Below are positions 1 through 64,000 of a DNA stretch of 64,000 nucleotides, one piece after another. Numbering within the stretch: position 1 is the first letter of the stretch; each line of letters starts with the position of its first letter. This DNA is from Helicobacter pullorum NCTC 12824 (GTDB lineage: Bacteria > Campylobacterota > Campylobacteria > Campylobacterales > Helicobacteraceae): the NCBI RefSeq assembly GCF_017979475.1, contig NZ_JAERIT010000006.1, positions 1 through 64,000 of the forward strand, given 5' to 3'. A model generated the notes under the pieces. That model was not told the DNA's origin. It saw nothing but the letters and a program-made list of their open reading frames with translations, and did no database searches. Position numbers and translations under genes: made by a program.

Positions 1-142
1 CTTCAAATTCTTCTAAACTCATATCTCTGTTAAATTCTGGACGTTTATTGAAATAATCCTCTTTGTAGTCGTCGCCATGATATGGACACATACCACAGGT
101 ATAATTACATTTAGAAGTGATTCTAATAGTAATAACATTCAT
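1..142 (-). CDS. Radical SAM domain protein, 5' part only (runs off window)
   Basis: The first 47 codons of a leftward gene are visible. Residues 11-18 read CNYTCGMC, the CxxxCxxC motif whose three cysteines bind the 4Fe-4S cluster of radical SAM enzymes. The ATG at 142-140 shares one base with the stop of the upstream gene (TAATG), and a good ribosome site (AGGAG) lies a few bases upstream, so the gene is translationally coupled to the glycerophosphotransferase-like gene. Substrate cannot be told from this fragment. Its place in an operon behind a sigma28-type promoter next to flaB and maf suggests a role in making or attaching a flagellin modification; that is inference. Confidence 0.75.
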   Translation of the reverse strand, partial: MNVITIRITSKCNYTCGMCPYHGDDYKEDYFNKRPEFNRDMSLEEFE

Positions 143-1464
143 TATATATCTCCTCTAAGTTTTTTAACAATCCAATCTACAATTTTTTCCTCTGAACAGC
201 CAAAATTAAAACATTCATTCTTTCTATAACTTTCAATTGCCTTAGTGTATTCTTCTGATATATTAGGCATTCTCTCAACCATTTGGCAAAGCTCATCTTC
301 GGTAGAGCAGAAAAAATGAATCCTCTCATCAAAATATCCATTATTTCCTGCTTTTTTAAAATAATCTTGAGAATCTCTGGCAAAAATAATCACGGGCTTT
401 CCTGTAATAATAGGATATGTATAGCCAACGGATGAACAATCAGTAACTAGGCAAATAGACTTAGCAAACATTTCCCAACGATTCTCAAAATCATTTCCCG
501 AAAAAATAAATTGATTATCAAATACATCGGCTAACTCTTGCATTACTATCTCGTAATGTGTTGGGTGCGGAGATATAACCACCTTCTTATTATTTTCTTT
601 TAATGCTCTAGCTAAGCTTCTATATTTATCTGCATTGTGTTCTTTATTCATAAAAGTAAAAGATAGTATCACGAATTCACCACAACCACAATCAAAGCAA
701 GCTTCAAGATATCTTTCATACTTTTTGTAATCGCTATCTAATTTTAAATAACCCAAAGGCAATGCCTCTGTTTTTGCCCCATACTTTTTATAATACTTTT
801 CATTAAACGCTTTTATGTTTTTACTTCCAGAAACTTCGTAATCCAAAACCGATAACATTCTAGCAACGTCCTCATCCTCCTTATAAAAATAAGCATGACT
901 TCGCCCCTGAAACCCATGCGTCAAATTAATACTTGTCACATTGCTATGAGTTGCCTCACCATTTGCCAATAGCATCAAATCTACACTATTAATTTTTTCT
1001 AAAATACTATGTGGAGCTAGCATACAAAGCCCTTTGGACGAATATTTTTCATAAAGATTTTTATCAAAAACAAAATAAACTACTCCATACCCCATTTGCA
1101 GTAGATTTTCATCGATATTTGCAAAATTGCTTTCAATATAATGACTACTAATTACAATTCCTACATATTTTCTATCGGGCTCTTTTTGCTCATTGATTAA
1201 TTGGTTAATAACTTCTCCGCACCAACTAATCCCATCTAAGTAACGCAAATTTCTCTCTTGTAGCTTTTTGGCGATATTCTCATAATTTTTTGTCGATGCC
1301 ACTAAAACTACATCATCCTGACAAATATCTTTTACAATTAAATCCAATGTAATTGATTCATCCCCATCATCAATAAAACAATATTGATTATCGCAAAAAT
1401 AAATATCTAAAAAGTCTGCAATACTTAACCCATTTATCGCTTTAGGATAAATAAAATACTTCAT
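142..1464 (-). CDS. CDP-glycerol glycerophosphotransferase-like (TagF-like) protein
   Basis: 440 residues, soluble, no signal peptide. The C-terminal half resembles the CDP-glycerol:poly(glycerophosphate) glycerophosphotransferase fold: a SPHPTHYE segment near residue 300, then [12 protein letters not shown] near residue 345 and GKPVIIF just after, matching the conserved HP and D-S/S regions of that family. The N-terminal 200 residues are not recognised. It overlaps the upstream glycosyltransferase by ATGA and abuts the radical SAM gene, so the three form one operon. Family members transfer a polyol phosphate from a CDP-activated donor. Here the acceptor is probably a flagellin glycan or another surface glycan, inferred from the neighbours. 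The exact donor is unknown. Confidence 0.6.
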
Positions 1465-3521
1465 ACAAAAATCTCCTTTAATCCGCCAAATGTTTGATAG
1501 AATAATAAAAATTTATATTCTTGATAAGCTCTGCCTTGCCTTCTCAAAACCTCTGTAATTTCTGAATTTTTAGCTACCTCAATAAAATATTCGATTGATT
1601 GCTTATAACCTTCAATGCTATCTGGTTGCATTTTGTCATATAGTCCCTCATAAGAAACTTTATATACTTCTTTTTTGTCAATTTTTAATTGCTTGCAAAT
1701 AATATCCCATATATCAGAATCTGATCCATATATTTTTTCATTAACACGTTCTCTTCTTTTTATCATTGATGGTATCTTAACAACATGCGGTCCCCTCATT
1801 TTAGCTTCAAACTCCGCGACACTCTCCCCCTGCTCCATTGGGAAAGTATTACAAAAAATATCAATAATATGCCCATAGATATGCGGATCGACAAATCCAG
1901 GCATAAAAAATCGCTCCGAGATTCCAAGCTTCTCTACTTTCTCTCGAATCACGGGTATATTTCCGCTTCCAGCTGCAATAAAAATTGTATTGCTATGCTT
2001 TTTCATTACTTCAGCAATGCACTCCAAATATTCATCGCTATCAACCTTTACAAGCCTACCAATCACTCCTAAAACCACTGTATCTTTCGTTATAGGATAT
2101 TTTGCTTTCTCCACTTCTATAAGCTTTGGATCTCTTGGCGGATTGTAGAATTTCTCAATATCCATAGGGACTGAAAAACTCTTAAAAACATAAGGTGTCG
2201 TTGGAGGCACAGCATGACTAATCCTCTCATCAATCCCTACAATATCATACCTTCCATTCCCATGACTCCAATAAATCTGTCTAGGCGCACTTCTTGTAGC
2301 AAACAAAAAATCTGCACAATCAATTGTCCCTGTGATAATGATAATATCCACTCCCTCATTAAGCAGTGATTGTCGAATCAATAATGCCTTTTGCAAATGC
2401 GAATAATAATAGCTATGCTGCCTAACAAGCTGGTATGCAGGACATATGACAGGAACTCCTACTTGCACGAAACTCTGCATTGTCCCAATTCCATCTTCAC
2501 TTTTTTGAATATAATTCATACTATATACAACCACTTCATACTTGCTAGCAAACTCTTCATTTTGCATTAAAGCCTTACACAATGAGTATTCAACCTTATA
2601 GGGCGAATTTTCCACAATCCTATCTTTAATGATTGCAATTTTAATTTTCTCACCCTTTCTACCCCCCACCTTTTCTTTGCATTTAGGAAGATTCTTGCCA
2701 TATTCTACATAATAAGGCTCTACAAGCTTTACTACTTTATCATTGTATTCTTGCCAATCCTCTTGAGTTTGTGCGGAATTTCCAAACTTATGATAAATAT
2801 AAAATTCCACATACATCGCCATATCAAGATTCCCAGCTTCCAATAGCTTCTTTAAGCAATCCAGCCAAGTAGGGAAATTCTCTCTCCATTTTAAATGGTT
2901 AAAATAATGTTTCACATTCCAAAAACAATGCATATTCCACAAAAAAATCGTTTTCTTAGTAAAATCATCTAATTTTGAAAATCTCTCCCATTCTAAAGCC
3001 TCCCTTTGAATCTCCAAAATCCACTCAATAGGAATCTCATAATAATACAAAAACTCCCTTACAAAAGGATCTAGCTCCACCATATAGTTTTCTCTCAAAC
3101 TCAAATAAATGATTTTTGAAAAAAAGAATTTTACTGCTCTTTCCCTCTCTCCAGCAAGCAATAAAGCACTACTAGCAAACTCTATAAACAAAAGCTTTTC
3201 ATAATAAGAAATATTGCTATCTTCCACATAAGGCGCGCAAAAATCAAAATATTTTAAAAACCTCTCATCTTTGCTAATCTTATTTGGGATTAATAATCCA
3301 TAAGCCCACAATATATTTTTTTCTAAAACATCGCCCTTTGAAACTATAATCTCCAAAATCCTATCTCTAAGCAAACCTACAATTTCTTGGCGCAAAGAAT
3401 CTTCTAATTTTTCTTGCCATTCTTGCCCAAATGCACGGATAAACTGCACACATTCATTAATATTTTCTTTTGTTTGTGCTTCTTTCAATCTTGTTAGAAT
3501 CTCTTGAGTTTGTATCTCCAT
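1461..3521 (-). CDS. Large GT-B type glycosyltransferase, putative flagellin modification
   Basis: 686 residues, no signal peptide. The N-terminal half is helical and could be a repeat or partner-binding region. The C-terminal half looks like a GT-B transferase: [10 protein letters not shown] near residue 290 opens the first Rossmann half, [12 protein letters not shown] precedes the cleft, and [18 protein letters not shown] near residue 480 with [15 protein letters not shown] and [15 protein letters not shown] forms the nucleotide-sugar half. The layout recalls OGT-like or GT4 enzymes that glycosylate proteins. It is the first gene of a three-gene operon behind a sigma28-type promoter and is divergent from flaB, which points to flagellin as acceptor. 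Donor sugar is not predictable. Confidence 0.65.
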
Positions 3522-3562
3522 AAAATCTTTTACACCTAAAACTAAAATTTTTCATTTAAAGA

Positions 3563-3589
3563 ATATCGGCAGATTCTAGCAAAACTTTA
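3563..3589 (-). promoter_or_regulatory. Sigma28 (FliA) promoter of the glycosyltransferase operon
   Basis: On the minus strand the sequence is TAAAGTTT (3589-3582), 11 bases, then GCCGATAT (3570-3563). This matches the FliA consensus TAAAGTTT-N11-GCCGATAA at 15 of 16 positions with the exact spacing. The predicted start lies about 35 bases before the ATG at 3521. It would place a sugar-transfer operon under late flagellar control. Confidence 0.85.
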
Positions 3590-3646
3590 CTTACAAAAAT
3601 ATTTTTATCCAAAATACCTCAATAAATGCTTCTTGTTTTCAAAAAG

Positions 3647-3662
3647 TGGAACACATATTGCT
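3647..3662 (+). promoter_or_regulatory. Sigma54 (RpoN) promoter of flaB
   Basis: TGGAAC (3647-3652), five bases, TTGC (3658-3661). GG and GC have the -24/-12 spacing that RpoN needs. flaB is RpoN/FlgR dependent in H. pylori and Campylobacter, which supports the call. It lies about 40 bases before the chosen flaB ATG. Confidence 0.85.
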
Positions 3663-3701
3663 TTACAAATTTCAAATTTAAATTTTTGCAAAGGATGCAC
3701 A

Positions 3702-5252
3702 ATGAGTTTTAGGATATACACAAATGTTAATGCGTTGAATGCTCATACTTCTGGGCTTGTCAATAATAGAAATATGGCTGAATCGCTAGAGAAATTAAGC
3801 TCTGGTTTGAGAATCAACAAAGCAGCCGATGATGCTTCTGGTATGGCAATTGCCGATAGTTTGCGTTCTCAGGCAGCCGCTTTAGGTCAAGCTACAAGAA
3901 ATGCTAATGATGCCATTGGTATGATTCAAACTGCCGATAAAGCAATGGATGAGCAAATCAAAATCTTAGATACCATCAAAACAAAAGCAACACAAGCAGC
4001 ACAAGATGGACAAACAACCACCACAAGAACTGCGCTCCAAAATGATATTTTAAGATTAATGGAAGAACTAGACAATATTGCAAACACCACTAGCTTCAAT
4101 GGACAACAAATGCTATCTGGTGCTTTTACCAACAAAGAATTCCAAATTGGTGCATACTCCAATGTTACAGTCCAAGCTTCAATCCAGCCAACCAATTCTA
4201 ACAAAATCGGGCATGTCCGCTATGAAACTGCCGCTGAAATGATAGTGAGTGCTGGTGCAGATAGCTTTGGTGAAGTTTCTTTGAGATTCTTAAACACTGA
4301 TGGAACTAACAATTATGCTATTGAAACCGTGAAAATCTCTACTTCTGCAGGAACAGGAATTGGTGCTTTGGCAGAAGCTATCAATAAAAATTCAGATACC
4401 CTAGGAGTAAGGGCTTCTTATAGCGTTATAGGTCAAGGCGGAACTGAAATTGCCTCAGGAACAATTAGGGGATTAGTAATCAATGGAATCCAAATCGGTG
4501 ATATTAATGATGTCCAAAAAAGCGATAGCGATGGTAGATTAATCGCAGCTATTAATGCACAAAAAGAAAGAACAGGCGTTCAAGCATCTTTGAGCATTTC
4601 TGGAGCATTGCAGCTTACAAGCACTGATGGTAGAGCAATCTCTGTCCAAGTTACAAGCGGTTCTACAGTACTTGGTGGTGGTTCTTTTGCTGGGGTTTCT
4701 GGGACAACACACGCAATTGTTGGTCGCCTAACTCTCACTCGCCTTAATGCAAGGGATATTTTAGTCTCTGGAACTGGCTTTTCAAATGTAGGCTTACACT
4801 CTGGTGCAGCTAATATCCAAGCTGGTTCTGGTTATGCACAATACACTGTCAATCTTAGAAGTGTCAAAGGTGAATTTGATGCCAATATCGCTTCTGCTAT
4901 CGGTGCAAATGCAAATGCTTCTATTGCAGCTGTTAATGCAAATGGTATCGGAGCTGGTGTTACAAGCTTAGAGGGTGCAATGGCAGTTATGGATATGGCA
5001 CAATCTGCACAAGAACATTTAGATAGAATCCGTGCGGACTTAGGTTCTGTGCAACAACAACTTGTTTCAACAATCAACAATATTACTGTTACACAAGTAA
5101 ATGTCAAATCCGCAGAATCTCAAATTCGCGATACAGACTTTGCTGAAGAATCCGCAAACTTCTCCAAAACAAATATCCTAGCTCAATCAGGAAGTTTTGC
5201 GATGGCACAAGCCAACCAAGTTCAACAAAATATCCTCCAACTTCTCCAATAA
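3702..5252 (+). CDS. flaB: Flagellin FlaB (minor flagellin)
   Basis: 516 residues from the ATG at 3702, which has AAGGA at 3691-3695. An upstream in-frame ATG at 3633 would place the sigma54 promoter inside the gene and is rejected. The N-terminal D0/D1 domain ([20 protein letters not shown], residues about 28-47) and the C-terminal helix ending in [11 protein letters not shown] are typical flagellin assembly regions. The central part matches what I recall of H. pylori FlaB ([41 protein letters not shown]). FlaB forms the hook-proximal filament after export by the flagellar type III system. It is followed by its own terminator and by maf, the likely glycosylation partner. Confidence 0.95.
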
Positions 5253-5256
5253 TCTT

Positions 5257-5274
5257 AAGCCCTTTTGGGCTTTT
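5257..5274 (+). terminator. Intrinsic terminator after flaB
   Basis: AAGCCC-TTTT-GGGCTTTT: a five-pair GC-rich stem directly after the flaB stop, followed by T residues. The maf gene starts 34 bases further on, so it receives only read-through or uses its own promoter. Confidence 0.75.
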
Positions 5275-5307
5275 AACCTTATTTATACTCTTTATAGAAG
5301 GAAACCT

Positions 5308-7236
5308 ATGTCAGATTATACCAATCCAAGATTTGAAAAAAATCTAAAAGCACTTTATCAAAAAAATCCACTTCTTGCTGCACAACTCAAGATATTAGAG
5401 CCCAATCAAAAATACGAAGTTTATGTCGGCAAAGATCCACTAAATATTAATATCTACGACAAAGAAAGAAAAGTCGCTCTTTTTCATCAAGAACCTTTAG
5501 TGGAAGTTACCCAAAAAATCAAAGAATTTGAAGCTTATAATCTTTATCCATTTTTTTATTTTTTTGGTATGGGCAATGGAATCTTTCATAAATTTTTACT
5601 CAACAATTCCTCACTCAAAAAACTTTTTATTTTTGAACCAGAATTAGAGCTAATTTATATTGCGCTTAATTTTGTGGATTTTGAACAAGAAATTTTAGAT
5701 GAAAAATTGCTTATCTTTTGGACTAAAACAGCAAGTTTTGGAGAGCTAGATCAATACCTTGTGCAAGAGGGACAATGGATTTACTCTCGGATCTATACCC
5801 TTCATATTTACAACAATTATTATGGCACATACACAGAAGAATGCCTTGAATTAAATGCAATCATCACAAGAAGTTTAGAACACCATGTGATTGCAGTGGG
5901 AAATGATTCTACAGATGCACTTATTGGATTAGAACATCACATATACAATCTCCCAGAAATGATTACTACTCCAAGCTTCAAAGAGCTCATCTCTCATGCA
6001 AAAAACTGCGATACAGCAGTGATTGTATCCACAGGACCTTCTTTGTACAAGCAACTTCCGCTCTTAAAACAATATGCACCCTATCTTACAATTATTTCAG
6101 TTGATGCTTCTTTCCCTATTCTTACCAAACATGGAATAAAACCCGATATTGTAGTAACCTTAGAACGTGTAGAGCCAACTGCAGATTTTTTCATCAAAAC
6201 TCCCAAAAAAGCACAAAAAGGAATTATTTTTGCCCTCACAAGCATTGTGCATAAAGCCACTACAAAAGCAATCACTCAAGGCACTAAATCCTTTAGTATG
6301 CGTCCATTTGGCTATACAAGATTCTTTGATTTGCAAGATTATGGCTATGCTGGAATTGGAATGAGTGCGGCTAATATGGCTTATGAAATTGTCGTGCATT
6401 CAAGATTTGAAAGATGTATTTTTATAGGGCAAGATTTAGCTTTTTCAAAAGATGGCAAAACCCACTCTAAAGATGCGATTTTTGGAGAAAATGAAACCCA
6501 ATACAAACGCAAAGAAAATGAATCTGAAAAGATTCTAGTCCCAGCTTATGGTGGAAATGAAATGGTGGAAACCACTTCTGTGTGGAAAATGTTTTTGAAT
6601 TTTTTTGAAAAAGATATTGCAGAAACCCCTTATAACTTAGAAGTTATCAATTCTACAGAAGGTGGAGCAAGGATAGCAGGGACCAAAGAAATCCCTTTTG
6701 AAGAGATTCTAAAAACTCTCCCAAAAGTCCCAAAAAAAGAAATCAAACTAGCTCCACCAACAAAAGAGCAAATCAAAGCCAACCAAAAACATATCCAAAC
6801 CAAAATTAAAGAATTTTTGGATTATGGCTACAAAAGAAAAAAGGAAGTAGAAAAAATTTTCTTAAAAGTTGTCAAAATGACAGAAGAGCTAGAACGCCTC
6901 AATAAAGAAAATAAACTCGAAAAAATTAATTTCAAAAAAATGGATAAACTCATCGAAGAAATTGATGATGTTAAGCTTTTGTTCCAAGAAGATACTTTTA
7001 TCAAAGTTTTCTCTGATGCGGTGCAATCTTATATCGTGCATCAAGAATTAGAGTTTGCAAAAATCGCTGTAAGACCGATTAAAACCCTTATTGAGAAACA
7101 AGTAAAACAAATTGATTGGCTTTATGCACACAAATTTTGGCTTTTCTCGCTTGCAGGAGGAATGGATGCAACCTTAGAAATCACAAAACGCTCTGCAAAG
7201 CAATGGATGAAATTGCCAGCAAAATACAACAAATAA
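5308..7236 (+). CDS. maf: Motility accessory factor, Maf/DUF115 flagellin glycosyltransferase
   Basis: 642 residues from ATG 5308 with AGAAGGAAA just upstream. An in-frame ATG at 5197 lies inside flaB and is not used. Near residue 240 there is AVIVSTGPSLYKQL and then SVDASFPILTKHGIKPDIVVTLE, the signature of the MptE-like/DUF115 domain of Maf proteins, which transfer pseudaminic or legionaminic acid to flagellin in Campylobacter and Helicobacter. The C-terminal 170 residues are lysine-rich and helical. Adjacency to flaB is the family's usual context. The acceptor is inferred to be FlaA/FlaB; the nonulosonic acid genes are not in this window. Confidence 0.88.
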   Translation: MSDYTNPRFEKNLKALYQKNPLLAAQLKILEPNQKYEVYVGKDPLNINIYDKERKVALFHQEPLVEVTQKIKEFEAYNLYPFFYFFGMGNGIFHKFLLNNSSLKKLFIFEPELELIYIALNFVDFEQEILDEKLLIFWTKTASFGELDQYLVQEGQWIYSRIYTLHIYNNYYGTYTEECLELNAIITRSLEHHVIAVGNDSTDALIGLEHHIYNLPEMITTPSFKELISHAKNCDTAVIVSTGPSLYKQLPLLKQYAPYLTIISVDASFPILTKHGIKPDIVVTLERVEPTADFFIKTPKKAQKGIIFALTSIVHKATTKAITQGTKSFSMRPFGYTRFFDLQDYGYAGIGMSAANMAYEIVVHSRFERCIFIGQDLAFSKDGKTHSKDAIFGENETQYKRKENESEKILVPAYGGNEMVETTSVWKMFLNFFEKDIAETPYNLEVINSTEGGARIAGTKEIPFEEILKTLPKVPKKEIKLAPPTKEQIKANQKHIQTKIKEFLDYGYKRKKEVEKIFLKVVKMTEELERLNKENKLEKINFKKMDKLIEEIDDVKLLFQEDTFIKVFSDAVQSYIVHQELEFAKIAVRPIKTLIEKQVKQIDWLYAHKFWLFSLAGGMDATLEITKRSAKQWMKLPAKYNK

Positions 7237-7238
7237 TT

Positions 7239-7258
7239 TCCCCCACAAATTAGGGGGA
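7239..7258. terminator. Bidirectional terminator between maf and the small secreted protein
   Basis: TCCCCC and GGGGGA arms separated by ACAAATTA, lying between the convergent stops at 7236 and 7263. The stem is short but entirely GC apart from the end pair. Confidence 0.6.
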
Positions 7259-7262
7259 TTCA

Positions 7263-7499
7263 CTACTTTTTCATCTCATTAAGCTTTTTATCGGCTGTTT
7301 CTTTAGTGGCATCAATAGCTTGTTCCTTCGCATCTTTAGCAATTTCTTCACTACTTTTTCCAGATAAAAATCCACTAATTGCGCCAAACCCTATATCAAT
7401 AGCCTTGTTTTTAATGTCATTTGCCAACTCATCATCAGCCGCTAAGCAAAAATTAGTAGAAACCGCCATTAATAATGCAATAAATATCTTTTTCATCAT
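7263..7499 (-). CDS. Small secreted or periplasmic protein, unknown function
   Basis: 78 residues with a clear signal peptide (lysines, then FIALLMAVSTNFCLA, predicted cleavage near residue 20). The mature part is acidic/lysine-rich and alanine-rich with a short glycine stretch (GFGAISGFLSG) and is probably helical. No family is recognised. The ATG at 7499 or the next codon (MM) could start it. It is transcribed away from an XRE regulator, and one copy of a perfect palindrome lies 21 bases before its start codon, so the regulator probably controls it. Confidence 0.6.
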   Translation of the reverse strand: MMKKIFIALLMAVSTNFCLAADDELANDIKNKAIDIGFGAISGFLSGKSSEEIAKDAKEQAIDATKETADKKLNEMKK

Positions 7500-7519
7500 T
7501 GAACCTTTTCAATAAATTT

Positions 7520-7531
7520 ATCCTATAGGAT
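7520..7531. promoter_or_regulatory. Palindromic operator, copy 1
   Basis: ATCCTATAGGAT, a perfect 12-base palindrome set in AT-rich flanks (TTTATCC...GGATATA). It lies just before the leftward secreted-protein gene. An identical copy lies 55 bases away, upstream of the divergent XRE gene. Confidence 0.7.
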
Positions 7532-7574
7532 ATAGAAACTAGCATTATAACATTGTAAATTTAAATAAAATTTA

Positions 7575-7586
7575 ATCCTATAGGAT
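7575..7586. promoter_or_regulatory. Palindromic operator, copy 2
   Basis: The same ATCCTATAGGAT palindrome, ending nine bases before the ATG of the XRE regulator. Binding here would block its ribosome site and start region, the usual layout for autorepression. Centre-to-centre distance to copy 1 is 55 bases. Confidence 0.7.
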
Positions 7587-7595
7587 AAATTAAAG

Positions 7596-7853
7596 ATGGA
7601 CAATCAACTAGGCAATGCCACAGAAGAAGAAATCTTGAACTTTTATCAAAATATCTCCAAAACCATTAGAAATATAAGGGAAGAAAAAGGAATCTCGCAA
7701 TTGGATTTGGCATTAGAAATTGGAATTAAATCCGTAGCATTTTATTCAAATTGCGAATGTTGTAGATATGGAAAACATTTCAATTTAGAGCATTTATATA
7801 AAATCTCTAAAGCCCTAGAAATAGATATTTGCAGTTTTTTTAAGTCCTCATAA
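7596..7853 (+). CDS. Small XRE-family transcriptional regulator
   Basis: 85 residues. A Cro/CI-type helix-turn-helix covers residues about 22-78 (IRNIREEKGISQLDLALEIGIKSVAFYSN and LYKISKALEIDICSFF). It carries no second domain. Two cysteines (NCECC) sit in the recognition region, which is unusual and could respond to metal or redox; this is speculation. It lies downstream of one of two identical palindromes and probably represses itself and the divergent small secreted protein. Confidence 0.75.
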   Translation: MDNQLGNATEEEILNFYQNISKTIRNIREEKGISQLDLALEIGIKSVAFYSNCECCRYGKHFNLEHLYKISKALEIDICSFFKSS

Positions 7854-7866
7854 ATTATCTTTATTT

Positions 7867-9555
7867 TCAAATTTTAAAATGCACAATAAACTCACTACCA
7901 ACGCCAACTTCACTTTTTACTTCAATTTGTGCATTATTATATTTCAAAGCTGATTTGACAATAGACAATCCAAGCCCACTGCCCCCAAGCTTTTTACTCC
8001 TGCCCTTATCTACGCAAAAAAACCGCTCAAAGATTCGGGATAAATACTCTTTTGGAATCCCAACTCCACTATCTTTGACTCTAAAAACCACCTCATTAGG
8101 CAATTTCTCTAAGACAATCTCAACAAATCCACCTTTTTTGTTATATTTAATCGCATTATCACAAAGGTTAAAAATAAGATTCTCCAAAAGCTCATTAACA
8201 CCTACAATAGAACAATCCTCTAATTTTGGAATGATTGTTATATCATTCTTTTGTGCCACTAGCTGCAATCTTTTGATAACATTTAAAACCATATTTTTAA
8301 GATTAATTCTATTTCTTTTTAATACTTCCTCATCGCATTCATCCAAAAAAGATATTTTCAAAATTTCATCAATCATTTCCAAAAGCCTTTTAGATTCTAA
8401 GGCTATTTTATCAATAAATTCAGGCAAATCCTCTTTTGCCACCAGACCATTTTTTATCATTTCGCTACTAGCCAAAATAGAAGTCAAAGGGGTTTTTAGC
8501 TCATGCGTTACATTTGCACTAAATTCTTTACGCAGATTCTGTGCAAGCTTCTTTTCTGTAATATTACGCAAAACAATTACCATTCCTTTAAACTTCTCAT
8601 TTTTTGAAAAAATAGGCGAAAAAACCACCTCACACTCATACCCCAAAAGCTGCATTTGCAAAATTTTATTATCCCGTTTTTTATTTTTTTTAAATTCCTT
8701 CAAATACTCTAAAGCAATTTTTAAAAATCTAGAATCTTCTAATTGATAAATACTGCTAATTCCCTCAAGATTAGTAAAATACGCTTGTGCGCTTTTATTA
8801 GTATTTAAAATACTTCCATGCCGATTTAACAAAATCAGCCCATCACTCATATTTTCAGTCAATAAAAGCATTTCTTGTCGCTTTTGTTTCAAATGCTTAA
8901 ACTGGTTTTTAATTGTTTTGTTTTGATCTTTAATTTTTTTTACAAAACTATGCAACTCGCCATACAATGAATCTTCGCTCAAATGCTCCAAATCAATCTC
9001 TAAAATCGGCTTTAAAATCATTTTGGTAAGAATCTTTGCTAGCAAATACAAAACAACAAGCAATACAAGAATTTCAAACACAAAATAAGGTATAAACTCC
9101 CCAAACAATCCCACAATATATTCTTGCGTATTTGAAAGCCTCAAAACAACATTTTGCTCTTTTAAAAATAACGCATAATAAAATGTCTTTTCTTTCAAAG
9201 TATTAGAATAGCGGACTATCTTTGAATCCCCATTTGCAATAGCATTTTTTATCTCTTCTCTTTTGGAATGATTCTCCATTTTGCCAATATCTGCTTGATT
9301 ATCATACAATACCTTTCCATTAGCACTAATCACGCTCAAGCGATAATGATTTTTTGTCAAAAATTCAAAAAAATCATCGGTATCTTTTTGCAATATTTTA
9401 TGAATATAGGGCTGGATTGCTTTTGCTTGTTTTTCTAATTGTATAAACATTTCTTTTTGCAAAAATCCCTCTAGGGCAAACACAAAAAATATATTCACAA
9501 AAATCAGCAAACAAAGACAAGCACTAAAAATAGAATAAAAAATCTTTTTTTGCAT
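7867..9555 (-). CDS. phoR: Phosphate-sensing histidine kinase PhoR
   Basis: 562 residues. Transmembrane helix at residues about 5-30, a periplasmic sensor loop, second helix near 150-180, a PAS-like segment, then HisKA with the phospho-acceptor in NVTHELKTPLTSIL and a HATPase domain with N-box (FNLCDNAIKYNKKGG) and G-boxes (DSGVGIP, GGSGLGLSIV). It follows phoB by six bases at the end of the pst operon, so phosphate starvation is the expected signal. In C. jejuni the corresponding pair is called PhosRS. Confidence 0.88.
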   Translation of the reverse strand: MQKKIFYSIFSACLCLLIFVNIFFVFALEGFLQKEMFIQLEKQAKAIQPYIHKILQKDTDDFFEFLTKNHYRLSVISANGKVLYDNQADIGKMENHSKREEIKNAIANGDSKIVRYSNTLKEKTFYYALFLKEQNVVLRLSNTQEYIVGLFGEFIPYFVFEILVLLVVLYLLAKILTKMILKPILEIDLEHLSEDSLYGELHSFVKKIKDQNKTIKNQFKHLKQKRQEMLLLTENMSDGLILLNRHGSILNTNKSAQAYFTNLEGISSIYQLEDSRFLKIALEYLKEFKKNKKRDNKILQMQLLGYECEVVFSPIFSKNEKFKGMVIVLRNITEKKLAQNLRKEFSANVTHELKTPLTSILASSEMIKNGLVAKEDLPEFIDKIALESKRLLEMIDEILKISFLDECDEEVLKRNRINLKNMVLNVIKRLQLVAQKNDITIIPKLEDCSIVGVNELLENLIFNLCDNAIKYNKKGGFVEIVLEKLPNEVVFRVKDSGVGIPKEYLSRIFERFFCVDKGRSKKLGGSGLGLSIVKSALKYNNAQIEVKSEVGVGSEFIVHFKI

Positions 9556-9561
9556 TAAATT

Positions 9562-10230
9562 CTAAATCTCTCTTGAAAATTGATAACCAATGCCGCGAAT
9601 AGTTTTAATATGCTCTCCAAAATCCCCCAACTTTTGACGCAATGTTTTAATATGAATATCCACTCTGCGACTTTCTGCATTATAGCTATCGCCCCACAAT
9701 ATTTCCAAAATCTCATCTCGGCTAAATGCGCGTTGAATATTTTTCAGCAATAGCCCAAGAATCTCAAATTCCTTTAGTGTTAAATCCACTTTTTTCCCTC
9801 TTAATGTAACACTATGTTTGACACTAGAATACTCCAACTCCCCAAAAATAATTTCATCTTTTTTTGTCTCTACTCTACGCAATAAAGCTCGGATTCTAGC
9901 TAGAAATTCCATAACCCCAAAAGGCTTTGTAATATAATCATCTGCTCCACAATCTAGCCCTTTTACTTTATCTAATTCGCTATTTAAAGCACTTAGCATC
10001 AAAACAGCAATTCCCTTTGTTTTTTCGCTATTTTTAATTTCTCTTAAAATTTCAAACCCGCTAATACCCGGCAACATCACATCTAAAATAAGAATTTGGG
10101 GAATCTCTTCTTTGATAGCTTCTTGCAAGGCTAAAGGCTCACTAAACCCCTTAGCCTCTATATTTTGAGATTTCAAAGCATACAAAATAAGTTCCAAAAT
10201 TGAATTATCATCTTCTAATACATAAATCAA
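9562..10230 (-). CDS. phoB: Phosphate regulon response regulator PhoB
   Basis: 222 residues: receiver domain with acidic pocket (EDD near 6-8), phospho-acceptor Asp in LILDVMLPG, and conserved Thr/Lys (KPFG); then an OmpR/PhoB winged helix (SRDEILEILWGD, SRRVDIHIKTLRQKLG, IRGIGYQF). It lies between pstB and phoR. It is the expected ligand of the repeated TGTAAAG sites before pstS and the PhoX gene. Confidence 0.9.
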   Translation of the reverse strand: MIYVLEDDNSILELILYALKSQNIEAKGFSEPLALQEAIKEEIPQILILDVMLPGISGFEILREIKNSEKTKGIAVLMLSALNSELDKVKGLDCGADDYITKPFGVMEFLARIRALLRRVETKKDEIIFGELEYSSVKHSVTLRGKKVDLTLKEFEILGLLLKNIQRAFSRDEILEILWGDSYNAESRRVDIHIKTLRQKLGDFGEHIKTIRGIGYQFSREI

Positions 10231-10265
10231 AAAAGCACCTCATTTTTGAAACAAATTTTATCATA

Positions 10266-11021
10266 TTATCCAAATCTTCCACTAATATAATCTTGTGTTT
10301 TCTTATCTTTTGGTTTATTGAAAATTTTGCTAGTATCATCATATTCTATCACTTCGCCTAGTAGAAAAAAGGCAGTTTGGTCTGATATTCTAGCGGCTTG
10401 TTGCATATTATGGGTAACAATAATAATAGTATATTCCTTTTTTAATCTCATAATCAATTCTTCAATCTTTAAAGTCGATATAGGATCCAATGCACTTGTA
10501 GGTTCATCCATCAAAATCACTTCAGGATTCACCGCCAAAGTCCTAGCAATGCACAATCTCTGCTGTTGCCCCCCACTAAGCCCCAAAGCATTCTTATCCA
10601 ATCTATCTTTCAAGTCTTCCCACAAAGCCGCATCTTTTAGACTCTGTTCCACAATATCATCTAATTTGGACTTCTTTTTAATCCCATGTGTTCTTGGACC
10701 AAATGCGATATTATCATAAATACTCATAGGAAAAGGATTTGGCTTTTGAAACACCATACCCACGCGTTTGCGTAAGATATTTACATCATAATCCTTATAA
10801 ATATTTTTACCATCAAAGAGAATCTTTCCCTCAATCTTGCAATCCTCCACTAAATCATTCATTCGATTTAGACTTTTTATAAAAGTAGATTTTCCACACC
10901 CACTAGGACCTATAAAAGCCGTTACCTTTCCTTTATTAATCTGCATATTAATATTTTTTAGTGCCAAAAAATTCCCATAATATAAATTCATTTTTTTTAT
11001 TTCAAAACAAGCATTTTTCAT
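10266..11021 (-). CDS. pstB: Phosphate ABC transporter ATP-binding protein PstB
   Basis: 251 residues, the usual PstB length. Walker A is GPSGCGKST, the ABC signature is LSGGQQQR, Walker B is [13 protein letters not shown], and the H-loop is [10 protein letters not shown]. It energises high-affinity phosphate uptake through PstCA. The start overlaps the pstA stop by ATGA, showing tight translational coupling. Confidence 0.95.
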
Positions 11022-11851
11022 AATGACCCTTTAGTAAGTTTCTTTGCTATCAAGTTTGATGCGATATTAATCACAAGCACAATTAAAATTAAAATCATCG
11101 CTGTGCTATAAGCTTGATTAATGTGTTGTCCTTCGCTAGAAATAGCATACATATGCACACTCAAAGTTCTCCCAGAATCCATCACTCCAGCCACTTTTGC
11201 TACACTTCCTGAAGTATAAAGCAATGCCGCACTCTCTCCAACAATCCGCCCGATACTCAAAATTACCCCTGCCAAAATTCCCGGAATCGCAGCAGGGACG
11301 ATAATCGCAAATATCGTCCTTAATTTACCAGCCCCCAAAGCAAAACTTGCCTCTCTAAAACTCATAGGAACACTTCTTAATGCCTCCTCAGAACTCCTAA
11401 GAATCAAAGGCAAAATCATAATAGAAAGCGTTAAAACACCCGCTATAAAACTTGTTCTAAACCCAAAATAAATTACAAATGCCAAATACCCAAACAATCC
11501 ATACACAATACTAGGAATCCCAACCAAAGTATCTGAGGCAACCCTGATAAGATTTAATAAACGACTTTTTTTATTCCCATATTCACTCAAAAAAATCGCA
11601 CCAAAAATCCCCAATGGAAGTGCGATTAGAAGTGAAAAAAGCACCATATTAATTGTATTAATGATTGCAGGCATCATCGAGACATTTTCGCTCGTATATT
11701 CCCAAGCAAACAAATCCCAAGAAAGATACATCACTCCTTTATAAAAGATAAAACCAATCAAAACAAAAAAAACAAACAAAGTGCTAAACATCGATATTTT
11801 CAACAACCAAGACAAACAAATAGAGAGATAATCAACTCTAGCTTTTTTCAT
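11018..11851 (-). CDS. pstA: Phosphate ABC transporter permease PstA
   Basis: 277 residues with six hydrophobic segments. The EAA loop reads [21 protein letters not shown], which docks to Pst[16 protein letters not shown] is typical of PstA. It overlaps both pstC and pstB by four bases. Confidence 0.93.
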
Positions 11852-12696
11852 TTTACCTCCCTTTTTAACGCATTAAAACAAGCATTGATAAGCAAAATAA
11901 ACACGAACAAAACTACCGCATTAGCAATCAAAACTTCCTTGTGTAAATCTGTCGCATAGCCCATTTCAAGCACAATATTTGTAGTAAGCGTCCTCACTCC
12001 ATCTAAAACACTCTCTGGAATTTGCACTTGATTGCCTGCCACCATAATCACAGCCATTGCTTCCCCAATAGCTCTCCCAACTCCCAAAATTATAGAAGAA
12101 AGAATCCCGCTTTTTGCCGCAGGAAGACTAGCAAAAAAAACGCTTCTTTCTTTGCTTGCACCAAGTGCTAATGCACCCTCACAATAACTTTTTGGAACAG
12201 AATCTAAAGCTGCTTTTGAAACTAGAATAATTGTTGGAAGAATCATAATTGCCAAAATAATAGAGGCAGCCAAAACGCTTTTTCCGGGTATGCCACTAAA
12301 AATATCCGCCAAAATTGGCACTACAACAACAAGCCCAAAAAATCCATAAACAACTGAAGGAATAGCTCCCAGCAGCTCCACTGCTGGCATTATGTATTTT
12401 TTGAGCTTTTTAGGACAAAAGGCAGAAAGATAAATTGCACTTAAAACCCCAATAGGCACACCAATAAAAATCGCCAACGCCGTTACATAAATACTCCCCA
12501 CAATCATAGGAAAGATTCCAAAAATACCCTCGGTTGGATACCAATCCATTCCAAAAATAAAATGAATAAATCCGATTTCATGAATTGTAGGGATTGCATT
12601 CCCAAATAAAAAAATACAAATCATTCCCACTGCAAGAGTGGAAATGATTGCACAAAATGCAAAAATCCCTTGAAAAAACTTTTCTTTTGATATCAT
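11848..12696 (-). CDS. pstC: Phosphate ABC transporter permease PstC
   Basis: 282 residues, six membrane segments, cytoplasmic EAA-type loop VPKSYCEGALALGASKERSVF and the GVGRAIGEAMAVIMVAG region characteristic of PstC. Its first base overlaps the last of pstS, so translation is coupled. Confidence 0.93.
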   Translation of the reverse strand: MISKEKFFQGIFAFCAIISTLAVGMICIFLFGNAIPTIHEIGFIHFIFGMDWYPTEGIFGIFPMIVGSIYVTALAIFIGVPIGVLSAIYLSAFCPKKLKKYIMPAVELLGAIPSVVYGFFGLVVVVPILADIFSGIPGKSVLAASIILAIMILPTIILVSKAALDSVPKSYCEGALALGASKERSVFFASLPAAKSGILSSIILGVGRAIGEAMAVIMVAGNQVQIPESVLDGVRTLTTNIVLEMGYATDLHKEVLIANAVVLFVFILLINACFNALKREVK

Positions 12697-13523
12697 TATT
12701 TTACTTGTTCCCAGCTTGTAATTTCACCTAAGAAAATCTTTCTTACATCCTCTTTTTTGAGATTACTAATAGGATTTTCTTTATTCACAATCACAGCCAA
12801 TCCATCGATAGCCAACACTTGCGCGTTAATTCCCTTTTTTAATTCACTCTCTTTAATCTCGCGTGAAGCCATACCAATATCAGCAATTCCTTCTACCACA
12901 GAATTTACACCAGTTGTTGAATCAGATTGTTGAATTTCAATTTCTACATTTGGATTGATTTTTTCATAAGATTCTTTGAGTTTTTCCATAAGAGGCGTTA
13001 CAGAGCTAGAACCTGCAATAATAATCTTGCCACTTAGCTTTGTGCTTGCATAAGAATCTTTTGCTACTGAAATATATCCTGCTTTTTCTACAATCCCTTT
13101 AGCCTCTTTTGAAAGGGCATATTTCAAAAAATCTTCAATTACAGGATTCATAGTCTTTGTAACAACATTAAAAGGGCGAGAAATCCCATAGGTTTTGTTA
13201 TTGATATTTTGCACACTCGGGCTAACCCCATCAATACTAACTGCTTTAATCGTATCATTTAAAGAGCCAAGTGAAATATAACCAATAGAATTTGCAGAGT
13301 TTGCAACTGTGGTCATCATAACTCCTGTTGAGTTTGTAACCTCTGCTTTTTGGGTAGTGGCATCAACCTTTTTGTTTCTTACTTCTTTTTGGATTCCAAA
13401 AATCTCTACAAATGCCCCCCTAGTCCCAGAACCCATTTCTCTTGAAATAGGAAAAATATCTTGTGCCATTAGCACACCACCAAACACGCAACTAGCCAAA
13501 AGCCCTAACAAACATTTTTTCAT
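12696..13523 (-). CDS. pstS: Phosphate-binding protein PstS, apparently circularly permuted
   Basis: 275 residues with a signal peptide (to about residue 20). The order of segments is unusual compared with classical PstS. The SREMGSGTRGAF phosphate-binding loop and GYISLGSLND/SRPFNVVT part come first (residues 26-125). The segment that normally opens the protein, KIIIAGSSSVTPLMEKL with QQSDSTTGVNS and DIGMASRE, comes last (166-222), and the chain ends at GEITSWEQVK, which normally leads into SREMGSGTR. All binding elements are present, so it should still be a functional periplasmic phosphate receptor for PstCAB. A Pho box precedes it. Whether this order is general in Campylobacterota I cannot check. 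Confidence 0.88.
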   Translation of the reverse strand: MKKCLLGLLASCVFGGVLMAQDIFPISREMGSGTRGAFVEIFGIQKEVRNKKVDATTQKAEVTNSTGVMMTTVANSANSIGYISLGSLNDTIKAVSIDGVSPSVQNINNKTYGISRPFNVVTKTMNPVIEDFLKYALSKEAKGIVEKAGYISVAKDSYASTKLSGKIIIAGSSSVTPLMEKLKESYEKINPNVEIEIQQSDSTTGVNSVVEGIADIGMASREIKESELKKGINAQVLAIDGLAVIVNKENPISNLKKEDVRKIFLGEITSWEQVK

Positions 13524-13552
13524 ATTAACTCCTAAATTTAAAAATATTTAGA

Positions 13553-13607
13553 AGTATAAAATGTGTTTGTAAAGAGAAATTACACTCTTTGTAAAGATTC
13601 TGTAAAG
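13553..13607 (-). promoter_or_regulatory. Pho box and promoter of pstSCAB-phoBR
   Basis: Three identical TGTAAAG units (plus strand 13568, 13590, 13601; CTTTACA on the coding strand) sit at offsets 0, 22 and 33, i.e. in an 11-base register like the E. coli PhoB box. Nine bases after the proximal unit comes a -10 candidate TATACT (13558-13553 on the minus strand). The PhoX-type gene has the same offsets and the same nine-base gap. Confidence 0.82.
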
Positions 13608-13613
13608 TTTATT

Positions 13614-15179
13614 TTATGCGTCCCATTCATATTTGATTCTTAATTTCTCTTCCTCATCAATTTCCCCAAATCTCACCATATCTTCCACACTGCGAATCTT
13701 ATAGAGATTTGCGACCACCATTTCCTTACCATCACCGGTTGTGAGGATAAAGGCATTTTGCCCATTAGCAAAAATTGTTTTTTGGATAAACTCCACTCCA
13801 AGCTCTGCTAAGGAAACAATGCTACCATTAGAATCTGTCCCAATCTGCGTAAAATCAAGCTCATTAAGCTTCTCTTCACTCATCTCACTTGCTTCAGTCA
13901 TCACACTCGCTACTTGCCCTGTATTTGTGAGATTAAACTCTCCATTACTCATATAGAGTTCATTGACATTTATCGTTTTGCCCGAAACAAACCGCAAAGT
14001 AATGCTCCCATCATCATTGAGTTTTAGCCCATTAACTGCATCTAGCCCACCATCAAGTGCATTCACATATTTTTGCATTATTTCAGGATTATTGCTATTT
14101 AGCCCCTCATAGATTTCTTTAAATCTTGATTCACTAAACTCCATTCCAGTAAGCTTTTGAAACTCCCGCCTAATAGATAATTCTGTGATAAAATCCGCAT
14201 CTTTGTCGTAATAATTTTGATACATATAATCAAATCGAAACTTCACCTCACTAGCCAAATCCATTTTAGAATCTCTAAAGCCCTTATAATCCTTATATCC
14301 AAACTCTTTAATCATCTCTTCATCAAAAGGACTCATTGCAAAAGTCTCTAATCTCGTAGAGCCATTAAGCATAGGCGATTTAAAAGCAAAATTAAAAGAA
14401 TTCATAAAATCCCAATAAACATAATTCTTCTTGCCCTCTTTATCGATATAAGTTTTGCTTAGATCAATCCACCCACTCTCATCAGCATAAACCTCAAAAA
14501 GCTTTTTTAAGTCTTGACTTTCTATCTTTTTATAACTCAACTCTGGTGCAAAAAGTGAAGTTCCATTGCTTATCCTATCCCCATTTTCCCTAGCCTTATC
14601 CACATCTTTTTGGGTATGGACAAACTTCGTCAAATCTAGTGCCTTATACACATCGCTAAATTTCAAAATCACTTCTTCCCCAGCAGAGTTATAACCCCGA
14701 AGCTTTAGCTTATCAAAAAACTCATCACTAGAATCCAAAAAGCCATCTTTATTGACATCTAAATTAATCAGTTGTCCCAAATATTCCAACTTCCCAACCC
14801 CATATTTATCATTATCCCCCTCCAAATCCAAAAACACCTCCATATCCCCCACCGGCGTTTTTAGGACATTGCTTCTACCATAGTCATTTAGCATACTTGT
14901 GTTATTCAGTGAGGTTCTCTCTGTAGTTGTATAATAGCCAAATGGGTCTTTTATTACTTCATCATGGCGATTAAAACTCCCATAAAAATACGATCTTGTT
15001 CCATTTAATATCGCATCAGTCTTCATTTGTAATTCGTGTTTTTTAAGAGTTTCATCATTTATTTCTATATGATTGTTTCCAGCAATAGCCGATAAACTAG
15101 TCCCATTTGAATCTTTTTTAGCTTCTAAAGCCAAATTTGTCGCAAAAGACAAACTTAATCCATTCCCCAAAGTTATCAT
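13614..15179 (-). CDS. Unrecognised protein with an EF-hand-like calcium loop, probable late flagellar regulon
   Basis: 521 residues from ATG 15179, chosen because AAGGAG lies seven bases upstream and the start forms an ATGA overlap with the preceding gene; a TTG six bases earlier is less likely. No signal peptide or membrane segment. Near residue 145 DVNKDGFLDSSD has acids at EF-hand positions 1, 5, 9 and 12, so calcium binding is plausible. I do not recognise the family. The rest is acidic and asparagine-rich, as in secreted or filament-associated proteins. It is coupled to the 15176-16309 gene behind a sigma28-like promoter, so it may be exported by the flagellar apparatus; that is inference. 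Confidence 0.7.
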   Translation of the reverse strand: MITLGNGLSLSFATNLALEAKKDSNGTSLSAIAGNNHIEINDETLKKHELQMKTDAILNGTRSYFYGSFNRHDEVIKDPFGYYTTTERTSLNNTSMLNDYGRSNVLKTPVGDMEVFLDLEGDNDKYGVGKLEYLGQLINLDVNKDGFLDSSDEFFDKLKLRGYNSAGEEVILKFSDVYKALDLTKFVHTQKDVDKARENGDRISNGTSLFAPELSYKKIESQDLKKLFEVYADESGWIDLSKTYIDKEGKKNYVYWDFMNSFNFAFKSPMLNGSTRLETFAMSPFDEEMIKEFGYKDYKGFRDSKMDLASEVKFRFDYMYQNYYDKDADFITELSIRREFQKLTGMEFSESRFKEIYEGLNSNNPEIMQKYVNALDGGLDAVNGLKLNDDGSITLRFVSGKTINVNELYMSNGEFNLTNTGQVASVMTEASEMSEEKLNELDFTQIGTDSNGSIVSLAELGVEFIQKTIFANGQNAFILTTGDGKEMVVANLYKIRSVEDMVRFGEIDEEEKLRIKYEWDA

Positions 15180-16309
15180 TCCCAAGCTCCTTGCCTAGTA
15201 TTTCTAAAATCAATCATAATAATATTTAAAGTATTCACATCATAATAAATATCAAAATCATTCATATCTACCACCGATGAACTTCCACTAGCTAAAAGAT
15301 TATAAGCTTCCAATGCTAAAGTGCTGATTGAATAAATTTCAGGATTACCCTCATCATCTACATTCTTATATAAAACAGAGAAAATTAATTTTTCTTTAGC
15401 ACTATAATTATCCTTTAATTCAAACATACCCACTATAGGATTATAAAAAATTTCTTTTACTTGTATTGTATTTTTGTTGTTATTTGCATAATCCCTAATA
15501 GTATCTGTATCAAAAAGTCTATTTTTTTGCTTACTTTGCGTAAAGAATTCACTATCCTGTATATTTAATGTATCTCTAACAAATGTATCACTAACCTCTT
15601 CACTATCAACTCCATCTTTTGTTTCCCATTTAATTTGATAATCCAATACATTTTCTATTGCCTGTATATATACCCATTTATTAAGAGGTATTGATTTGCT
15701 AGTAACAAGACTATCTACGGAATAATCCGTTATTTTGGTATTCACTTCCAATTGTCCAGAAGGCAGTAATTGAAAATGAAAATAATCAGACCTATAGCCA
15801 CCTCCAGCCACATAATTCTCATTTCTTGAGAAAAGCGTTAAGTTTTTGTTTGGATATTCAGAAATCTTTATCCACATTCCAAAACTATTACTATGTGGCA
15901 TTCCCCATTCAGTATAGGCAGCATTGAAGTTATGCCCTCCATTGTAATATTCATAAGCATTAACATTTCTCCCTACATATTCATTAGTTTTTTTATCCCA
16001 TTCTTGCACATAATAACTTGTATCATCAAACAAAGCAGAATTATCAACAAACAAATTATTACCTAAATTAACTATTTGATTTAAAGTGTATGCCACAAAA
16101 ACGATTGGATTACCACTTGAATCGTTAATTGACAATAATCCTTCCTTATTATAATCAATACTAAAAGTATCAAAAGGATACATTCCTCCAACCGCCTTTA
16201 CATTTCTTGCACTTTTTTGTGGAAGCTTCAAATTACCCTTCAATTCTTTTTGGGCTGTTTTTAAAGCCTCTTTAGCCTTCTCTCCACTTAGAGTTTCCCC
16301 TACTTTCAC
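15176..16309 (-). CDS. Unrecognised protein, possibly concanavalin/LamG-like, probable late flagellar regulon
   Basis: 377 residues starting at GTG 16309; no other start is available before residue 43. AGGAGG abuts the GTG, which is too close for an ideal ribosome site, and the stop of a 21-codon upstream frame overlaps the GTG (GTGA), so reinitiation is possible. No signal peptide. The middle (residues about 140-230: SFGMWIKISEYPNKNLTLFS, HFQLLPSGQLEV, NKWVYIQAIE) has the strand pattern of a LamG/concanavalin-type sandwich. A confident family match is not possible by eye. It is the first gene of a two-gene operon with a sigma28-like promoter at 16405-16434. Confidence 0.65.
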   Translation of the reverse strand: MKVGETLSGEKAKEALKTAQKELKGNLKLPQKSARNVKAVGGMYPFDTFSIDYNKEGLLSINDSSGNPIVFVAYTLNQIVNLGNNLFVDNSALFDDTSYYVQEWDKKTNEYVGRNVNAYEYYNGGHNFNAAYTEWGMPHSNSFGMWIKISEYPNKNLTLFSRNENYVAGGGYRSDYFHFQLLPSGQLEVNTKITDYSVDSLVTSKSIPLNKWVYIQAIENVLDYQIKWETKDGVDSEEVSDTFVRDTLNIQDSEFFTQSKQKNRLFDTDTIRDYANNNKNTIQVKEIFYNPIVGMFELKDNYSAKEKLIFSVLYKNVDDEGNPEIYSISTLALEAYNLLASGSSSVVDMNDFDIYYDVNTLNIIMIDFRNTRQGAWE

Positions 16310-16371
16310 CTCCTAAAAAAAGTGAAGTTGCCAAGACTAGACAATACCAAACCAACAAAAGCTTTAAACAT
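16306..16371 (-). CDS. Possible 21-residue leader peptide upstream of the sigma28-type pair
   Basis: ATG at 16371 opens a hydrophobic 21-residue frame (MFKAFVGLVLSS...), with the AGGAGG of the next gene at its end and its TGA overlapping the next gene's GTG start. It looks like a signal-peptide remnant or a coupling leader. Another frame of the same stretch is also hydrophobic but lacks a start. No proof of translation. Confidence 0.3.
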   Translation of the reverse strand: MFKAFVGLVLSSLGNFTFFRR

Positions 16372-16404
16372 TTTTATTGCCTAAAATAATAAAATTTATA
16401 AATT

Positions 16405-16434
16405 CTATATCGGATTTTTTTAAAAAACTTTATA
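16405..16434 (-). promoter_or_regulatory. Sigma28-like promoter of the two unrecognised genes
   Basis: Minus strand: TATAAAGT at 16434-16427 and CCGATATAG at 16413-16405. Spacing is one base shorter than at the flaA and glycosyltransferase promoters, and the intervening T/A tract is very like that of flaA. Confidence 0.7.
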
Positions 16435-16677
16435 AATTTTAAAATAAATTTTACTTTTTATTGAAATTTAGAATCCAAAAAACCAACAACCCAATTATTT
16501 ATTCCTCAAAAACTCCAAATTGCAATCCCAAAAAAACCCGACCACAAACTTAAATCAAAAATTCAAGAATCCAAAATCAATTGATAAGTTTTGCAAACCA
16601 CCACTTTTCAACGCTTTTTTAGAGAATTTTTGATTTTATACTTTGGTTTTTTTTGATTATGGATATTTAAAACCCAT
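16435..16677. other. Intergenic region without recognised features
   Basis: AT-rich spacer between thiL and the leftward sigma28-like operon. I see no open frame of note, no clear terminator and no RNA gene here. Confidence 0.5.
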
Positions 16678-17538
16678 TTAACAATGCCAATTTTTCTTTA
16701 ATGATTGATATTTGCCCCTCTTTGCCCTAGCAAAAATCACAAGATGATGGCGAAATTTCTTTGCAAGATTCTGTGCTTTTTTGAGATTTTTAGCACTCAA
16801 AGCATAAAGCATTTGGTATTCTTCAGGCGAATAAAACCACTCACCCTTAGGCTTCAAAAGCTCAAAATCTACCTTATTTATCTGCCCAAGCCTCCCTAAT
16901 TCTACAAAGATTCCATCTGAAATATCCATTCCAGCTTTTGCAATATCATTGAATGCAAAAATCATCTTAGGATACACAAGCGGACACTCAAATCGGCTAT
17001 TTTTGGAGATTTGATTGAATCTCAACGCATATTTTAAAGCCCTCAAGTTTTTCCCAAATGCTTGTTTTGGTGCTAGATTCAAGGGACTTCTTGGACTAAG
17101 ATAAGCTAGAAAATCGCCTTTTTGAATCTTTTTTCTAAAAAGTGTTTTTTTTTGTTTTTCCCCCAAAATCGTTAGTACAATCTGTAATTTCTCCCCTACA
17201 ATCGTATCTCCCCCAACGATTTTTACCCCAAACTTCTCTGCTACTCTGCTAAATACCCTTGCTAACTCTCGAGCTTCTTTAAAATCTTTTGGAATACAAA
17301 GGGTGAGTAACGCATATTTTGGAATCGCATTCATCGCATAAATATCCGAGAGATTCACCAAAAAAGATTTTTGGATAAGAGATTCCAAACTTCCCCATTC
17401 TCTCTTAAAATGCACCCCTTCAAAAAAGGCATCATTTGCCACCACAAAATCACCAAGCAAAACCCCATCATCGCCTATTCCAAAGGTAGATTTGCTTTGA
17501 GCTAATGTTTTGATAAAAGCCTTTTCTCTATCTTGCAT
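16678..17538 (-). CDS. thiL: Thiamine-monophosphate kinase ThiL
   Basis: 286 residues. GIGDDGVLL (near 21-29) and VVANDAFFEGVHF match the ATP/magnesium-binding N-terminus of ThiL; VGGDTIVGEKLQIVLTILGE and AGMDISDGIFVELGRL are conserved downstream motifs. It phosphorylates thiamine phosphate to the diphosphate cofactor. It is shorter than typical ThiL (about 320). Nine consecutive A bases in the coding strand near residue 130 could slip but leave the frame intact here. Confidence 0.9.
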   Translation of the reverse strand: MQDREKAFIKTLAQSKSTFGIGDDGVLLGDFVVANDAFFEGVHFKREWGSLESLIQKSFLVNLSDIYAMNAIPKYALLTLCIPKDFKEARELARVFSRVAEKFGVKIVGGDTIVGEKLQIVLTILGEKQKKTLFRKKIQKGDFLAYLSPRSPLNLAPKQAFGKNLRALKYALRFNQISKNSRFECPLVYPKMIFAFNDIAKAGMDISDGIFVELGRLGQINKVDFELLKPKGEWFYSPEEYQMLYALSAKNLKKAQNLAKKFRHHLVIFARAKRGKYQSLKKNWHC

Positions 17539-17570
17539 ACTCCAAGCCTATACTCCCTATCCAAAAACCT

Positions 17571-18395
17571 CTAATCAATCTTCATACTCATATCCAACCA
17601 AGTTGCTTGATGGATAATAGCTCCACTTGAGATAGCATCTACACCACTTTTGGCATATTCTTGAATATTTGCTAGAGTAATGTTCCCACTTGCTTCTAAC
17701 AATACATTAGGTGCGATTTCATCACGCATTTTGACTACTTCTGTGATTGTAGGTATATCCATATTATCGCACATTAAAATATCAATTTTAGATTCCAAGG
17801 CTTCTTTTGCCTGCAAAAGATTCTCGCATTCTACTTCAATTTTGGTTGTAAAAGGAATCTTTTTTCTAATCTCTTGAATAAATTTCTTCAAAGATAAAAT
17901 TCTTGAAAGATGAGTGTCTTTTAACATCAAACAATCATCTAAACCAAGGCGATGATTCACCGCCCCTCCATTACAAGTCGAATACTTTTCAAACTCTCTA
18001 AGCAAAGGACGAGTTTTACGCGTATCCAAAAGCACACAAGAGCTATCTTGCATTGCATCAATATACTTTCTTGTAAGCGTTGCAATACCACTTGAATGCT
18101 GCAAAAGATTCAAAATCACACGCTCTGCACTTAGAATCTCGCTCATTTTGCCACTAAAAGTAGCCAATTTTGAACCCTTTTTAAATTCCATTCCATCTTT
18201 GATGACAAAATTCACTTCAATTCCTAGCAACTTACACAGCCTCTCTACATAAATTCTGCCCGATAAAATCCCGCTTTCTTTTGCCAAAATATAGCTTTCA
18301 ACTTGAATATTATTCTCTATCTTAGAATACAAATCACCCCTGCCAATATCCTCTTTTAAAACCGCCTTTAAAAAATCATCTAACAAAATCTCCAT
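17571..18395 (-). CDS. nadC: Quinolinate phosphoribosyltransferase NadC
   Basis: 274 residues. DIGRGDLYS at the start, NLLQHSSGIATLT, LDTRKTRPLLREFEKYS and GGAVNHRLGLDD are hallmark NadC segments carrying arginines and lysines that bind quinolinate and PRPP; EVECENLLQAKEAL and LEASGNITLANI complete the barrel. Converts quinolinate to nicotinate mononucleotide. It follows nadA by 11 bases, so the pair forms the NAD de novo unit. Confidence 0.95.
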   Translation of the reverse strand: MEILLDDFLKAVLKEDIGRGDLYSKIENNIQVESYILAKESGILSGRIYVERLCKLLGIEVNFVIKDGMEFKKGSKLATFSGKMSEILSAERVILNLLQHSSGIATLTRKYIDAMQDSSCVLLDTRKTRPLLREFEKYSTCNGGAVNHRLGLDDCLMLKDTHLSRILSLKKFIQEIRKKIPFTTKIEVECENLLQAKEALESKIDILMCDNMDIPTITEVVKMRDEIAPNVLLEASGNITLANIQEYAKSGVDAISSGAIIHQATWLDMSMKID

Positions 18396-18406
18396 TAAAA
18401 TCTCCT

Positions 18407-19402
18407 TTATGAAAGCTCTAACATTTTGTCCAAAGCCTTTTTGGCTTTTATAGCCACTTCTTGGCTTAATAGAATCTCATTATAGGGTTTTCCACTCTCT
18501 AATGCCTCCAAAACACTTAAAACATCTTGCAAAGTTGTTTCATTCATTGTAGGACATTCGGGCTTTGTTGAAGATAATACAAAAGTATTTTGGATTCCAT
18601 TGTATGGCTTTCTTAGGCGATTAACCAAATTAAATTCTGTGCCAACAACCACTTTTTGACTAGGTTTGAGGTTTTGGACATACTGAATAATTTGACTTGT
18701 AGAACCAACAAAATCTGCCTTTTTCACCACTTCTGGAGTGCATTCTGGATGCACTGCTACCAAAATCCCCTCATATTTCTCACGATAAAAATCAATATCT
18801 TCTGGAGTAAAAAGCTGATGAACTGAACAAAATCCATCATAACAAATCACATCTGCTTCCAAAACCACTTCCTTAGAATCCACACCCAAAACTGCACTTT
18901 TCAAACCATTTTGCATAGCAAGATTCTGCCCCAAACACCTATCAGGCAAGAAAAAAATCTTTTTCTTTTGTTTTAGGGCATAATCCATAATTTTAGCAGC
19001 ATTCGCACTCGTGCAAACCACACCTCCCAATTCTGCCACTTTAGCCTTAACCTCTGCATTTGAGTTGATATAAGTGACAGGAAAAATCTCATTAATTCCG
19101 TATTCTTTTAATTTCTCAATTGACTTATCAAAATAAGTATCATCAATCATTCTTGCCATAGAACAACAAGCAATTTTTGGCATAAATACGCGTTTAGAAG
19201 GCGAGAGTATCTTCACACTCTGTCCCATAAACCCAACACCACAAAAAAGCACATTTTGATGAGGACTGCAAGAGGCTTTTTTAGCCAGCTCCAAACTATC
19301 ACCACTCAAATCAGCAATCTCCACAACCTCATCGCGTTGGTAATAATGTGCCACCAATAAAACATCGTGTTTTTTTAACAATTCTTTGATTCTTGCTTGC
19401 AT
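18407..19402 (-). CDS. nadA: Quinolinate synthase NadA
   Basis: 331 residues. [21 protein letters not shown] is the N-terminal signature. Cluster cysteines are visible in [24 protein letters not shown], and near the C-terminus in [12 protein letters not shown]. Uses a 4Fe-4S cluster to condense iminoaspartate and dihydroxyacetone phosphate into quinolinate. Lies four bases after psd. Confidence 0.95.
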
Positions 19403-19405
19403 TAT

Positions 19406-20188
19406 CTATCCTTTGTATTTCGCAATTTGTTGCCCAAAAAGCACTTTTTCTTTTATCTTTAGGTTATACTCCCAATTTTTAGAAAACATCACTATTGTAG
19501 AACCCATTTGAAAACAGCCTAATTCATCACCCTTTTTGACAAATATCGGCTTTTCATAACAAAAACTTTCACTTTCTTTTAAATTAGCGATTTTAGATTC
19601 TAAATTAATTTGGATTTTCCCCACATTTAATGCCCCAACAGCCACATAATACAAGTCATTACCAAACTCATCTTCACATTCTAAAACCACCCTTTTATTT
19701 TTGATGAATAGATTCTCATTTTTATAAAGCGACCTTTCATTGACTGGCAAAAGCAATCCTTGTATAAACGCAATTTTTTTCACCCACAAATCAAGTGGTG
19801 CATGGAATCTATGGTAATCACTAGGAGAGAGATAAAAATTAACATAAAAGAAATTCTCATCTATTTTGTGATGAATAAAGTCATCGATTTTATAGCTTTT
19901 TCCTTTAATCTGCATTGCAAGATTTTCCTTGCACACTCCACTTTCCATAACCACAGAATCACAAGGTGCGATCATTGCCACTTCACTTTTATCAAAGCTT
20001 CTCATTTTTACCAGTGAGCGCGTAAAAAGTGCATTTAATGTAGGATAACTCTGCAAAGTATCAAACTCTTCCATATTAATATTGAAGATTCTAATATAAA
20101 ATTTGTTGATTAAAATTTGTATTTTAGGATAAAAAGCAAAATGTGAAATTTTTTCAAAGAGTTGTGAAATTAAGTTTGTGTAATGCAA
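19406..20188 (-). CDS. psd: Phosphatidylserine decarboxylase Psd
   Basis: 260 residues if the TTG at 20188 is used, which has AAGGAGG four bases upstream; an earlier in-frame TTG at 20206 lacks such a site. The C-terminal FQMGSTIVMF contains the GST motif where self-cleavage yields the pyruvoyl group. SPSDYHRFHAPLD and APCDSVV are further family motifs. Makes phosphatidylethanolamine at the membrane. The 5' end overlaps bpt by 19 bases. Confidence 0.92.
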   Translation of the reverse strand: MHYTNLISQLFEKISHFAFYPKIQILINKFYIRIFNINMEEFDTLQSYPTLNALFTRSLVKMRSFDKSEVAMIAPCDSVVMESGVCKENLAMQIKGKSYKIDDFIHHKIDENFFYVNFYLSPSDYHRFHAPLDLWVKKIAFIQGLLLPVNERSLYKNENLFIKNKRVVLECEDEFGNDLYYVAVGALNVGKIQINLESKIANLKESESFCYEKPIFVKKGDELGCFQMGSTIVMFSKNWEYNLKIKEKVLFGQQIAKYKG

Positions 20189-20904
20189 GATTCCTCCTTT
20201 TTCCAAATAGCCTCTTCATTTAAATTCGGTCGATTAATAAGAATCTCAAAGGGTTTAAATTTCTCTTTATAGCCCATAGAATAATGGTTTTTTATCCAAT
20301 ATCCGGGATAAAAGTATTTAATATTATACTCTTTTGCAATTGCGATTTGCTTAAGGATAGAATAGCTACCAATAGAATATTTGGCAAAATTATGATCATA
20401 ATAACAATAAACCGCAGAAATTGCATTATCCAATATATCCACCAATGCAACACCCACTAAATGCCCTTCAAAATAATAACAAAATTCATAGCCAAAATCC
20501 TCATACCCCCTAACAAAAGTATCATAATAAGATTCCAAAGAAATGCCTTGATATTGCCAACCTTTTTTGGAATTCATCACACAATGGTATTTATCATACA
20601 ATTCCAAATGCTCTTTGCTTACTCTTGGCTTTGAAATTTCCAAAGTCAAAGGATTTTTGAGGATTCTTAGTTGGGATTTTGAAAAACTAAATGCCTCACA
20701 ATCCTGCCTGATTGAAATGCAAGATTCACAACCTTCACACATAGGGACAAAAAAATAATTCCCAAACCTCCTCCAACCTCTTTGAAGCAACAAATCATAA
20801 AACTCTTTGCTACATTCTTTGATATAAAGATAACGATATTTGGCTTCTATCCCTTCCAAATAACCACAAGATTTTGGGGCTTGAGCAATCTCAAAAACTT
20901 CCAT
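20170..20904 (-). CDS. bpt: Aspartate/glutamate leucyltransferase Bpt (N-end rule)
   Basis: 244 residues. The N-terminal CGYLEG, then RRFGNYFFVPMCEGCESCISIRQD with cysteines at the zinc/haem site, and the C-terminal acyltransferase part (VGVALVDILDNAISAVYCYYD, YKEKFKPFEIL) define the bacterial ATE-like family. It attaches leucine to proteins with N-terminal Asp or Glu, marking them for ClpS/ClpAP degradation. Confidence 0.9.
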   Translation of the reverse strand: MEVFEIAQAPKSCGYLEGIEAKYRYLYIKECSKEFYDLLLQRGWRRFGNYFFVPMCEGCESCISIRQDCEAFSFSKSQLRILKNPLTLEISKPRVSKEHLELYDKYHCVMNSKKGWQYQGISLESYYDTFVRGYEDFGYEFCYYFEGHLVGVALVDILDNAISAVYCYYDHNFAKYSIGSYSILKQIAIAKEYNIKYFYPGYWIKNHYSMGYKEKFKPFEILINRPNLNEEAIWKKEESCITQT

Positions 20905-22163
20905 TATCTCACACTAAGCAAAATCCCAGAATCCTGTGTATTTGTAGCAGTCTGTTGAAATTCTTTTTTGGCATTTGTAACTTTAAGTAAGTAGTTGCGT
21001 GCTTCTTCATATTTCAAAGAAGTTCGAAGTTTCCGATACACTTCAGAGGAAGTCATAGAATTAATGACTTCTATTGCTTTTTTTCTATCGCTGTGAAAAA
21101 CTGAAAGCACATTTCCGCTACCTGTATTATACGCTGCAATCACACAATATTCATGAGAGAGGGAGTTATTAATCCCCTTTAGATAACGAGTGAAGAGAAT
21201 ATTTAAATAAGTTGAACCATATTGAATATTAATTTTTGGTGTAAAAAGCATCTCTTTTGTAGGGACTCCATCTTTATCATTGAGTGCCTTATAAACATCT
21301 CTCCCCGCACTTGCAGGCACGACTTGCATAAGACCATATGCGGGAATATGACTTACTGCATAGGGGTTAAAACTACTCTCTGTTTTGATAATAGCAAAAA
21401 TTAAAGCCTGCTCTAATTGATATTCTTTTGCATAAAGTGCAACATATTCGCCATATTTATGCTCGCTTTGTATTTCTCTATCTGCAACCATATTAAATTG
21501 CACATAATACACTTTTTTGGTTTTTCCATCTTCTGTGATATCTTTAGTTTTCAAAGCATTGTCAATCAAATAAGTTGCATAGCGATTCGCCCTCCAAGGA
21601 TACAATACCACTACACCTTCATTGTCTTTTACTAAATTTGCCAAATAAGGCTTGCCGCTATAAGTAATCTCTTTATCTGAATACAAATCCACTTTTTCTG
21701 GATCTTCTGGAGTTAGCAGAGTTGCAACAATTGCTTTGTGTAGTGCCTTTTTGGGATCCTTTGTATCCAAAGTTGCAACAGAAATTATTCCTTTTGAGAA
21801 ATCAACTTCTGCTTTAGAAAGATAAGAATCAGTATATTTTACATACACTTCTTGAGAGGCTGTTGCAGCATTATTTTTACCCCAATTTTTTGCAGCTTTT
21901 TGGACTAATTGTGTTACAACCTGCTCAAAATGGGTTTTAAGATTTTTAATAATATTTTCTATAGAGATGGTTTTTGTGATAGGTTCTTGTGTGTCCAAAA
22001 CCTCACTTACAGTGGTTTCCAAAGCATTATGGATAACTTCCTTAACAACTTGTTCTTTGGCAATGTTTTGAGGATTGTAAATTAGATTTCTATACCCCGC
22101 CAAACAACCTGCTAATAATAATCCAATAATAGCAAATAAAATACCTACTTTAAAAAACTTCAA
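20904..22163 (-). CDS. Lipoprotein lytic transglycosylase, MltC-like
   Basis: 419 residues. Lipobox LLAGC (Cys about 20) predicts a lipoprotein. The middle (residues 30-230) resembles the DUF3393 domain of MltC. The C-terminal SLT domain has the catalytic Glu in FAIIKTESSFNPYAVS, followed by GLMQVVPASAG and YCVIAAYNTGSGNV. It cuts glycan strands in the periplasm. Overlaps the DJ-1-like gene by four bases. Confidence 0.88.
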   Translation of the reverse strand: MKFFKVGILFAIIGLLLAGCLAGYRNLIYNPQNIAKEQVVKEVIHNALETTVSEVLDTQEPITKTISIENIIKNLKTHFEQVVTQLVQKAAKNWGKNNAATASQEVYVKYTDSYLSKAEVDFSKGIISVATLDTKDPKKALHKAIVATLLTPEDPEKVDLYSDKEITYSGKPYLANLVKDNEGVVVLYPWRANRYATYLIDNALKTKDITEDGKTKKVYYVQFNMVADREIQSEHKYGEYVALYAKEYQLEQALIFAIIKTESSFNPYAVSHIPAYGLMQVVPASAGRDVYKALNDKDGVPTKEMLFTPKINIQYGSTYLNILFTRYLKGINNSLSHEYCVIAAYNTGSGNVLSVFHSDRKKAIEVINSMTSSEVYRKLRTSLKYEEARNYLLKVTNAKKEFQQTATNTQDSGILLSVR

Positions 22164-22711
22164 ATAAACAACATCCCTTCTTTGACTTCCTTTTCTTTTT
22201 GAGGCGAAACAAGGGTTTTTACTAGATAATATGCAAACTCTAAAGCCGTCGCTGGTCCTTTTGAGGTAATAATATTTTCATCGTGAATAACATTTTTAGA
22301 ATCTTGATAATTAGGATTATCTATCATTTTTTCAATGCTAGGATAGCAAGTAAAATTTCTATTTTTCAAAACGCCCATTTTAAAAAGCGCATAAGGTGCA
22401 GCACAGATTGCTGCGATTATTTTTCTTTGAGAATCCATTTCCAAAACAAGCTCTCTAAGCTCTTTGCACTCAATAAGATTCTCCGTTCCTTCCCAACCAC
22501 CCGGAAAAACAACAGCATCTATTTTGAGTGCTTCGACTTTGGAAACATCAACATCTGCAATAATCTTCACTCCGCCTTGAGATAAAACCTCTAAATTGTC
22601 CTTTAAACTAGCTATGATTACTTGACAACCTGCCCTTCTTAGCACATCAATAATAGAAATTGCCTCTAACTCTTCAAACCCTTTTCCAAGCGGAACTAGA
22701 ATCTTTGCCAT
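22160..22711 (-). CDS. DJ-1/PfpI family protein
   Basis: 183 residues of the ThiJ/DJ-1 fold. Glu of GFEELEAISIIDVLRR near 15, nucleophile elbow IIAAICAAPYAL with the conserved Cys near 106, and an SKGPATALEFAYYL C-terminal segment. Proposed roles in the family are deglycase or redox chaperone; the substrate is not predictable. Confidence 0.9.
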   Translation of the reverse strand: MAKILVPLGKGFEELEAISIIDVLRRAGCQVIIASLKDNLEVLSQGGVKIIADVDVSKVEALKIDAVVFPGGWEGTENLIECKELRELVLEMDSQRKIIAAICAAPYALFKMGVLKNRNFTCYPSIEKMIDNPNYQDSKNVIHDENIITSKGPATALEFAYYLVKTLVSPQKEKEVKEGMLFI

Positions 22712-22719
22712 AAAATACC

Positions 22720-23283
22720 TTATTTTACTTTATCCAAATATTCACCTGTTTCTGTATTGACGCGAATAATATCACCTTCTAATACATGGTAAGGGACTTG
22801 CACAACTGCACCTGTCTCCAATGTTGCTGATTTTTTGCCTGCACTAGCAGTATCGCCTTTGAAATTTGGTGGAGTTTCTACAACCTTTAATTCCACCACT
22901 TGTGGAACATCAACAGAAATCGCCTTGCCATTGTGGAATAAAATGCTAACTAGCATAGAATCAATCATCCATTTTGCCACATCGCCCACTTGATCCTCAC
23001 TCAATCCAATTTGTTCATAAGTCTCATTATCCATAAATTGAAAAAATTCCCCATCATGATAAAGAAATTGCATTGATTTTTCTTGCAAATTTGGCTCTTC
23101 GCATTTATCGCCCGCATGAAAGGTTTTTTCCAAAACTCTCCCATCTAAAAACGATTTTATTTTAACCCTTACAAATGCAGCTCCCTTACCCGGCTTCACA
23201 TGCTGATACTCTGTGATTCTGTATGGAATCCCCTCTAACTCAATCTTTAAACCCTTTTTTAAATCACTCATTGAATAAGCCAT
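22720..23283 (-). CDS. efp: Translation elongation factor P
   Basis: 187 residues, full length. [16 protein letters not shown] contains the loop whose lysine is modified in some species; the C-terminal OB domain ends [15 protein letters not shown]-like (here [15 protein letters not shown]). Relieves ribosome stalling at polyproline. Lies 11 bases downstream of fba. Confidence 0.97.
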
Positions 23284-23294
23284 TTTTTTCCTTT

Positions 23295-24218
23295 TTAAAT
23301 TTTATTTGAACTTCCTAAAATATCCATTCTTTCTGCAATTACTTTTATCATAAAATCTTTTGCTGGTGCAAAAAACTTCCGCAAATCAAATTGAGTTTTA
23401 TCCTCATTTGCTACACGCCTTACTTCTGACATAAATGCGATTCTCAAATCAGTGTCTGTATTGATTTTATTAATTCCGCCTTTAATTGCTTCTTGCAAAA
23501 ACTCAAAAGGGACTCCTTTGCTTCCTTTTAAATCCCCTCCACTTTCCAAAAATGCCTCTCTCACATTTTGAGGAATCGCACTTGCACCATGCAACACAAG
23601 CGGAATCTTTGTGCGTTTTTTGACTTCTATTAATCGTTCAAAATCAAGCTTTGGCTCTCCTTTAAACTTAAAAGCACCATGACTTGTCCCAATTGCTGGA
23701 GCTAAAAAATCTACTCCAGATTCCTTAACAAACTCTTCTGCTTCTTGTGGATTTACCAAACAAGCATCTTTTTCATCTACAGAAATATTATCTTCAATCC
23801 CCATTAATCTTCCAAGTTCAGCCTCAACGCTTACCCCTGCAATATGAGCTACTTCAACTACCCTTTTTGTTTCTGCTAAATTTTCTTCAAAAGGATGATG
23901 ACTAGCATCAATCATAACCGAAGTAAAACCTGCTCTAATAGCCTTAATACAAGATTCAAAACTCGTCCCATGATCCAAATGCAAAGCCACAGGAATATGC
24001 GGATATCTTTGTGCTAGGATTCTCACCATCCCAACAGCCATATCAATCCCCATATACTTGATAGCACCTTCACTTGCTTGCACAATGATTGGAGAATTTT
24101 TGAGATTTGCCGCTTCAAAAATGGCACTTAGCATTTCATAATTGACAAAATTAAAAGCCCCAACTCCATAATTTTCTTTATTTGCCTTATCTAAAATCGC
24201 ATTTCCACAAACTAGCAT
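23295..24218 (-). CDS. fba: Class II fructose-bisphosphate aldolase
   Basis: 307 residues. Zinc-binding histidines in [10 protein letters not shown] and [24 protein letters not shown], and phosphate-binding [12 protein letters not shown] are all present. It serves gluconeogenesis, the main sugar direction in this group. Directly upstream of efp. Confidence 0.95.
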
Positions 24219-24227
24219 TACTACCCT

Positions 24228-25046
24228 TTATTTAGCAGTAATTTCTACTTTTGCTTTCTTACGCAACTCTTGACCTTCTTTTTTTACATTTTCTTGGAAT
24301 TTCATCAAACGCAAATTTTGTTCAATTTGCCCTTTTACATCTTTGAGTGCTAAAGTTGTAGTAGGTTTTTTATCCTCTACATAAATAACATGATAACCAA
24401 ATTGAGTTTTAACCGGAGTTTGTGTATATTGTCCTTTATTAAGCTTAAATGCTGCATCAGCAAATTCTGGGACAACTTGTCCTCTAGCAATCCAACCAAC
24501 ATCACCGCCATTTTGAGCGCTTCCATCTTTTGATTTTGATTTTGCAAGTTCTTCAAATTTGGCAAGTGAATTTTTACCTGCTCTTTTAACATCTGAAATG
24601 ATATTTTTTGCTTCTGTTTCACTATTTACCAAAATATGTCGCACCTTCGCAACTTCTGGTTGAACAAATTTTGTTTTATTGTCATTATAAAATTTTTCAA
24701 TTTCAGAATCACTTACTCTAACTTTTTCCATTTCTTGACGCATCCAAACTTCTAAAGCCAAATCATCTTTTACGCTTTCAAGTGCATTTTTGAAATCTTT
24801 TGTTTTCTCCACTCCATCTTTTTTAGCTTGCTCGATAAGCAATTTTCTCTCAATAGCTTGATTGATTACTTGACTTTTAGCATCTTGTGGTAATTGTGCA
24901 AAAGAAACTCCGGGCATTGCTCTCATAAGTGCTGCGATATCTTTTTCGGTAATTTCATCTCCATTTACCTTTGCAAAAGTCTCTGCAAAACTTACTCCTT
25001 GGAATAAAGCAAACGCCAATGCTGAACTTAAAATCATTTTTTTCAT
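24228..25046 (-). CDS. Periplasmic SurA/PpiC-type peptidyl-prolyl isomerase (Peb4/CBF2-like)
   Basis: 272 residues with signal peptide (LSSALAFALFQGVSFA). SurA-like N-terminal helical part, then a parvulin domain (residues about 125-220: VRHILVNSETEAKN, DGSAQNGGDVGWIARGQVVPEFADAAF, TQFGYHVIYVEDKKP). Homologues Peb4 of C. jejuni and HP0175 assist outer membrane protein folding. Confidence 0.92.
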   Translation of the reverse strand: MKKMILSSALAFALFQGVSFAETFAKVNGDEITEKDIAALMRAMPGVSFAQLPQDAKSQVINQAIERKLLIEQAKKDGVEKTKDFKNALESVKDDLALEVWMRQEMEKVRVSDSEIEKFYNDNKTKFVQPEVAKVRHILVNSETEAKNIISDVKRAGKNSLAKFEELAKSKSKDGSAQNGGDVGWIARGQVVPEFADAAFKLNKGQYTQTPVKTQFGYHVIYVEDKKPTTTLALKDVKGQIEQNLRLMKFQENVKKEGQELRKKAKVEITAK

Positions 25047-25173
25047 TTTTAAACCTTGTTAAGAAATTTTTTAGAATTTTACCTTGAAATTTTTAAATAT
25101 TCCATTAACCATTTCAAGTTTTAGATAAAAACAATTAAAAATATAAACTTTATTTTTAAAATGCAGAAAACAT

Positions 25174-25200
25174 AAGAATACTAGAAATTCTAGTATTCTT
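25174..25200 (-). terminator. Terminator after nrfA
   Basis: Perfect 11-pair stem AAGAATACTAG / CTAGTATTCTT with an AAATT loop, nine bases beyond the nrfA stop. AT-rich and followed on the minus strand by ATGTTTT, so a weak U tract. Confidence 0.7.
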
Positions 25201-25208
25201 TGTTTGAA

Positions 25209-27050
25209 TTAGTAAGAAGAAGTTTTAGAATCAATAACCTTATAATTATAAGGCTTATTGTTTTTGTCCATTTCTAAAAGTTCTTTTGGAGCTGGACCAT
25301 TAATTTCTTCGTGCTTATAATATCTCTCACCTGCTTTGTGTCCGTTCAAATCCACTTTGTAGCGAATCTCTCCAGGATTTAGCTTTTGGATATCCTCAAA
25401 GCCCAAATTAGAAGTTTTGAAGTCCTTAATCCCATTTGCATTTGCAATTTCTACTAGCTTTGTTTGTCCCATTCTAGCCATTTCAACAGCTTGAAGCAAC
25501 ATTCTGCTTGCCTCTCTTGGATTGTGGAATCCTGTAGAATTTTCTGCACCTACAAAGTCACCTCTCATTTGTCCTTTTCTATGCAATTCCAAAGGCTCTT
25601 TTAAAACCGCTGAAATTTTGGCATTATCTGGCTTACCATCACTTTGATATTCAGGTAATTGTCCTAATTTTTCTCTCAATACCTTAATATCTTCAATCAA
25701 GCTCACAGTAGCATATTCTGCACTTCTTAAATCAAAAGCAACTGATTTTTGAATATCCAAAACTTGTTGTTTTAAATATTCTTCGCTTTGTGTATGGCAA
25801 GTTTTACAAGCTGCGTTAATATCTTGCAATGGCGAAGTAATGTTGTGTTGAGTCATTTTTTTAGCCCCTTTTCTAATATAAGGCATATGACAATCTGCAC
25901 AACTCACGCCATTAGCTGCATGCACACCACCGCTATAAAGTTCTGATTCTGGGTGCTGAATCTTTAGCATAGGTGCTTTTGTAAATTTATGCTCCCAATC
26001 TTTATCAAATACATTTCTTACTTTTTCATAATGTGCATCAAACATTTCAATTCTAAATGGCTCATTTTTCTTCCATTCACTCCATGGGAATACAAGCTCC
26101 AACCCATCAACTTCAATTTCTGTTGGTTTATTTCCATCTCTCCAAACATCAATTTCATCATAAGTTTTTTGTGTGCCATTCCACCATTTTTTACTTGGAT
26201 CATTAGCAATAGATTCTCCCATTACTTTGACTTTTGTCCCTGTTGGTTTGAAATAATATTCTACATGGCATTGAGAGCAAACCAAAGTTCTCATTTCTTC
26301 TCTTGTAGCTTTTACTCCCGTAACAGAATCTGGCTCATAACCTCTACTTACCAAAGCATTAATTGCAGCCTGTCTTGTTAAACGCAATTGCATGTCATTT
26401 GGATTGTGGCAATCTGCACAAGTTACACCCATTCTTGTTCCACCATGGGGACCGCTATGATCAGCCACACCTTCTACTTCAGGCACATTTTTAATCATTG
26501 TCCAATATTTTGTAGAGTTAAAAGAAATCCATTTTTCTTCTGGAGTATCTCCAATCCCTACATTTTTAAGCAACCAAGGACTCCAACCACTATGACAATT
26601 CATACAAGCTGTTGGCTGTCCGCCAAATGCACCAAATCCGTGAGCATTCAAAAAGTCTTTGTTGTTTCTTGCAGTATCCATTTGATCTACTTGAATCCAA
26701 AAATGTCCTCTTTCTTCATTAGCATCAATGCTAAAAGGATATCCAGCCCAAAGCACGGTAAGCTGTGGATAACGAATCAATTTTGAATAAGCTAAATTTC
26801 CTCCAAACTCTGTTACAATTGGTTGCTCTCTCTCAACTGTGAGATACATATCCAAATAATCTGGAAAATTTTGCCCCCAATGATCAAATGTCGGATTATC
26901 ATCACTCATTTCTACAAAGCCTTTTGAGCTAATTCCACCTGTTCCTTCTGATTGCTTTTTGGTGATATCTGAATTTAACCATAACAATCCCGCAACAACA
27001 ATCACAGCAATTACCACTAAAATAGGCATTACAAGCGATTTTTTTTGCAT
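25209..27050 (-). CDS. nrfA: Cytochrome c nitrite reductase NrfA with five CXXCH haem sites
   Basis: 613 residues with an N-terminal membrane/signal segment (residues 8-25). Haem motifs: CMNCH 149-153, CADCH 211-215, CSQCH 258-262, CADCH 384-388, CKTCH 415-419. The first site, the active haem, is CXXCK in classical NrfA but CXXCH here. This histidine-ligated form has, as I recall, been noted in C. jejuni. It reduces nitrite to ammonium in the periplasm with six electrons from NrfH. Co-transcribed with nrfH 20 bases upstream. Confidence 0.95.
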   Translation of the reverse strand: MQKKSLVMPILVVIAVIVVAGLLWLNSDITKKQSEGTGGISSKGFVEMSDDNPTFDHWGQNFPDYLDMYLTVEREQPIVTEFGGNLAYSKLIRYPQLTVLWAGYPFSIDANEERGHFWIQVDQMDTARNNKDFLNAHGFGAFGGQPTACMNCHSGWSPWLLKNVGIGDTPEEKWISFNSTKYWTMIKNVPEVEGVADHSGPHGGTRMGVTCADCHNPNDMQLRLTRQAAINALVSRGYEPDSVTGVKATREEMRTLVCSQCHVEYYFKPTGTKVKVMGESIANDPSKKWWNGTQKTYDEIDVWRDGNKPTEIEVDGLELVFPWSEWKKNEPFRIEMFDAHYEKVRNVFDKDWEHKFTKAPMLKIQHPESELYSGGVHAANGVSCADCHMPYIRKGAKKMTQHNITSPLQDINAACKTCHTQSEEYLKQQVLDIQKSVAFDLRSAEYATVSLIEDIKVLREKLGQLPEYQSDGKPDNAKISAVLKEPLELHRKGQMRGDFVGAENSTGFHNPREASRMLLQAVEMARMGQTKLVEIANANGIKDFKTSNLGFEDIQKLNPGEIRYKVDLNGHKAGERYYKHEEINGPAPKELLEMDKNNKPYNYKVIDSKTSSY

Positions 27051-27070
27051 TTTAACCTCCTAAAAATAAA

Positions 27071-27580
27071 TTAAAAACCTCTTTTATGTCCCACACCAGT
27101 ATGGCATGATACACAACTAAGTGAGCCATTTCCATGTGGATTTGTCGTCGGATTTACAACATTGCTTACCATTTCGCTATGACAACGCACACAATTATCT
27201 TGAATCATATTTTTAGATTTTTGTGTTGCAGTTAAATTTGTCGGTAAGACATCTAGCTTAAAGGTAAAAGCATAAGCATGTCCTATCCCACTTTCTGCTT
27301 TTGCAACCCACTTCTCCACAAAACTATGTGGCAAATGGCAATCATTACAAGTTGCGCGTGGCTTACCTGCAATTTTCTGTGAATGCGAACCTCTTGACCA
27401 ATCATTATAAACATCATTCATAATGTGGCAATTATTACAGGCTTCGCTATCATTGCTAAAATAAGACATTCCTTTTGCATTATAAAAAGTATAAAGTCCA
27501 ATCACAACGATTAAAACACACAAAATCCCAAGCAATCCTGCCATCAATGAGAGCGGTTTTTTAGGCTCATTACCTTCCAA
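27071..27580 (-). CDS. nrfH: Tetrahaem quinol dehydrogenase NrfH
   Basis: 169 residues of the NapC/NrfH family. One membrane anchor (residues about 12-33), then four CXXCH sites: CNNCH, CNDCH, CVRCH, CVSCH. It passes menaquinol electrons to NrfA. The start is TTG at 27580 with AAGGAG six bases upstream. A perfect Crp/Fnr-type palindrome lies about 95 bases before it. Confidence 0.95.
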   Translation of the reverse strand: MEGNEPKKPLSLMAGLLGILCVLIVVIGLYTFYNAKGMSYFSNDSEACNNCHIMNDVYNDWSRGSHSQKIAGKPRATCNDCHLPHSFVEKWVAKAESGIGHAYAFTFKLDVLPTNLTATQKSKNMIQDNCVRCHSEMVSNVVNPTTNPHGNGSLSCVSCHTGVGHKRGF

Positions 27581-27646
27581 TTTGCGCTCCTTAAAAGATT
27601 TTTTGAATCTAAAACACTCCTCTTTGGCTTTAAATCCAATAGTAAA

Positions 27647-27688
27647 ATTCTAATTGTTTTTTTTGAAATTTTCCTTGACTTAAGTCAA
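27647..27688 (-). promoter_or_regulatory. Crp/Fnr-type activator site and -10 of nrfHA
   Basis: TTGAC-TTAA-GTCAA at 27675-27688 is a perfect 14-base palindrome with the N4 spacing of Crp/Fnr family sites. A -10 candidate TAGAAT lies at 27652-27647 (minus strand). The start predicted from it, about 27640, puts the palindrome centre near -41.5, the class II activator position. Confidence 0.7.
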
Positions 27689-27707
27689 AAAGTAAATCAA
27701 TGGTAAA

Positions 27708-28340
27708 TCAATTATTTTTAGGAGTGTATTTAAAAGTTGGCAATCCCAAATGATAACGAATAGCAATAATTCTAGCAATAAACCCCACAAGCAGGGCAAA
27801 AATCACTATAAAATTCTCATCTAATTTAAAATAGTTTTGTGCAATAAACTCCAATGCAACATACAAACTTCCAACCAACAAAGCAATGCTTGCATAAAGT
27901 TCTTTTTGAAACACCAAAGGGATTCTTGCACAAAAAATATCTCTCAAAATTCCCCCAAAAACTCCTGTAATCACAGCTCCAGCGACTGCCATTGCTCCAC
28001 TTGGGTGAAAGTCCATACCAATCCTTGCACCAATCACACTAAAAACCGCTAAGCCAAGTGCATCTAAAATCAAAAATGCCTTTTCAAACCTTTCTACAAA
28101 ATAAGGTATCCTTGTCGTAATCAAAGCAGCTATGCAAACCATTGCCAAATATTCTGGGTGCGCTACCCAAGTCAAAGGATAATGTCCAAATAAAATATCC
28201 CGTATTGAACCTCCTCCAATTGCTGTAACACAAGCGATAAAAATCACTCCAAACCAATCCATATTATGCCTACCAGCAGCCAATGCTCCTGTCATTCCCT
28301 CTGCAATAATCCCAATAATATACAAAATTGTTAAAAGCAT
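27708..28340 (-). CDS. TRIC/UPF0126 family membrane protein (YadS/YicG-like)
   Basis: 210 residues with seven hydrophobic segments forming two UPF0126 repeats: GGGSIRDILFGHYPLTWV in the first and GGILRDIFCARIPLVF in the second. Bacterial members form trimeric cation channels; some have been linked to glycine transport. Its stop abuts the start of nothing but it shares one base with the upstream HD gene, so the two are cotranscribed. Confidence 0.88.
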   Translation of the reverse strand: MLLTILYIIGIIAEGMTGALAAGRHNMDWFGVIFIACVTAIGGGSIRDILFGHYPLTWVAHPEYLAMVCIAALITTRIPYFVERFEKAFLILDALGLAVFSVIGARIGMDFHPSGAMAVAGAVITGVFGGILRDIFCARIPLVFQKELYASIALLVGSLYVALEFIAQNYFKLDENFIVIFALLVGFIARIIAIRYHLGLPTFKYTPKNN

Positions 28341-29536
28341 TATTTAAAATCCCTAAACAAATAGCCCAAATCTATTCCATTAAGATTTTTTGCATTATAC
28401 AAATATTCTAAATTCCTTGCACCTTCCTCTAATTCCTTGCTAGAAATCCCATGACTTATGGAGATTCTTGCTTCCAAAAATGCACTTAAATGGTCACAAT
28501 ATTTCAAAAATTCTCCAAAAATAGCACAATTAGAATCTTGATTGTATTTTTGCAAAATATCCTCTCCTTTGGGGAGATAAATCACTTCATTTGCCTTTTT
28601 GTAACGATTCACAAATTCATTTTGCGTAAAATAAATAATATCTTGCTTAATTGCCTCTGGAACTTTTGATAAGATTTTTTCTTTTACCGCTTCTTCTTCA
28701 ATTTGCTTAATAAACTCATCCAACCCCTCTACACTCCGCTTAATAGGGGAGATAATATCGCGCGTAAGAATCTCTGGTAAATCATGGAATAATCCACACA
28801 AAAAATGATTGATTTGCACTTGCCTACAAAATCCCAAATCATAACCCAACAAATAACTACACAATGCCACAATCAAAGTATGCCCCAAAACAGAAGTCGC
28901 AGGGATTCTAGGTGTTTGACTCCAGCGTTTTTGGAATCTCAATTGCCCAAACATCGCAACAAGCTCTCGTATATCCTCGTATAACACGATTTGCTTAATC
29001 CCTGCTAGATGATAATGTTCTTCTACTTGCCTATCAATAATATTTTTAATATTTTGAACATCATACATTTTAGGATTAAAATGATAAATAATGTCAAATT
29101 CCCATTTTGAAGCATAATAATGCGATGCTTTAAGAATCTCTTTTTCAAGATTCTCAATATTGCCATATAAATATTCCCTCATTTCAGCAAAAAAACTAAA
29201 CTTCCCCAAATCTTCTTCTAACTCTTTACAAACAAAATCTACAAGCTCTTTATTATGCTTATTAGCAAGCTTATGGAATACAGGTGGCTTAATATCTGTC
29301 AAAATAATTCTCTCAAAAAACTCATAACAAAACTGCAATATCAGCCTCTCCCAATCCACTTTTCTACCATTTTCTATTTCTTCAAAATGTGCCAAAAGAT
29401 AAGCAATGACAATTTTATGAGCCTGTTTATCTAGCTCATAAAACTCCACTGGAGTGGCTTGATCATTCCACCTGCGAATATTTGCAGCTACAAAGATTCT
29501 ACGCAACAATGCAATATTTAAAGTCGGCTTTCTCAT
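28340..29536 (-). CDS. HD-domain phosphohydrolase, unknown substrate
   Basis: 398 residues, soluble. An HD domain spans about residues 200-340: the second histidine and aspartate pair is CGLFHDLPEILTRDIISPIKRS and a later metal-site Asp is in YCDHLSAFLEA. YfbR-like 5'-nucleotidases share the HDLPE pattern. The N-terminal 190 residues are not recognised. Overlaps the TRIC-like gene by one base. Confidence 0.75.
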   Translation of the reverse strand: MRKPTLNIALLRRIFVAANIRRWNDQATPVEFYELDKQAHKIVIAYLLAHFEEIENGRKVDWERLILQFCYEFFERIILTDIKPPVFHKLANKHNKELVDFVCKELEEDLGKFSFFAEMREYLYGNIENLEKEILKASHYYASKWEFDIIYHFNPKMYDVQNIKNIIDRQVEEHYHLAGIKQIVLYEDIRELVAMFGQLRFQKRWSQTPRIPATSVLGHTLIVALCSYLLGYDLGFCRQVQINHFLCGLFHDLPEILTRDIISPIKRSVEGLDEFIKQIEEEAVKEKILSKVPEAIKQDIIYFTQNEFVNRYKKANEVIYLPKGEDILQKYNQDSNCAIFGEFLKYCDHLSAFLEARISISHGISSKELEEGARNLEYLYNAKNLNGIDLGYLFRDFK

Positions 29537-29747
29537 TTTATCCCCTCTTGAAATAATCTCTATTTTGGTAAATTAAAAATATCAAATACAATAAAGTTAC
29601 AATGCTAACAATAATCTTTTCATAAAATTCCAAAAGAAACTCCAAAAAACCAAATAATTGTATTATTATAATATTTAAAAGATTTTAATGCAAAAGAATG
29701 AAGAAGTTTTGTAATAATTAATGCTATAAACAAAATAAAACTTCCCT

Positions 29748-29763
29748 CTAGCCCTAAGGCTAG
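29748..29763 (-). terminator. Terminator after flaA
   Basis: CTAGCC-CTAA-GGCTAG, a six-pair stem 22 bases beyond the flaA stop, followed on the minus strand by a T-containing run. A different hairpin serves the opposite flagellin body at 33919-33935, so each body has its own terminator. Confidence 0.65.
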
Positions 29764-29783
29764 TGAGAAGCCAAAATATTTGT

Positions 29784-30923
29784 AACTACTGAAGAAGTCT
29801 TAAGATATTTTGTTGCACTGTGTTAGCTTGACTCATTGCATAGCTTCCAGCTTGTGCAAGAATGTTAAGGTTAGAGTAGTTTGCTGATTCACTAGCGAAA
29901 TCTACTTCTCTAATTCCTGATTCAGCAGATTTTACATTCACTTGAGTGATTGTAATATTATTGATAGTAGATTGCATTTGTTGTTGGACAGAACCAAGGT
30001 CTGCACGAATAGTATCAAGTTGTTTGATTGCAGATTCTGCAATATCCATTACAAGCATTGCACCTTTAAGAGTTGTAACACCTGCTCCAAGAGTTCCACC
30101 AAAGTCTAATTCAGCATTTGCAGAGTTGATTCCAGCATTTGCACCAATAGCAGATTTAATATCCGCACTTAATTCACCTTTGATTTGTCTGAGAGTAGTA
30201 GTAGTTTGAGCTGCTGCTGAACCAATTGAAGTTGTAACATCATCTAGCCCTGTTCCACTTACTTTAATATCCCCAGCACCAAGTTTAGTTAATGTAAGAG
30301 AACCAACTGTTGTCCCTGCTTGCACTGCAGTAGCAGCACTTAAACCTTCACCGGTAATATTAATTGCTCTACCATCAGTAGAAGTAAGTTGCAATGAACC
30401 ATCTCTTGCAATAGAAGCTTCAACCCCTGTAGTATCTTTGTAAGCATTGATTGCTTGAACCAATCTATTATCTTTGTCGTTTGCTTGAATGCCTGTAATA
30501 TTACCAATACTTACACCATTGATTGTTAAGCTTGTAACATCACCACCGGTAATAGCTGATGCACCACCAGCAATAACTGTATAATCTGCACGCACACCAC
30601 CTAAATTATCAGAATTTTTATTGATCGCTTCTGCGACTGCACCAAGACCTGTTCCAGCTGAAGTAGAGATAACAACACTCTCGATACTTACATCTTGTCC
30701 GCCATTAGTTGCTATGAAGTTTAATGCTACATCACCTGTTGCGGTAAATTTCATTGTCTCACTTCTAACATGTCCGATTTTATCAGAGCTTGTTGCACCA
30801 ATACTTGCACGGATTGTTTGGTTAGAATATGCACCTACTTGGAATTCTTTATTAATAAAACTACCTGCAAGTAGATTCAAACCATTATAAGAAGTTGTTT
30901 GAGCAATATTATCTAATGATTCT
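29784..30923 (-). repeat. Inverted repeat arm L (flaA codons 121 to stop)
   Basis: Homologous, in opposite orientation, to 32762-33913. Identity starts at the last base before codon 121 (GAA) and ends two bases after the TAG stop. The promoter-proximal 120 codons and both terminators lie outside the homology. Confidence 0.92.
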
Positions 30924-31282
30924 ATAAGTCTGTTAATATCTGCTTGTATCGCTGTTCTTGTAGTTGTAGTTTGACCATCTTGAGCAGCTTGTGTCGCTTT
31001 TGTCTTAATAGTATCAAGGATTTTTACTTGCTCATCCATTGCTTTATCGGCAATTTGGATAATTCCCATACCGTCATTTGTGTTACGAATTGCTTGACCC
31101 AACGCATTTGCTTGAGAACGCAAACTATCAGCAATCGCCATACCTGAAGCGTCATCTTTAGCAGAGTTGATTCTCAAACCTGAACTTAGTTTTTGCAAAG
31201 AACTAGAAAGACTAGTTTGTGTGAAAGTACTTTGAGCTGTTGCATTTAATGCATTAACATTCGTATTGACTTGAAAAGCCAT
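29786..31282 (-). CDS. flaA: Flagellin FlaA (major flagellin), expressed copy
   Basis: 498 residues. Start ATG 31282 has AAGGAG seven bases upstream. D0/D1 N-terminus ([20 protein letters not shown]) and C-terminus ([15 protein letters not shown]) are conserved; the surface-exposed middle is about residues 170-400. A near-perfect sigma28 promoter lies 119 bases upstream. Codons 121 to stop are duplicated in inverse orientation at 32762-33911 beyond a recombinase gene, so this gene appears to be the ON copy of a switch. The N-terminal region differs from FlaB in the usual FlaA way (MAFQVNTN). Confidence 0.96.
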
Positions 31283-31400
31283 TTTAAACTCCTTTTATAT
31301 TGCCTCGCCTTCCTTGGCTTAGCTTGTAATTTAACCCTTCAACAAAAAAGCTTTTGCAAGAACAACTCTTGCTAACCAACTTCCTTGTTTGGTTATGTGA

Positions 31401-31430
31401 TTATATCGGATATTTTTTTAAAAACTTTAA
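31401..31430 (-). promoter_or_regulatory. Sigma28 promoter of flaA
   Basis: Minus strand TTAAAG (31430-31425), then CCGATATAA (31409-31401), with TAAAGTTT and CCGATAT at exact FliA spacing. It lies between the recombinase stop and flaA, inside the putative invertible segment. Confidence 0.88.
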
Positions 31431-31468
31431 TAAAATTTGGATATTTTTATCAAAAATTGACAATCATT

Positions 31469-32614
31469 TTAATTTTGATAGCATAAGCAATATTCTTTAG
31501 AATCTCGCAAATAAGCCTCTAATGCTTCAATGATATATTGTTTTATTTTTTCTGCCACCTCTTCAAAATTATTTGACATTGGATAAAATTTTTGAATTTT
31601 TCTTTTTCGTGGATTTAGAAATAACGCTCTAGGTTTCTTTTTGTTTTTGATAAAACGTGTGTAAATATTATAGGTAATGCTTAAATTCTTGTGTCCTAGC
31701 TGTGTGCTTACCCACAAAGGTTCTTCCCCTTCATTAAGCATAATAGAAGCGTAAGTGTGCCGCGTAATGTAAAGTTTTCTATGTTCAAATCCACAAATTT
31801 GCAATAAGTTTTTCCAATAAGTCATAATTTTAGCCCTAAATCTGCCAAAATTCTCTTCAAAAATAAAATCTCCATTTTTTGAAGCAAGCATTTTTTCTAG
31901 TGTTTCTTTCACTGGAGGAAGCATATCAACATTGCGTTTTGAGCTTTTTGTCTTTGGTAATCCTAATCCCAAATAACTCCCTGTTTTTTCCACTAGAATA
32001 GAATTGTTTTTAAAATCAATACAATCCCATTTTAGAGCCACAATTTCTCCTATTCTCATCCCACTGAAAAATGCAATTTGAAGATAATTAGCAAAATAAA
32101 TAGGATATTCTTTTTTGGCAGTAGCAATCAAATACTTTACCTCCTCAAGATTAAATGGTGTGATTTCTTTACTATCCTCAAGATTGGTTAATTTTTTGGA
32201 AAAAACGACATTTTTACTAACTTTGTCTTCTGCTAATGCTATTTTAAAAATTTCTTTTAGGGCATAAATAATATTTTGTATAGTTACTTTGCCTAGCCCC
32301 TCTTTGATAAGATAGGTATAAAAGTTATCTATATCATCTCTAGTGATTGTGGCAAGAGGTTTTTTGCCTAGAAATTGACTGATTTTGCCATAAGCATAAG
32401 AATAATATTTTTGGGAGCTTGGTTTAAGCGTATTTTTGCTTTTGTATATTTTATTTAAAAAAGCATTTAAGCTGTAATTATCGTGTTTGTTTTTTATATT
32501 TTTGGTGTTACTTAGATGAAAACTAATAAGTCTTTGATAATTTTTTGATACATACTCTCTATTTTCTTTTGTATTAGGTAATTTGGTAGAAAATCTTATC
32601 CTCTTTTTATTCAA
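31469..32614 (-). CDS. Tyrosine recombinase/integrase, start region disrupted
   Basis: 381 residues counted from TTG 32614. Core-binding domain near 50-135, catalytic domain near 150-320 with Arg187 (SGMRIGEI), Lys near 221-223, Arg285 (YITRHT; the usual His before is Tyr as in many P4-type integrases), His308 (LGH) and nucleophile Tyr318 (NIYTRF). In-frame codons upstream still look coding (KIVIRNEKIYIHCT, an arm-binding strand pair). They lead to ATG 32665 with ideal AAGGAG, but codon 2 is TAA. So either the gene is knocked out at its natural start, or it starts weakly at TTG 32614 or by reinitiation. It is the obvious enzyme for flagellin inversion, though a prophage-type remnant is possible. 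Confidence 0.8.
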   Translation of the reverse strand: MNKKRIRFSTKLPNTKENREYVSKNYQRLISFHLSNTKNIKNKHDNYSLNAFLNKIYKSKNTLKPSSQKYYSYAYGKISQFLGKKPLATITRDDIDNFYTYLIKEGLGKVTIQNIIYALKEIFKIALAEDKVSKNVVFSKKLTNLEDSKEITPFNLEEVKYLIATAKKEYPIYFANYLQIAFFSGMRIGEIVALKWDCIDFKNNSILVEKTGSYLGLGLPKTKSSKRNVDMLPPVKETLEKMLASKNGDFIFEENFGRFRAKIMTYWKNLLQICGFEHRKLYITRHTYASIMLNEGEEPLWVSTQLGHKNLSITYNIYTRFIKNKKKPRALFLNPRKRKIQKFYPMSNNFEEVAEKIKQYIIEALEAYLRDSKEYCLCYQN

Positions 32615-32659
32615 AGTGCAATGAATATAAATTTTTTCATTTCTAATAACAATTTTTCC

Positions 32660-32677
32660 TTACATTAAAGGCTCCTT
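32660..32677 (-). promoter_or_regulatory. Ribosome site and ATG-TAA mini-frame before the recombinase
   Basis: AAGGAG (32677-32672), six bases, ATG (32665-32663), then TAA (32662-32660), all in frame with the recombinase. This is the best ribosome site in the region, yet it makes a one-codon frame. Confidence 0.75.
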
Positions 32678-32761
32678 AATTAAATTAATTAGTTAAATAA
32701 TATAGCAAAAGTTTTCAAAATAAAAATTCTTATCTTTATTCTTTAAAGGCACATTTTCTAA

Positions 32762-33911
32762 AGAATCATTAGATAATATTGCTCAAACAACTTCTTATAA
32801 TGGTTTAAATCTACTTGCAGGTAGTTTTACTAACAAAGAATTCCAAGTAGGTGCATATTCTAACCAAACAATCCGTGCAAGTATTGGTGCGACAAGCTCT
32901 GATAAAATCGGACATGTTAGAAGTGAGACAATGAAATTTACTGCAACAGGTGAAGTAGCATTAAACTTCATCGCAACTAATGGAGGACAAGATGTAAGTA
33001 TTGAGAGTGTTGTTATCTCTACTTCAGCTGGAACAGGTCTTGGTGCAGTAGCAGAAGCAATCAATAAAAATTCTGATAATTTAGGTGGTGTGCGTGCAGA
33101 TTACACAGTTATTGCTACAGGTGCAAATGCAATCGCAGCAGGTGATGTTACAAGCTTAACAATCAATGGTGTAAGTATTGGTAATATTACAGGCATTCAA
33201 GCAAACGACAAAGATAATAGATTGGTTCAAGCAATCAATGCTTACAAAGATACTACAGGGGTTGAAGCATCTACAGATAAAGATGGACGATTAGTGCTTA
33301 CTTCTACTGATGGTAGAGCAATCCAAGTAAGAGGTTCTGGTATGAGTGCTGGTGGTGTTGCCGGTATCGTAGTGTCAGGTACTACAGCTACTATTGTCGG
33401 TTCTCTTACATTAACTAAACTTGGTGCTGGAGATATTAAAGTAAGTGGAACAGGGTTGGATGGTGTTACAACTGCAATTGGTTCAGCAGCAGCTCAAACT
33501 ACCACTACTCTCAGACAAATCAAAGGTGAATTAAGTGCGGATGTTAAATCTGCTATTGGTGCAAATGCTGGTATAAATTCTGCAAGTATAGACTTTGGTG
33601 GAACTCTTGGAGCAGGTGTTACAACTCTTAAAGGTGCAATGCTTGTAATGGATATTGCAGAATCTGCAATCAAACAACTTGATACTATTCGTGCAGACCT
33701 TGGTTCTATCCAACAACAAATGCAATCTACTATCAATAATATTACAATCACTCAAGTGAATGTAAAATCTGCTGAATCAGGAATTAGAGAAGTAGATTTC
33801 GCTAGCGAATCAGCAAACTACTCTAACCTTAACATTCTTGCACAAGCTGGAAGCTATGCAATGAGTCAAGCTAACACAGTGCAACAAAATATCTTAAGAC
33901 TTCTTCAGTAG
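32762..33911 (+). pseudogene. Silent flagellin cassette lacking promoter, start and first 120 codons
   Basis: Reads in the flagellin frame from GAA 32763 (equivalent to FlaA residue 121, [14 protein letters not shown]) to TAG 33909-33911, 382 residues. Upstream the frame stays open to a TAA at 32721 without any start codon. No frameshift or stop interrupts it, so it is under selection or recent. Differences from FlaA cluster in the exposed middle: ATGANAIAAGD for [11 protein letters not shown], a six-residue longer stretch around RGSGMSAGGVAG, and NSASIDFGG for [11 protein letters not shown]; both ends are nearly identical. If joined to the FlaA start it would make a 502-residue flagellin. 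An ATG within (32931) could only give a headless product. Confidence 0.9.
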
Positions 33912-33913
33912 TT
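32762..33913 (+). repeat. Inverted repeat arm R (silent flagellin body)
   Basis: Partner of 29784-30923. The inner edge is sharp: flaA reads TATAGAATCATTAG and the cassette TAAAGAATCATTAG, with identity beginning at AGAATC and running unbroken for more than 40 bases, a plausible crossover zone. Confidence 0.92.
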
Positions 33914-33918
33914 TATTT

Positions 33919-33935
33919 CTACCCTTCTTGGGTAG
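33919..33935 (+). terminator. Terminator after the silent flagellin cassette
   Basis: CTACCC-TTCTT-GGGTAG followed by GAATTTTAT. A functional-looking terminator behind a promoterless body supports the idea that this body is sometimes transcribed. Confidence 0.7.
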
Positions 33936-33940
33936 GAATT

Positions 33941-34867
33941 TTATATTTGCTTATCTAAAATTCCCAAAATTGCAGCACCTTCACGGACTCCCTCATCAAG
34001 AATTAAGCACTCTTGAAAATCCAAAATTTCCATAAACAACAAAAACAACACAATTCCAAATGGCACCACATCAGCCCTAAATACCCCAACTAGATTTTCA
34101 CGCTCTTTGTGACTTAAAGCCAAGAATCTTTCTAGCTCATCTCTAAAATCTACCCTATGCAAAGTCTCTCCAAAAACCTTTTTTGAATCATATTGTTTTA
34201 ACCCCATTTTAAAAGCACAAACCATTGTTGGAGTGCCACTATTTGCCACCAAAAACTTTGCTTTTCTCCCCTGTTTTTGATTCTCTTCAATAAACTTTTG
34301 AATCGGCGCTAAAACCTCATCTTTGCATTCAAGAAGATTCTCTATACTTTTATATTTATCTTTTGCTTTTACAATCCCTATTTCAAAACTTTTTGCAAAA
34401 ATCCCCTCTTTGGTGCAAAAAATAAACTCACTACTTGCCCCTCCCATATCCACCAAAACATAACAATCTTGTTTATACTTTGGATTTGTTTTCTGCAGAT
34501 TTTCTATTGCCATTTGCGGAGCTAATGAAGTGATATAGGCTTCCTCATCTCCCTTGATAATCTTAAAACAAATCCCACTTGCTATCTCAATAGCTTTCAA
34601 AATCTCTTGATTATTCTTAGCTTGTCTTATAGCTTGAGTTGTAAGTGCGACGATTTTATCCTTTGGGGTCACCCTTAATTCCTTTTTCATTCTCTCCAAT
34701 CCCGCAATAATCCGTTCTAATGCATTCTTGCAAATCTCTCCACTTTCTTCTAACCCCTCTGAAGTCCTCACTACTTCTTCATATTCACAAAGCACTTGAT
34801 ACTTTTCATTCATTCTTACCCCACGCAAAGAATTGCTTCCCAAATCAATCCCGATACACTCTTTCAT
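33941..34867 (-). CDS. Ppx/GppA phosphatase
   Basis: 308 residues, single ASKHA-type domain pair as in H. pylori and C. jejuni Ppx/GppA. GIDLGSNSLRGV is the first phosphate loop and YVLVDMGGASSEFIF the second; GVFRADVVPFGIVLF lies near the end. Family members hydrolyse polyphosphate and/or pppGpp. It overlaps the histidine kinase stop/start by one base and closes a four-gene operon. Confidence 0.88.
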   Translation of the reverse strand: MKECIGIDLGSNSLRGVRMNEKYQVLCEYEEVVRTSEGLEESGEICKNALERIIAGLERMKKELRVTPKDKIVALTTQAIRQAKNNQEILKAIEIASGICFKIIKGDEEAYITSLAPQMAIENLQKTNPKYKQDCYVLVDMGGASSEFIFCTKEGIFAKSFEIGIVKAKDKYKSIENLLECKDEVLAPIQKFIEENQKQGRKAKFLVANSGTPTMVCAFKMGLKQYDSKKVFGETLHRVDFRDELERFLALSHKERENLVGVFRADVVPFGIVLFLLFMEILDFQECLILDEGVREGAAILGILDKQI

Positions 34868-36108
34868 TACAATGCCTTAAAAATAATCATAAAATAATGC
34901 CGATTTGCTTTATACTGATATTCTAGCTTCAAATGGTGCATTTCTAAAATCCCCTTGATAATCCCCAACCCCAAGCCATATCCTTGAGTTAATTCATGTT
35001 TTTTGTCGCGATAAAAAGGTTCAAAATATTCTTGAATATTCTTTTGCAATCTTTCCCCCTCATTACTCACTCCAAGACAGAATCTCTCTTCGTCCCACCT
35101 TTGTGTAAAAACTTCAATTTTCCCATCGCTTTTATATTTCCTTGCATTTTCAATCAGATTCTTTAAGGCTATGGAAAGAAAATTCAAATCTCCAAAAATC
35201 TTGAAATTTTCTTGTATTTGAATTTCTAATTCCGCCTCATCGACAAATATATGATTCAAGGTTTCAAGCACCAAAGTTTCTACAAAAAACTCTTTAAACT
35301 CTAGCAAATCCTTACCTTCTTGCACTTTTTCAAAAGTTAAAATTTGGCTTGTTAGTTCATCAAGATTCTTAATGGCTTTGTTTAATATCTCTTTTTGAGG
35401 ATTTGGAGGCATTAGTTCTAAGGCAAGTTTTGCTTTAGAAATTGGAGTTTTTAGCTCATGCCCGATATTCCGCAAAATAAACTCTCTTACCTCCATAAGT
35501 TTAGAAATTTTTATCGCCATTGCATTAAAGCTTCTTGCCAAAAGTGCTTGTTCTGGCTCTTTTGGGACTTTAATGCGCACTTTATAATTTCCTTTGCTAA
35601 ATTCTTCCAAAGAATTGCGTAAAATTTTCATTGGATGCAAAATCGCCAAAATAATTGCAAAAGTCAAAAACAAAATCAAAAAGTCCAACAAAATCCACCA
35701 ATTCAAATTATTTCCAAAAGATAATTGCTCTTTGAAATTTTTTTGTGCTATGTAAGATTCTCCCAAATATTCTAACCCAAACCCATAATCTTGATGAATC
35801 TTGAAAATTTGCATTTTAGCCAAAGAATCGCTACTTTTATAAATCACAACCGCTTCTTTTGGGATTTTATCCACACGCACAAAACCATAGTTTTTGATAA
35901 GAGTTTGGATTCTGCGGATATTTCCATTGATGAGCTCTAGCATAGATTGCTGTGCCAAAAAAGTCGTTTGTGAGATGATTTTCTCTTCCTTTTCCCTCAA
36001 ACTTGAAATATTCAAAGAATAAGTAATAATCGCACTAATCACAATCGAAACAAAAAAAAGTAAATAAATCTGAACAAACAAAGAAGGATAAAGCCACTTT
36101 TTAATCAC
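34867..36108 (-). CDS. Sensor histidine kinase
   Basis: 413 residues. Two membrane helices (about 10-30 and 138-155) flank a periplasmic loop; HAMP, then HisKA with NIGHELKTPISKAKLAL, then HATPase with ALKNLIENARKYKSDG and GYGLGLGIIKG. Paired with the response regulator upstream (8-base overlap). The neighbouring CpxP-like gene suggests an envelope-stress or metal signal. It is not ArsS, which is found at 57394. Confidence 0.85.
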   Translation of the reverse strand: MIKKWLYPSLFVQIYLLFFVSIVISAIITYSLNISSLREKEEKIISQTTFLAQQSMLELINGNIRRIQTLIKNYGFVRVDKIPKEAVVIYKSSDSLAKMQIFKIHQDYGFGLEYLGESYIAQKNFKEQLSFGNNLNWWILLDFLILFLTFAIILAILHPMKILRNSLEEFSKGNYKVRIKVPKEPEQALLARSFNAMAIKISKLMEVREFILRNIGHELKTPISKAKLALELMPPNPQKEILNKAIKNLDELTSQILTFEKVQEGKDLLEFKEFFVETLVLETLNHIFVDEAELEIQIQENFKIFGDLNFLSIALKNLIENARKYKSDGKIEVFTQRWDEERFCLGVSNEGERLQKNIQEYFEPFYRDKKHELTQGYGLGLGIIKGILEMHHLKLEYQYKANRHYFMIIFKAL

Positions 36109-36769
36109 AGAATTTATACCCTATTCCCCAAACAGATTGTATGTATTTTGGCTCTTTTGCATCATCTCCTAGCTTTGCACGTAAATTTCTAATATGCGTA
36201 TCAATGCTTCTTAGTGAAGAATCTGGAGCAATACTTGAAATAGCTTGTGAGAGAGATTCTCGCGAATAAGGTTTGCCCTTATTAGAAATTAGAAGATTCA
36301 ATATTTCAAATTCCGCTGGAGTAAGATCTATAGAGTATCCATCTAAGGTTACTTTGCGTTTATTGCTATCTACTTCCAACTCCCCACAACGCAAAACTTG
36401 ATTAGCAGAATACCGCTTCAACAAGGCATTAATTCTAGCCACAAGCTCAATAGGCTCATAAGATTTTGCCAAATAATCATCTGCTCCTCGCTCAAACCCC
36501 AAAATCTTGCTCCCAATATCTCCTCTAGCTGAGGACATAATAATAGGCAAATCGCTGATTTCTCGCATTTTCTTGCATAACTCCAATCCGTCCATTTCAG
36601 GCAACATAATATCCAATACTGCTAAATGAAAATTTTGTTTTGACTTCAACATCTCCAAAGCCTCTTTTGGACTATCTGTCGCCACTGCTTCCATTCCACT
36701 TTTTTTGAGATAATCCACCAAAAGCTTTTGCATATCCAAATCATCTTCCACAATCAAAATCTTATACAT
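36101..36769 (-). CDS. OmpR-family response regulator
   Basis: 222 residues. Receiver with EDD near 8-10 and Asp in LAVLDIMLPEMDG; the conserved Lys region reads DDYLAKSYEP, where the usual KP is KS. Winged helix: YSRESLSQAISS, LRSIDTHIRNLRAKLG, IQSVWGIGYKF. Its stop overlaps the kinase start, and it begins one base after a small periplasmic protein gene. Confidence 0.88.
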   Translation of the reverse strand: MYKILIVEDDLDMQKLLVDYLKKSGMEAVATDSPKEALEMLKSKQNFHLAVLDIMLPEMDGLELCKKMREISDLPIIMSSARGDIGSKILGFERGADDYLAKSYEPIELVARINALLKRYSANQVLRCGELEVDSNKRKVTLDGYSIDLTPAEFEILNLLISNKGKPYSRESLSQAISSIAPDSSLRSIDTHIRNLRAKLGDDAKEPKYIQSVWGIGYKFCD

Positions 36770-37132
36770 TTAATCTTCCCCTATAAATTCCATCAAATTA
36801 ACAATTTCTTGTTCATCCAAAATTTGCCCAATACTCCTATAAAATGTGATTTTAGCGTGAATATAATCTTGATAAATATTTTCTAATTTTCTTTGATATT
36901 CTACAAAATTCACACTTCCATAACCATTTTTTGCAATCTCAGATAAAATCCCATATTCCACAATTTCATTATTTTTATGATAATTCTGCCTTTGTTTATA
37001 AAATTCAATCATCGCTTCTCTCAAAACTTCTTTTTTTGCATTAGGAAGCTCCAAAAACTTCAATCCCTCTTCGATATTTTTTGCTCCAAGATTTATACCA
37101 AAAATCAATAAAAAAACAACCAAAAAACGCAT
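36770..37132 (-). CDS. Small periplasmic helical protein, possibly CpxP/Spy-like
   Basis: 120 residues with signal peptide (FLVVFLLIFGINLGA). The mature part is helical, with KEVLREAMIEFYKQRQNYH and a second helix ending in LDEQEIVNLMEF, similar in size and pattern to CpxP/Spy or CnrX-type sensors that often accompany a kinase-regulator pair. Homology is not certain by eye. First gene of the operon with the two-component pair and ppx/gppA. Confidence 0.6.
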   Translation of the reverse strand: MRFLVVFLLIFGINLGAKNIEEGLKFLELPNAKKEVLREAMIEFYKQRQNYHKNNEIVEYGILSEIAKNGYGSVNFVEYQRKLENIYQDYIHAKITFYRSIGQILDEQEIVNLMEFIGED

Positions 37133-37194
37133 ACTTTACACCTAATCTTTTTGATGAGATTCTACTCCAAAAATGTTAAGCCATTCTTGATATT

Positions 37195-37683
37195 TCATTC
37201 CAACGCCTTGCTTAAATCAATATGACAATAGCCATTAGGATTTTTGGCGAGGTATTTTTGATGATAAGATTCTGCAGGGTAAAAATTTTCTAATTCCAAA
37301 ATTTCTGTAACAATTTCTTGGGGTAAAGATTTTTGTAGATTTTCCACAAACTTTGCCACTTCTTGAAGCATTTTAGAATCCAAAGTATAAATTCCACTGC
37401 GATATTGTGTCCCAAAATCATTGGCTTGGTAATTCAAACTAAAAGGATTGACAATCTCAAAAAACCTCTCCAAAATTTCCCTCAAAGATAAAATATCACT
37501 TTCATACACTATTTTAACTGCCTCCACTGCCCCCGTGATTCCACTACACACTAGCTCATAGCTGGGATTTTCTATTTTGGAATTTGCATACCCAACCTCA
37601 GAATCCACCACACCCCCAACCAAATCAAAATACCCCTGAATCCCCCAAAAACAACCCCCTGCTAAATAAATCACTTGTTGCAC
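37195..37683 (-). CDS. msrA: Peptide methionine sulfoxide reductase MsrA
   Basis: 162 residues. The catalytic Cys is in GGCFWGIQGYF; VGYANSKIENPSYELVCSGITGAVEAVKI and NDFGTQYRSGIY are family motifs. Repairs S-form methionine sulfoxide. No MsrB domain is fused. Confidence 0.95.
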   Translation of the reverse strand: MQQVIYLAGGCFWGIQGYFDLVGGVVDSEVGYANSKIENPSYELVCSGITGAVEAVKIVYESDILSLREILERFFEIVNPFSLNYQANDFGTQYRSGIYTLDSKMLQEVAKFVENLQKSLPQEIVTEILELENFYPAESYHQKYLAKNPNGYCHIDLSKALE

Positions 37684-38076
37684 AAAAAACCTTTAAAGAA
37701 ATATTATTATTGTATAATCAAAATTTTTAAACTTCTTTAAGTAAAGAATAAAAAATAAATCCAAAATTTCTAATTTTTCGCAGAAATAGAAAAATACAAA
37801 GGGTTGCAAATTTCTCTACCAAAAGAGATTAATCAATGCTATAAATATGCCAAACTCATTGAATTTTAAAATCAAGGTTTAAAAAATCTTGCTTATCACA
37901 TCAAACCACACAACAAAAATTAAAAGCTAGATTCATACATACTACCCTATCTCACAATCCAACTATCAAATCCTATCAAAACCTATCAAAACCTATCAAA
38001 ACCGCTAATAATACCACTTCTGCACACCTCTTTTCCAAATCAACAATCAAACTTTTAGTATTTTATTATTATAAAA
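37684..38076. other. Long AT-rich intergenic region upstream of clpB
   Basis: No credible open frame. It holds a TATAAT near 37711 and a short tandem repeat (37961-38002). A small RNA cannot be excluded but no terminator-like structure supports one. Confidence 0.5.
37961..38002 (+). repeat. Four tandem 10-base repeats
   Basis: Four successive decamers of the form NNCTATCAAA (aactatcaaa, tcctatcaaa, then acctatcaaa twice). The period is one helical turn, so a protein could bind along one face. It lies about 75 bases before the clpB promoter. Confidence 0.75.
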
Positions 38077-38106
38077 CTTGACAATAATTGACTAAAGTTA
38101 TATAAT
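38077..38106 (+). promoter_or_regulatory. clpB promoter overlapped by a HAIR-like HspR site
   Basis: TTGACA (38078-38083), 17 bases, TATAAT (38101-38106): a consensus sigma70 promoter. Overlapping it, CTTGACA-N7-ACTAAAG (38077-38097) matches the HspR inverted repeat CTTGAGT-N7-ACTCAAG at 11 of 14 positions with exact spacing. HspR binding would block the promoter until heat shock. Confidence 0.75.
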
Positions 38107-38136
38107 GCCACTAAAATAAATTTTTAGGAGAATGCT

Positions 38137-40710
38137 ATGAATTTACTAGAAAAACTCACTAACACTATGCAAGAAACACTAGAACAAGGCGCTTCTTTGG
38201 CATTACACAACCAAAACCAAGAAATCGAACCTATCCACCTTTTTTGGGCAATGCTAACCAACACTAATTCTCTTTTAAACCAAGCCCTAAATCGCTTAAA
38301 TATTGACAAAACTGCCCTAGAATTAGAAGCTAAAAGCCTAGCAAATAATCTCCCCAAAAGCTCCTCGCTTAGCAAAGAAACGCTAAAAATCTCACGAAAT
38401 CTTAGCAATGCACTCAATCAAGCCGATGGTTTAGCCACAAGCAATGGAGATTCTTACATTGCCATTGATACTTTTATCCTTGCTAACCTCAATGATGAAA
38501 CAATCAAAAATCTTTTTGGCAAATACCTCGATATTAGCGAACTTAAAAAAACTTTTGAGGCAATGCGTGGCGGGGCAAAAATCGATTCTCAAAGTGGCGA
38601 TGAAAACCTTGAATCTTTAGAAAAATTTGGGGTAGATTTAACCCAAAAAGCACTAGAGGGCAAACTAGACCCTGTAATTGGCAGAGATGAAGAAATCAAC
38701 CATATGATGCAAATTTTAATCCGAAAAACCAAAAATAATCCCATTTTATTAGGCGAACCCGGAGTTGGTAAAACCGCTGTTGTAGAGGGATTAGCCCAAA
38801 GAATCATCAAAAAAGAAGTCCCCATTTCTCTACAAAACAAAAAAGTTATCGCCCTAGATATGAGTGCCTTAATTGCTGGAGCAAAATACCGCGGAGAGTT
38901 TGAAGATAGGCTAAAAAAAGTCATTGATGAAGTAACAAAAGCCAAAAATATTATACTTTTCATTGATGAGATTCACACCATTGTCGGTGCTGGTGCGAGT
39001 GAAGGTAGCATGGATGCTGCAAATATCCTAAAACCAGCTCTTGCAAGAGGGGAACTCCACACCATCGGTGCAACTACACTCAAAGAATATCGCAAATACT
39101 TCGAAAAAGATGCTGCTCTACAAAGGCGATTCCAACCTGTGCCTGTGAATGAACCAAGCGTCAATGAAGCTTTGCAAATCTTGCGTGGAATCAAAGAAAG
39201 ACTTGAAGCTCACCATAATGTAACAATTACTGATAGCGCCTTAGTCGCAGCTGCAAAACTCTCAAACCGCTACATCACCGATAGATTCTTGCCTGATAAA
39301 GCCATTGATTTGATTGATGAAGCAGCAGCAGAGCTTAAAATGCAAATTGAATCAGAGCCAAGCGAACTAGCCAAAGTCAAAAGAGAAATTGAATCTCTCC
39401 AAGTCGAAAAAGAAGCACTTTTGATGGAAAAAAGCGAAAAAAACAATGCTAGAATCCAAGAAATCCAAAAAGAACTAAGCGATAAAAATGAAACCAAAAA
39501 GACGCTTGAAGCACAATTTGAAAATGAAAAGCAAGTTTTTAACGAAATTGCTAATATCAAAATTCAAATTGATTCACTAAGGACAGAAAGCACTTTGGCA
39601 AAACGCAATAGTGATTTCAACAAAGCCGCTGAAATTGATTATGGAAAGATTCCAGAACTTGAAAAATCCCTAGAAGAGCAAAATCAAAAATGGGAAAAAA
39701 TGCAAGAAGCAGGAACTCTACTTAGAAATGCAGTATTGCCAGAATCCATTGCTGCGGTTGTTAGCCGATGGACACAAATCCCAATTAAAAAAATGTTGCA
39801 AGATGAAAAGGATAGAATCTTGGGAATCGAGGAAGAGCTCAAAAAAGATGTTATAGGGCAAGACAAGGCACTTCACGCTATTGCAAGAGCCATCAAACGC
39901 AATAAAGCTGGACTTAGCGAACTAAATCGCCCCATTGGAAGCTTTTTATTCCTAGGACCCACTGGTGTAGGAAAAACAGAATCCGCTAAAACCCTAGCAA
40001 GATTCCTCTTTGATAGCGAGAAAAACCTCATTCGCATTGATATGAGTGAATATATGGAAAAACATGCTGCAAGCCGCCTTGTAGGTGCACCTCCGGGATA
40101 TGTGGGCTATGAAGAGGGTGGACAACTCACAGAAGCGGTGAGAAGAAAGCCTTATAGTGTCGTGCTTTTTGATGAGATTGAAAAGGCACACCCCGATGTG
40201 TTTAATATGCTTTTGCAAGTGCTTGATGATGGAAGATTGACAGATAACAAAGGCGTGACAATTGATTTTAGAAACACTATTATCATTTTGACTAGCAATA
40301 TTGCCAGCGATAAGATTATGGAACTAAAAGATGAAAATGCCAAAGAAAAGGCAGTCAAAGAAGCACTAAAAGCGTATTTTAAACCCGAGTTTTTAAATAG
40401 ACTTGATGATATTGTAATTTTCAATCCTTTGGGAATAGAGCAAATTACACATATTGTAGATATTCTCTTTAGAAATATCCAAAAGAAAGTGCTTGAGAGA
40501 GATATCCAAATAGAGTTAGAACAAAGCGCTAAAGAATTGATTGCAAAAGTTGGTTTTGACCCAACCTTTGGAGCTAGACCGCTTAAGAGAGCTTTGTATG
40601 AGGAAGTAGAAGATAGATTGGCTGATTTGATTTTACAAGGGGAAATCAAAGAAGGCAGCAAAGTAACTTTCTATGCAGAAAATGAGGAAATTAAGACAAA
40701 AATTTCTTAA
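38137..40710 (+). CDS. clpB: ClpB disaggregase (Hsp100)
   Basis: 857 residues, full length. N-terminal Clp repeats, first AAA+ with Walker A GEPGVGKT (about 207) and Walker [10 protein letters not shown], a coiled-coil middle domain (about 390-520) and second AAA+ with GPTGVGKT (about 607) and [14 protein letters not shown]. It rescues aggregated proteins with DnaK. ATG 38137 has AGGAG nine bases upstream. Likely HspR-controlled. Confidence 0.97.
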
Positions 40711-40714
40711 ACAC

Positions 40715-40737
40715 CTATCAAGCCAAAGGCTTGGTAG
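40715..40737 (+). terminator. Hairpin after clpB
   Basis: CTATCAAGCC-AAA-GGCTTGGTAG: ten pairs with one G-T, five bases beyond the stop. The following sequence is not T-rich, so termination strength is uncertain. Confidence 0.6.
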
Positions 40738-40778
40738 ATAACCCCTAATAACTCCATCATTGATTTAAAATTCCAAAA

Positions 40779-42221
40779 CTAATTAATCAATTTTTCATAG
40801 TATCTCTTTTTTAATCGCCAATACCGCACCCAAAACCATAAATATCCCCCTTTATACCATTGCTTGTGTGATTTGATAAAAGCTTCCCCTATTTTATAGC
40901 ATAAACTTTGTTTGTATAATAAAGATTCTTGATAATCTTCATATTCTTCCAATTTAAACTTTTTACCCATACTGATTTCTTGATAGAAACGGTGGGTACG
41001 GAAAATATTATAAAGTACCACAGGAAGAATTAAAAACCCTATTGTATCTTTGGCATTAAAAACAATTGCAATCCCAAATTTATAGCACAAGTGATTTTTC
41101 ACCCTTTTTACTGCACCTATAGGCTTTTTATTTTGAATCTTATCCAGCGTTTTTTGAAACTCCAAATAAATCCTTTGAAGCTCTTTGCCTTGCAACTTAC
41201 TCACTTCCTCTTTGAAGTTAGAAATATCACACATTAGACTTTTATCCAGCTCACTAATCTTTCTTAAAAGATTGCTTTTATAGATTCTTGCCTGCAATGC
41301 CTCATAAGTTTCTTTGTGTTTATAGGGAAAAACCTCGATTAATTCTTGTTTTAATCGCTCCACTTTTTGTAATGGCACTGCATATTCTTGTATGATTTTT
41401 TCTTTCATAGAATCTTTGTATTGCAAAATCTCATCTAAACCCTTCCGGATATCAAACACAAAGGGCTTTGGCATATCATATACGCTATAATAATCTTCAA
41501 ATTTCCAATTCTGTCCTACTGCCATTGTTTTAGTGCATATCACTCGAATATTTGGGATTCCCATTCCATCAGCAATAATCAGCCCATGCATTGCTGAAGA
41601 TAAAATACAATGGCATTGTGCGATTTTTTCTAAATTTTCCATACATGAGTGGTGCACATCAATTAAAATACTATTTGGAATTGCTTCTTGCAATTGTTTA
41701 AAAGATTCTAAATTTACCTCTGTATGGTGAGGTATAATTCCCACGTCATAGATTTTTTGAATTTGAGTTTTATCAATCAATTTTTCAGCCAAAATTCCCG
41801 GATCTGCCAAAACAACCCCACTCAAATCTTGCCCCAAAACCTTTTCCAAAACTGCCTTAGTTTTCCGCCCTCTTAGTGCATAAATTTCAATCTCCCTTGA
41901 AAACTTCATCGGATTTAAACCTGTTTGCGAAGGCTGCCTTATAAACCCACTTCCCCAAATTTTTAAAGGCTTTTTTATCATTTCTAAATTCGCAAAATTC
42001 ATCTCCAAAGAGGGAGGCAATCCCCAACCCAAAATACTCCCGATAGCCAACAATTCTGCTTCTTGGACATTTTTATAATCCACTTTAAATCCAAAAAATC
42101 GCTCCACTAACTCCAAATTCAGAGCATCACCTAAATTATACTCTCCCCTCCAATAATACAAGGGAATGCTTGATAAATTACTATTTAGCCCCCCCCCCCC
42201 CAATCTATCAATTCTACTCAT
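40779..42221 (-). CDS. Polysaccharide pyruvyl transferase family protein, phase-variable
   Basis: 480 residues. Residues about 20-300 match the polysaccharide pyruvyl transferase family: YYWRGEYNLGDALNLELVERFFG, LLAIGSILGWGLP, IWGSGFIRQ, ALRGRKTKAVL, GVVLADPGILAEKL, SSAMHGLIIADGMGIP. A basic C-terminal 170-residue extension is not recognised. Codons 7-11 (LGGGG) are encoded by 13 G residues. At this length the frame is open; one base more or less would stop translation almost at once, and there is no alternative start before the conserved part. It probably decorates a surface glycan in an on/off way. Confidence 0.85.
   Translation of the reverse strand: MSRIDRLGGGGLNSNLSSIPLYYWRGEYNLGDALNLELVERFFGFKVDYKNVQEAELLAIGSILGWGLPPSLEMNFANLEMIKKPLKIWGSGFIRQPSQTGLNPMKFSREIEIYALRGRKTKAVLEKVLGQDLSGVVLADPGILAEKLIDKTQIQKIYDVGIIPHHTEVNLESFKQLQEAIPNSILIDVHHSCMENLEKIAQCHCILSSAMHGLIIADGMGIPNIRVICTKTMAVGQNWKFEDYYSVYDMPKPFVFDIRKGLDEILQYKDSMKEKIIQEYAVPLQKVERLKQELIEVFPYKHKETYEALQARIYKSNLLRKISELDKSLMCDISNFKEEVSKLQGKELQRIYLEFQKTLDKIQNKKPIGAVKRVKNHLCYKFGIAIVFNAKDTIGFLILPVVLYNIFRTHRFYQEISMGKKFKLEEYEDYQESLLYKQSLCYKIGEAFIKSHKQWYKGGYLWFWVRYWRLKKRYYEKLIN
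42189..42201. repeat. 13-base C/G homopolymer, slippage tract
   Basis: Thirteen C on the plus strand (G in the coding strand) within the fifth to eleventh codons of the pyruvyl transferase gene. Tracts of this length are the standard phase-variation switch of surface genes in Helicobacter and Campylobacter. Confidence 0.92.
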
Positions 42222-42335
42222 TTAGATTCCTTATTTCTTTTTTAGATTAAATTATGATTATACTTTCAGAAAGTTTAAAAATTTATTTAAATAAAAATGC
42301 TACAATTACAGAATCAATTTTAATTAGAGGCAATA

Positions 42336-43391
42336 ATGTTTAGTTACCAATCCATACGACCCTATTTATTTAAAAGCGACCCAGAAAAAGCACATCATTT
42401 TATTGAAATATGTGCAAAATTAGCTCCAAAGATTCCGGGAATATTACCTCTACTTTCTCAAAAAACTTGTATTGACAATCCTATTTTGGCTCAAAAAATT
42501 GATGGTATGGACTTTTATAATCCCATAGGTTTAGCAGCAGGATTTGATAAAAATGCCACAATGATACATTCCTTAAGTGCATTAGGATTCTCACATTTAG
42601 AGCTTGGTGCAGCCACTCCAAACCCACAAAGCGGCAATGAAAAACCTCGTTTATGGCGACACATACAAGAAGAATCAATCCAAAATGCAATGGGCTTTAA
42701 TAATGACGGTGCAGATACTATTGCAAATCGCTTAGAAAAATTATATCCTTTTGCGATTCCTCTAGGTTTGAATATCGGCAAAAACAAAACTACTCCACAA
42801 GAAAAAGCATTAGAAGACTATCTTTCTTTGGCAAAGAGTTTTGCAAATTGCACGGATTACCTAAGCGTCAATATCAGCTCTCCAAATACCCCAAATTTGC
42901 GTGATTTACAAAATGAATCTTTTATACAAGAATTATTTTTAGAACTTTGCAAAATCTATCAAAAGCCTATATACCTCAAAATTGCACCAGATTTAAGCAT
43001 AGATTCTATCCTCAAACTCACAGAAGTTGCTATCAATGATGGTGCTAAGGGAATTATTGCCACTAATACCACTTTGGATTATTCACTTCTCCCAAATCCA
43101 AAAGAAAAAGGCGGTTTAAGCGGTAAAGTTTTAGCCCAAAAAAGCAAAGAAATCCTAAAAGAAATCGCCAAAGTTTATGCCAAAAAAACAACCATCATTA
43201 GCGTAGGAGGTATAGCAACCCCTCAAGATGTTTTTGAAAGAATCACACTTGGTGCAAATTTGGTTCAAATCTATACTTCCCTTATCTTTGAAGGTCCTAT
43301 GTTGATAAAAAAACTCAATGAAGGCTTGGTGCAAATTTTGGAAGACCATCATTTTGTAAATATACAAGATGCAATAGGTATCAACTTATGA
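42336..43391 (+). CDS. pyrD: Dihydroorotate dehydrogenase (quinone), PyrD class 2
   Basis: 351 residues. N-terminal helices for membrane/quinone contact (residues 1-40), NPIGLAAGFDKNA, GAATPNPQSGNEKPRLWR, NGFNNDG-like MGFNNDGAD, NISSPNTPNLRDLQ with the catalytic Ser, and SVGGIATPQDVFERI for FMN phosphate. Pyrimidine synthesis. First gene of a rightward operon that overlaps the M16 protease by four bases. Confidence 0.95.
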   Translation: MFSYQSIRPYLFKSDPEKAHHFIEICAKLAPKIPGILPLLSQKTCIDNPILAQKIDGMDFYNPIGLAAGFDKNATMIHSLSALGFSHLELGAATPNPQSGNEKPRLWRHIQEESIQNAMGFNNDGADTIANRLEKLYPFAIPLGLNIGKNKTTPQEKALEDYLSLAKSFANCTDYLSVNISSPNTPNLRDLQNESFIQELFLELCKIYQKPIYLKIAPDLSIDSILKLTEVAINDGAKGIIATNTTLDYSLLPNPKEKGGLSGKVLAQKSKEILKEIAKVYAKKTTIISVGGIATPQDVFERITLGANLVQIYTSLIFEGPMLIKKLNEGLVQILEDHHFVNIQDAIGINL

Positions 43392-44698
43392 AAATAGCTC
43401 GATTATTAATTTTATTTGCTTATTTAACAGGAGTTTTAATGGCACAAGAATCTGTTCTCCCAAAACATTATCAAACAACGCTAAAAAATGGTTTAGAAGT
43501 TTTTATTATCCCTTTAAAAAACCAAAGCAATGTTATCACAACAGATATTTTTTACAAAGTCGGAAGTCGCAATGAAACAATGGGCAAAAGCGGCATTGCA
43601 CATATGCTAGAACATTTAAATTTCAAATCTACAAAAAATCTTAAAGCAGGTGAATTTGATAAAATCGTAAAAAGTTTTGGAGGTGGGACAAATGCCTCTA
43701 CAAGCTTTGATTATACACATTATTACATCAAATCAAGCTCCCAAAATCTAGGCAAAAGCCTAAAACTTTTTGCTGAACTTATGCAAAATCTCAAGCTCAA
43801 TGATGAAGAATTTCAACCCGAACGCAATGTCGTAGCAGAAGAAAGATTATGGCGGACAGATAATAATCCGATGGGATATTTATATTTTAGACTCTTTAAT
43901 ACTGCCTATGTGTATCACCCTTATCACTGGACACCCATTGGCTTTATGGAAGATATTAGAAATTGGAGTATTGAAGATATTAGAGAGTTTCACAAAACCT
44001 ATTATCAACCCAAAAATGCTAGTATTGTAATTGCAGGTGATATCAACGAAAAAGAAGCACTAAAAGAAGTAAAAAAATATTTTGAATCCATTCCTAATAC
44101 CAACTTAGAGATACCAAAACTTCACACAATTGAACCCAAACAAGATGGCTTGCGTCAAACCAACATACACAAACAAACAGAAGTAGAAATTCTAGCCCTT
44201 GCTTATAAAATCCCTCCCTTTAATCACAAAGATCAAATTGCCCTAAGTGCTTTGAGTGAGATTTTAAGTGGCGGGAAAAGCAGCATATTATCAAGCGTCC
44301 TTGTAGATAAAAAAAGGCTTGCAGCAGAAGTTTATGCCTATAATATGGATTTAATTGATGAGGGGGTGTTTATCATAATGGCTTTGGCAAATTCCAGCAT
44401 TAGCCTAGATAAAATCCAAAAAGAGATTCTAGCCCAAATTGAATCTATCAAGCAAGGGAAGTTAAAACAAAGCGAGCTAGACAAAGTCAAAACGAATATG
44501 CGTGCAAATTTTTTATATGAATTAGAATCTAGCAGTGGAGTGGCAAACCTCTTTGGCTCTTACATTGCAAGGGGAGATTTGCAAACTCTACTTGATTTTG
44601 AAAAAAATTTTGAAGCACTCAAAATACAAGATATTATAGAAGTAGCTAATAAATATTTTAATCTCAACAATGCTACTATTGCAACTTTGCAAAAGTGA
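43388..44698 (+). CDS. M16-family zinc metallopeptidase
   Basis: 436 residues with a probable signal peptide (LLILFAYLTGVLMA). The inverted zinc motif HxxEH is HMLEH (about 74-78), with the distal Glu in ERNVVAEERLWR. DALQSALS-like second half (ALSALSEILSGGKSSIL) is the inactive partner domain. The homologue next to pyrD in H. pylori is annotated as a processing protease (pqqE/ymxG). Confidence 0.9.
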   Translation: MKIARLLILFAYLTGVLMAQESVLPKHYQTTLKNGLEVFIIPLKNQSNVITTDIFYKVGSRNETMGKSGIAHMLEHLNFKSTKNLKAGEFDKIVKSFGGGTNASTSFDYTHYYIKSSSQNLGKSLKLFAELMQNLKLNDEEFQPERNVVAEERLWRTDNNPMGYLYFRLFNTAYVYHPYHWTPIGFMEDIRNWSIEDIREFHKTYYQPKNASIVIAGDINEKEALKEVKKYFESIPNTNLEIPKLHTIEPKQDGLRQTNIHKQTEVEILALAYKIPPFNHKDQIALSALSEILSGGKSSILSSVLVDKKRLAAEVYAYNMDLIDEGVFIIMALANSSISLDKIQKEILAQIESIKQGKLKQSELDKVKTNMRANFLYELESSSGVANLFGSYIARGDLQTLLDFEKNFEALKIQDIIEVANKYFNLNNATIATLQK

Positions 44699-44704
44699 GG
44701 AAAT

Positions 44705-45619
44705 ATGCAAACAAAAGAACAAATTATTGGTGCGATGACTGCCTTAATCACACCCTTTAAAAACAACAAACTAGACTTAGAAACTTACGAAAAATTAATC
44801 CAAAGACAAATTAATAATGGCATTGATGTTATTGTGCCAGTTGGGACTACCGGAGAATCCGCCACACTTAGCCACCAAGAGCACAAAGAATGTATCGAGG
44901 TCGCCCTTAGTGTTGCCAAAAAAAATAAGCTTGATGGCAAAAATATCAAAGTCTTAGCGGGAGCTGGGAGCAATTCCACACAAGAAGCCATCGAGCTTGC
45001 AAAATTTGCAGAAAATACCGGAGCTGATGGAATCTTGTGTGTAACTCCTTATTATAATAAACCCACACAAGAAGGACTTTATCAACACTACAAAAGTGTT
45101 GCAAATGCAATTTCTATCCCATTAATGCTCTATAATGTCCCCGGACGCACTGGAGTAAATCTCGAAAATCACACAATTTTAAGGCTTTTTAACGAAGTGC
45201 AAAATATCTATGCTATCAAAGAAGCGAGTGGGAATCTCGAAAAAATCATTGATTTAAATGCCAAAGCAAAAAACCTAATTATCACAAGCGGAGATGATGT
45301 TATTAATTACCCCGTGCTTTGCTGTGGAGGTATGGGAGTGATTTCAGTAACCTCTAATCTCTTACCCAACAAAGTTGCAGAACTCACTCATAGCATTCTA
45401 TTAGAATCTAATTACCAAAAAGCACACAATCTTAGCAATGAACTTTATGCTATCAACAAAGCCCTTTTCATCGAAAGCAATCCAATCCCTATAAAAGCTG
45501 CGATGTATCTAAACGGACTTCTTCATACTTTAGAATACCGCTTACCACTTGTTCCACCAAGTGCAGAAAATCTTAAAATTTTAGAAAATATCTTAACAAA
45601 ATACGAGGTAGTCAAATGA
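44705..45619 (+). CDS. dapA: 4-hydroxy-tetrahydrodipicolinate synthase DapA
   Basis: 304 residues. [13 protein letters not shown] carries the catalytic Thr pair, [12 protein letters not shown] the Tyr, and [13 protein letters not shown] the Schiff-base Lys. Lysine and peptidoglycan precursor pathway. Overlaps the SDR gene by four bases. Confidence 0.96.
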
Positions 45620-46398
45620 TAGAAAATTTCAAAGGAAAAACATTAGTTATCAGCGGAGCGACGCGTGGGATAGGCAAAGCAATTCTTTATCGTTTTGCAC
45701 AAAATGGAGTAAATATTGCCTTTACCTACAATAAAAACGAAGAAGAAGCGCAAAAAATAATTGCCGATGTAGAAACCAAATACAAAATCAAAGCCAAAGC
45801 CTATCCGCTAAATGTCTTAGAGCCTGAAACATACAAAGAATTATTTGCAAAAATTGATGAAGATTTTGAAAGAGTGGATTTTTTTATTAGCAATGCAATT
45901 ATTTATGGCAAAAGCGTAGTTGGTGGATTTGCTCCCTTTATGCGTCTTAAACCAAAAGGTTTAAACAATATTTACACAGCAACCGTTCTAGCTTTTGTCG
46001 TAGGAGCACAAGAAGCAGCTAAAAGAATGCAAAAAATAGGTGGCGGGAGCATTATCACTCTAAGCTCTACTGGGAATCTTGTCTATATGCCAAATTATGC
46101 AGGGCATGGCAATTCAAAAAATGCAGTAGAAACAATGGTAAAATACGCCGCAATGGAGCTTGGAGAGTATAATATACGAGTTAATGCGGTGAGTGGTGGT
46201 CCTATTGATACAGATGCACTCAAAGCATTCCCAGATTATGCTGAGGTAAAAGCGAAAGTTGAAGAGCAATCTCCACTCAATCGAATGGGCAAACCAGAAG
46301 ATATTGCGGGAGCTTGTTTATTCTTATGTGACGAAAATGCAAGTGCATGGCTCACAGGACAAACAATTGTAATTGATGGTGGCACAAGCTTTAAGTAA
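45616..46398 (+). CDS. SDR enoyl-ACP reductase-like protein (FabL-like)
   Basis: 260 residues. Rossmann [10 protein letters not shown]; the active-site pair is Tyr and Lys seven residues apart (YAGHGNSK), the wide spacing of enoyl-ACP reductases rather than the YxxxK of ordinary dehydrogenases. [19 protein letters not shown] closely resembles B. subtilis FabL as I recall it. The H. pylori neighbour was annotated as a 7-alpha-hydroxysteroid dehydrogenase, which the Tyr-Lys spacing argues against. Followed by pgsA, so a lipid role fits. Confidence 0.75.
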
Positions 46399-46940
46399 TG
46401 AATTTAAAAACCCTACCTAATATTCTAACTACACTTAGAATCGGTTTTGCATTTTTGCTTTTAGCCATTTTGCTTTATGGGCGAGATTGGTTGCCAGATT
46501 CAATCCACCCCACTTGGATAAATTACCTTGCTTGTTTGGTTTTTTGCCTTGCTAGCATTACTGATTTTTTTGATGGCTTTATTGCGAGAAACTTTCAAGT
46601 AACAAGTGTTTTTGGTGAGATTTTTGACCCACTTGCAGATAAATTATTAATGCTGAGTGCTTTTATTGGGCTTTTAATCCTCAATAGGGCTGATGCATGG
46701 GCAGTTTTTTTGATTTTGGGGAGAGAATTTTTCATCACAGGATTAAGAGTTATTGCAGCAAGCAAAGGTTTAAAAGTCGCTGCATCTAACCTTGGCAAAT
46801 ACAAAACCGGCTTACAAATCACCGCCATTGCCTTTTTATTGATGGATTATTCTTTTGCCAATGCGACTTTATGGCTTGCAGTTATCATTACACTTTATTC
46901 GGGCTATGATTATGCCAAAGCCTACACAAAAACAAGATAA
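46398..46940 (+). CDS. pgsA: CDP-diacylglycerol-glycerol-3-phosphate phosphatidyltransferase PgsA
   Basis: 180 residues, four to five membrane helices. The CDP-alcohol transferase motif reads DFFDGFIAR, then G and FDPLADK (DG-x2-AR-x8-G-x3-D-x3-D). Makes phosphatidylglycerol phosphate at the inner membrane. Start overlaps the SDR stop by one base. Confidence 0.93.
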   Translation: MNLKTLPNILTTLRIGFAFLLLAILLYGRDWLPDSIHPTWINYLACLVFCLASITDFFDGFIARNFQVTSVFGEIFDPLADKLLMLSAFIGLLILNRADAWAVFLILGREFFITGLRVIAASKGLKVAASNLGKYKTGLQITAIAFLLMDYSFANATLWLAVIITLYSGYDYAKAYTKTR

Positions 46941-46956
46941 TAAATAAGGGATTCTT

Positions 46957-48027
46957 ATGGGATTAATCGGTTCAATTCTAGTTTTAGCCTTTTTGGTTTT
47001 TTTCCATGAATTAGGGCATTTCTTAGCTGCAAAATTTTTTGGAGTGAAAGTAGAAGCCTTTAGCATAGGCTTTGGGAGTCAAAAACTCTGGAAAAAACAA
47101 ATCGGCGAGACAGAATATTCCTTGCGACCTATTCCACTTGGCGGTTTTGTTCAGCTCAAAGGGCAAAGCGATATAGACCCAAAAAATCGTAATTATGATA
47201 ACGATAGCCTATATGGGATTGCAGGATATAAAAGATTGATTATCTTGGCTGCTGGTTCTTTTTTCAATCTTCTTTTAGCTTTTTTGCTTTATATTGCCAT
47301 TGCCCTAATAGGACAAAATGAATTAGCCCCCGTTATAGGTAAAGTTCAAGAAAATAGCCCTGCAAGCCTTGCAAACCTAAAAGCCGGAGATGAAATCACC
47401 TCAATTAATGGAGAAAATATTCGCACTTGGAATGCTCTTAATGAAACAATTGCCGCTTCGCAAGGGAATTTAGAAATTACATTTTTACGCGACAATCAAG
47501 AGCATACCACCACCTTAACACCCAAAATTGGCACAAGCAAGAATCTTTTTGGAGAAACAATCACACGCCCACTCATTGGGATTGTCGCTGCTAATGAATT
47601 AAGGATTGTTTCTTATTCACTCACAGAAAGTATCCCTTATGCGTTTTTTCAAACTCTACAAGCTGGGACTTTAATTTTGCAAGGTTTGGAAAAAATGATT
47701 ATGGGAGTTGTGCCTCTTAGCGAAGTAGGCGGAGTTGTATCCATTGTCTCTATCACCAAAAAAGCAACCGAGCTAGGAATTGTTACTCTTTTTACCTTTA
47801 CTGCTTTGATTTCGGTGAATCTTGGTATTTTAAACCTCTTGCCTATCCCTGCATTAGATGGCGGACACATCGTTTTTACCCTCTATGAAATGATTACCAA
47901 AAAAATTCCAAGCCTTAATACCCTTTATCGCCTAACAATTGCTGGTTGGGTTTTTTTGTTTGGACTTATGGGGCTTGGGTTGTATAATGATATGATTCGG
48001 ATTATGAATGGCACAATGCCTTTTTAA
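46957..48027 (+). CDS. rseP: Site-2 protease RseP
   Basis: 356 residues. Zinc motif HELGH (near 20-24) in the first helix, a PDZ domain (about 115-190: PASLANLKAGDEITSINGE), and LPIPALDGGHIVFTLYE with the third zinc ligand. It cuts membrane-bound regulators or signal peptides within the membrane. Sixteen bases after pgsA. Confidence 0.94.
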   Translation: MGLIGSILVLAFLVFFHELGHFLAAKFFGVKVEAFSIGFGSQKLWKKQIGETEYSLRPIPLGGFVQLKGQSDIDPKNRNYDNDSLYGIAGYKRLIILAAGSFFNLLLAFLLYIAIALIGQNELAPVIGKVQENSPASLANLKAGDEITSINGENIRTWNALNETIAASQGNLEITFLRDNQEHTTTLTPKIGTSKNLFGETITRPLIGIVAANELRIVSYSLTESIPYAFFQTLQAGTLILQGLEKMIMGVVPLSEVGGVVSIVSITKKATELGIVTLFTFTALISVNLGILNLLPIPALDGGHIVFTLYEMITKKIPSLNTLYRLTIAGWVFLFGLMGLGLYNDMIRIMNGTMPF

Positions 48028-48036
48028 AGGAATTTT

Positions 48037-48708
48037 ATGAATCGCTTTCAAGAAAACCTCATCAATGCAATTGACAAAATAGAAAAAGCTAGAATCTCTG
48101 TGGATAGACACCGAATCATAAGGCTTGTAGCAGTGAGCAAGTATGTAAGCCACCAAGAAATCCAAGCTCTCTATGAATGCGGACAAAGAGCCTTTGGAGA
48201 AAACAAAGTGCAAGATCTATCTTATAAATCCCAAACCTTAGAATCTCTACCCTTAGAGTGGCATTTCATAGGAAATCTCCAAAGCAATAAAATCAATGCC
48301 TTATTAAAACTCAAACCTTTTATGTTTCATAGTTTGCACTCCCTCTCTCTTGCTAATGAACTTCAAAAACGATTAGAGAGGGAAAACCTCACACTAAAAA
48401 CGCTTCTACAAATCAATAGTGCAAAAGAAACCACAAAAAGTGGATTTGATCCAGAATCTGCCTATGAATCTTATCTTCAGATTCAAGAAACCTGCCCTAA
48501 TATCAAGCTTTGTGGATTAATGAGTATCGGAGCACACACACAAGATACCAAAATTATCCAAAATAGTTTTGAGCTAACTTCAAAAATCTATGAAAAACTC
48601 CAAAAAAATGGTGCAAATATCTTAAGCATGGGAATGAGTGGAGATTTTGAACTTGCTATCAAATGCGGAAGTAACTGCGTAAGACTTGGGAGCACCCTCT
48701 TTAAATAA
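48037..48708 (+). CDS. YggS-type PLP homeostasis protein
   Basis: 223 residues, fold-type III PLP barrel. LVAVSKYVSHQEI has the PLP-binding Lys; FGENKVQDL, WHFIGNLQSNKI, GLMSIGAHTQD and LSMGMSGDFELAIKCGSNCVRLG are family motifs. Buffers free pyridoxal phosphate. Nine bases after rseP. Confidence 0.93.
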   Translation: MNRFQENLINAIDKIEKARISVDRHRIIRLVAVSKYVSHQEIQALYECGQRAFGENKVQDLSYKSQTLESLPLEWHFIGNLQSNKINALLKLKPFMFHSLHSLSLANELQKRLERENLTLKTLLQINSAKETTKSGFDPESAYESYLQIQETCPNIKLCGLMSIGAHTQDTKIIQNSFELTSKIYEKLQKNGANILSMGMSGDFELAIKCGSNCVRLGSTLFK

Positions 48709-48956
48709 AATCTCATTTCAATGCAACCTTTCTATACAACAATATAAAAACAACTTCAAAATCTAGGAGGCTTAAGATTACCAAACCTATTAGCCCCCAA
48801 ATATAAATCCCAACTTTCCTACAACAAAAACCTTCCAAATCTCTTTATATCGCTGCAAGATATATAGGCATTCATAATCCTTTTTTCAACGCATATTATT
48901 TCTATGGTTGCTTTAAAGTTTTTGTTTGTCAAAATGCGTATAGATTCTTGAGGTAT

Positions 48957-49727
48957 CTATTTGCCTAATAGCTCTTTTGTGAAGGCACTAAGGCTTTCTT
49001 GCAAATCTTTCCCTTCTTTCACGCTTTGGGCTATCATTCTCACAAAAGCACTCCCAACAATCACAATAGGCACAATCCCCCTTAGTGCATCAATCTGCTC
49101 CCTACTTTGTATCCCAAATCCCAAAGCAATAGGCTTTGTAGTGTGTTTTTTGACTTTTGCTATATATTCCAAAAGCCTAGAATCAATTTGAGTTTCATTG
49201 CCTGTAATTCCATTTCTTGCTACTACATAAATAAAGCTTCCTGTGGCTTTATCAAGCTTTTCCATTCGCTTAGAATTTGTGTATGGGGCAATAAGTGCGA
49301 TATTTTCTAATCCATATTGCTTGCTCAATCCAAAAAGATTCTCATCATTTTGCAAAGATAAATCCGGCACAATAAGCCCAAAAACACCGCACTCTTTTGC
49401 CCTTTTTAAAAATCTCTCCATGCCATAAGCAAACAAAATATTCCCATAAGTCATAATCAAAATTTTAGTTGAGAGATTTCTATCCACAAACGCCCTCTTA
49501 AGTTGCACCAAAAATTCAAATCCCAAATCCGTATTAAAGCCTTTTTGGAGAGATTCTTCACAAGCATTTGCAATTGCTACACCATCCGCATTAGGATCCG
49601 AAAAAGGGAATTGCACTTCCAAATACTCTGCCCCACACTCTGCTATTCCAAGTGCTGCCTCCAAACTTCCTTCCAAGCTAGGAAATCCAGCGACAATATG
49701 CCCCATTAGCTGTATTTTTTGCTCCAT
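48957..49727 (-). CDS. trpA: Tryptophan synthase alpha subunit
   Basis: 256 residues. Catalytic Glu in EYLEVQFPFSDPNADG and Asp of FSDP; VVARNGITG and ALGFGIQSREQI hold the indole glycerol phosphate. Lies four bases after trpB on the minus strand, away from trpE. Confidence 0.95.
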   Translation of the reverse strand: MEQKIQLMGHIVAGFPSLEGSLEAALGIAECGAEYLEVQFPFSDPNADGVAIANACEESLQKGFNTDLGFEFLVQLKRAFVDRNLSTKILIMTYGNILFAYGMERFLKRAKECGVFGLIVPDLSLQNDENLFGLSKQYGLENIALIAPYTNSKRMEKLDKATGSFIYVVARNGITGNETQIDSRLLEYIAKVKKHTTKPIALGFGIQSREQIDALRGIVPIVIVGSAFVRMIAQSVKEGKDLQESLSAFTKELLGK

Positions 49728-49730
49728 TAT

Positions 49731-50996
49731 CTACCCTTTCATCTCAACAATCTCATTTTGCAAAAACTCACACCAACGATCCTTTTGCAAGGCTTTTGCA
49801 GTGATAAAAATATCCTTATCCCCACGTCCTGAAACATTGATAATGATTTTTTTATTCTTCACTTTTTTGGCAATTTTCAATGCTCCAGAAAGTGCGTGGC
49901 TTGATTCTAAAGCAGCAATGATTCCTTCATTTTTAGCAAAAAACTTCAAAGCTTCCAATGCCTCATCATCGCTACTAGAGCCAAACTCTACCCTCCCAAT
50001 CTCTTTTAAATGTGCTAATTGTGGTCCAATCCCAGCATAATCAAGCCCAGCAGAAATCGAATAAGTTTCCAATAAATTTCCATATTCATCACTCAAAAAA
50101 TAGCTTTTATAGCCTTGTGCGATTCCAAGATGAGCTTCTTTGTTGCCCATTCTTATGGCATTTTCTCCAATTCTGCTTCCTTTCCCCCCTGCTTCAATCC
50201 CCACTAAATGCACTTCCTCATCTTTTAGATAATGGCTGAAAAATCCCATCGCATTGCTTCCTCCTCCCACACAAGCCACCATAATATCCGGATTCCCTTT
50301 GAAAAACTTTTGAGTTTGCTTCTTTAGCTCCTTGCTAATCACACTTTGAAACTCCCTTACAATATCTGGGTAAGGATAAGGACCTAATGCACTCCCAAGC
50401 ACATAAAAAGTATTTTTACAATCTTTACTCCACTCTCTTAATGCCTCATTCACCGCATCTTTTAATGTCTGTGAGCCACTCTCTACACTCACAACCTTTG
50501 CCCCCAAAAGCTCCATATTAAAAACATTAGGAAATTGTCGTTTGACATCTCTACTACCCATAAAAATCACACATTCTAAACCAAGCTTTGCACATGCAGC
50601 ACTTACAGCAAGCCCATGCTGTCCAGCTCCTGTTTCTGCAATGATTCTTTTTTTGCCCATTTTTTTAGCCAACAGCACTTGCCCTATGGCATTATTAATC
50701 TTATGTGCTCCCGTGTTTGCTAGCCCTTCAAACTTCAAATAAATTTCATTACCCAAAATCTTGCTTACATTTTTTGCATAAATTAACGGAGTAGGACGTC
50801 CTACAAACTCTGCTAAAAGCCTTTTAAACTCGCTTTTAAATTCATTAGAATCCAAAATACTATGGTATGCCTTTTCTAATTCATCTAACGCAGGATACAA
50901 AATTTCAGGGACATATTGCCCACCAAATGAGTGAGTATGCTTTGTCTCTTTTCCAAAAAATCCTTTTTTAGATTCCACAAATATTTTCTTTTTCAT
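49731..50996 (-). CDS. trpB: Tryptophan synthase beta subunit
   Basis: 421 residues from ATG 50996; a longer frame to 51047 has no better ribosome site and the extra residues are not family-like. The PLP Lys is in GAHKINNA, the glycine loop is CVGGGSNAMG, and the catalytic ETGAGQHG is present. Divergent from trpE with about 120 bases between starts. Confidence 0.93.
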   Translation of the reverse strand: MKKKIFVESKKGFFGKETKHTHSFGGQYVPEILYPALDELEKAYHSILDSNEFKSEFKRLLAEFVGRPTPLIYAKNVSKILGNEIYLKFEGLANTGAHKINNAIGQVLLAKKMGKKRIIAETGAGQHGLAVSAACAKLGLECVIFMGSRDVKRQFPNVFNMELLGAKVVSVESGSQTLKDAVNEALREWSKDCKNTFYVLGSALGPYPYPDIVREFQSVISKELKKQTQKFFKGNPDIMVACVGGGSNAMGFFSHYLKDEEVHLVGIEAGGKGSRIGENAIRMGNKEAHLGIAQGYKSYFLSDEYGNLLETYSISAGLDYAGIGPQLAHLKEIGRVEFGSSSDDEALEALKFFAKNEGIIAALESSHALSGALKIAKKVKNKKIIINVSGRGDKDIFITAKALQKDRWCEFLQNEIVEMKG

Positions 50997-51117
50997 TGCC
51001 ACTTCTTTATGTGCTAAAATTTTTAGCATTATACCCCAAGTAATCAAATTTATTTTTAAAAAAATCCATAGTATAATCCTATCTTTAAATTTTAAAATTA
51101 ATTTTATGAGAGAGTTT
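50997..51117. promoter_or_regulatory. Divergent trpBA / trpE-GD-CF promoter region
   Basis: 121 AT-rich bases between the two trp units. A plus-strand TATAAT at about 51073 could drive trpE. I see no Trp-codon leader peptide, attenuator or clear TrpR operator. Confidence 0.5.
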
Positions 51118-52575
51118 ATGTTTAAGTTTTTAAATCCAAAACAAAAAGGCTACCCAGCTTCTTTAGAGTTTCGCAAGATTCCAGCATCAAAAATCACTCC
51201 TTTGATATTGTGTGAATCTTTCAATGCTCCTGTATTGCTAGAATCTGCGTTTTTAAAAACCGGCAAAGGGCGTTTCTCAATTTTAATCTTAAAAGAAGCT
51301 TTTAGAGTTACACAAGAAAATCAAAAAATCTCTTTAATTAATGAAGACTTGAACCATACTTTTAAAGATAGCCAAAACTTTTTGCAAATTTTAGAAACTT
51401 TAAGAAACCTCGCTCCAACACCACAAAATCTTCCACAAGATTTGCCCTTACCACTTGGAGGTGTCGGATATTTGGGGTATGAATTTTTTAGCCAAATAGA
51501 ATCTATTCAATTCAAAAACCCCTCTCTTTATGATTGCTATGATAATGCCTTTATTTTTGGACGGGATTTTGCTATTTTTGATCATTTCTACGAATCTCTT
51601 TATCTCATTAGCGTTACCTATCAAGATGAATGTGAATCCCATAATTTAAATCAGCGTTTAGAACGGATTATCCAAAAACTAGAAAATCTCCAACCCACGC
51701 AAGAATCCTCCAAAAACTATACTTCAGAAATTATCTCAAAAGACAAGCAATCCTACTACACACACATGGTTACCACCCTCAAAGAAGAAATTTACAAAGG
51801 CAACCTTCTACAATGTGTGCCAAGTCAAAGTATGCAAATAAAAAGCAATTTACCACCTCTTAAAGCTTATATGAATCTCCGCACTAACAATCCAAGCCCT
51901 TATATGTATTATTATAATTTTGGGCATTTCCAAATCATAGGAAGCTCCCCTGAAGTCCTTATAAAGCTAGAAAGTCTTGATGAAAAAACAGCCAAACTTA
52001 CGCTTAGACCTATTGCTGGAACGCGTAAAAGAGGTATGAATGAAATTGAAGATTCTCGCTTAGAAGAAGAATTAATCCACAATGAAAAGGAAAATGCCGA
52101 ACATTTAATGCTTTTGGATTTAGGACGCAATGATATTGGCAAAGTCGCAATAGGCGGGAGTGTAAAAGTTACTCAAGAAAAAGTTATCGAAAAATACGCC
52201 AAAGTAATGCACCTAGTTTCTGAAGTAGAAGGCATTATGGATTTACAAACCCACAAAAAAGATGATGCACTCCTAGCAGCATTCCCTGCAGGAACAGTAA
52301 GTGGAGCGCCAAAGATTCAAGCTATCAAAACCATCGAATCCCTAGAAGAACATAAAAGAGGAATTTATGCAGGGGCTATTGGGTATTTTACACAAAGCGG
52401 GGATATGAACTTTGCTATTGCTATTAGAACAGCAATCTATCAAAATGGCATTTATTATTTACAAGCAGGGGCTGGGATTGTTTATGATTCTATCCCCAAA
52501 GAAGAATATTTAGAAACCAAAAACAAAATGCTTTCTTTAGTAGAAGCCATTATGGGAGAAAACAATGGAAAATAA
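51118..52575 (+). CDS. trpE: Anthranilate synthase component I
   Basis: 485 residues from ATG 51118 (GAGAG five bases upstream); an in-frame ATG at 51106 is possible. Chorismate-binding fold: SPEVLIKLE, LRPIAGTRKRG, ELIHNEKENAEHLMLLDLGRNDIG, AAFPAGTVSGAPKIQAI and QAGAGIVYDSIPKEEY. Makes anthranilate with ammonia from TrpG. Confidence 0.95.
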   Translation: MFKFLNPKQKGYPASLEFRKIPASKITPLILCESFNAPVLLESAFLKTGKGRFSILILKEAFRVTQENQKISLINEDLNHTFKDSQNFLQILETLRNLAPTPQNLPQDLPLPLGGVGYLGYEFFSQIESIQFKNPSLYDCYDNAFIFGRDFAIFDHFYESLYLISVTYQDECESHNLNQRLERIIQKLENLQPTQESSKNYTSEIISKDKQSYYTHMVTTLKEEIYKGNLLQCVPSQSMQIKSNLPPLKAYMNLRTNNPSPYMYYYNFGHFQIIGSSPEVLIKLESLDEKTAKLTLRPIAGTRKRGMNEIEDSRLEEELIHNEKENAEHLMLLDLGRNDIGKVAIGGSVKVTQEKVIEKYAKVMHLVSEVEGIMDLQTHKKDDALLAAFPAGTVSGAPKIQAIKTIESLEEHKRGIYAGAIGYFTQSGDMNFAIAIRTAIYQNGIYYLQAGAGIVYDSIPKEEYLETKNKMLSLVEAIMGENNGK

Positions 52576-52596
52576 CCTCATCACAAAAGAGACACT

Positions 52597-54219
52597 ATGA
52601 TTATTTTAATTGACAATTACGATTCCTTTACCTATAATATTTATCAAGCTTTTAGTCAATTTAACTACCCTATCAAAGTTTTACGCAATGACAAAACCAC
52701 GCTCAAAGAAATAGAATCCCTAAACCCAAGTTATATCATCATAGGACCCGGACCAAAATCCCCCAAAGAAGCTGGGATTAGCATTGAAATTGTGCAGAAT
52801 TTCAAAGGAATCTATCCTATTTTGGGAATCTGTCTTGGACATCAAGCAATTTTGAGTGCTTTTGGAGTAGAAATCAAAAATGCTAAAAATATCGTGCATG
52901 GCAAGGTTGAACCCCTTATTCACAATGGCAAAGGAATCTTCCGCCACATTAGCCCAAAAACCCCTATTGCTCGTTACCATTCCCTTGTGGGTAAGAAAGA
53001 AGAGATTCCAGAATGCTTTTTGATTAGCGGAATGAGTGAAGATGGCGAAGTTATGGCAGTGGAACACAAACAATACCATTTAGTAGGTTTGCAATTCCAC
53101 CCAGAATCCATTGGAACCAAAGAAGGCATTAAAATGCTCCTTAACTTCCTGCATTACACAAGAGAACCAATCCCTACAAAAGATTATCTCAAAAAAGTTT
53201 TGCACCAAAAATCTCTCAATTTTCAAGAAAGCTACAATCTAATGGACGAACTCACAGAGGGGAATCTCAGTGATGCACAAATAGGAAGTATCCTTACAAG
53301 CTTAGAAATTAAGGGCATTGATGAATATGAACTAGCAGGTTTTGCTTCTGTACTCAAAAAAAAGGCTGTGAAAATTGACTTAAAAGATAGCCTAACAATG
53401 CGTTTTGATATGGTGGGCACAGGTGGAAGTAATGCTAAAACTTTCAATGTCTCTACCACTTCTGCACTGCTTTTGGCTTCACAAGCCAAAAAAAATAATT
53501 TTGGAATTATCAAACATGGCAACAAAGCCATTACCTCCAAAAGCGGTTCAGCAGACTTACTTAATGCACTTGGAATTAATGTAAATATGGATTTTGAAAA
53601 CATTAAGCAAATTTATAAGAATCTCCATATCACTTTTCTTTTTGCACAAAAATTCCATTCTGCAATGCGATTTGCCGCTAATGCACGCTCTTCACTCGGA
53701 TTTAAAACCGCTTTTAATCTCATTGGTCCCCTAAGCAATCCAAGCCCCATAACTCACCAGCTCATCGGTGTTTTTGATAAATCCTACACAGAAATTATGG
53801 CAAAGGCTTTAGCAATTTTGGGAGTTAAGCGCGCAATGGTTGTTAGCGGACTTGATGGCTATGATGAAATCTCTCTTTGTGCGCCCACACAAATTACAGA
53901 ATTACACAATGGCGACATCAAAACTTATATTTTTAACCCCATTGAAGTGGGACTAGATTTCGTCCATCATTCTTTACTTCAAGGTGGAGATAGTCAAGAA
54001 AACTTACAAATTACCTTAGATATTTTCAATGCCAAACCTTCTCCAAAACTCGATTTAGTGGCACTCAATATGGGAGCTGCACTCTACCTTTGCAACCAAG
54101 CACAAAGTATTCAAGATGGCTTTTTTAGGGCAAAAGAAATTATCCAAAGCAAAGAAGTTTTTGAAACCATAGAATCCTTTAAAACTCTAAGTCACCAACG
54201 CTTAGAAGGCTTACAATGA
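52597..54219 (+). CDS. trpD: TrpGD fusion: anthranilate synthase amidotransferase plus phosphoribosyltransferase
   Basis: 540 residues. N-terminal glutaminase (1-190): IIGPGPKSPKEAG, nucleophile Cys in GICLGHQAIL, and His-Glu in LQFHPESIGT. C-terminal phosphoribosyltransferase (about 200-540): VGTGGSNAKTFNVSTTSALL, KHGNKAITSKSGSADLLNALG, HSAMRFAANARSSLGFKTAFNLIGPL. Overlaps trpCF by four bases. Confidence 0.95.
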   Translation: MIILIDNYDSFTYNIYQAFSQFNYPIKVLRNDKTTLKEIESLNPSYIIIGPGPKSPKEAGISIEIVQNFKGIYPILGICLGHQAILSAFGVEIKNAKNIVHGKVEPLIHNGKGIFRHISPKTPIARYHSLVGKKEEIPECFLISGMSEDGEVMAVEHKQYHLVGLQFHPESIGTKEGIKMLLNFLHYTREPIPTKDYLKKVLHQKSLNFQESYNLMDELTEGNLSDAQIGSILTSLEIKGIDEYELAGFASVLKKKAVKIDLKDSLTMRFDMVGTGGSNAKTFNVSTTSALLLASQAKKNNFGIIKHGNKAITSKSGSADLLNALGINVNMDFENIKQIYKNLHITFLFAQKFHSAMRFAANARSSLGFKTAFNLIGPLSNPSPITHQLIGVFDKSYTEIMAKALAILGVKRAMVVSGLDGYDEISLCAPTQITELHNGDIKTYIFNPIEVGLDFVHHSLLQGGDSQENLQITLDIFNAKPSPKLDLVALNMGAALYLCNQAQSIQDGFFRAKEIIQSKEVFETIESFKTLSHQRLEGLQ

Positions 54220-55724
54220 TTCCTACAATCTTAAAAAATATTTTAGACAAAAAAGCCAAACATCCCATTTTAAAAGCCACAAGAGATACTCCACTCACTC
54301 CGCCAAACCTTGATTTTCCTATCATCATCGCAGAAATCAAAAGAGCAAGCCCCTCAGCTGGAAGTATCGGAAAAATAGAAAACCCCAAAGATTTAGCAAA
54401 TTCTTATTTAAAAGGCGGTGCGAGTGCCATTTCTATTTTGTGTGAAGAGGATTTTTTCAAAGGCAGTTTAGAGGATTTGCATCAAGTCAAGCAATCCTAT
54501 CCAAATGCCACCATTTTACGCAAAGATTTTATTACCAAAATAGAACAAATCCAAGAATCTTATGATTTTGGTGCAGATATGGTACTATTAATTGCGGCAG
54601 TTTTCATCGGGGAAAATAACGAAAATGGTGGTTTTTCTAGGCTAAAATCTCTCTATGAAGAATCGCTAAAGCTTGGTTTAACCCCTCTTATTGAAGTGCA
54701 TAATCAAGCAGAAATTGATTTCATCACCCCTCTAAAAGCAATGCTTATTGGGATTAATTCACGCAATTTACACACTTTTAAAATCAATAAAATTCAAGCC
54801 TACAACCTCTTAAAATATTTAAAAACCACCAACCCGCAAAGCAAAACCATTTTTGAATCTTCTATTGAATGCAGTTTTGATGGATTTGTCATAGGAAATA
54901 TCGGATTTGATGGAATCTTGTGCGGAAGCTATCTTGTGCGAGATTCTAACCCTACACAAACTCTAAAATCACTAAAAGATTCAATGATTTGTGGCAAAAA
55001 CTCTCCTAATGCTTTTTATAGCAATGCTTTTGAGCTTTTAAATTCGCCACAAGGCTTTTTGAAAATCTGCGGAATTACCTCCAAAGAAGATGCTCTAATG
55101 TGTGCAAATACCCTAGAATCAACTCTCCAAAATCACACACCCAACGATTCAAGTCCCAAAAAACTCGCTGCACTAGGATTTATCCTAGCCAAAGATTCTC
55201 CAAGATTTATAACCCCACAAGCCATAGAAGAGATTTCTAATGCCCTCAAATCTCACCCAAAAATACTCAAAATAGGCGTGGTAAAAGAAGATGAAAAAAT
55301 GCTACAACAAGCCATCAACCTCTATAAAAAAGGGATCATTGATGCCTTGCAACTCCATGGAGTAAAACAACAAAACTTCGCAAAAATAGATTTAAAAAAT
55401 GCGGATTTTTCTTTTTATGAAGTATGGAATATTGCAGAATCTGAAGATTTAGGGGACTTCATTAGCCCCTTTGTTTTATTAGATTCAAAAAGCCAGCTAG
55501 GGGGAGGAAGTGGGAAAAGCATTAAACCAGAAGTATTAAAATCCCTCAAAGAAAAAGTAAATGACTATCTTTGTGTTGCTGGTGGAATCTGTGCAGATAA
55601 TGTTATCCCCCTAAAAAATATCGGTGCAAAAATGCTAGATATAAACTCTAGCATAGAATCCAAAATAGGCAAAAAAGATTCACAGAAATTACAAACCTTA
55701 CTCCATTTGTATTTTTCATCATAA
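54216..55724 (+). CDS. trpC: TrpCF fusion: indole-glycerol-phosphate synthase plus phosphoribosylanthranilate isomerase
   Basis: 502 residues. N-terminal IGPS barrel (1-255): IIAEIKRASPSAGSI, GASAISILCEEDFF, ILRKDFI, GINSRNLHTF. C-terminal PRAI barrel from about 285: LKICGITSKEDALMC (catalytic Cys), ALQLHGVKQQ, SQLGGGSGKSI and VAGGICADNV. Both domains look intact. Confidence 0.94.
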   Translation: MIPTILKNILDKKAKHPILKATRDTPLTPPNLDFPIIIAEIKRASPSAGSIGKIENPKDLANSYLKGGASAISILCEEDFFKGSLEDLHQVKQSYPNATILRKDFITKIEQIQESYDFGADMVLLIAAVFIGENNENGGFSRLKSLYEESLKLGLTPLIEVHNQAEIDFITPLKAMLIGINSRNLHTFKINKIQAYNLLKYLKTTNPQSKTIFESSIECSFDGFVIGNIGFDGILCGSYLVRDSNPTQTLKSLKDSMICGKNSPNAFYSNAFELLNSPQGFLKICGITSKEDALMCANTLESTLQNHTPNDSSPKKLAALGFILAKDSPRFITPQAIEEISNALKSHPKILKIGVVKEDEKMLQQAINLYKKGIIDALQLHGVKQQNFAKIDLKNADFSFYEVWNIAESEDLGDFISPFVLLDSKSQLGGGSGKSIKPEVLKSLKEKVNDYLCVAGGICADNVIPLKNIGAKMLDINSSIESKIGKKDSQKLQTLLHLYFSS

Positions 55725-55820
55725 ATCAACTCGCCTAAAATTTATGGGATTTTTTCAATATTTTTAAAATTATGCTAGAATTACGCATTTTAGTTTTGAC
55801 TTAAAAAGGTTAGTATTCCA

Positions 55821-56069
55821 ATGAAAACCTTAACACTTGCAAGCATTTATGAGATTCAAGGTCATCGCCATGAAGCCGCTGAAATTTACAAAACTATTTT
55901 GCAAGAAAACCCTGAAAATATCGAAGCAAAGATTGCCCTAAAAAGACTTACAAGCAATCGAAAAAATTATGGAAAAGCCAATGAAGAAATGCTAAATTTC
56001 TTTATTAGCATGGATTCACAAATCGAATACAATGAATTTGAAAGGTGGTTATTGAAACTATGGAATTAA
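55821..56069 (+). CDS. Small TPR-like protein
   Basis: 82 residues. LASIYEIQGHRHEAAEIYKTILQENPENIEAKIALKRL is one TPR-like helix pair with the typical A/Y/P spacing. In H. pylori the genes upstream of arsR (HP0168, HP0167) occupy the same places. Function unknown. Its end overlaps the next gene's start by ten bases. Confidence 0.7.
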   Translation: MKTLTLASIYEIQGHRHEAAEIYKTILQENPENIEAKIALKRLTSNRKNYGKANEEMLNFFISMDSQIEYNEFERWLLKLWN

Positions 56070-56479
56070 AAGAAGCGATTTTACAGACTTTAGCCGAGAT
56101 TGACGCCTCACAAACACAAACTAATTTACCCAATCAAATTAATCCTCCACAACAAGAAACCAAACAAGAAAGGGAAGCACTTTTGGATATTTTACCCACA
56201 GAAGAAAATCTCCACAAAAATTCACTAGATTCTCAAAACCCTTATGAAAGAAAAATAGAAAAGCTAGATCTTAAAAATACAGAAGAATTAAAACAAATTC
56301 TCATCAAACAATACAAAGAAGAAGAAAGATTCCTCAATGCAATGCAAGAGCGAATCCTCGTTCTTTTTGAAGGGTTACAATCTCCAAACAACAGAAATAT
56401 CGAAGATAAGGTTGATATGATTCTAAATTTTTTGGAATTCACTTTAGCCATTATTGACGAAAAAAAGAATCAAAAATGA
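56060..56479 (+). CDS. CiaD-like/HP0167-like protein
   Basis: 139 residues from ATG 56060, with AGGTGG 11 bases upstream; a GTG at 56045 is the alternative. Acidic and Gln/Asn-rich, with a conserved-looking C-terminus (RFLNAMQERILVLFEGLQSP...ILNFLEFTLAIID) that recalls the C. jejuni CiaD-like family. Assignment rests on memory of the family, not a search. Role in Helicobacter unknown. Confidence 0.6.
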   Translation: MELKEAILQTLAEIDASQTQTNLPNQINPPQQETKQEREALLDILPTEENLHKNSLDSQNPYERKIEKLDLKNTEELKQILIKQYKEEERFLNAMQERILVLFEGLQSPNNRNIEDKVDMILNFLEFTLAIIDEKKNQK

Positions 56480-56518
56480 AAAAAATTTTTTCATTTACTT
56501 TTGATTTACTATATTGTT

Positions 56519-56714
56519 TTATAATTTCATTGTCTCAAGCGGGATGGCTTGAGATACAAATGTTCCGCACAACATTGGTTAGAGTTTTTCATCCGTTTCT
56601 CCTTTGTGAAGAGAGTTTATTTTTAATTAGAGATATTTATTCTAGTGGGTGTTTTCCTAAATTTTTAATTACCCCCCTAAAATACCCAATCCTCCTTTTT
56701 GTAAGGAAAACACC
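56519..56714 (+). ncRNA. Structured 5' leader of arsR with sequestered ribosome site
   Basis: After a -10 TATAAT (56519-56524) the predicted transcript opens with hairpin 1 (TCTCAAGC/GCTTGAGA, 56533-56554) and hairpin 2 (AATGTT/AACATT around CCGCAC, 56559-56576). GCGG at the end of stem 1 could pair with CCGC of loop 2. At the 3' end GGTGTTTTCCT (56648-56658) is fully complementary to AGGAAAACACC (56704-56714), which contains the arsR ribosome site and touches the ATG. A regulatory leader is plausible. Confidence 0.55.
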
Positions 56715-57401
56715 ATGCTAGAAATTTTGATGATTGAAGATGATTTAGAGTTAGCGACTATTCTTAGCGAATACCTCAAGGCTCACGATATTAATGTGAC
56801 AAATTATGATGAGCCCTATACGGGTATGAGTGCGATTAACACTCGACATTTTGACCTCCTTCTTTTAGATTTAACACTCCCAAATTTAGATGGGCTTGAG
56901 GTTTGCAAGAAAGTCGCAAAAGAAAAACATATCCCCATTATTATTTCCTCTGCTAGAAGTGATGTTGAAGATAGAGTTTTGGCATTAGAATATGGTGCTG
57001 ATGATTATATTCCAAAACCTTATGATCCAAAAGAATTAGTTGCAAGAATCCATAGTGTATTGCGTCGATACAATTCTACTAGCAAACCTAATGAAACAGA
57101 AATTTCCATTTTTCCTTTCCGCTTAGACAAAGGCAGCCGAGAGATTTATCTCTATGATGAATTATTAGATTTAACCAAAGCAGAATACGAAATTTTGAGC
57201 TTTATGCTAGAAAACAAAAATCAAGCTTTAACGCGTGATGCAATTGCCACACATTCTGATTCTATTAATCCTGATAGTAGCAATAAAAGTATTGATGTAA
57301 TTGTCGGGAGACTGCGTTCAAAAATCGAGAAAAATGGCAAGAAATATATTTTTTCTGTCCGCGGAATTGGCTATAAATTTCAAATAAAAGACAATGATTA
57401 A
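56715..57401 (+). CDS. arsR: Acid-response regulator ArsR (RacR-type)
   Basis: 228 residues. Very close to H. pylori HP0166 as recalled: [39 protein letters not shown] (phospho-Asp), [32 protein letters not shown], then winged helix with [22 protein letters not shown] and SVRGIGYKF. In H. pylori ArsR controls acid-resistance genes and is essential. Followed by arsS with an 8-base overlap and hemB, as in H. pylori. ATG immediately follows a possible anti-ribosome-site stem. Confidence 0.9.
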
Positions 57402-58644
57402 AAATTCCATTATCGTTAAAATCACTATTTTATTCCTCATTGCCATTATTGGCTTGAGTGCTTTTTCATATTATTTTATCCGCGAAGAAATTGATAGAAA
57501 AAACTATGAAAATCAATTAAAATACACGCAATTTTTAGCTACCATCAATCAACTCGTCCGCTTTGGTGGCAATATCACTTTAATTGAAAAATATCTTAAT
57601 GAGTTAGGTTTAGTTCAAATCAAAAATACAGAAATCTTAGATCTCTTTGAAGCCCATATTACGCCAAATTTCAACCATGGGGTGATTGCAAAAATCATCA
57701 AAGAAGAAGGCGGAATCTATCTTTTTTTGCAAACCCCTCAAGATTGGCGTGTTTATGGCGATATTCATTTTGATAGACTTTTTAACTATTACATTATTAC
57801 TTTTATCGCATTTGTGATTGTGGTTTTTCTTTTTGTTTTGGTGATTCGCAGCATCTTGCCGCTAAAAACACTACAAAAAGAAATTAGAAAATTTGCAAAT
57901 GGGCAAATGGATATTTCTTGCAAAATCAATCAAAACGATGAAATTGGTGAATTGGCACAAGAATTTGATAATGCCGTCCAAAAAATCAACGCACTCAATC
58001 AATCACGCCATTTATTCTTACGCTCCATTATGCACGAATTAAAAACCCCTATCACAAAAGGCAGAATCACTGCTGAAATGATTGACAATCCACTTTATAA
58101 AGAGCGTTTGTGCTCTGTTTTTGAGAGATTAAATTCTCTTATTAATGAATTTGCAAAAATCGAAGAATTAAGCTCTAGGAATTACTGCCCAAACAAACAA
58201 AAAATTTTACTTCAAGATGTTTTAAAAAGAGTCTTTGAAATGTTGCTTTTAGATGAAGAGCAAATCACTTCACTCTTCATTCTTCCACAAAATCAACAAT
58301 CTTTATACGCTGATTTTGAAATGATTTCTCTTGTTATCAAAAATCTTGTTGATAATGCCATTAAATACAAAACACAAGGGCAAATTGAAATTTGTATCGC
58401 CAAAAAAGACTTGTGGATCAAAAATTACGGCAACCCTCTACCCTACACTCTAAAAGATCATTCCAAACCCTTTTTTAAAGATTCCAAATCCAACACAAGT
58501 GGCTTAGGGCTTGGAATATACATTATCAAAAGCACATTAGAAACACAAGGGTTAGAATTAGATTACTTCCACCAAAATAATCAGAATATTTTTATCATAA
58601 AAGGAGTAGTATCTCAAAAAAATTTAAAGGATGAAAATGTTTAA
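57394..58644 (+). CDS. arsS: Sensor kinase ArsS
   Basis: 416 residues. Membrane helices at about 7-28 and 130-152 flank a periplasmic domain with the histidine-containing loop thought to sense low pH in this family. HAMP, then [19 protein letters not shown] with the phospho-His and a HATPase domain ([30 protein letters not shown]). Overlaps arsR by eight bases and hemB by eight. Confidence 0.88.
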
Positions 58645-59602
58645 ACGACTAAGACGAATGCGTCTAAATCCAAATATTCGTGAAATGCTTACAGAAACCA
58701 CTCTCTCTAAAAAAGATTTAATTTACCCTCTTTTTATTACTCATGGTAGTGGCGTTAAAAACCCTATTGAATCAATGCCTGAAGTGTATCAATTAAGCAT
58801 TGATGAAGCTTTGAAGGAATGCGAAGTTTTGCAAAAACTCGGGATTTTTTCTATTTTGCTTTTTGGGATTCCAAAGATCAAAGATAGCGTAGGTAGCGAA
58901 GCATTAAGTCAAGAAGGCATCATCGCTCAAGCTACACGAGCGATTAAAGAAAAATTTCCCGATTTATTAGTTTGTGTAGATTTGTGCTTTTGTGAATACA
59001 CAGACCATGGGCATTGTGGTATTTTAAGCCCAAAACTCAATTCTGTGGATAATGATCTCACCTTAGAGATTCTTAACAAACAAGCTTTAATTCTTGCACA
59101 AAATGGTGCAGATATCATCGCACCTAGTGCAATGATGGATGGAATGATTATTTCTTTGCGTCAAGCATTAGATTCCAATGGATTTGAACACATTCCTCTA
59201 ATGAGCTATTCCACCAAATTTGCAAGCGGATACTATGGACCCTTTAGAGATGTTGCCCAAAGCACTCCAAGCTTTGGAGATAGAAAAAGTTACCAACAAA
59301 ACCCAGCAAACCGAAGAGAAGCCATACTAGAAAGCCTAGAAGATGAGGCACAAGGTGCGGATATTTTGATGGTAAAACCAGCATTAGCCTATTTAGACAT
59401 TATAAGAGATATTCGAGAAAGGACATTATTGCCTTTAGCAGCTTACAATGTCAGCGGAGAATATGCGATGTTGAAATTTGCCCAAAAAGCAAATTTAATC
59501 GATTATGAACGCGTATTATTAGAAACAATGCTTGGTTTTAAACGCGCGGGTGCAGATATTATCATCACCTACCACGCCAAAGAGATTGCAAAACTCATCT
59601 AA
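58637..59602 (+). CDS. hemB: Delta-aminolevulinic acid dehydratase (porphobilinogen synthase)
   Basis: 321 residues from ATG 58637 (AAGG six bases upstream; an ATG at 58631 abuts it and is less likely). [11 protein letters not shown], the cysteine-bearing [18 protein letters not shown] zinc site, [18 protein letters not shown] with one Schiff-base Lys and [16 protein letters not shown] with the other. Haem synthesis. Confidence 0.96.
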
Positions 59603-59608
59603 AAATTT

Positions 59609-61417
59609 TTAAGTACCAATCACACCACCATCTTTTTTGCGTATTTGCACTATCGTGCTTCGTGGTGTGGAATCCCCACCATTTGGGTAATGGCTTCCAG
59701 CTAAGCCCTCTCCGGGGTGTTGGATACCCACAAACATTGTCGTATAATCTTTGCTAAAAGCAATCCCAGTAACCTCACATGCCACTGGTCCGCTTAGAAA
59801 TCTCCTCACTTCCCCGGTATTTGGGTTTGCACACAGCATAGAGTTATTCCCCATTCCTTCATAATCTCCGCTATTAGAATACTTCCCATCAGTTTGAATC
59901 CAAAGCCGCCCAAACTTATCAAACTTCAAGCCATCAGGGCTATTAAACATATTATCTTTATTAATATTGCTTGTGCCTTTTCTTAAGTCATTAGGGTATT
60001 TTGAAGGATTCCCAGCAAGCAAGAAAATATCCCAGCTAAATTCCTTGCTTGTGTGGTTATTATCCTTTGCCTTCCATCGTAAAATATGCCCATAAATGTT
60101 ATTAACTCTTGGATTAGATTCTGTGCTTTGTGTGCGTTTTGTGTTATTTGTGAGGGTGGCATAGATATATTCGCCCTTTGTATCAGCTGCCACCCACTCG
60201 GGTCTATCCATAGGCGTAGCCTCCACGATACTTGCAGCCAACCTTGCATAAATCAGCACTTCTGCTTGGGAGTTAAATCCATTTTCTTTGGTTAAGCCAT
60301 TTTTGCCATACTCTAGGGCTATCCATTCGCCAATTCCCTTAAGATTCCCTGCATCTGTGAGCTTTGCTACATACAAAGTTCCCTCATTTAAAATATCTTT
60401 ATTAGGGTTTTTAGGATTATATTTTTCTTTAGTTACAAATTTATACAAAAACTCATTTGCCTCATCATCTCCCATATACACGACTACTTCACCACTTTTT
60501 GCTACCACAATCTCGGTATTTTCGTGCTTAAACCTCCCTAAACTTGTGCGTTTAATGGGTGTAGATTTTGGATTATAAGGATCAATCTCTACTACCCAGC
60601 CAAAGCGGTTTGGTTCATTTGGATTTTTAGAGACATCAAACCGCCCATCAAGCTTCCATTCATAATTCTCCCCATTGACACTAATCCCATAGCGTTTTTG
60701 TTCCTTACTAAAGGCATAGCTACTATCACTTGAACCAAAAAAATCATCAAAATTTTCCTCACAAGTAAGGTAAGTCCCCCAAGGTGTTTTGCCACAAGAG
60801 CAGTTATTAAGCGTCCCTAGCACTTTTGTCCCACTTCTATCATCTTTTGTTTGTAATAGCTTATGCCCTTTTGCTACGCCGCTAATCTCCATAGGCGTGT
60901 GGGCTGTAATTCTACGATTATACACAGAATCTAGCACAACCCTAAAAAATCCCTCCCTATCCCTAGCAATCTCAAAAATACTCACTCCCACAGAATTTTG
61001 CTCATATCTCACATCATCTAAGCTCATCTTTTTGCCCTGATGATTAAACATAATCTCTGGATTCATATATTCATTATTCACTGCCAAAATTGCCCTACCC
61101 TCATCCAAATCAAACCACTCCATACCATCAGTATTATCCCCAAAGGTAAGTTTTGCATTTTCAATCGCAGCTTGATTTATAGTTTTGCTCTCATCAAAGC
61201 CCTTTGCCCTCTTAAATAGCGGATCCCCCCAAGAAATCAGCACCCTAGCCTCATAGCCTTGCGGCACTATCACACTATCCTCTATGCTCGCACTAATCCC
61301 CCTAAACCCAAGCAAAGGTTGCTTTTGGATAGCAAAAAGACTAGAGGGGACAAAAAACCCCGCATAAGAGAGTGCCAAACTCCCACCACTTAATTTCAAA
61401 AATTTTCTTCTTTCCAT
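59609..61417 (-). CDS. phoX: PhoX-type (DUF839) phosphatase with Tat signal
   Basis: 602 residues from ATG 61417, chosen so that the twin-arginine signal ERRKFLKLSGG stands at the N-terminus. Characteristic segments: NNCSCGKTPWGTYLTCEENFDDFFG, VVYMGDDEANEFLYKFV, SPDGLKFDKFGRLWIQTDG and VAGIQHPGEG-like (VGIQHPGEG). PhoX of C. jejuni is the main periplasmic alkaline phosphatase, needs calcium and is Pho-controlled. The same three-unit Pho box found at pstS lies upstream, linking it to PhoBR of this window 48 kb away. Confidence 0.87.
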   Translation of the reverse strand: MERRKFLKLSGGSLALSYAGFFVPSSLFAIQKQPLLGFRGISASIEDSVIVPQGYEARVLISWGDPLFKRAKGFDESKTINQAAIENAKLTFGDNTDGMEWFDLDEGRAILAVNNEYMNPEIMFNHQGKKMSLDDVRYEQNSVGVSIFEIARDREGFFRVVLDSVYNRRITAHTPMEISGVAKGHKLLQTKDDRSGTKVLGTLNNCSCGKTPWGTYLTCEENFDDFFGSSDSSYAFSKEQKRYGISVNGENYEWKLDGRFDVSKNPNEPNRFGWVVEIDPYNPKSTPIKRTSLGRFKHENTEIVVAKSGEVVVYMGDDEANEFLYKFVTKEKYNPKNPNKDILNEGTLYVAKLTDAGNLKGIGEWIALEYGKNGLTKENGFNSQAEVLIYARLAASIVEATPMDRPEWVAADTKGEYIYATLTNNTKRTQSTESNPRVNNIYGHILRWKAKDNNHTSKEFSWDIFLLAGNPSKYPNDLRKGTSNINKDNMFNSPDGLKFDKFGRLWIQTDGKYSNSGDYEGMGNNSMLCANPNTGEVRRFLSGPVACEVTGIAFSKDYTTMFVGIQHPGEGLAGSHYPNGGDSTPRSTIVQIRKKDGGVIGT

Positions 61418-61449
61418 AAAAACTCCATTTCTGGTTAATTTCAAGCAAA

Positions 61450-61504
61450 ATTGTAGAATCTACTTGTAAAGTATCTATGGATTTTTTGTTAGCAATCTGT
61501 AAAT
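61450..61504 (-). promoter_or_regulatory. Pho box and promoter of phoX
   Basis: TGTAAAG at 61465, TGTTAGC at 61487 and TGTAAAT at 61498: offsets 0, 22 and 33, identical to those at pstS. Nine bases beyond the proximal unit is TACAAT (61455-61450 on the minus strand), where pstS has TATACT. The proximal unit is 48 bases before ATG (45 at pstS). The region touches the stop of the pseudouridine synthase gene. Confidence 0.8.
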
Positions 61505-62443
61505 TTACAAACCAAAATCTACGCACCTCTTAAAACAATACTCTCTTCCTTGATAAAAAAATCTCAAACTATACGCATGCAGCATCAATCGCTCTGCCCC
61601 AAAATACTCAATCCTCTTTTCCCCACAAAGCCCCAATGAATCATTTTTACTTATAAATTCACTATCCAAATACTCCCGACTTTGCCAATCCTCACACCCA
61701 TAAAGCGGATCGCCCAAAATAGGAAATCCCAAGGCAAAAAGATGGATTCTAATCTGATGCGTCCTACCGGTAATAGGATACACTTTTAGCAATGTATTCC
61801 CATTGATATACCCCAAAATCTCAAATTCACTTTTAGCTTCTTTGAAATTCAAGCTTTGAGCTTTTAGAATCTGCCCCAAATAAATAGAACGCACACTCAA
61901 ATCCCCACCTTTTTTTTGCATGGCAAGAGGCAAAGAAAGACAAAAATCCCCACCCCTCATCTCCCCCCTAACCAACGCTAAATATTCCTTTTTGATTTTC
62001 TTTTTGGCAAACAACTCCCCCAATTCTTGAATGCTTCTTTTGTGCTTACCCACCAATACCAATCCGCTTGTTTCCTTATCAATCCTATGGATTAAAGTTG
62101 CTTCTTGCCCACAAGCCTCACGCACTTCATCAATCAAACTATGATGGACAAATCTCCCTTTTGGGTGAATAAGCATTTTTGCTGGTTTATCAAAAATCGC
62201 CAAATCCTCATTTTCAAACAATGGTTCAAGCCCTTTGGATTGAGGGACAAAAAGCAAAATCTCCACTTCTTTTTCTAAAATTTTATTTTTCTCATTATTT
62301 CCCAAAGTTTTATTTCCATAAAATACCCTCCCCTTATTGATAAAACTCTGGGCTTTTGCCATATCCAAGCCTAATTCTCGCATTAAAAATAAATAAGCCT
62401 TGATAGGCTCTTTGATATAAAATTTTTTCTTAATAAAGGGCAT
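61505..62443 (-). CDS. RluA-family pseudouridine synthase
   Basis: 312 residues from ATG 62443 (MPFIKKKF); a longer frame reaches 62485 but adds unlikely residues. The S4-like N-terminus (KAQSFINKGRVFYGNKTL) precedes the catalytic HRIDKETSGLVLV with the Asp nucleophile, then TGRTHQIRIHLFALGFPILGDPLYG. Target rRNA site cannot be assigned from sequence alone. Confidence 0.9.
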   Translation of the reverse strand: MPFIKKKFYIKEPIKAYLFLMRELGLDMAKAQSFINKGRVFYGNKTLGNNEKNKILEKEVEILLFVPQSKGLEPLFENEDLAIFDKPAKMLIHPKGRFVHHSLIDEVREACGQEATLIHRIDKETSGLVLVGKHKRSIQELGELFAKKKIKKEYLALVRGEMRGGDFCLSLPLAMQKKGGDLSVRSIYLGQILKAQSLNFKEAKSEFEILGYINGNTLLKVYPITGRTHQIRIHLFALGFPILGDPLYGCEDWQSREYLDSEFISKNDSLGLCGEKRIEYFGAERLMLHAYSLRFFYQGREYCFKRCVDFGL

Positions 62444-62509
62444 TTTGCAACTTTTAAGTGGTGTTATGTTAGGATATTGTAACACAATTTCAAAAAGGAT
62501 AAAAATCTA

Positions 62510-63859
62510 ATGGTTGAACGATACGCGCGTGAAAAAATGAAAAAACTTTGGGATATGGAAGCGAAATATAGTGCATGGCTAGAGGTAGAAAAAGCCCTAG
62601 TGCGTGGGTGGAATAAGCTAGGGCTAATTCCAGATTCTGATTGTGAGAAAATCTGCAAAAATGCACGCTTTGACATCACTAGAATCGATGAGATAGAAGC
62701 GGTAACAAAGCATGACCTCATCGCCTTTACCACGAGTGTGGCAGAATCTCTAGGCGAAGAGTCGCGATGGTTTCATTATGGAATCACTTCAAGCGATACG
62801 ATTGATACCGCTGTGGCATTGCAAATGCGAGATTCACTCAAAATTATCATCGATGATGTTAAGGAACTAAGAGAGGCGATAAAACGCAGGGCGTATGAGC
62901 ATAAAGACACGCTTATGGTAGGACGCAGTCATGGGATACATGGCGAACCTATCACCTTTGGGCTTGTGTGTGCGATATGGTATGATGAGATGACGCGGCA
63001 TGTAAAGGCGTTAGAATCTACCTTAGAAGTCATAAGTGTAGGCAAAATTAGCGGTGCTATGGGTAATCTAGCCCATACCCCCATAGAGCTAGAAGAGCTT
63101 GTGTGTGCGGACTTAGGGCTTAAGGCTGCCCCAGCGAGCAATCAGGTGATTCAACGTGATAGATACGCAAGGCTTATAAGTGATTTAGCCCTTTTGGCTA
63201 GTAGCTGTGAGAAAATCGCGGTTGAGATTCGGCATTTGCAACGCACAGAGGTGTATGAGGCAGAGGAGTATTTTAGCGAGGGGCAAAAAGGCAGCTCTGC
63301 TATGCCACACAAACGCAATCCGGTGCTAAGCGAAAATATTACCGGGCTTTGTCGCGTGATACGCAGCTTTGCACTGCCTGCTATGGAGAATGTCGCGCTG
63401 TGGCACGAGCGAGATATTAGCCATTCTTCCGTGGAGCGATTTATCCTGCCAGACTCCTTTATCACGACAGATTTTATGCTAGGGAGGCTAACGGGACTCA
63501 TCGATAAGCTAGTCGTGTATCCTAAAAATATGCTAAAAAATCTCAATCTGACCGGCGGACTTGTCTTTTCACAGAGAATCTTGCTAGAGCTGCCTAAATG
63601 CGGGGTAAGCCGCGAGGATGCCTATAAAATCGTGCAACGCAACGCAATGAAAGTGTGGGAATCTTTGCAAGAGGGACAAGCGGTGGTAAATGAAAAGGGT
63701 GAGAGCCTATATCTGCAATATCTTTTAGATGATAGTGAGCTTGTGGGGCTACTTTCAAAAGGTGGAGATTCTGGCGAGGCGATTATCCGTGAATGTTTTG
63801 ATTATAGCTACTATATTAAGAATGTAGATTCTATCTTTAAGCGGGTGTTTGGGGAATAA
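62510..63859 (+). CDS. purB: Adenylosuccinate lyase
   Basis: 449 residues. VGRSHGIHGEPITFG, GAMGNLAHTPIELE and the signature GSSAMPHKRNPVLSENITGL are diagnostic. Acts twice in purine synthesis. Base composition differs from the rest of the window: the line at 63361-63420 has 33 of 60 G+C, against 18 of 60 in a trpE line (51361-51420), with many CG steps. Acquisition or replacement from a higher-GC relative is likely. Confidence 0.96.
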   Translation: MVERYAREKMKKLWDMEAKYSAWLEVEKALVRGWNKLGLIPDSDCEKICKNARFDITRIDEIEAVTKHDLIAFTTSVAESLGEESRWFHYGITSSDTIDTAVALQMRDSLKIIIDDVKELREAIKRRAYEHKDTLMVGRSHGIHGEPITFGLVCAIWYDEMTRHVKALESTLEVISVGKISGAMGNLAHTPIELEELVCADLGLKAAPASNQVIQRDRYARLISDLALLASSCEKIAVEIRHLQRTEVYEAEEYFSEGQKGSSAMPHKRNPVLSENITGLCRVIRSFALPAMENVALWHERDISHSSVERFILPDSFITTDFMLGRLTGLIDKLVVYPKNMLKNLNLTGGLVFSQRILLELPKCGVSREDAYKIVQRNAMKVWESLQEGQAVVNEKGESLYLQYLLDDSELVGLLSKGGDSGEAIIRECFDYSYYIKNVDSIFKRVFGE

Positions 63860-63892
63860 GATAAGGAAAACCCTCTCACCCAAAGCAACAAA

Positions 63893-64000
63893 ATGAAGAA
63901 CACCAAACTCACCATAAACGGATTAACGCTACTTAAAAGCTTAGAATCTCATAGCGTTGATTTATGCTTTTTTGACCCGCAATATCGCGGTGTGCTAGAT
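63893..64000 (+). CDS. DNA methyltransferase, N-terminal fragment (runs off window)
   Basis: 36 codons from ATG 63893. [28 protein letters not shown] has the form of the N-terminus of N4/N6-type DNA methyltransferases, where DPQY corresponds to the catalytic DPPY/NPPY motif. Site specificity and any paired restriction gene lie outside the window. It shares the higher-GC composition of purB. Confidence 0.7.

Follow-up and report, generated by a model that had tools for sequence, protein, structure and literature searches.

A candidate alternative-flagellin inversion locus with a prophage-type tyrosine recombinase in Helicobacter pullorum

Results

Organization of the flaA Locus

In the window, the whole stretch of 64,000 nucleotides analysed here, an intact flaA gene encoding 498 aa is accompanied by a headless flagellin body in the opposite orientation, and the two share a repeat of about 1.14 kb, present as inverted copies. 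The features of the locus, with the evidence for each, are as follows (G005 is a genome of a congener).

29728..29763, minus strand: flaA 3' stem-loop and T-rich run, like the flaA 3' end of G005 (read by eye; alignment)
29784..30926, minus strand: first repeat arm, from flaA codon 121 to slightly beyond the stop codon (repeat search and alignment)
29786..31282, minus strand: flaA, complete major flagellin, 498 aa, with codons 121–498 as repeat arm (ORF list, domain and profile models)
30917..30923, minus strand: flaA-end copy of AGAATCA, a putative crossover region of 7 bp, without inner dyad arm (alignment of the ends)
30924..32761, no strand: segment predicted to invert, 1,838 bp, with flaA codons 1–120, the flaA promoter, and the recombinase gene (alignment, homology starts)
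31403..31429, minus strand: flaA promoter, sigma28-like, TAAAGTTT-N11-TCCGATAT, within the segment predicted to invert (conserved with G005)
31469..32614, minus strand: tyrosine recombinase/integrase ORF, 381 aa from TTG (Pfam Phage_integrase, phrog_1, prophage integrase identity, catalytic residues)
32660..32677, minus strand: ribosome-site region of the integrase, AAGGAG, spacer, and ATG followed by a stop codon (by-eye comparison with the H. pullorum prophage gene)
32753..32777, plus strand: ATTTTCTAA-AGAATCA-TTAGATAAT, the putative recombination core of the body end, with arms matching at 8 of 9 positions and crossover region 32762–32768
32759..33913, plus strand: second repeat arm, the headless flagellin body of 382 codons with its stop codon at 33909–33911 (repeat search, alignment, profile models)
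33915..33939, plus strand: terminator of the headless body (consensus scan)

The repeat search gave the inverted arms as 29784–30108/33589–33913 (99%), 30118–30318/33385–33585 (92%), and 30334–30926/32759–33351 (92%). With 1.1 kb at 92–99% identity, the repeat was taken as self-evident. Together with the alignment, the search confirmed the repeats between flaA codons 121 to stop and the body that had been described in the initial annotation, and the flaA promoter region, codons 1–120, and the tyrosine recombinase gene were indeed found between the arms, in a segment bounded by inverted repeats as in an inverton. The first exactly identical base was placed by the alignment at 30923 on the flaA side and at 32762 on the body side, which bore out the claim that the homology starts at the same codon and in the same frame in both. 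The body and flaA codons 121–498 have a common reading frame and 93% protein identity. Codons 1–120 joined in frame to the body amount, by arithmetic only, to 502 residues, in agreement with the complete flagellin previously proposed as the inversion product.

Both Flagellin_N and Flagellin_C were found in flaA, which placed its product among the flagellins, and it was 80–85% identical to its best matches in G003, G004, G005, G007, and G016. Its best NCBIfam model was flagellin A, with 695 bits, under the cut-off of 752, and its score against the flagellin B subfamily model was 657, over the cut-off of 503. The flaA promoter, assigned by its likeness to the sigma28 consensus, lies in a region conserved in G005. 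The terminators of flaA and the body had been described as unrelated; they do differ, but “unrelated” was slightly strong, since each of the two 3' regions is similar to that of flaA in relatives. The flaA 3' region scored 49, 37, and 35 against those of G005, G003, and G004 (fraction of 500 shuffles scoring as high, 0, 0.026, and 0.118), and the body 3' region, a shorter stretch, scored 39, 36, and 36 (0, 0.002, and 0.006). The terminators were considered as a possible clue to which of the two bodies originally belonged with the flaA N-terminus; G005 was closer to the 3' region of flaA, but G003 and G004 matched both regions about as well. The flaA stem-loop was missed by the consensus scan.

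Intactness and Allele Type of the Headless Body

The body was open for 382 codons, up to the stop at 33911, and differed from flaA at 82 nucleotides with zero stops and with indels of just 12, 6, and 6 bases. The dN/dS between the two was 0.30. At 376 aligned positions, 30 residue changes were observed, whereas 2000 neutral simulations gave 57 on average and never fewer than 45; a stop codon was present in 90% of the neutral simulations. All but one of the 38 differing columns fell outside the Pfam domains Flagellin_N (5–141) and Flagellin_C (412–497). At these 38 columns, G005 matched flaA at 22 and the body at 6, G003 and G004 matched flaA at 3 and the body at 19, and G002 matched flaA at 6 and the body at 20. 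There are, then, two allele types, each of which occurs in complete FlaA of congeners, and the body is undecayed and carries outer-domain residues of another allele type, as found in the complete FlaA of other species. A parsimony test on the body branch had little power, as 57 of the 82 differences were unresolved. The overall dS between the body and flaA was 0.16, below the between-species values (0.3–1.4 per block, mostly 0.6–1.2), and therefore the body may be young; it could be intact for that reason.

Gene conversion between the arms was unsupported, because the synonymous differences between the body and flaA showed no significant clustering (P 0.07 and 0.42); the longest run of identical synonymous codons between the arms was 69 (P 0.07). 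No Flagellin_N match was found in the 326-aa ORF of the body, which alone is not a complete flagellin, and the 382-codon body aligned from position 121 of the best flagellin models. The body was also considered as an independent gene starting with the ATG at 32931, but this reading was rejected because the N-terminal domain would be absent. A structure prediction of flaA with three flagellins of the window (mean pLDDT 41.5) was set aside.

The Tyrosine Recombinase

The recombinase matched Pfam PF00589 (Phage_integrase; E 1.1e-19) and phrog_1, and has the catalytic domain of the tyrosine recombinase family with its R...R-H...Y residues. R187, R285, H308, and Y318 were shared by all 31 aligned sequences. 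The residue at position 282 is Y, likewise in 30 of the 31, and H is usual at the corresponding position of tyrosine recombinases. The column of the catalytic lysine, K223, was uninformative, because K was present in only 14 of 31 rows. No serine recombinase of the Hin type was found, the sole recombinase ORF listed in the segment being that of the tyrosine recombinase.

The best relative found was an integrase of an H. pullorum prophage (56.6% over residues 4–333), and by sequence comparison the recombinase looks closest to Helicobacter prophage integrases. A scan of genome contigs gave four remote integrases at 24–26% (three in Clostridia bins and one in a Proteobacteria bin), and a viral-contig scan with the integrase gave one at 26%. 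A comparison with plasmids gave 315 records, all below 60%, the best 20 of the 315 being at 24–31%. No flagellin was found within the 1.5-kb flanks of 29 fetched integrase relatives. The integrase ORF opens at a TTG located 17 codons beyond the ATG of the ribosome site. Compared with the prophage relative, it is short of 17 aligned residues, which form part of the arm-binding N-terminus of that relative. The frame read after the stop codon scored 19.1 for Arm-DNA-bind_2 (cut-off 22).

Putative Crossover Sites

The 7 bp AGAATCA are the first bases of exact identity at both ends of the segment. At the body end, they are framed by a 9-7-9 dyad, with arms matching at 8 of 9 positions, that resembles a tyrosine-recombinase core site. 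The chance of such a dyad at one end was 0.005–0.013 when the search was tied to the homology start, but in a free search it was not unusual, 0.34 and 0.21 of 300 shuffles being equally good (0.21 for the body end). Neither the exact 20-mer nor the flagellin boundary pattern had a match in viral contigs, and the relaxed dyad pattern, with at least 120 stretches, was uninformative. Among 13-mers common to the ends of the prophage record BK070132, 34 short matches in the printed orientation included none that was convincing; in the opposite orientation 41 shared 13-mers were counted only. A blastn search with 32620–32800 gave 37 weak matches, with no Helicobacter among the best 20 of the 37.

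Distribution and Genomic Neighbourhood

In 18 other genomes of the genus (one assembly per species), no headless flagellin body was found, save contig-edge fragments, and the arrangement of headless body and integrase is known from one genome only. The family-wide flagellin search covered the best matches from 121 genomes, so that lower-scoring headless bodies may occur outside the genus. The neighbours of flaA are degP and trpA in G005, and hdod and integrase/body/ppx in the window; by this difference, the locus is a chromosomal rearrangement breakpoint. No phage gene other than the integrase was listed between 31469 and 33913, inspection by eye of the ORFs of 60 aa or more within 27000–37000 showed no structural or replication genes beside it, and a megablast search of 28000–36000 against phages gave nothing.

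Discussion

From its sequence, we judge it about as likely as not that the locus serves to exchange flagellins by inversion, and the best reading is an alternative-flagellin inversion locus built from a prophage integrase and possibly weak or locked. On the segment 30924–32761 lie the flaA promoter, the 120 codons of the constant N-terminus, and the recombinase gene. A flip would separate the N-terminus from one body, comprising the outer domain and the C-terminal helices, and fuse it in frame to the other, giving a FlaA of either 498 or 502 residues. The two forms would be nearly identical outside the central region, which is surface-exposed in flagellins. In our view, the integrase catalyses the exchange, or once did, at the AGAATCA common to both ends; alternatively, host homologous recombination between the 1.14-kb arms may do so. 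Inversion itself we infer from the layout, and its benefit would presumably be immune or phage evasion.

The inversion switch proposed in the initial annotation gained from the anatomy of the locus, namely the shared 7-bp homology start, the undecayed body with a different outer-domain allele, and the R, R, H, and Y of a recombinase whose gene, counted for this reading, lies inside the segment. It lost from the prophage-like integrase with a damaged start region, the presence in one genome only, and the rearrangement breakpoint, and flipping stays a prediction. The more specific proposal, that a prophage integrase was captured at a flagellin attachment site and now switches the outer and C-terminal parts of the flagellin in frame, with the promoter, the constant N-terminus, and the recombinase all on the invertible segment, is put forward tentatively, as possible rather than probable.

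The main rival is a prophage relic that no longer switches. The integrase would have used flaA codon 120/121 as an attachment site and entered a flaA copy, and the body together with its 5' junction, which runs from the upstream region of the integrase through AGAATCA into the body, would be one attachment junction, moved beside the intact flaA by rearrangement. The nearest integrase found is that of an H. pullorum prophage, the integrase start is damaged, and the junction at 32762 is shaped like an attachment junction, with the dyad arm on the integrase side and the flaA homology opposite. The breakpoint is in keeping with such a move, and G006 has two complete flaA copies, and therefore a second copy is plausible. 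Against this stand the undecayed body and the lack of any further listed phage gene between 31469 and 33913; moreover, no viral contig with a flagellin of the flaA/body kind was found and none of the 9 phage records that matched a flagellin names Helicobacter, so that flaA as an attachment site is undocumented. We consider such a relic rather unlikely.

Still less likely, in our view, is that RecA alone drives inversion or gene conversion between the repeats, with the integrase as a bystander. Arms of 92–99% identity that are 1.8 kb apart are ample for homologous recombination, and the synonymous run of 69 codons points the same way, but the synonymous differences are not significantly clustered, and the homology start coincides with a dyad-framed 7 bp unneeded by homologous recombination. 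A static, functionless partial duplication of flaA, or a recent import of the 3' part of another strain's flaA, would fit the presence in one genome only and a possibly young body (dS 0.16 against mostly 0.6–1.2 between species). It fits poorly with a repeat that begins at the shared 7 bp and ends just past the stop codon, with the intact frame, and with the different outer-domain allele, and we regard it as very improbable.

We know of no other flagellin switch like the one proposed here, with a tyrosine recombinase and in-frame swapping of the outer and C-terminal parts. One published flagellin system is reportedly changed by integrase-mediated site-specific recombination, via excision rather than inversion. 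If flipping is real, the locus would be a reversible two-state switch of the main flagellin in a Helicobacter-like genus, acting by in-frame body exchange instead of promoter inversion, and an example of a prophage integrase turned into a surface-variation device.

In Salmonella, the hin gene rides on the inverted segment, and Hin is a serine recombinase that moves a promoter only. Hin/fljBA resembles the present locus in that flagellin expression is changed by segment inversion, whereas here a tyrosine recombinase is predicted to swap gene bodies in frame. PsrA of pneumococci is a tyrosine recombinase, and Piv of Moraxella is a DEDD/IS110-type recombinase whose target is a type IV pilin; in the latter system, inversion decides which pilin is expressed. 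Inversion by Hin of a flagellin promoter is described in the portion drawn on here of a study of phage-encoded flagellin control, as are csrA-tldR flagellin-control loci of Flavonifractor plautii with hin next to them (PMC13418256). The F. plautii case is similar in that a recombinase gene is combined with small inversions of DNA at a flagellar promoter, but the invertase is of the Hin type, the promoter inversions are of about 120 bp, and body exchange is not described in that portion (PMC13418256). Inversion-driven swapping of gene parts already has precedents beyond flagellins. In the pneumococcal cod/SpnIII hsdS locus, as presented in the part of the source used, an in-locus recombinase, PsrA, uses inversion to trade segments between an expressed gene and its unexpressed homologues, but the genes determine restriction-modification specificity rather than flagellin, with three inverted-repeat pairs and six alleles (PMC12324116). 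Pilin inversion by Piv is listed in a table of a further paper (PMC11868660). The Helicobacter prophage integrases have the same domains as the window recombinase and up to 56.6% identity to it, but those listed belong to prophage records, and none of the 29 fetched relatives has a flagellin in its 1.5-kb flanks. The Hsr protein of Helicobacter mustelae is an autotransporter, and a recombinase of the window's kind is not described in the part of the report cited; nevertheless, it is a Helicobacter surface protein varied by cassette recombination into an expression site (PMC2846917).

Organization of the flaA locus

The flaA locus comprises three features, drawn from the ORF listing of the window and, for the body, also from a repeat search.

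29786-31282, minus strand, complete flaA
31469-32614, minus strand, tyrosine recombinase ORF
32759-33913, plus strand, headless flagellin body

The initial annotation had proposed that the flagellin bodies form inverted repeats around a recombinase gene, and the repeat search bore this out, recovering three inverted blocks of 593, 325, and 201 bases (92, 99, and 92% identity) on either side of the ORF at 31469-32614. It had also claimed that the homology starts at the same codon in both; in a base-by-base alignment, exact identity indeed set in with AGAATCA in flaA (30923) as well as in the body (32762), and at their far ends the arms reached just past the stop codon. The strong flagellin matches in the assembly (1,708,003 bases, 26 contigs) were flaA, the body, and flaB (3633-5252), and three weaker matches on two other contigs (28-33% identity) look like flagellar hook-associated proteins. 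No second copy of the recombinase was found in the assembly, and a consensus scan listed no same-strand promoter-like site immediately 5' of the body.

At the body end, AGAATCA lies between ATTTTCTAA and TTAGATAAT, which are mutually inverted copies at 8 of 9 positions. When the spacer was anchored where homology begins, allowing one base of slack, a spacer of 6-8 and arms of 9-11, 0.5% of 20,000 random sequences were as good, or 1.3% with the right side kept, figures that need doubling because two ends were examined. A free search of 100-base stretches did not single out the dyad (fractions of 0.34 and 0.21 among 300 shuffles were as good), and the inner arm was absent at the flaA end. We regard the 7 bp and the dyad as a putative crossover point, a lead rather than proof.

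State of the flagellin body

Over 376 aligned codons, flaA and the body showed 82 nucleotide differences, 41 synonymous and 41 non-synonymous (dN/dS 0.30). When 82 neutral substitutions were simulated in 2000 bodies, a stop arose in 90%, and the changed residues averaged 57 with a minimum of 45, against 30 observed; this simulation overstates the case, because some of the changes occurred in flaA or are older, and with half the changes we estimate a stop in about two-thirds of bodies. Parsimony with three congeneric genomes (G003-G005) placed 8/7 synonymous/non-synonymous changes on the flaA branch, 4/6 on the body branch, and 57 differences on neither, while two larger outgroup sets gave 3/10 vs. 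1/5 and 5/9 vs. 1/6; the body branch carried no clear surplus in these three sets, a comparison of low power. Judged by its sequence, the body has not decayed. The synonymous differences showed no significant clustering, whether by longest run (P 0.07) or by spread (P 0.42), and we therefore do not claim gene conversion between the arms.

At the protein level, flaA and the body differed at 38 columns, gap columns counted, of which all except position 432 fall in the region bounded by the Pfam domains Flagellin_N (5-141) and Flagellin_C (412-497). These columns were compared with 15 complete FlaA sequences from 14 species of the genus, G006 contributing two and the genomes with flaB-like matches only (G009, G014) or partial matches (G010, G013) being left out. 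Four were nearer flaA (flaA vs. body matches: G005, 22 vs. 6; G007, 18 vs. 7; G011, 16 vs. 8; G006, 12 vs. 10), and the remaining eleven were nearer the body (e.g., G002, 20 vs. 6; G003 and G004, 19 vs. 3); the outer-domain type of the silent body thus occurs in complete FlaA of other species. The two complete FlaA genes of G006 (loci L060 and L061) are identical in the first ~50 bases past the stop.

Recombinase

Pfam and PHROGs identified the recombinase as a phage integrase. Among the best 20 of 1,617 matching phage records, its closest relative was a Helicobacter pullorum prophage integrase (56.6%), and the other 19 came from Helicobacter phages or prophages (32-42%). Among solved structures, the nearest were Int proteins, 6emy (E 8.3e-11) among them; these are the Tn1549 integrase. 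R187, R285, H308, and Y318 were kept in all 31 aligned sequences, residue 282 was Y in 30, and the K223 column held K in 14. Reading by eye at 32660-32677 revealed a ribosome-binding AAGGAG and an ATG as in the prophage gene, with the next codon a stop; the longest integrase ORF opens at TTG, 17 codons past that ATG, where a short overlapping frame at the integrase start ends (also read by eye). The N-terminus in the frame after the stop scored 19.1 against Arm-DNA-bind_2, below the cut-off of 22, compared with 26.8 for the prophage relative. This weak score and the stop after ATG place integrase expression and arm binding in doubt.

Chromosomal setting and occurrence in relatives

The genes flanking flaA in G005 are degP and trpA, and in G003, G004, and G005 flaA is 7.4-7.6 kb from ppx, with hdod elsewhere (the names hdod, ppx, degP, trpA, and ffh were assigned by eye). 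In the window, hdod follows flaA, the body faces ppx, and trpA occupies 48957-49727; degP is on another contig of this assembly, beside the genes preceding hdod in G005, and ffh with its neighbors is on a third. The flaA locus (28340-34867) joins chromosome regions lying apart in these three close relatives. Because flaA retains ~190 bp of G005-like upstream sequence, a rearrangement breakpoint upstream of flaA seems to be where the integrase and body were added. The 3' regions (flaA's vs. body's: G005, 49 vs. 39; G003, 37 vs. 36; G004, 35 vs. 36) give no consistent answer as to which body first belonged with the flaA N-terminus, since flaA's was better for G005, not for G003 and G004.

None of the 18 other genomes of the genus yielded a headless body; the family-wide flagellin search (121 genomes) listed its best matches, so lower-scoring headless bodies may occur outside the genus. 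Partial flaA matches reached contig ends in G010 (codons 142-498) and G013 (416-498), whose contigs C16 (L050) and C17 (L064) break inside flaA; among the matches listed for these genomes, none covered the flaA 5' part except flaB and hook-associated proteins. Related integrases (E 1e-30 or better) occurred in 34 of the 121 family genomes, H. pullorum NCTC 12824 included. For 29 of the 36 other integrase matches, flanks of up to 1.5 kb in either direction contained no flagellin match, and in nine integrase stretches of 10-18 kb the sole flagellin-family match was weak (30% identity) and ~7 kb from the integrase (L056).

Interpretation of the locus

The layout, the matching homology starts, and the intact alternative body led us to prefer an inversion device as the best single reading, held with roughly even confidence, in which inversion of 30924-32761 would swap the body in frame. 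Close behind comes a tentative alternative, a prophage-derived relic, for which the damaged integrase start, the flaA end's missing dyad arm, the occurrence of the arrangement in a single genome, and the location on a rearrangement breakpoint all speak. Exchange by RecA alone is unlikely, and a static duplication less likely still.

An inversion device would reach the same outcome as the Hin switch, by a route like that of the pneumococcal hsdS inversions (PMC12324116). It is not a Hin system, because the recombinase belongs to the other class. No published flagellin switch of this kind was found in the literature searched, largely outside subscription journals.

Other features of the window

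A 13-G run (42189-42201) close to the beginning of a polysaccharide pyruvyl transferase-like gene (40779-42221, minus strand; named by eye) is, from its sequence, likely a slipped-strand on/off tract. Two overlapping minus-strand ORFs at 13614-16309 (377 and 523 aa) possibly represent a single gene split by a frame change.
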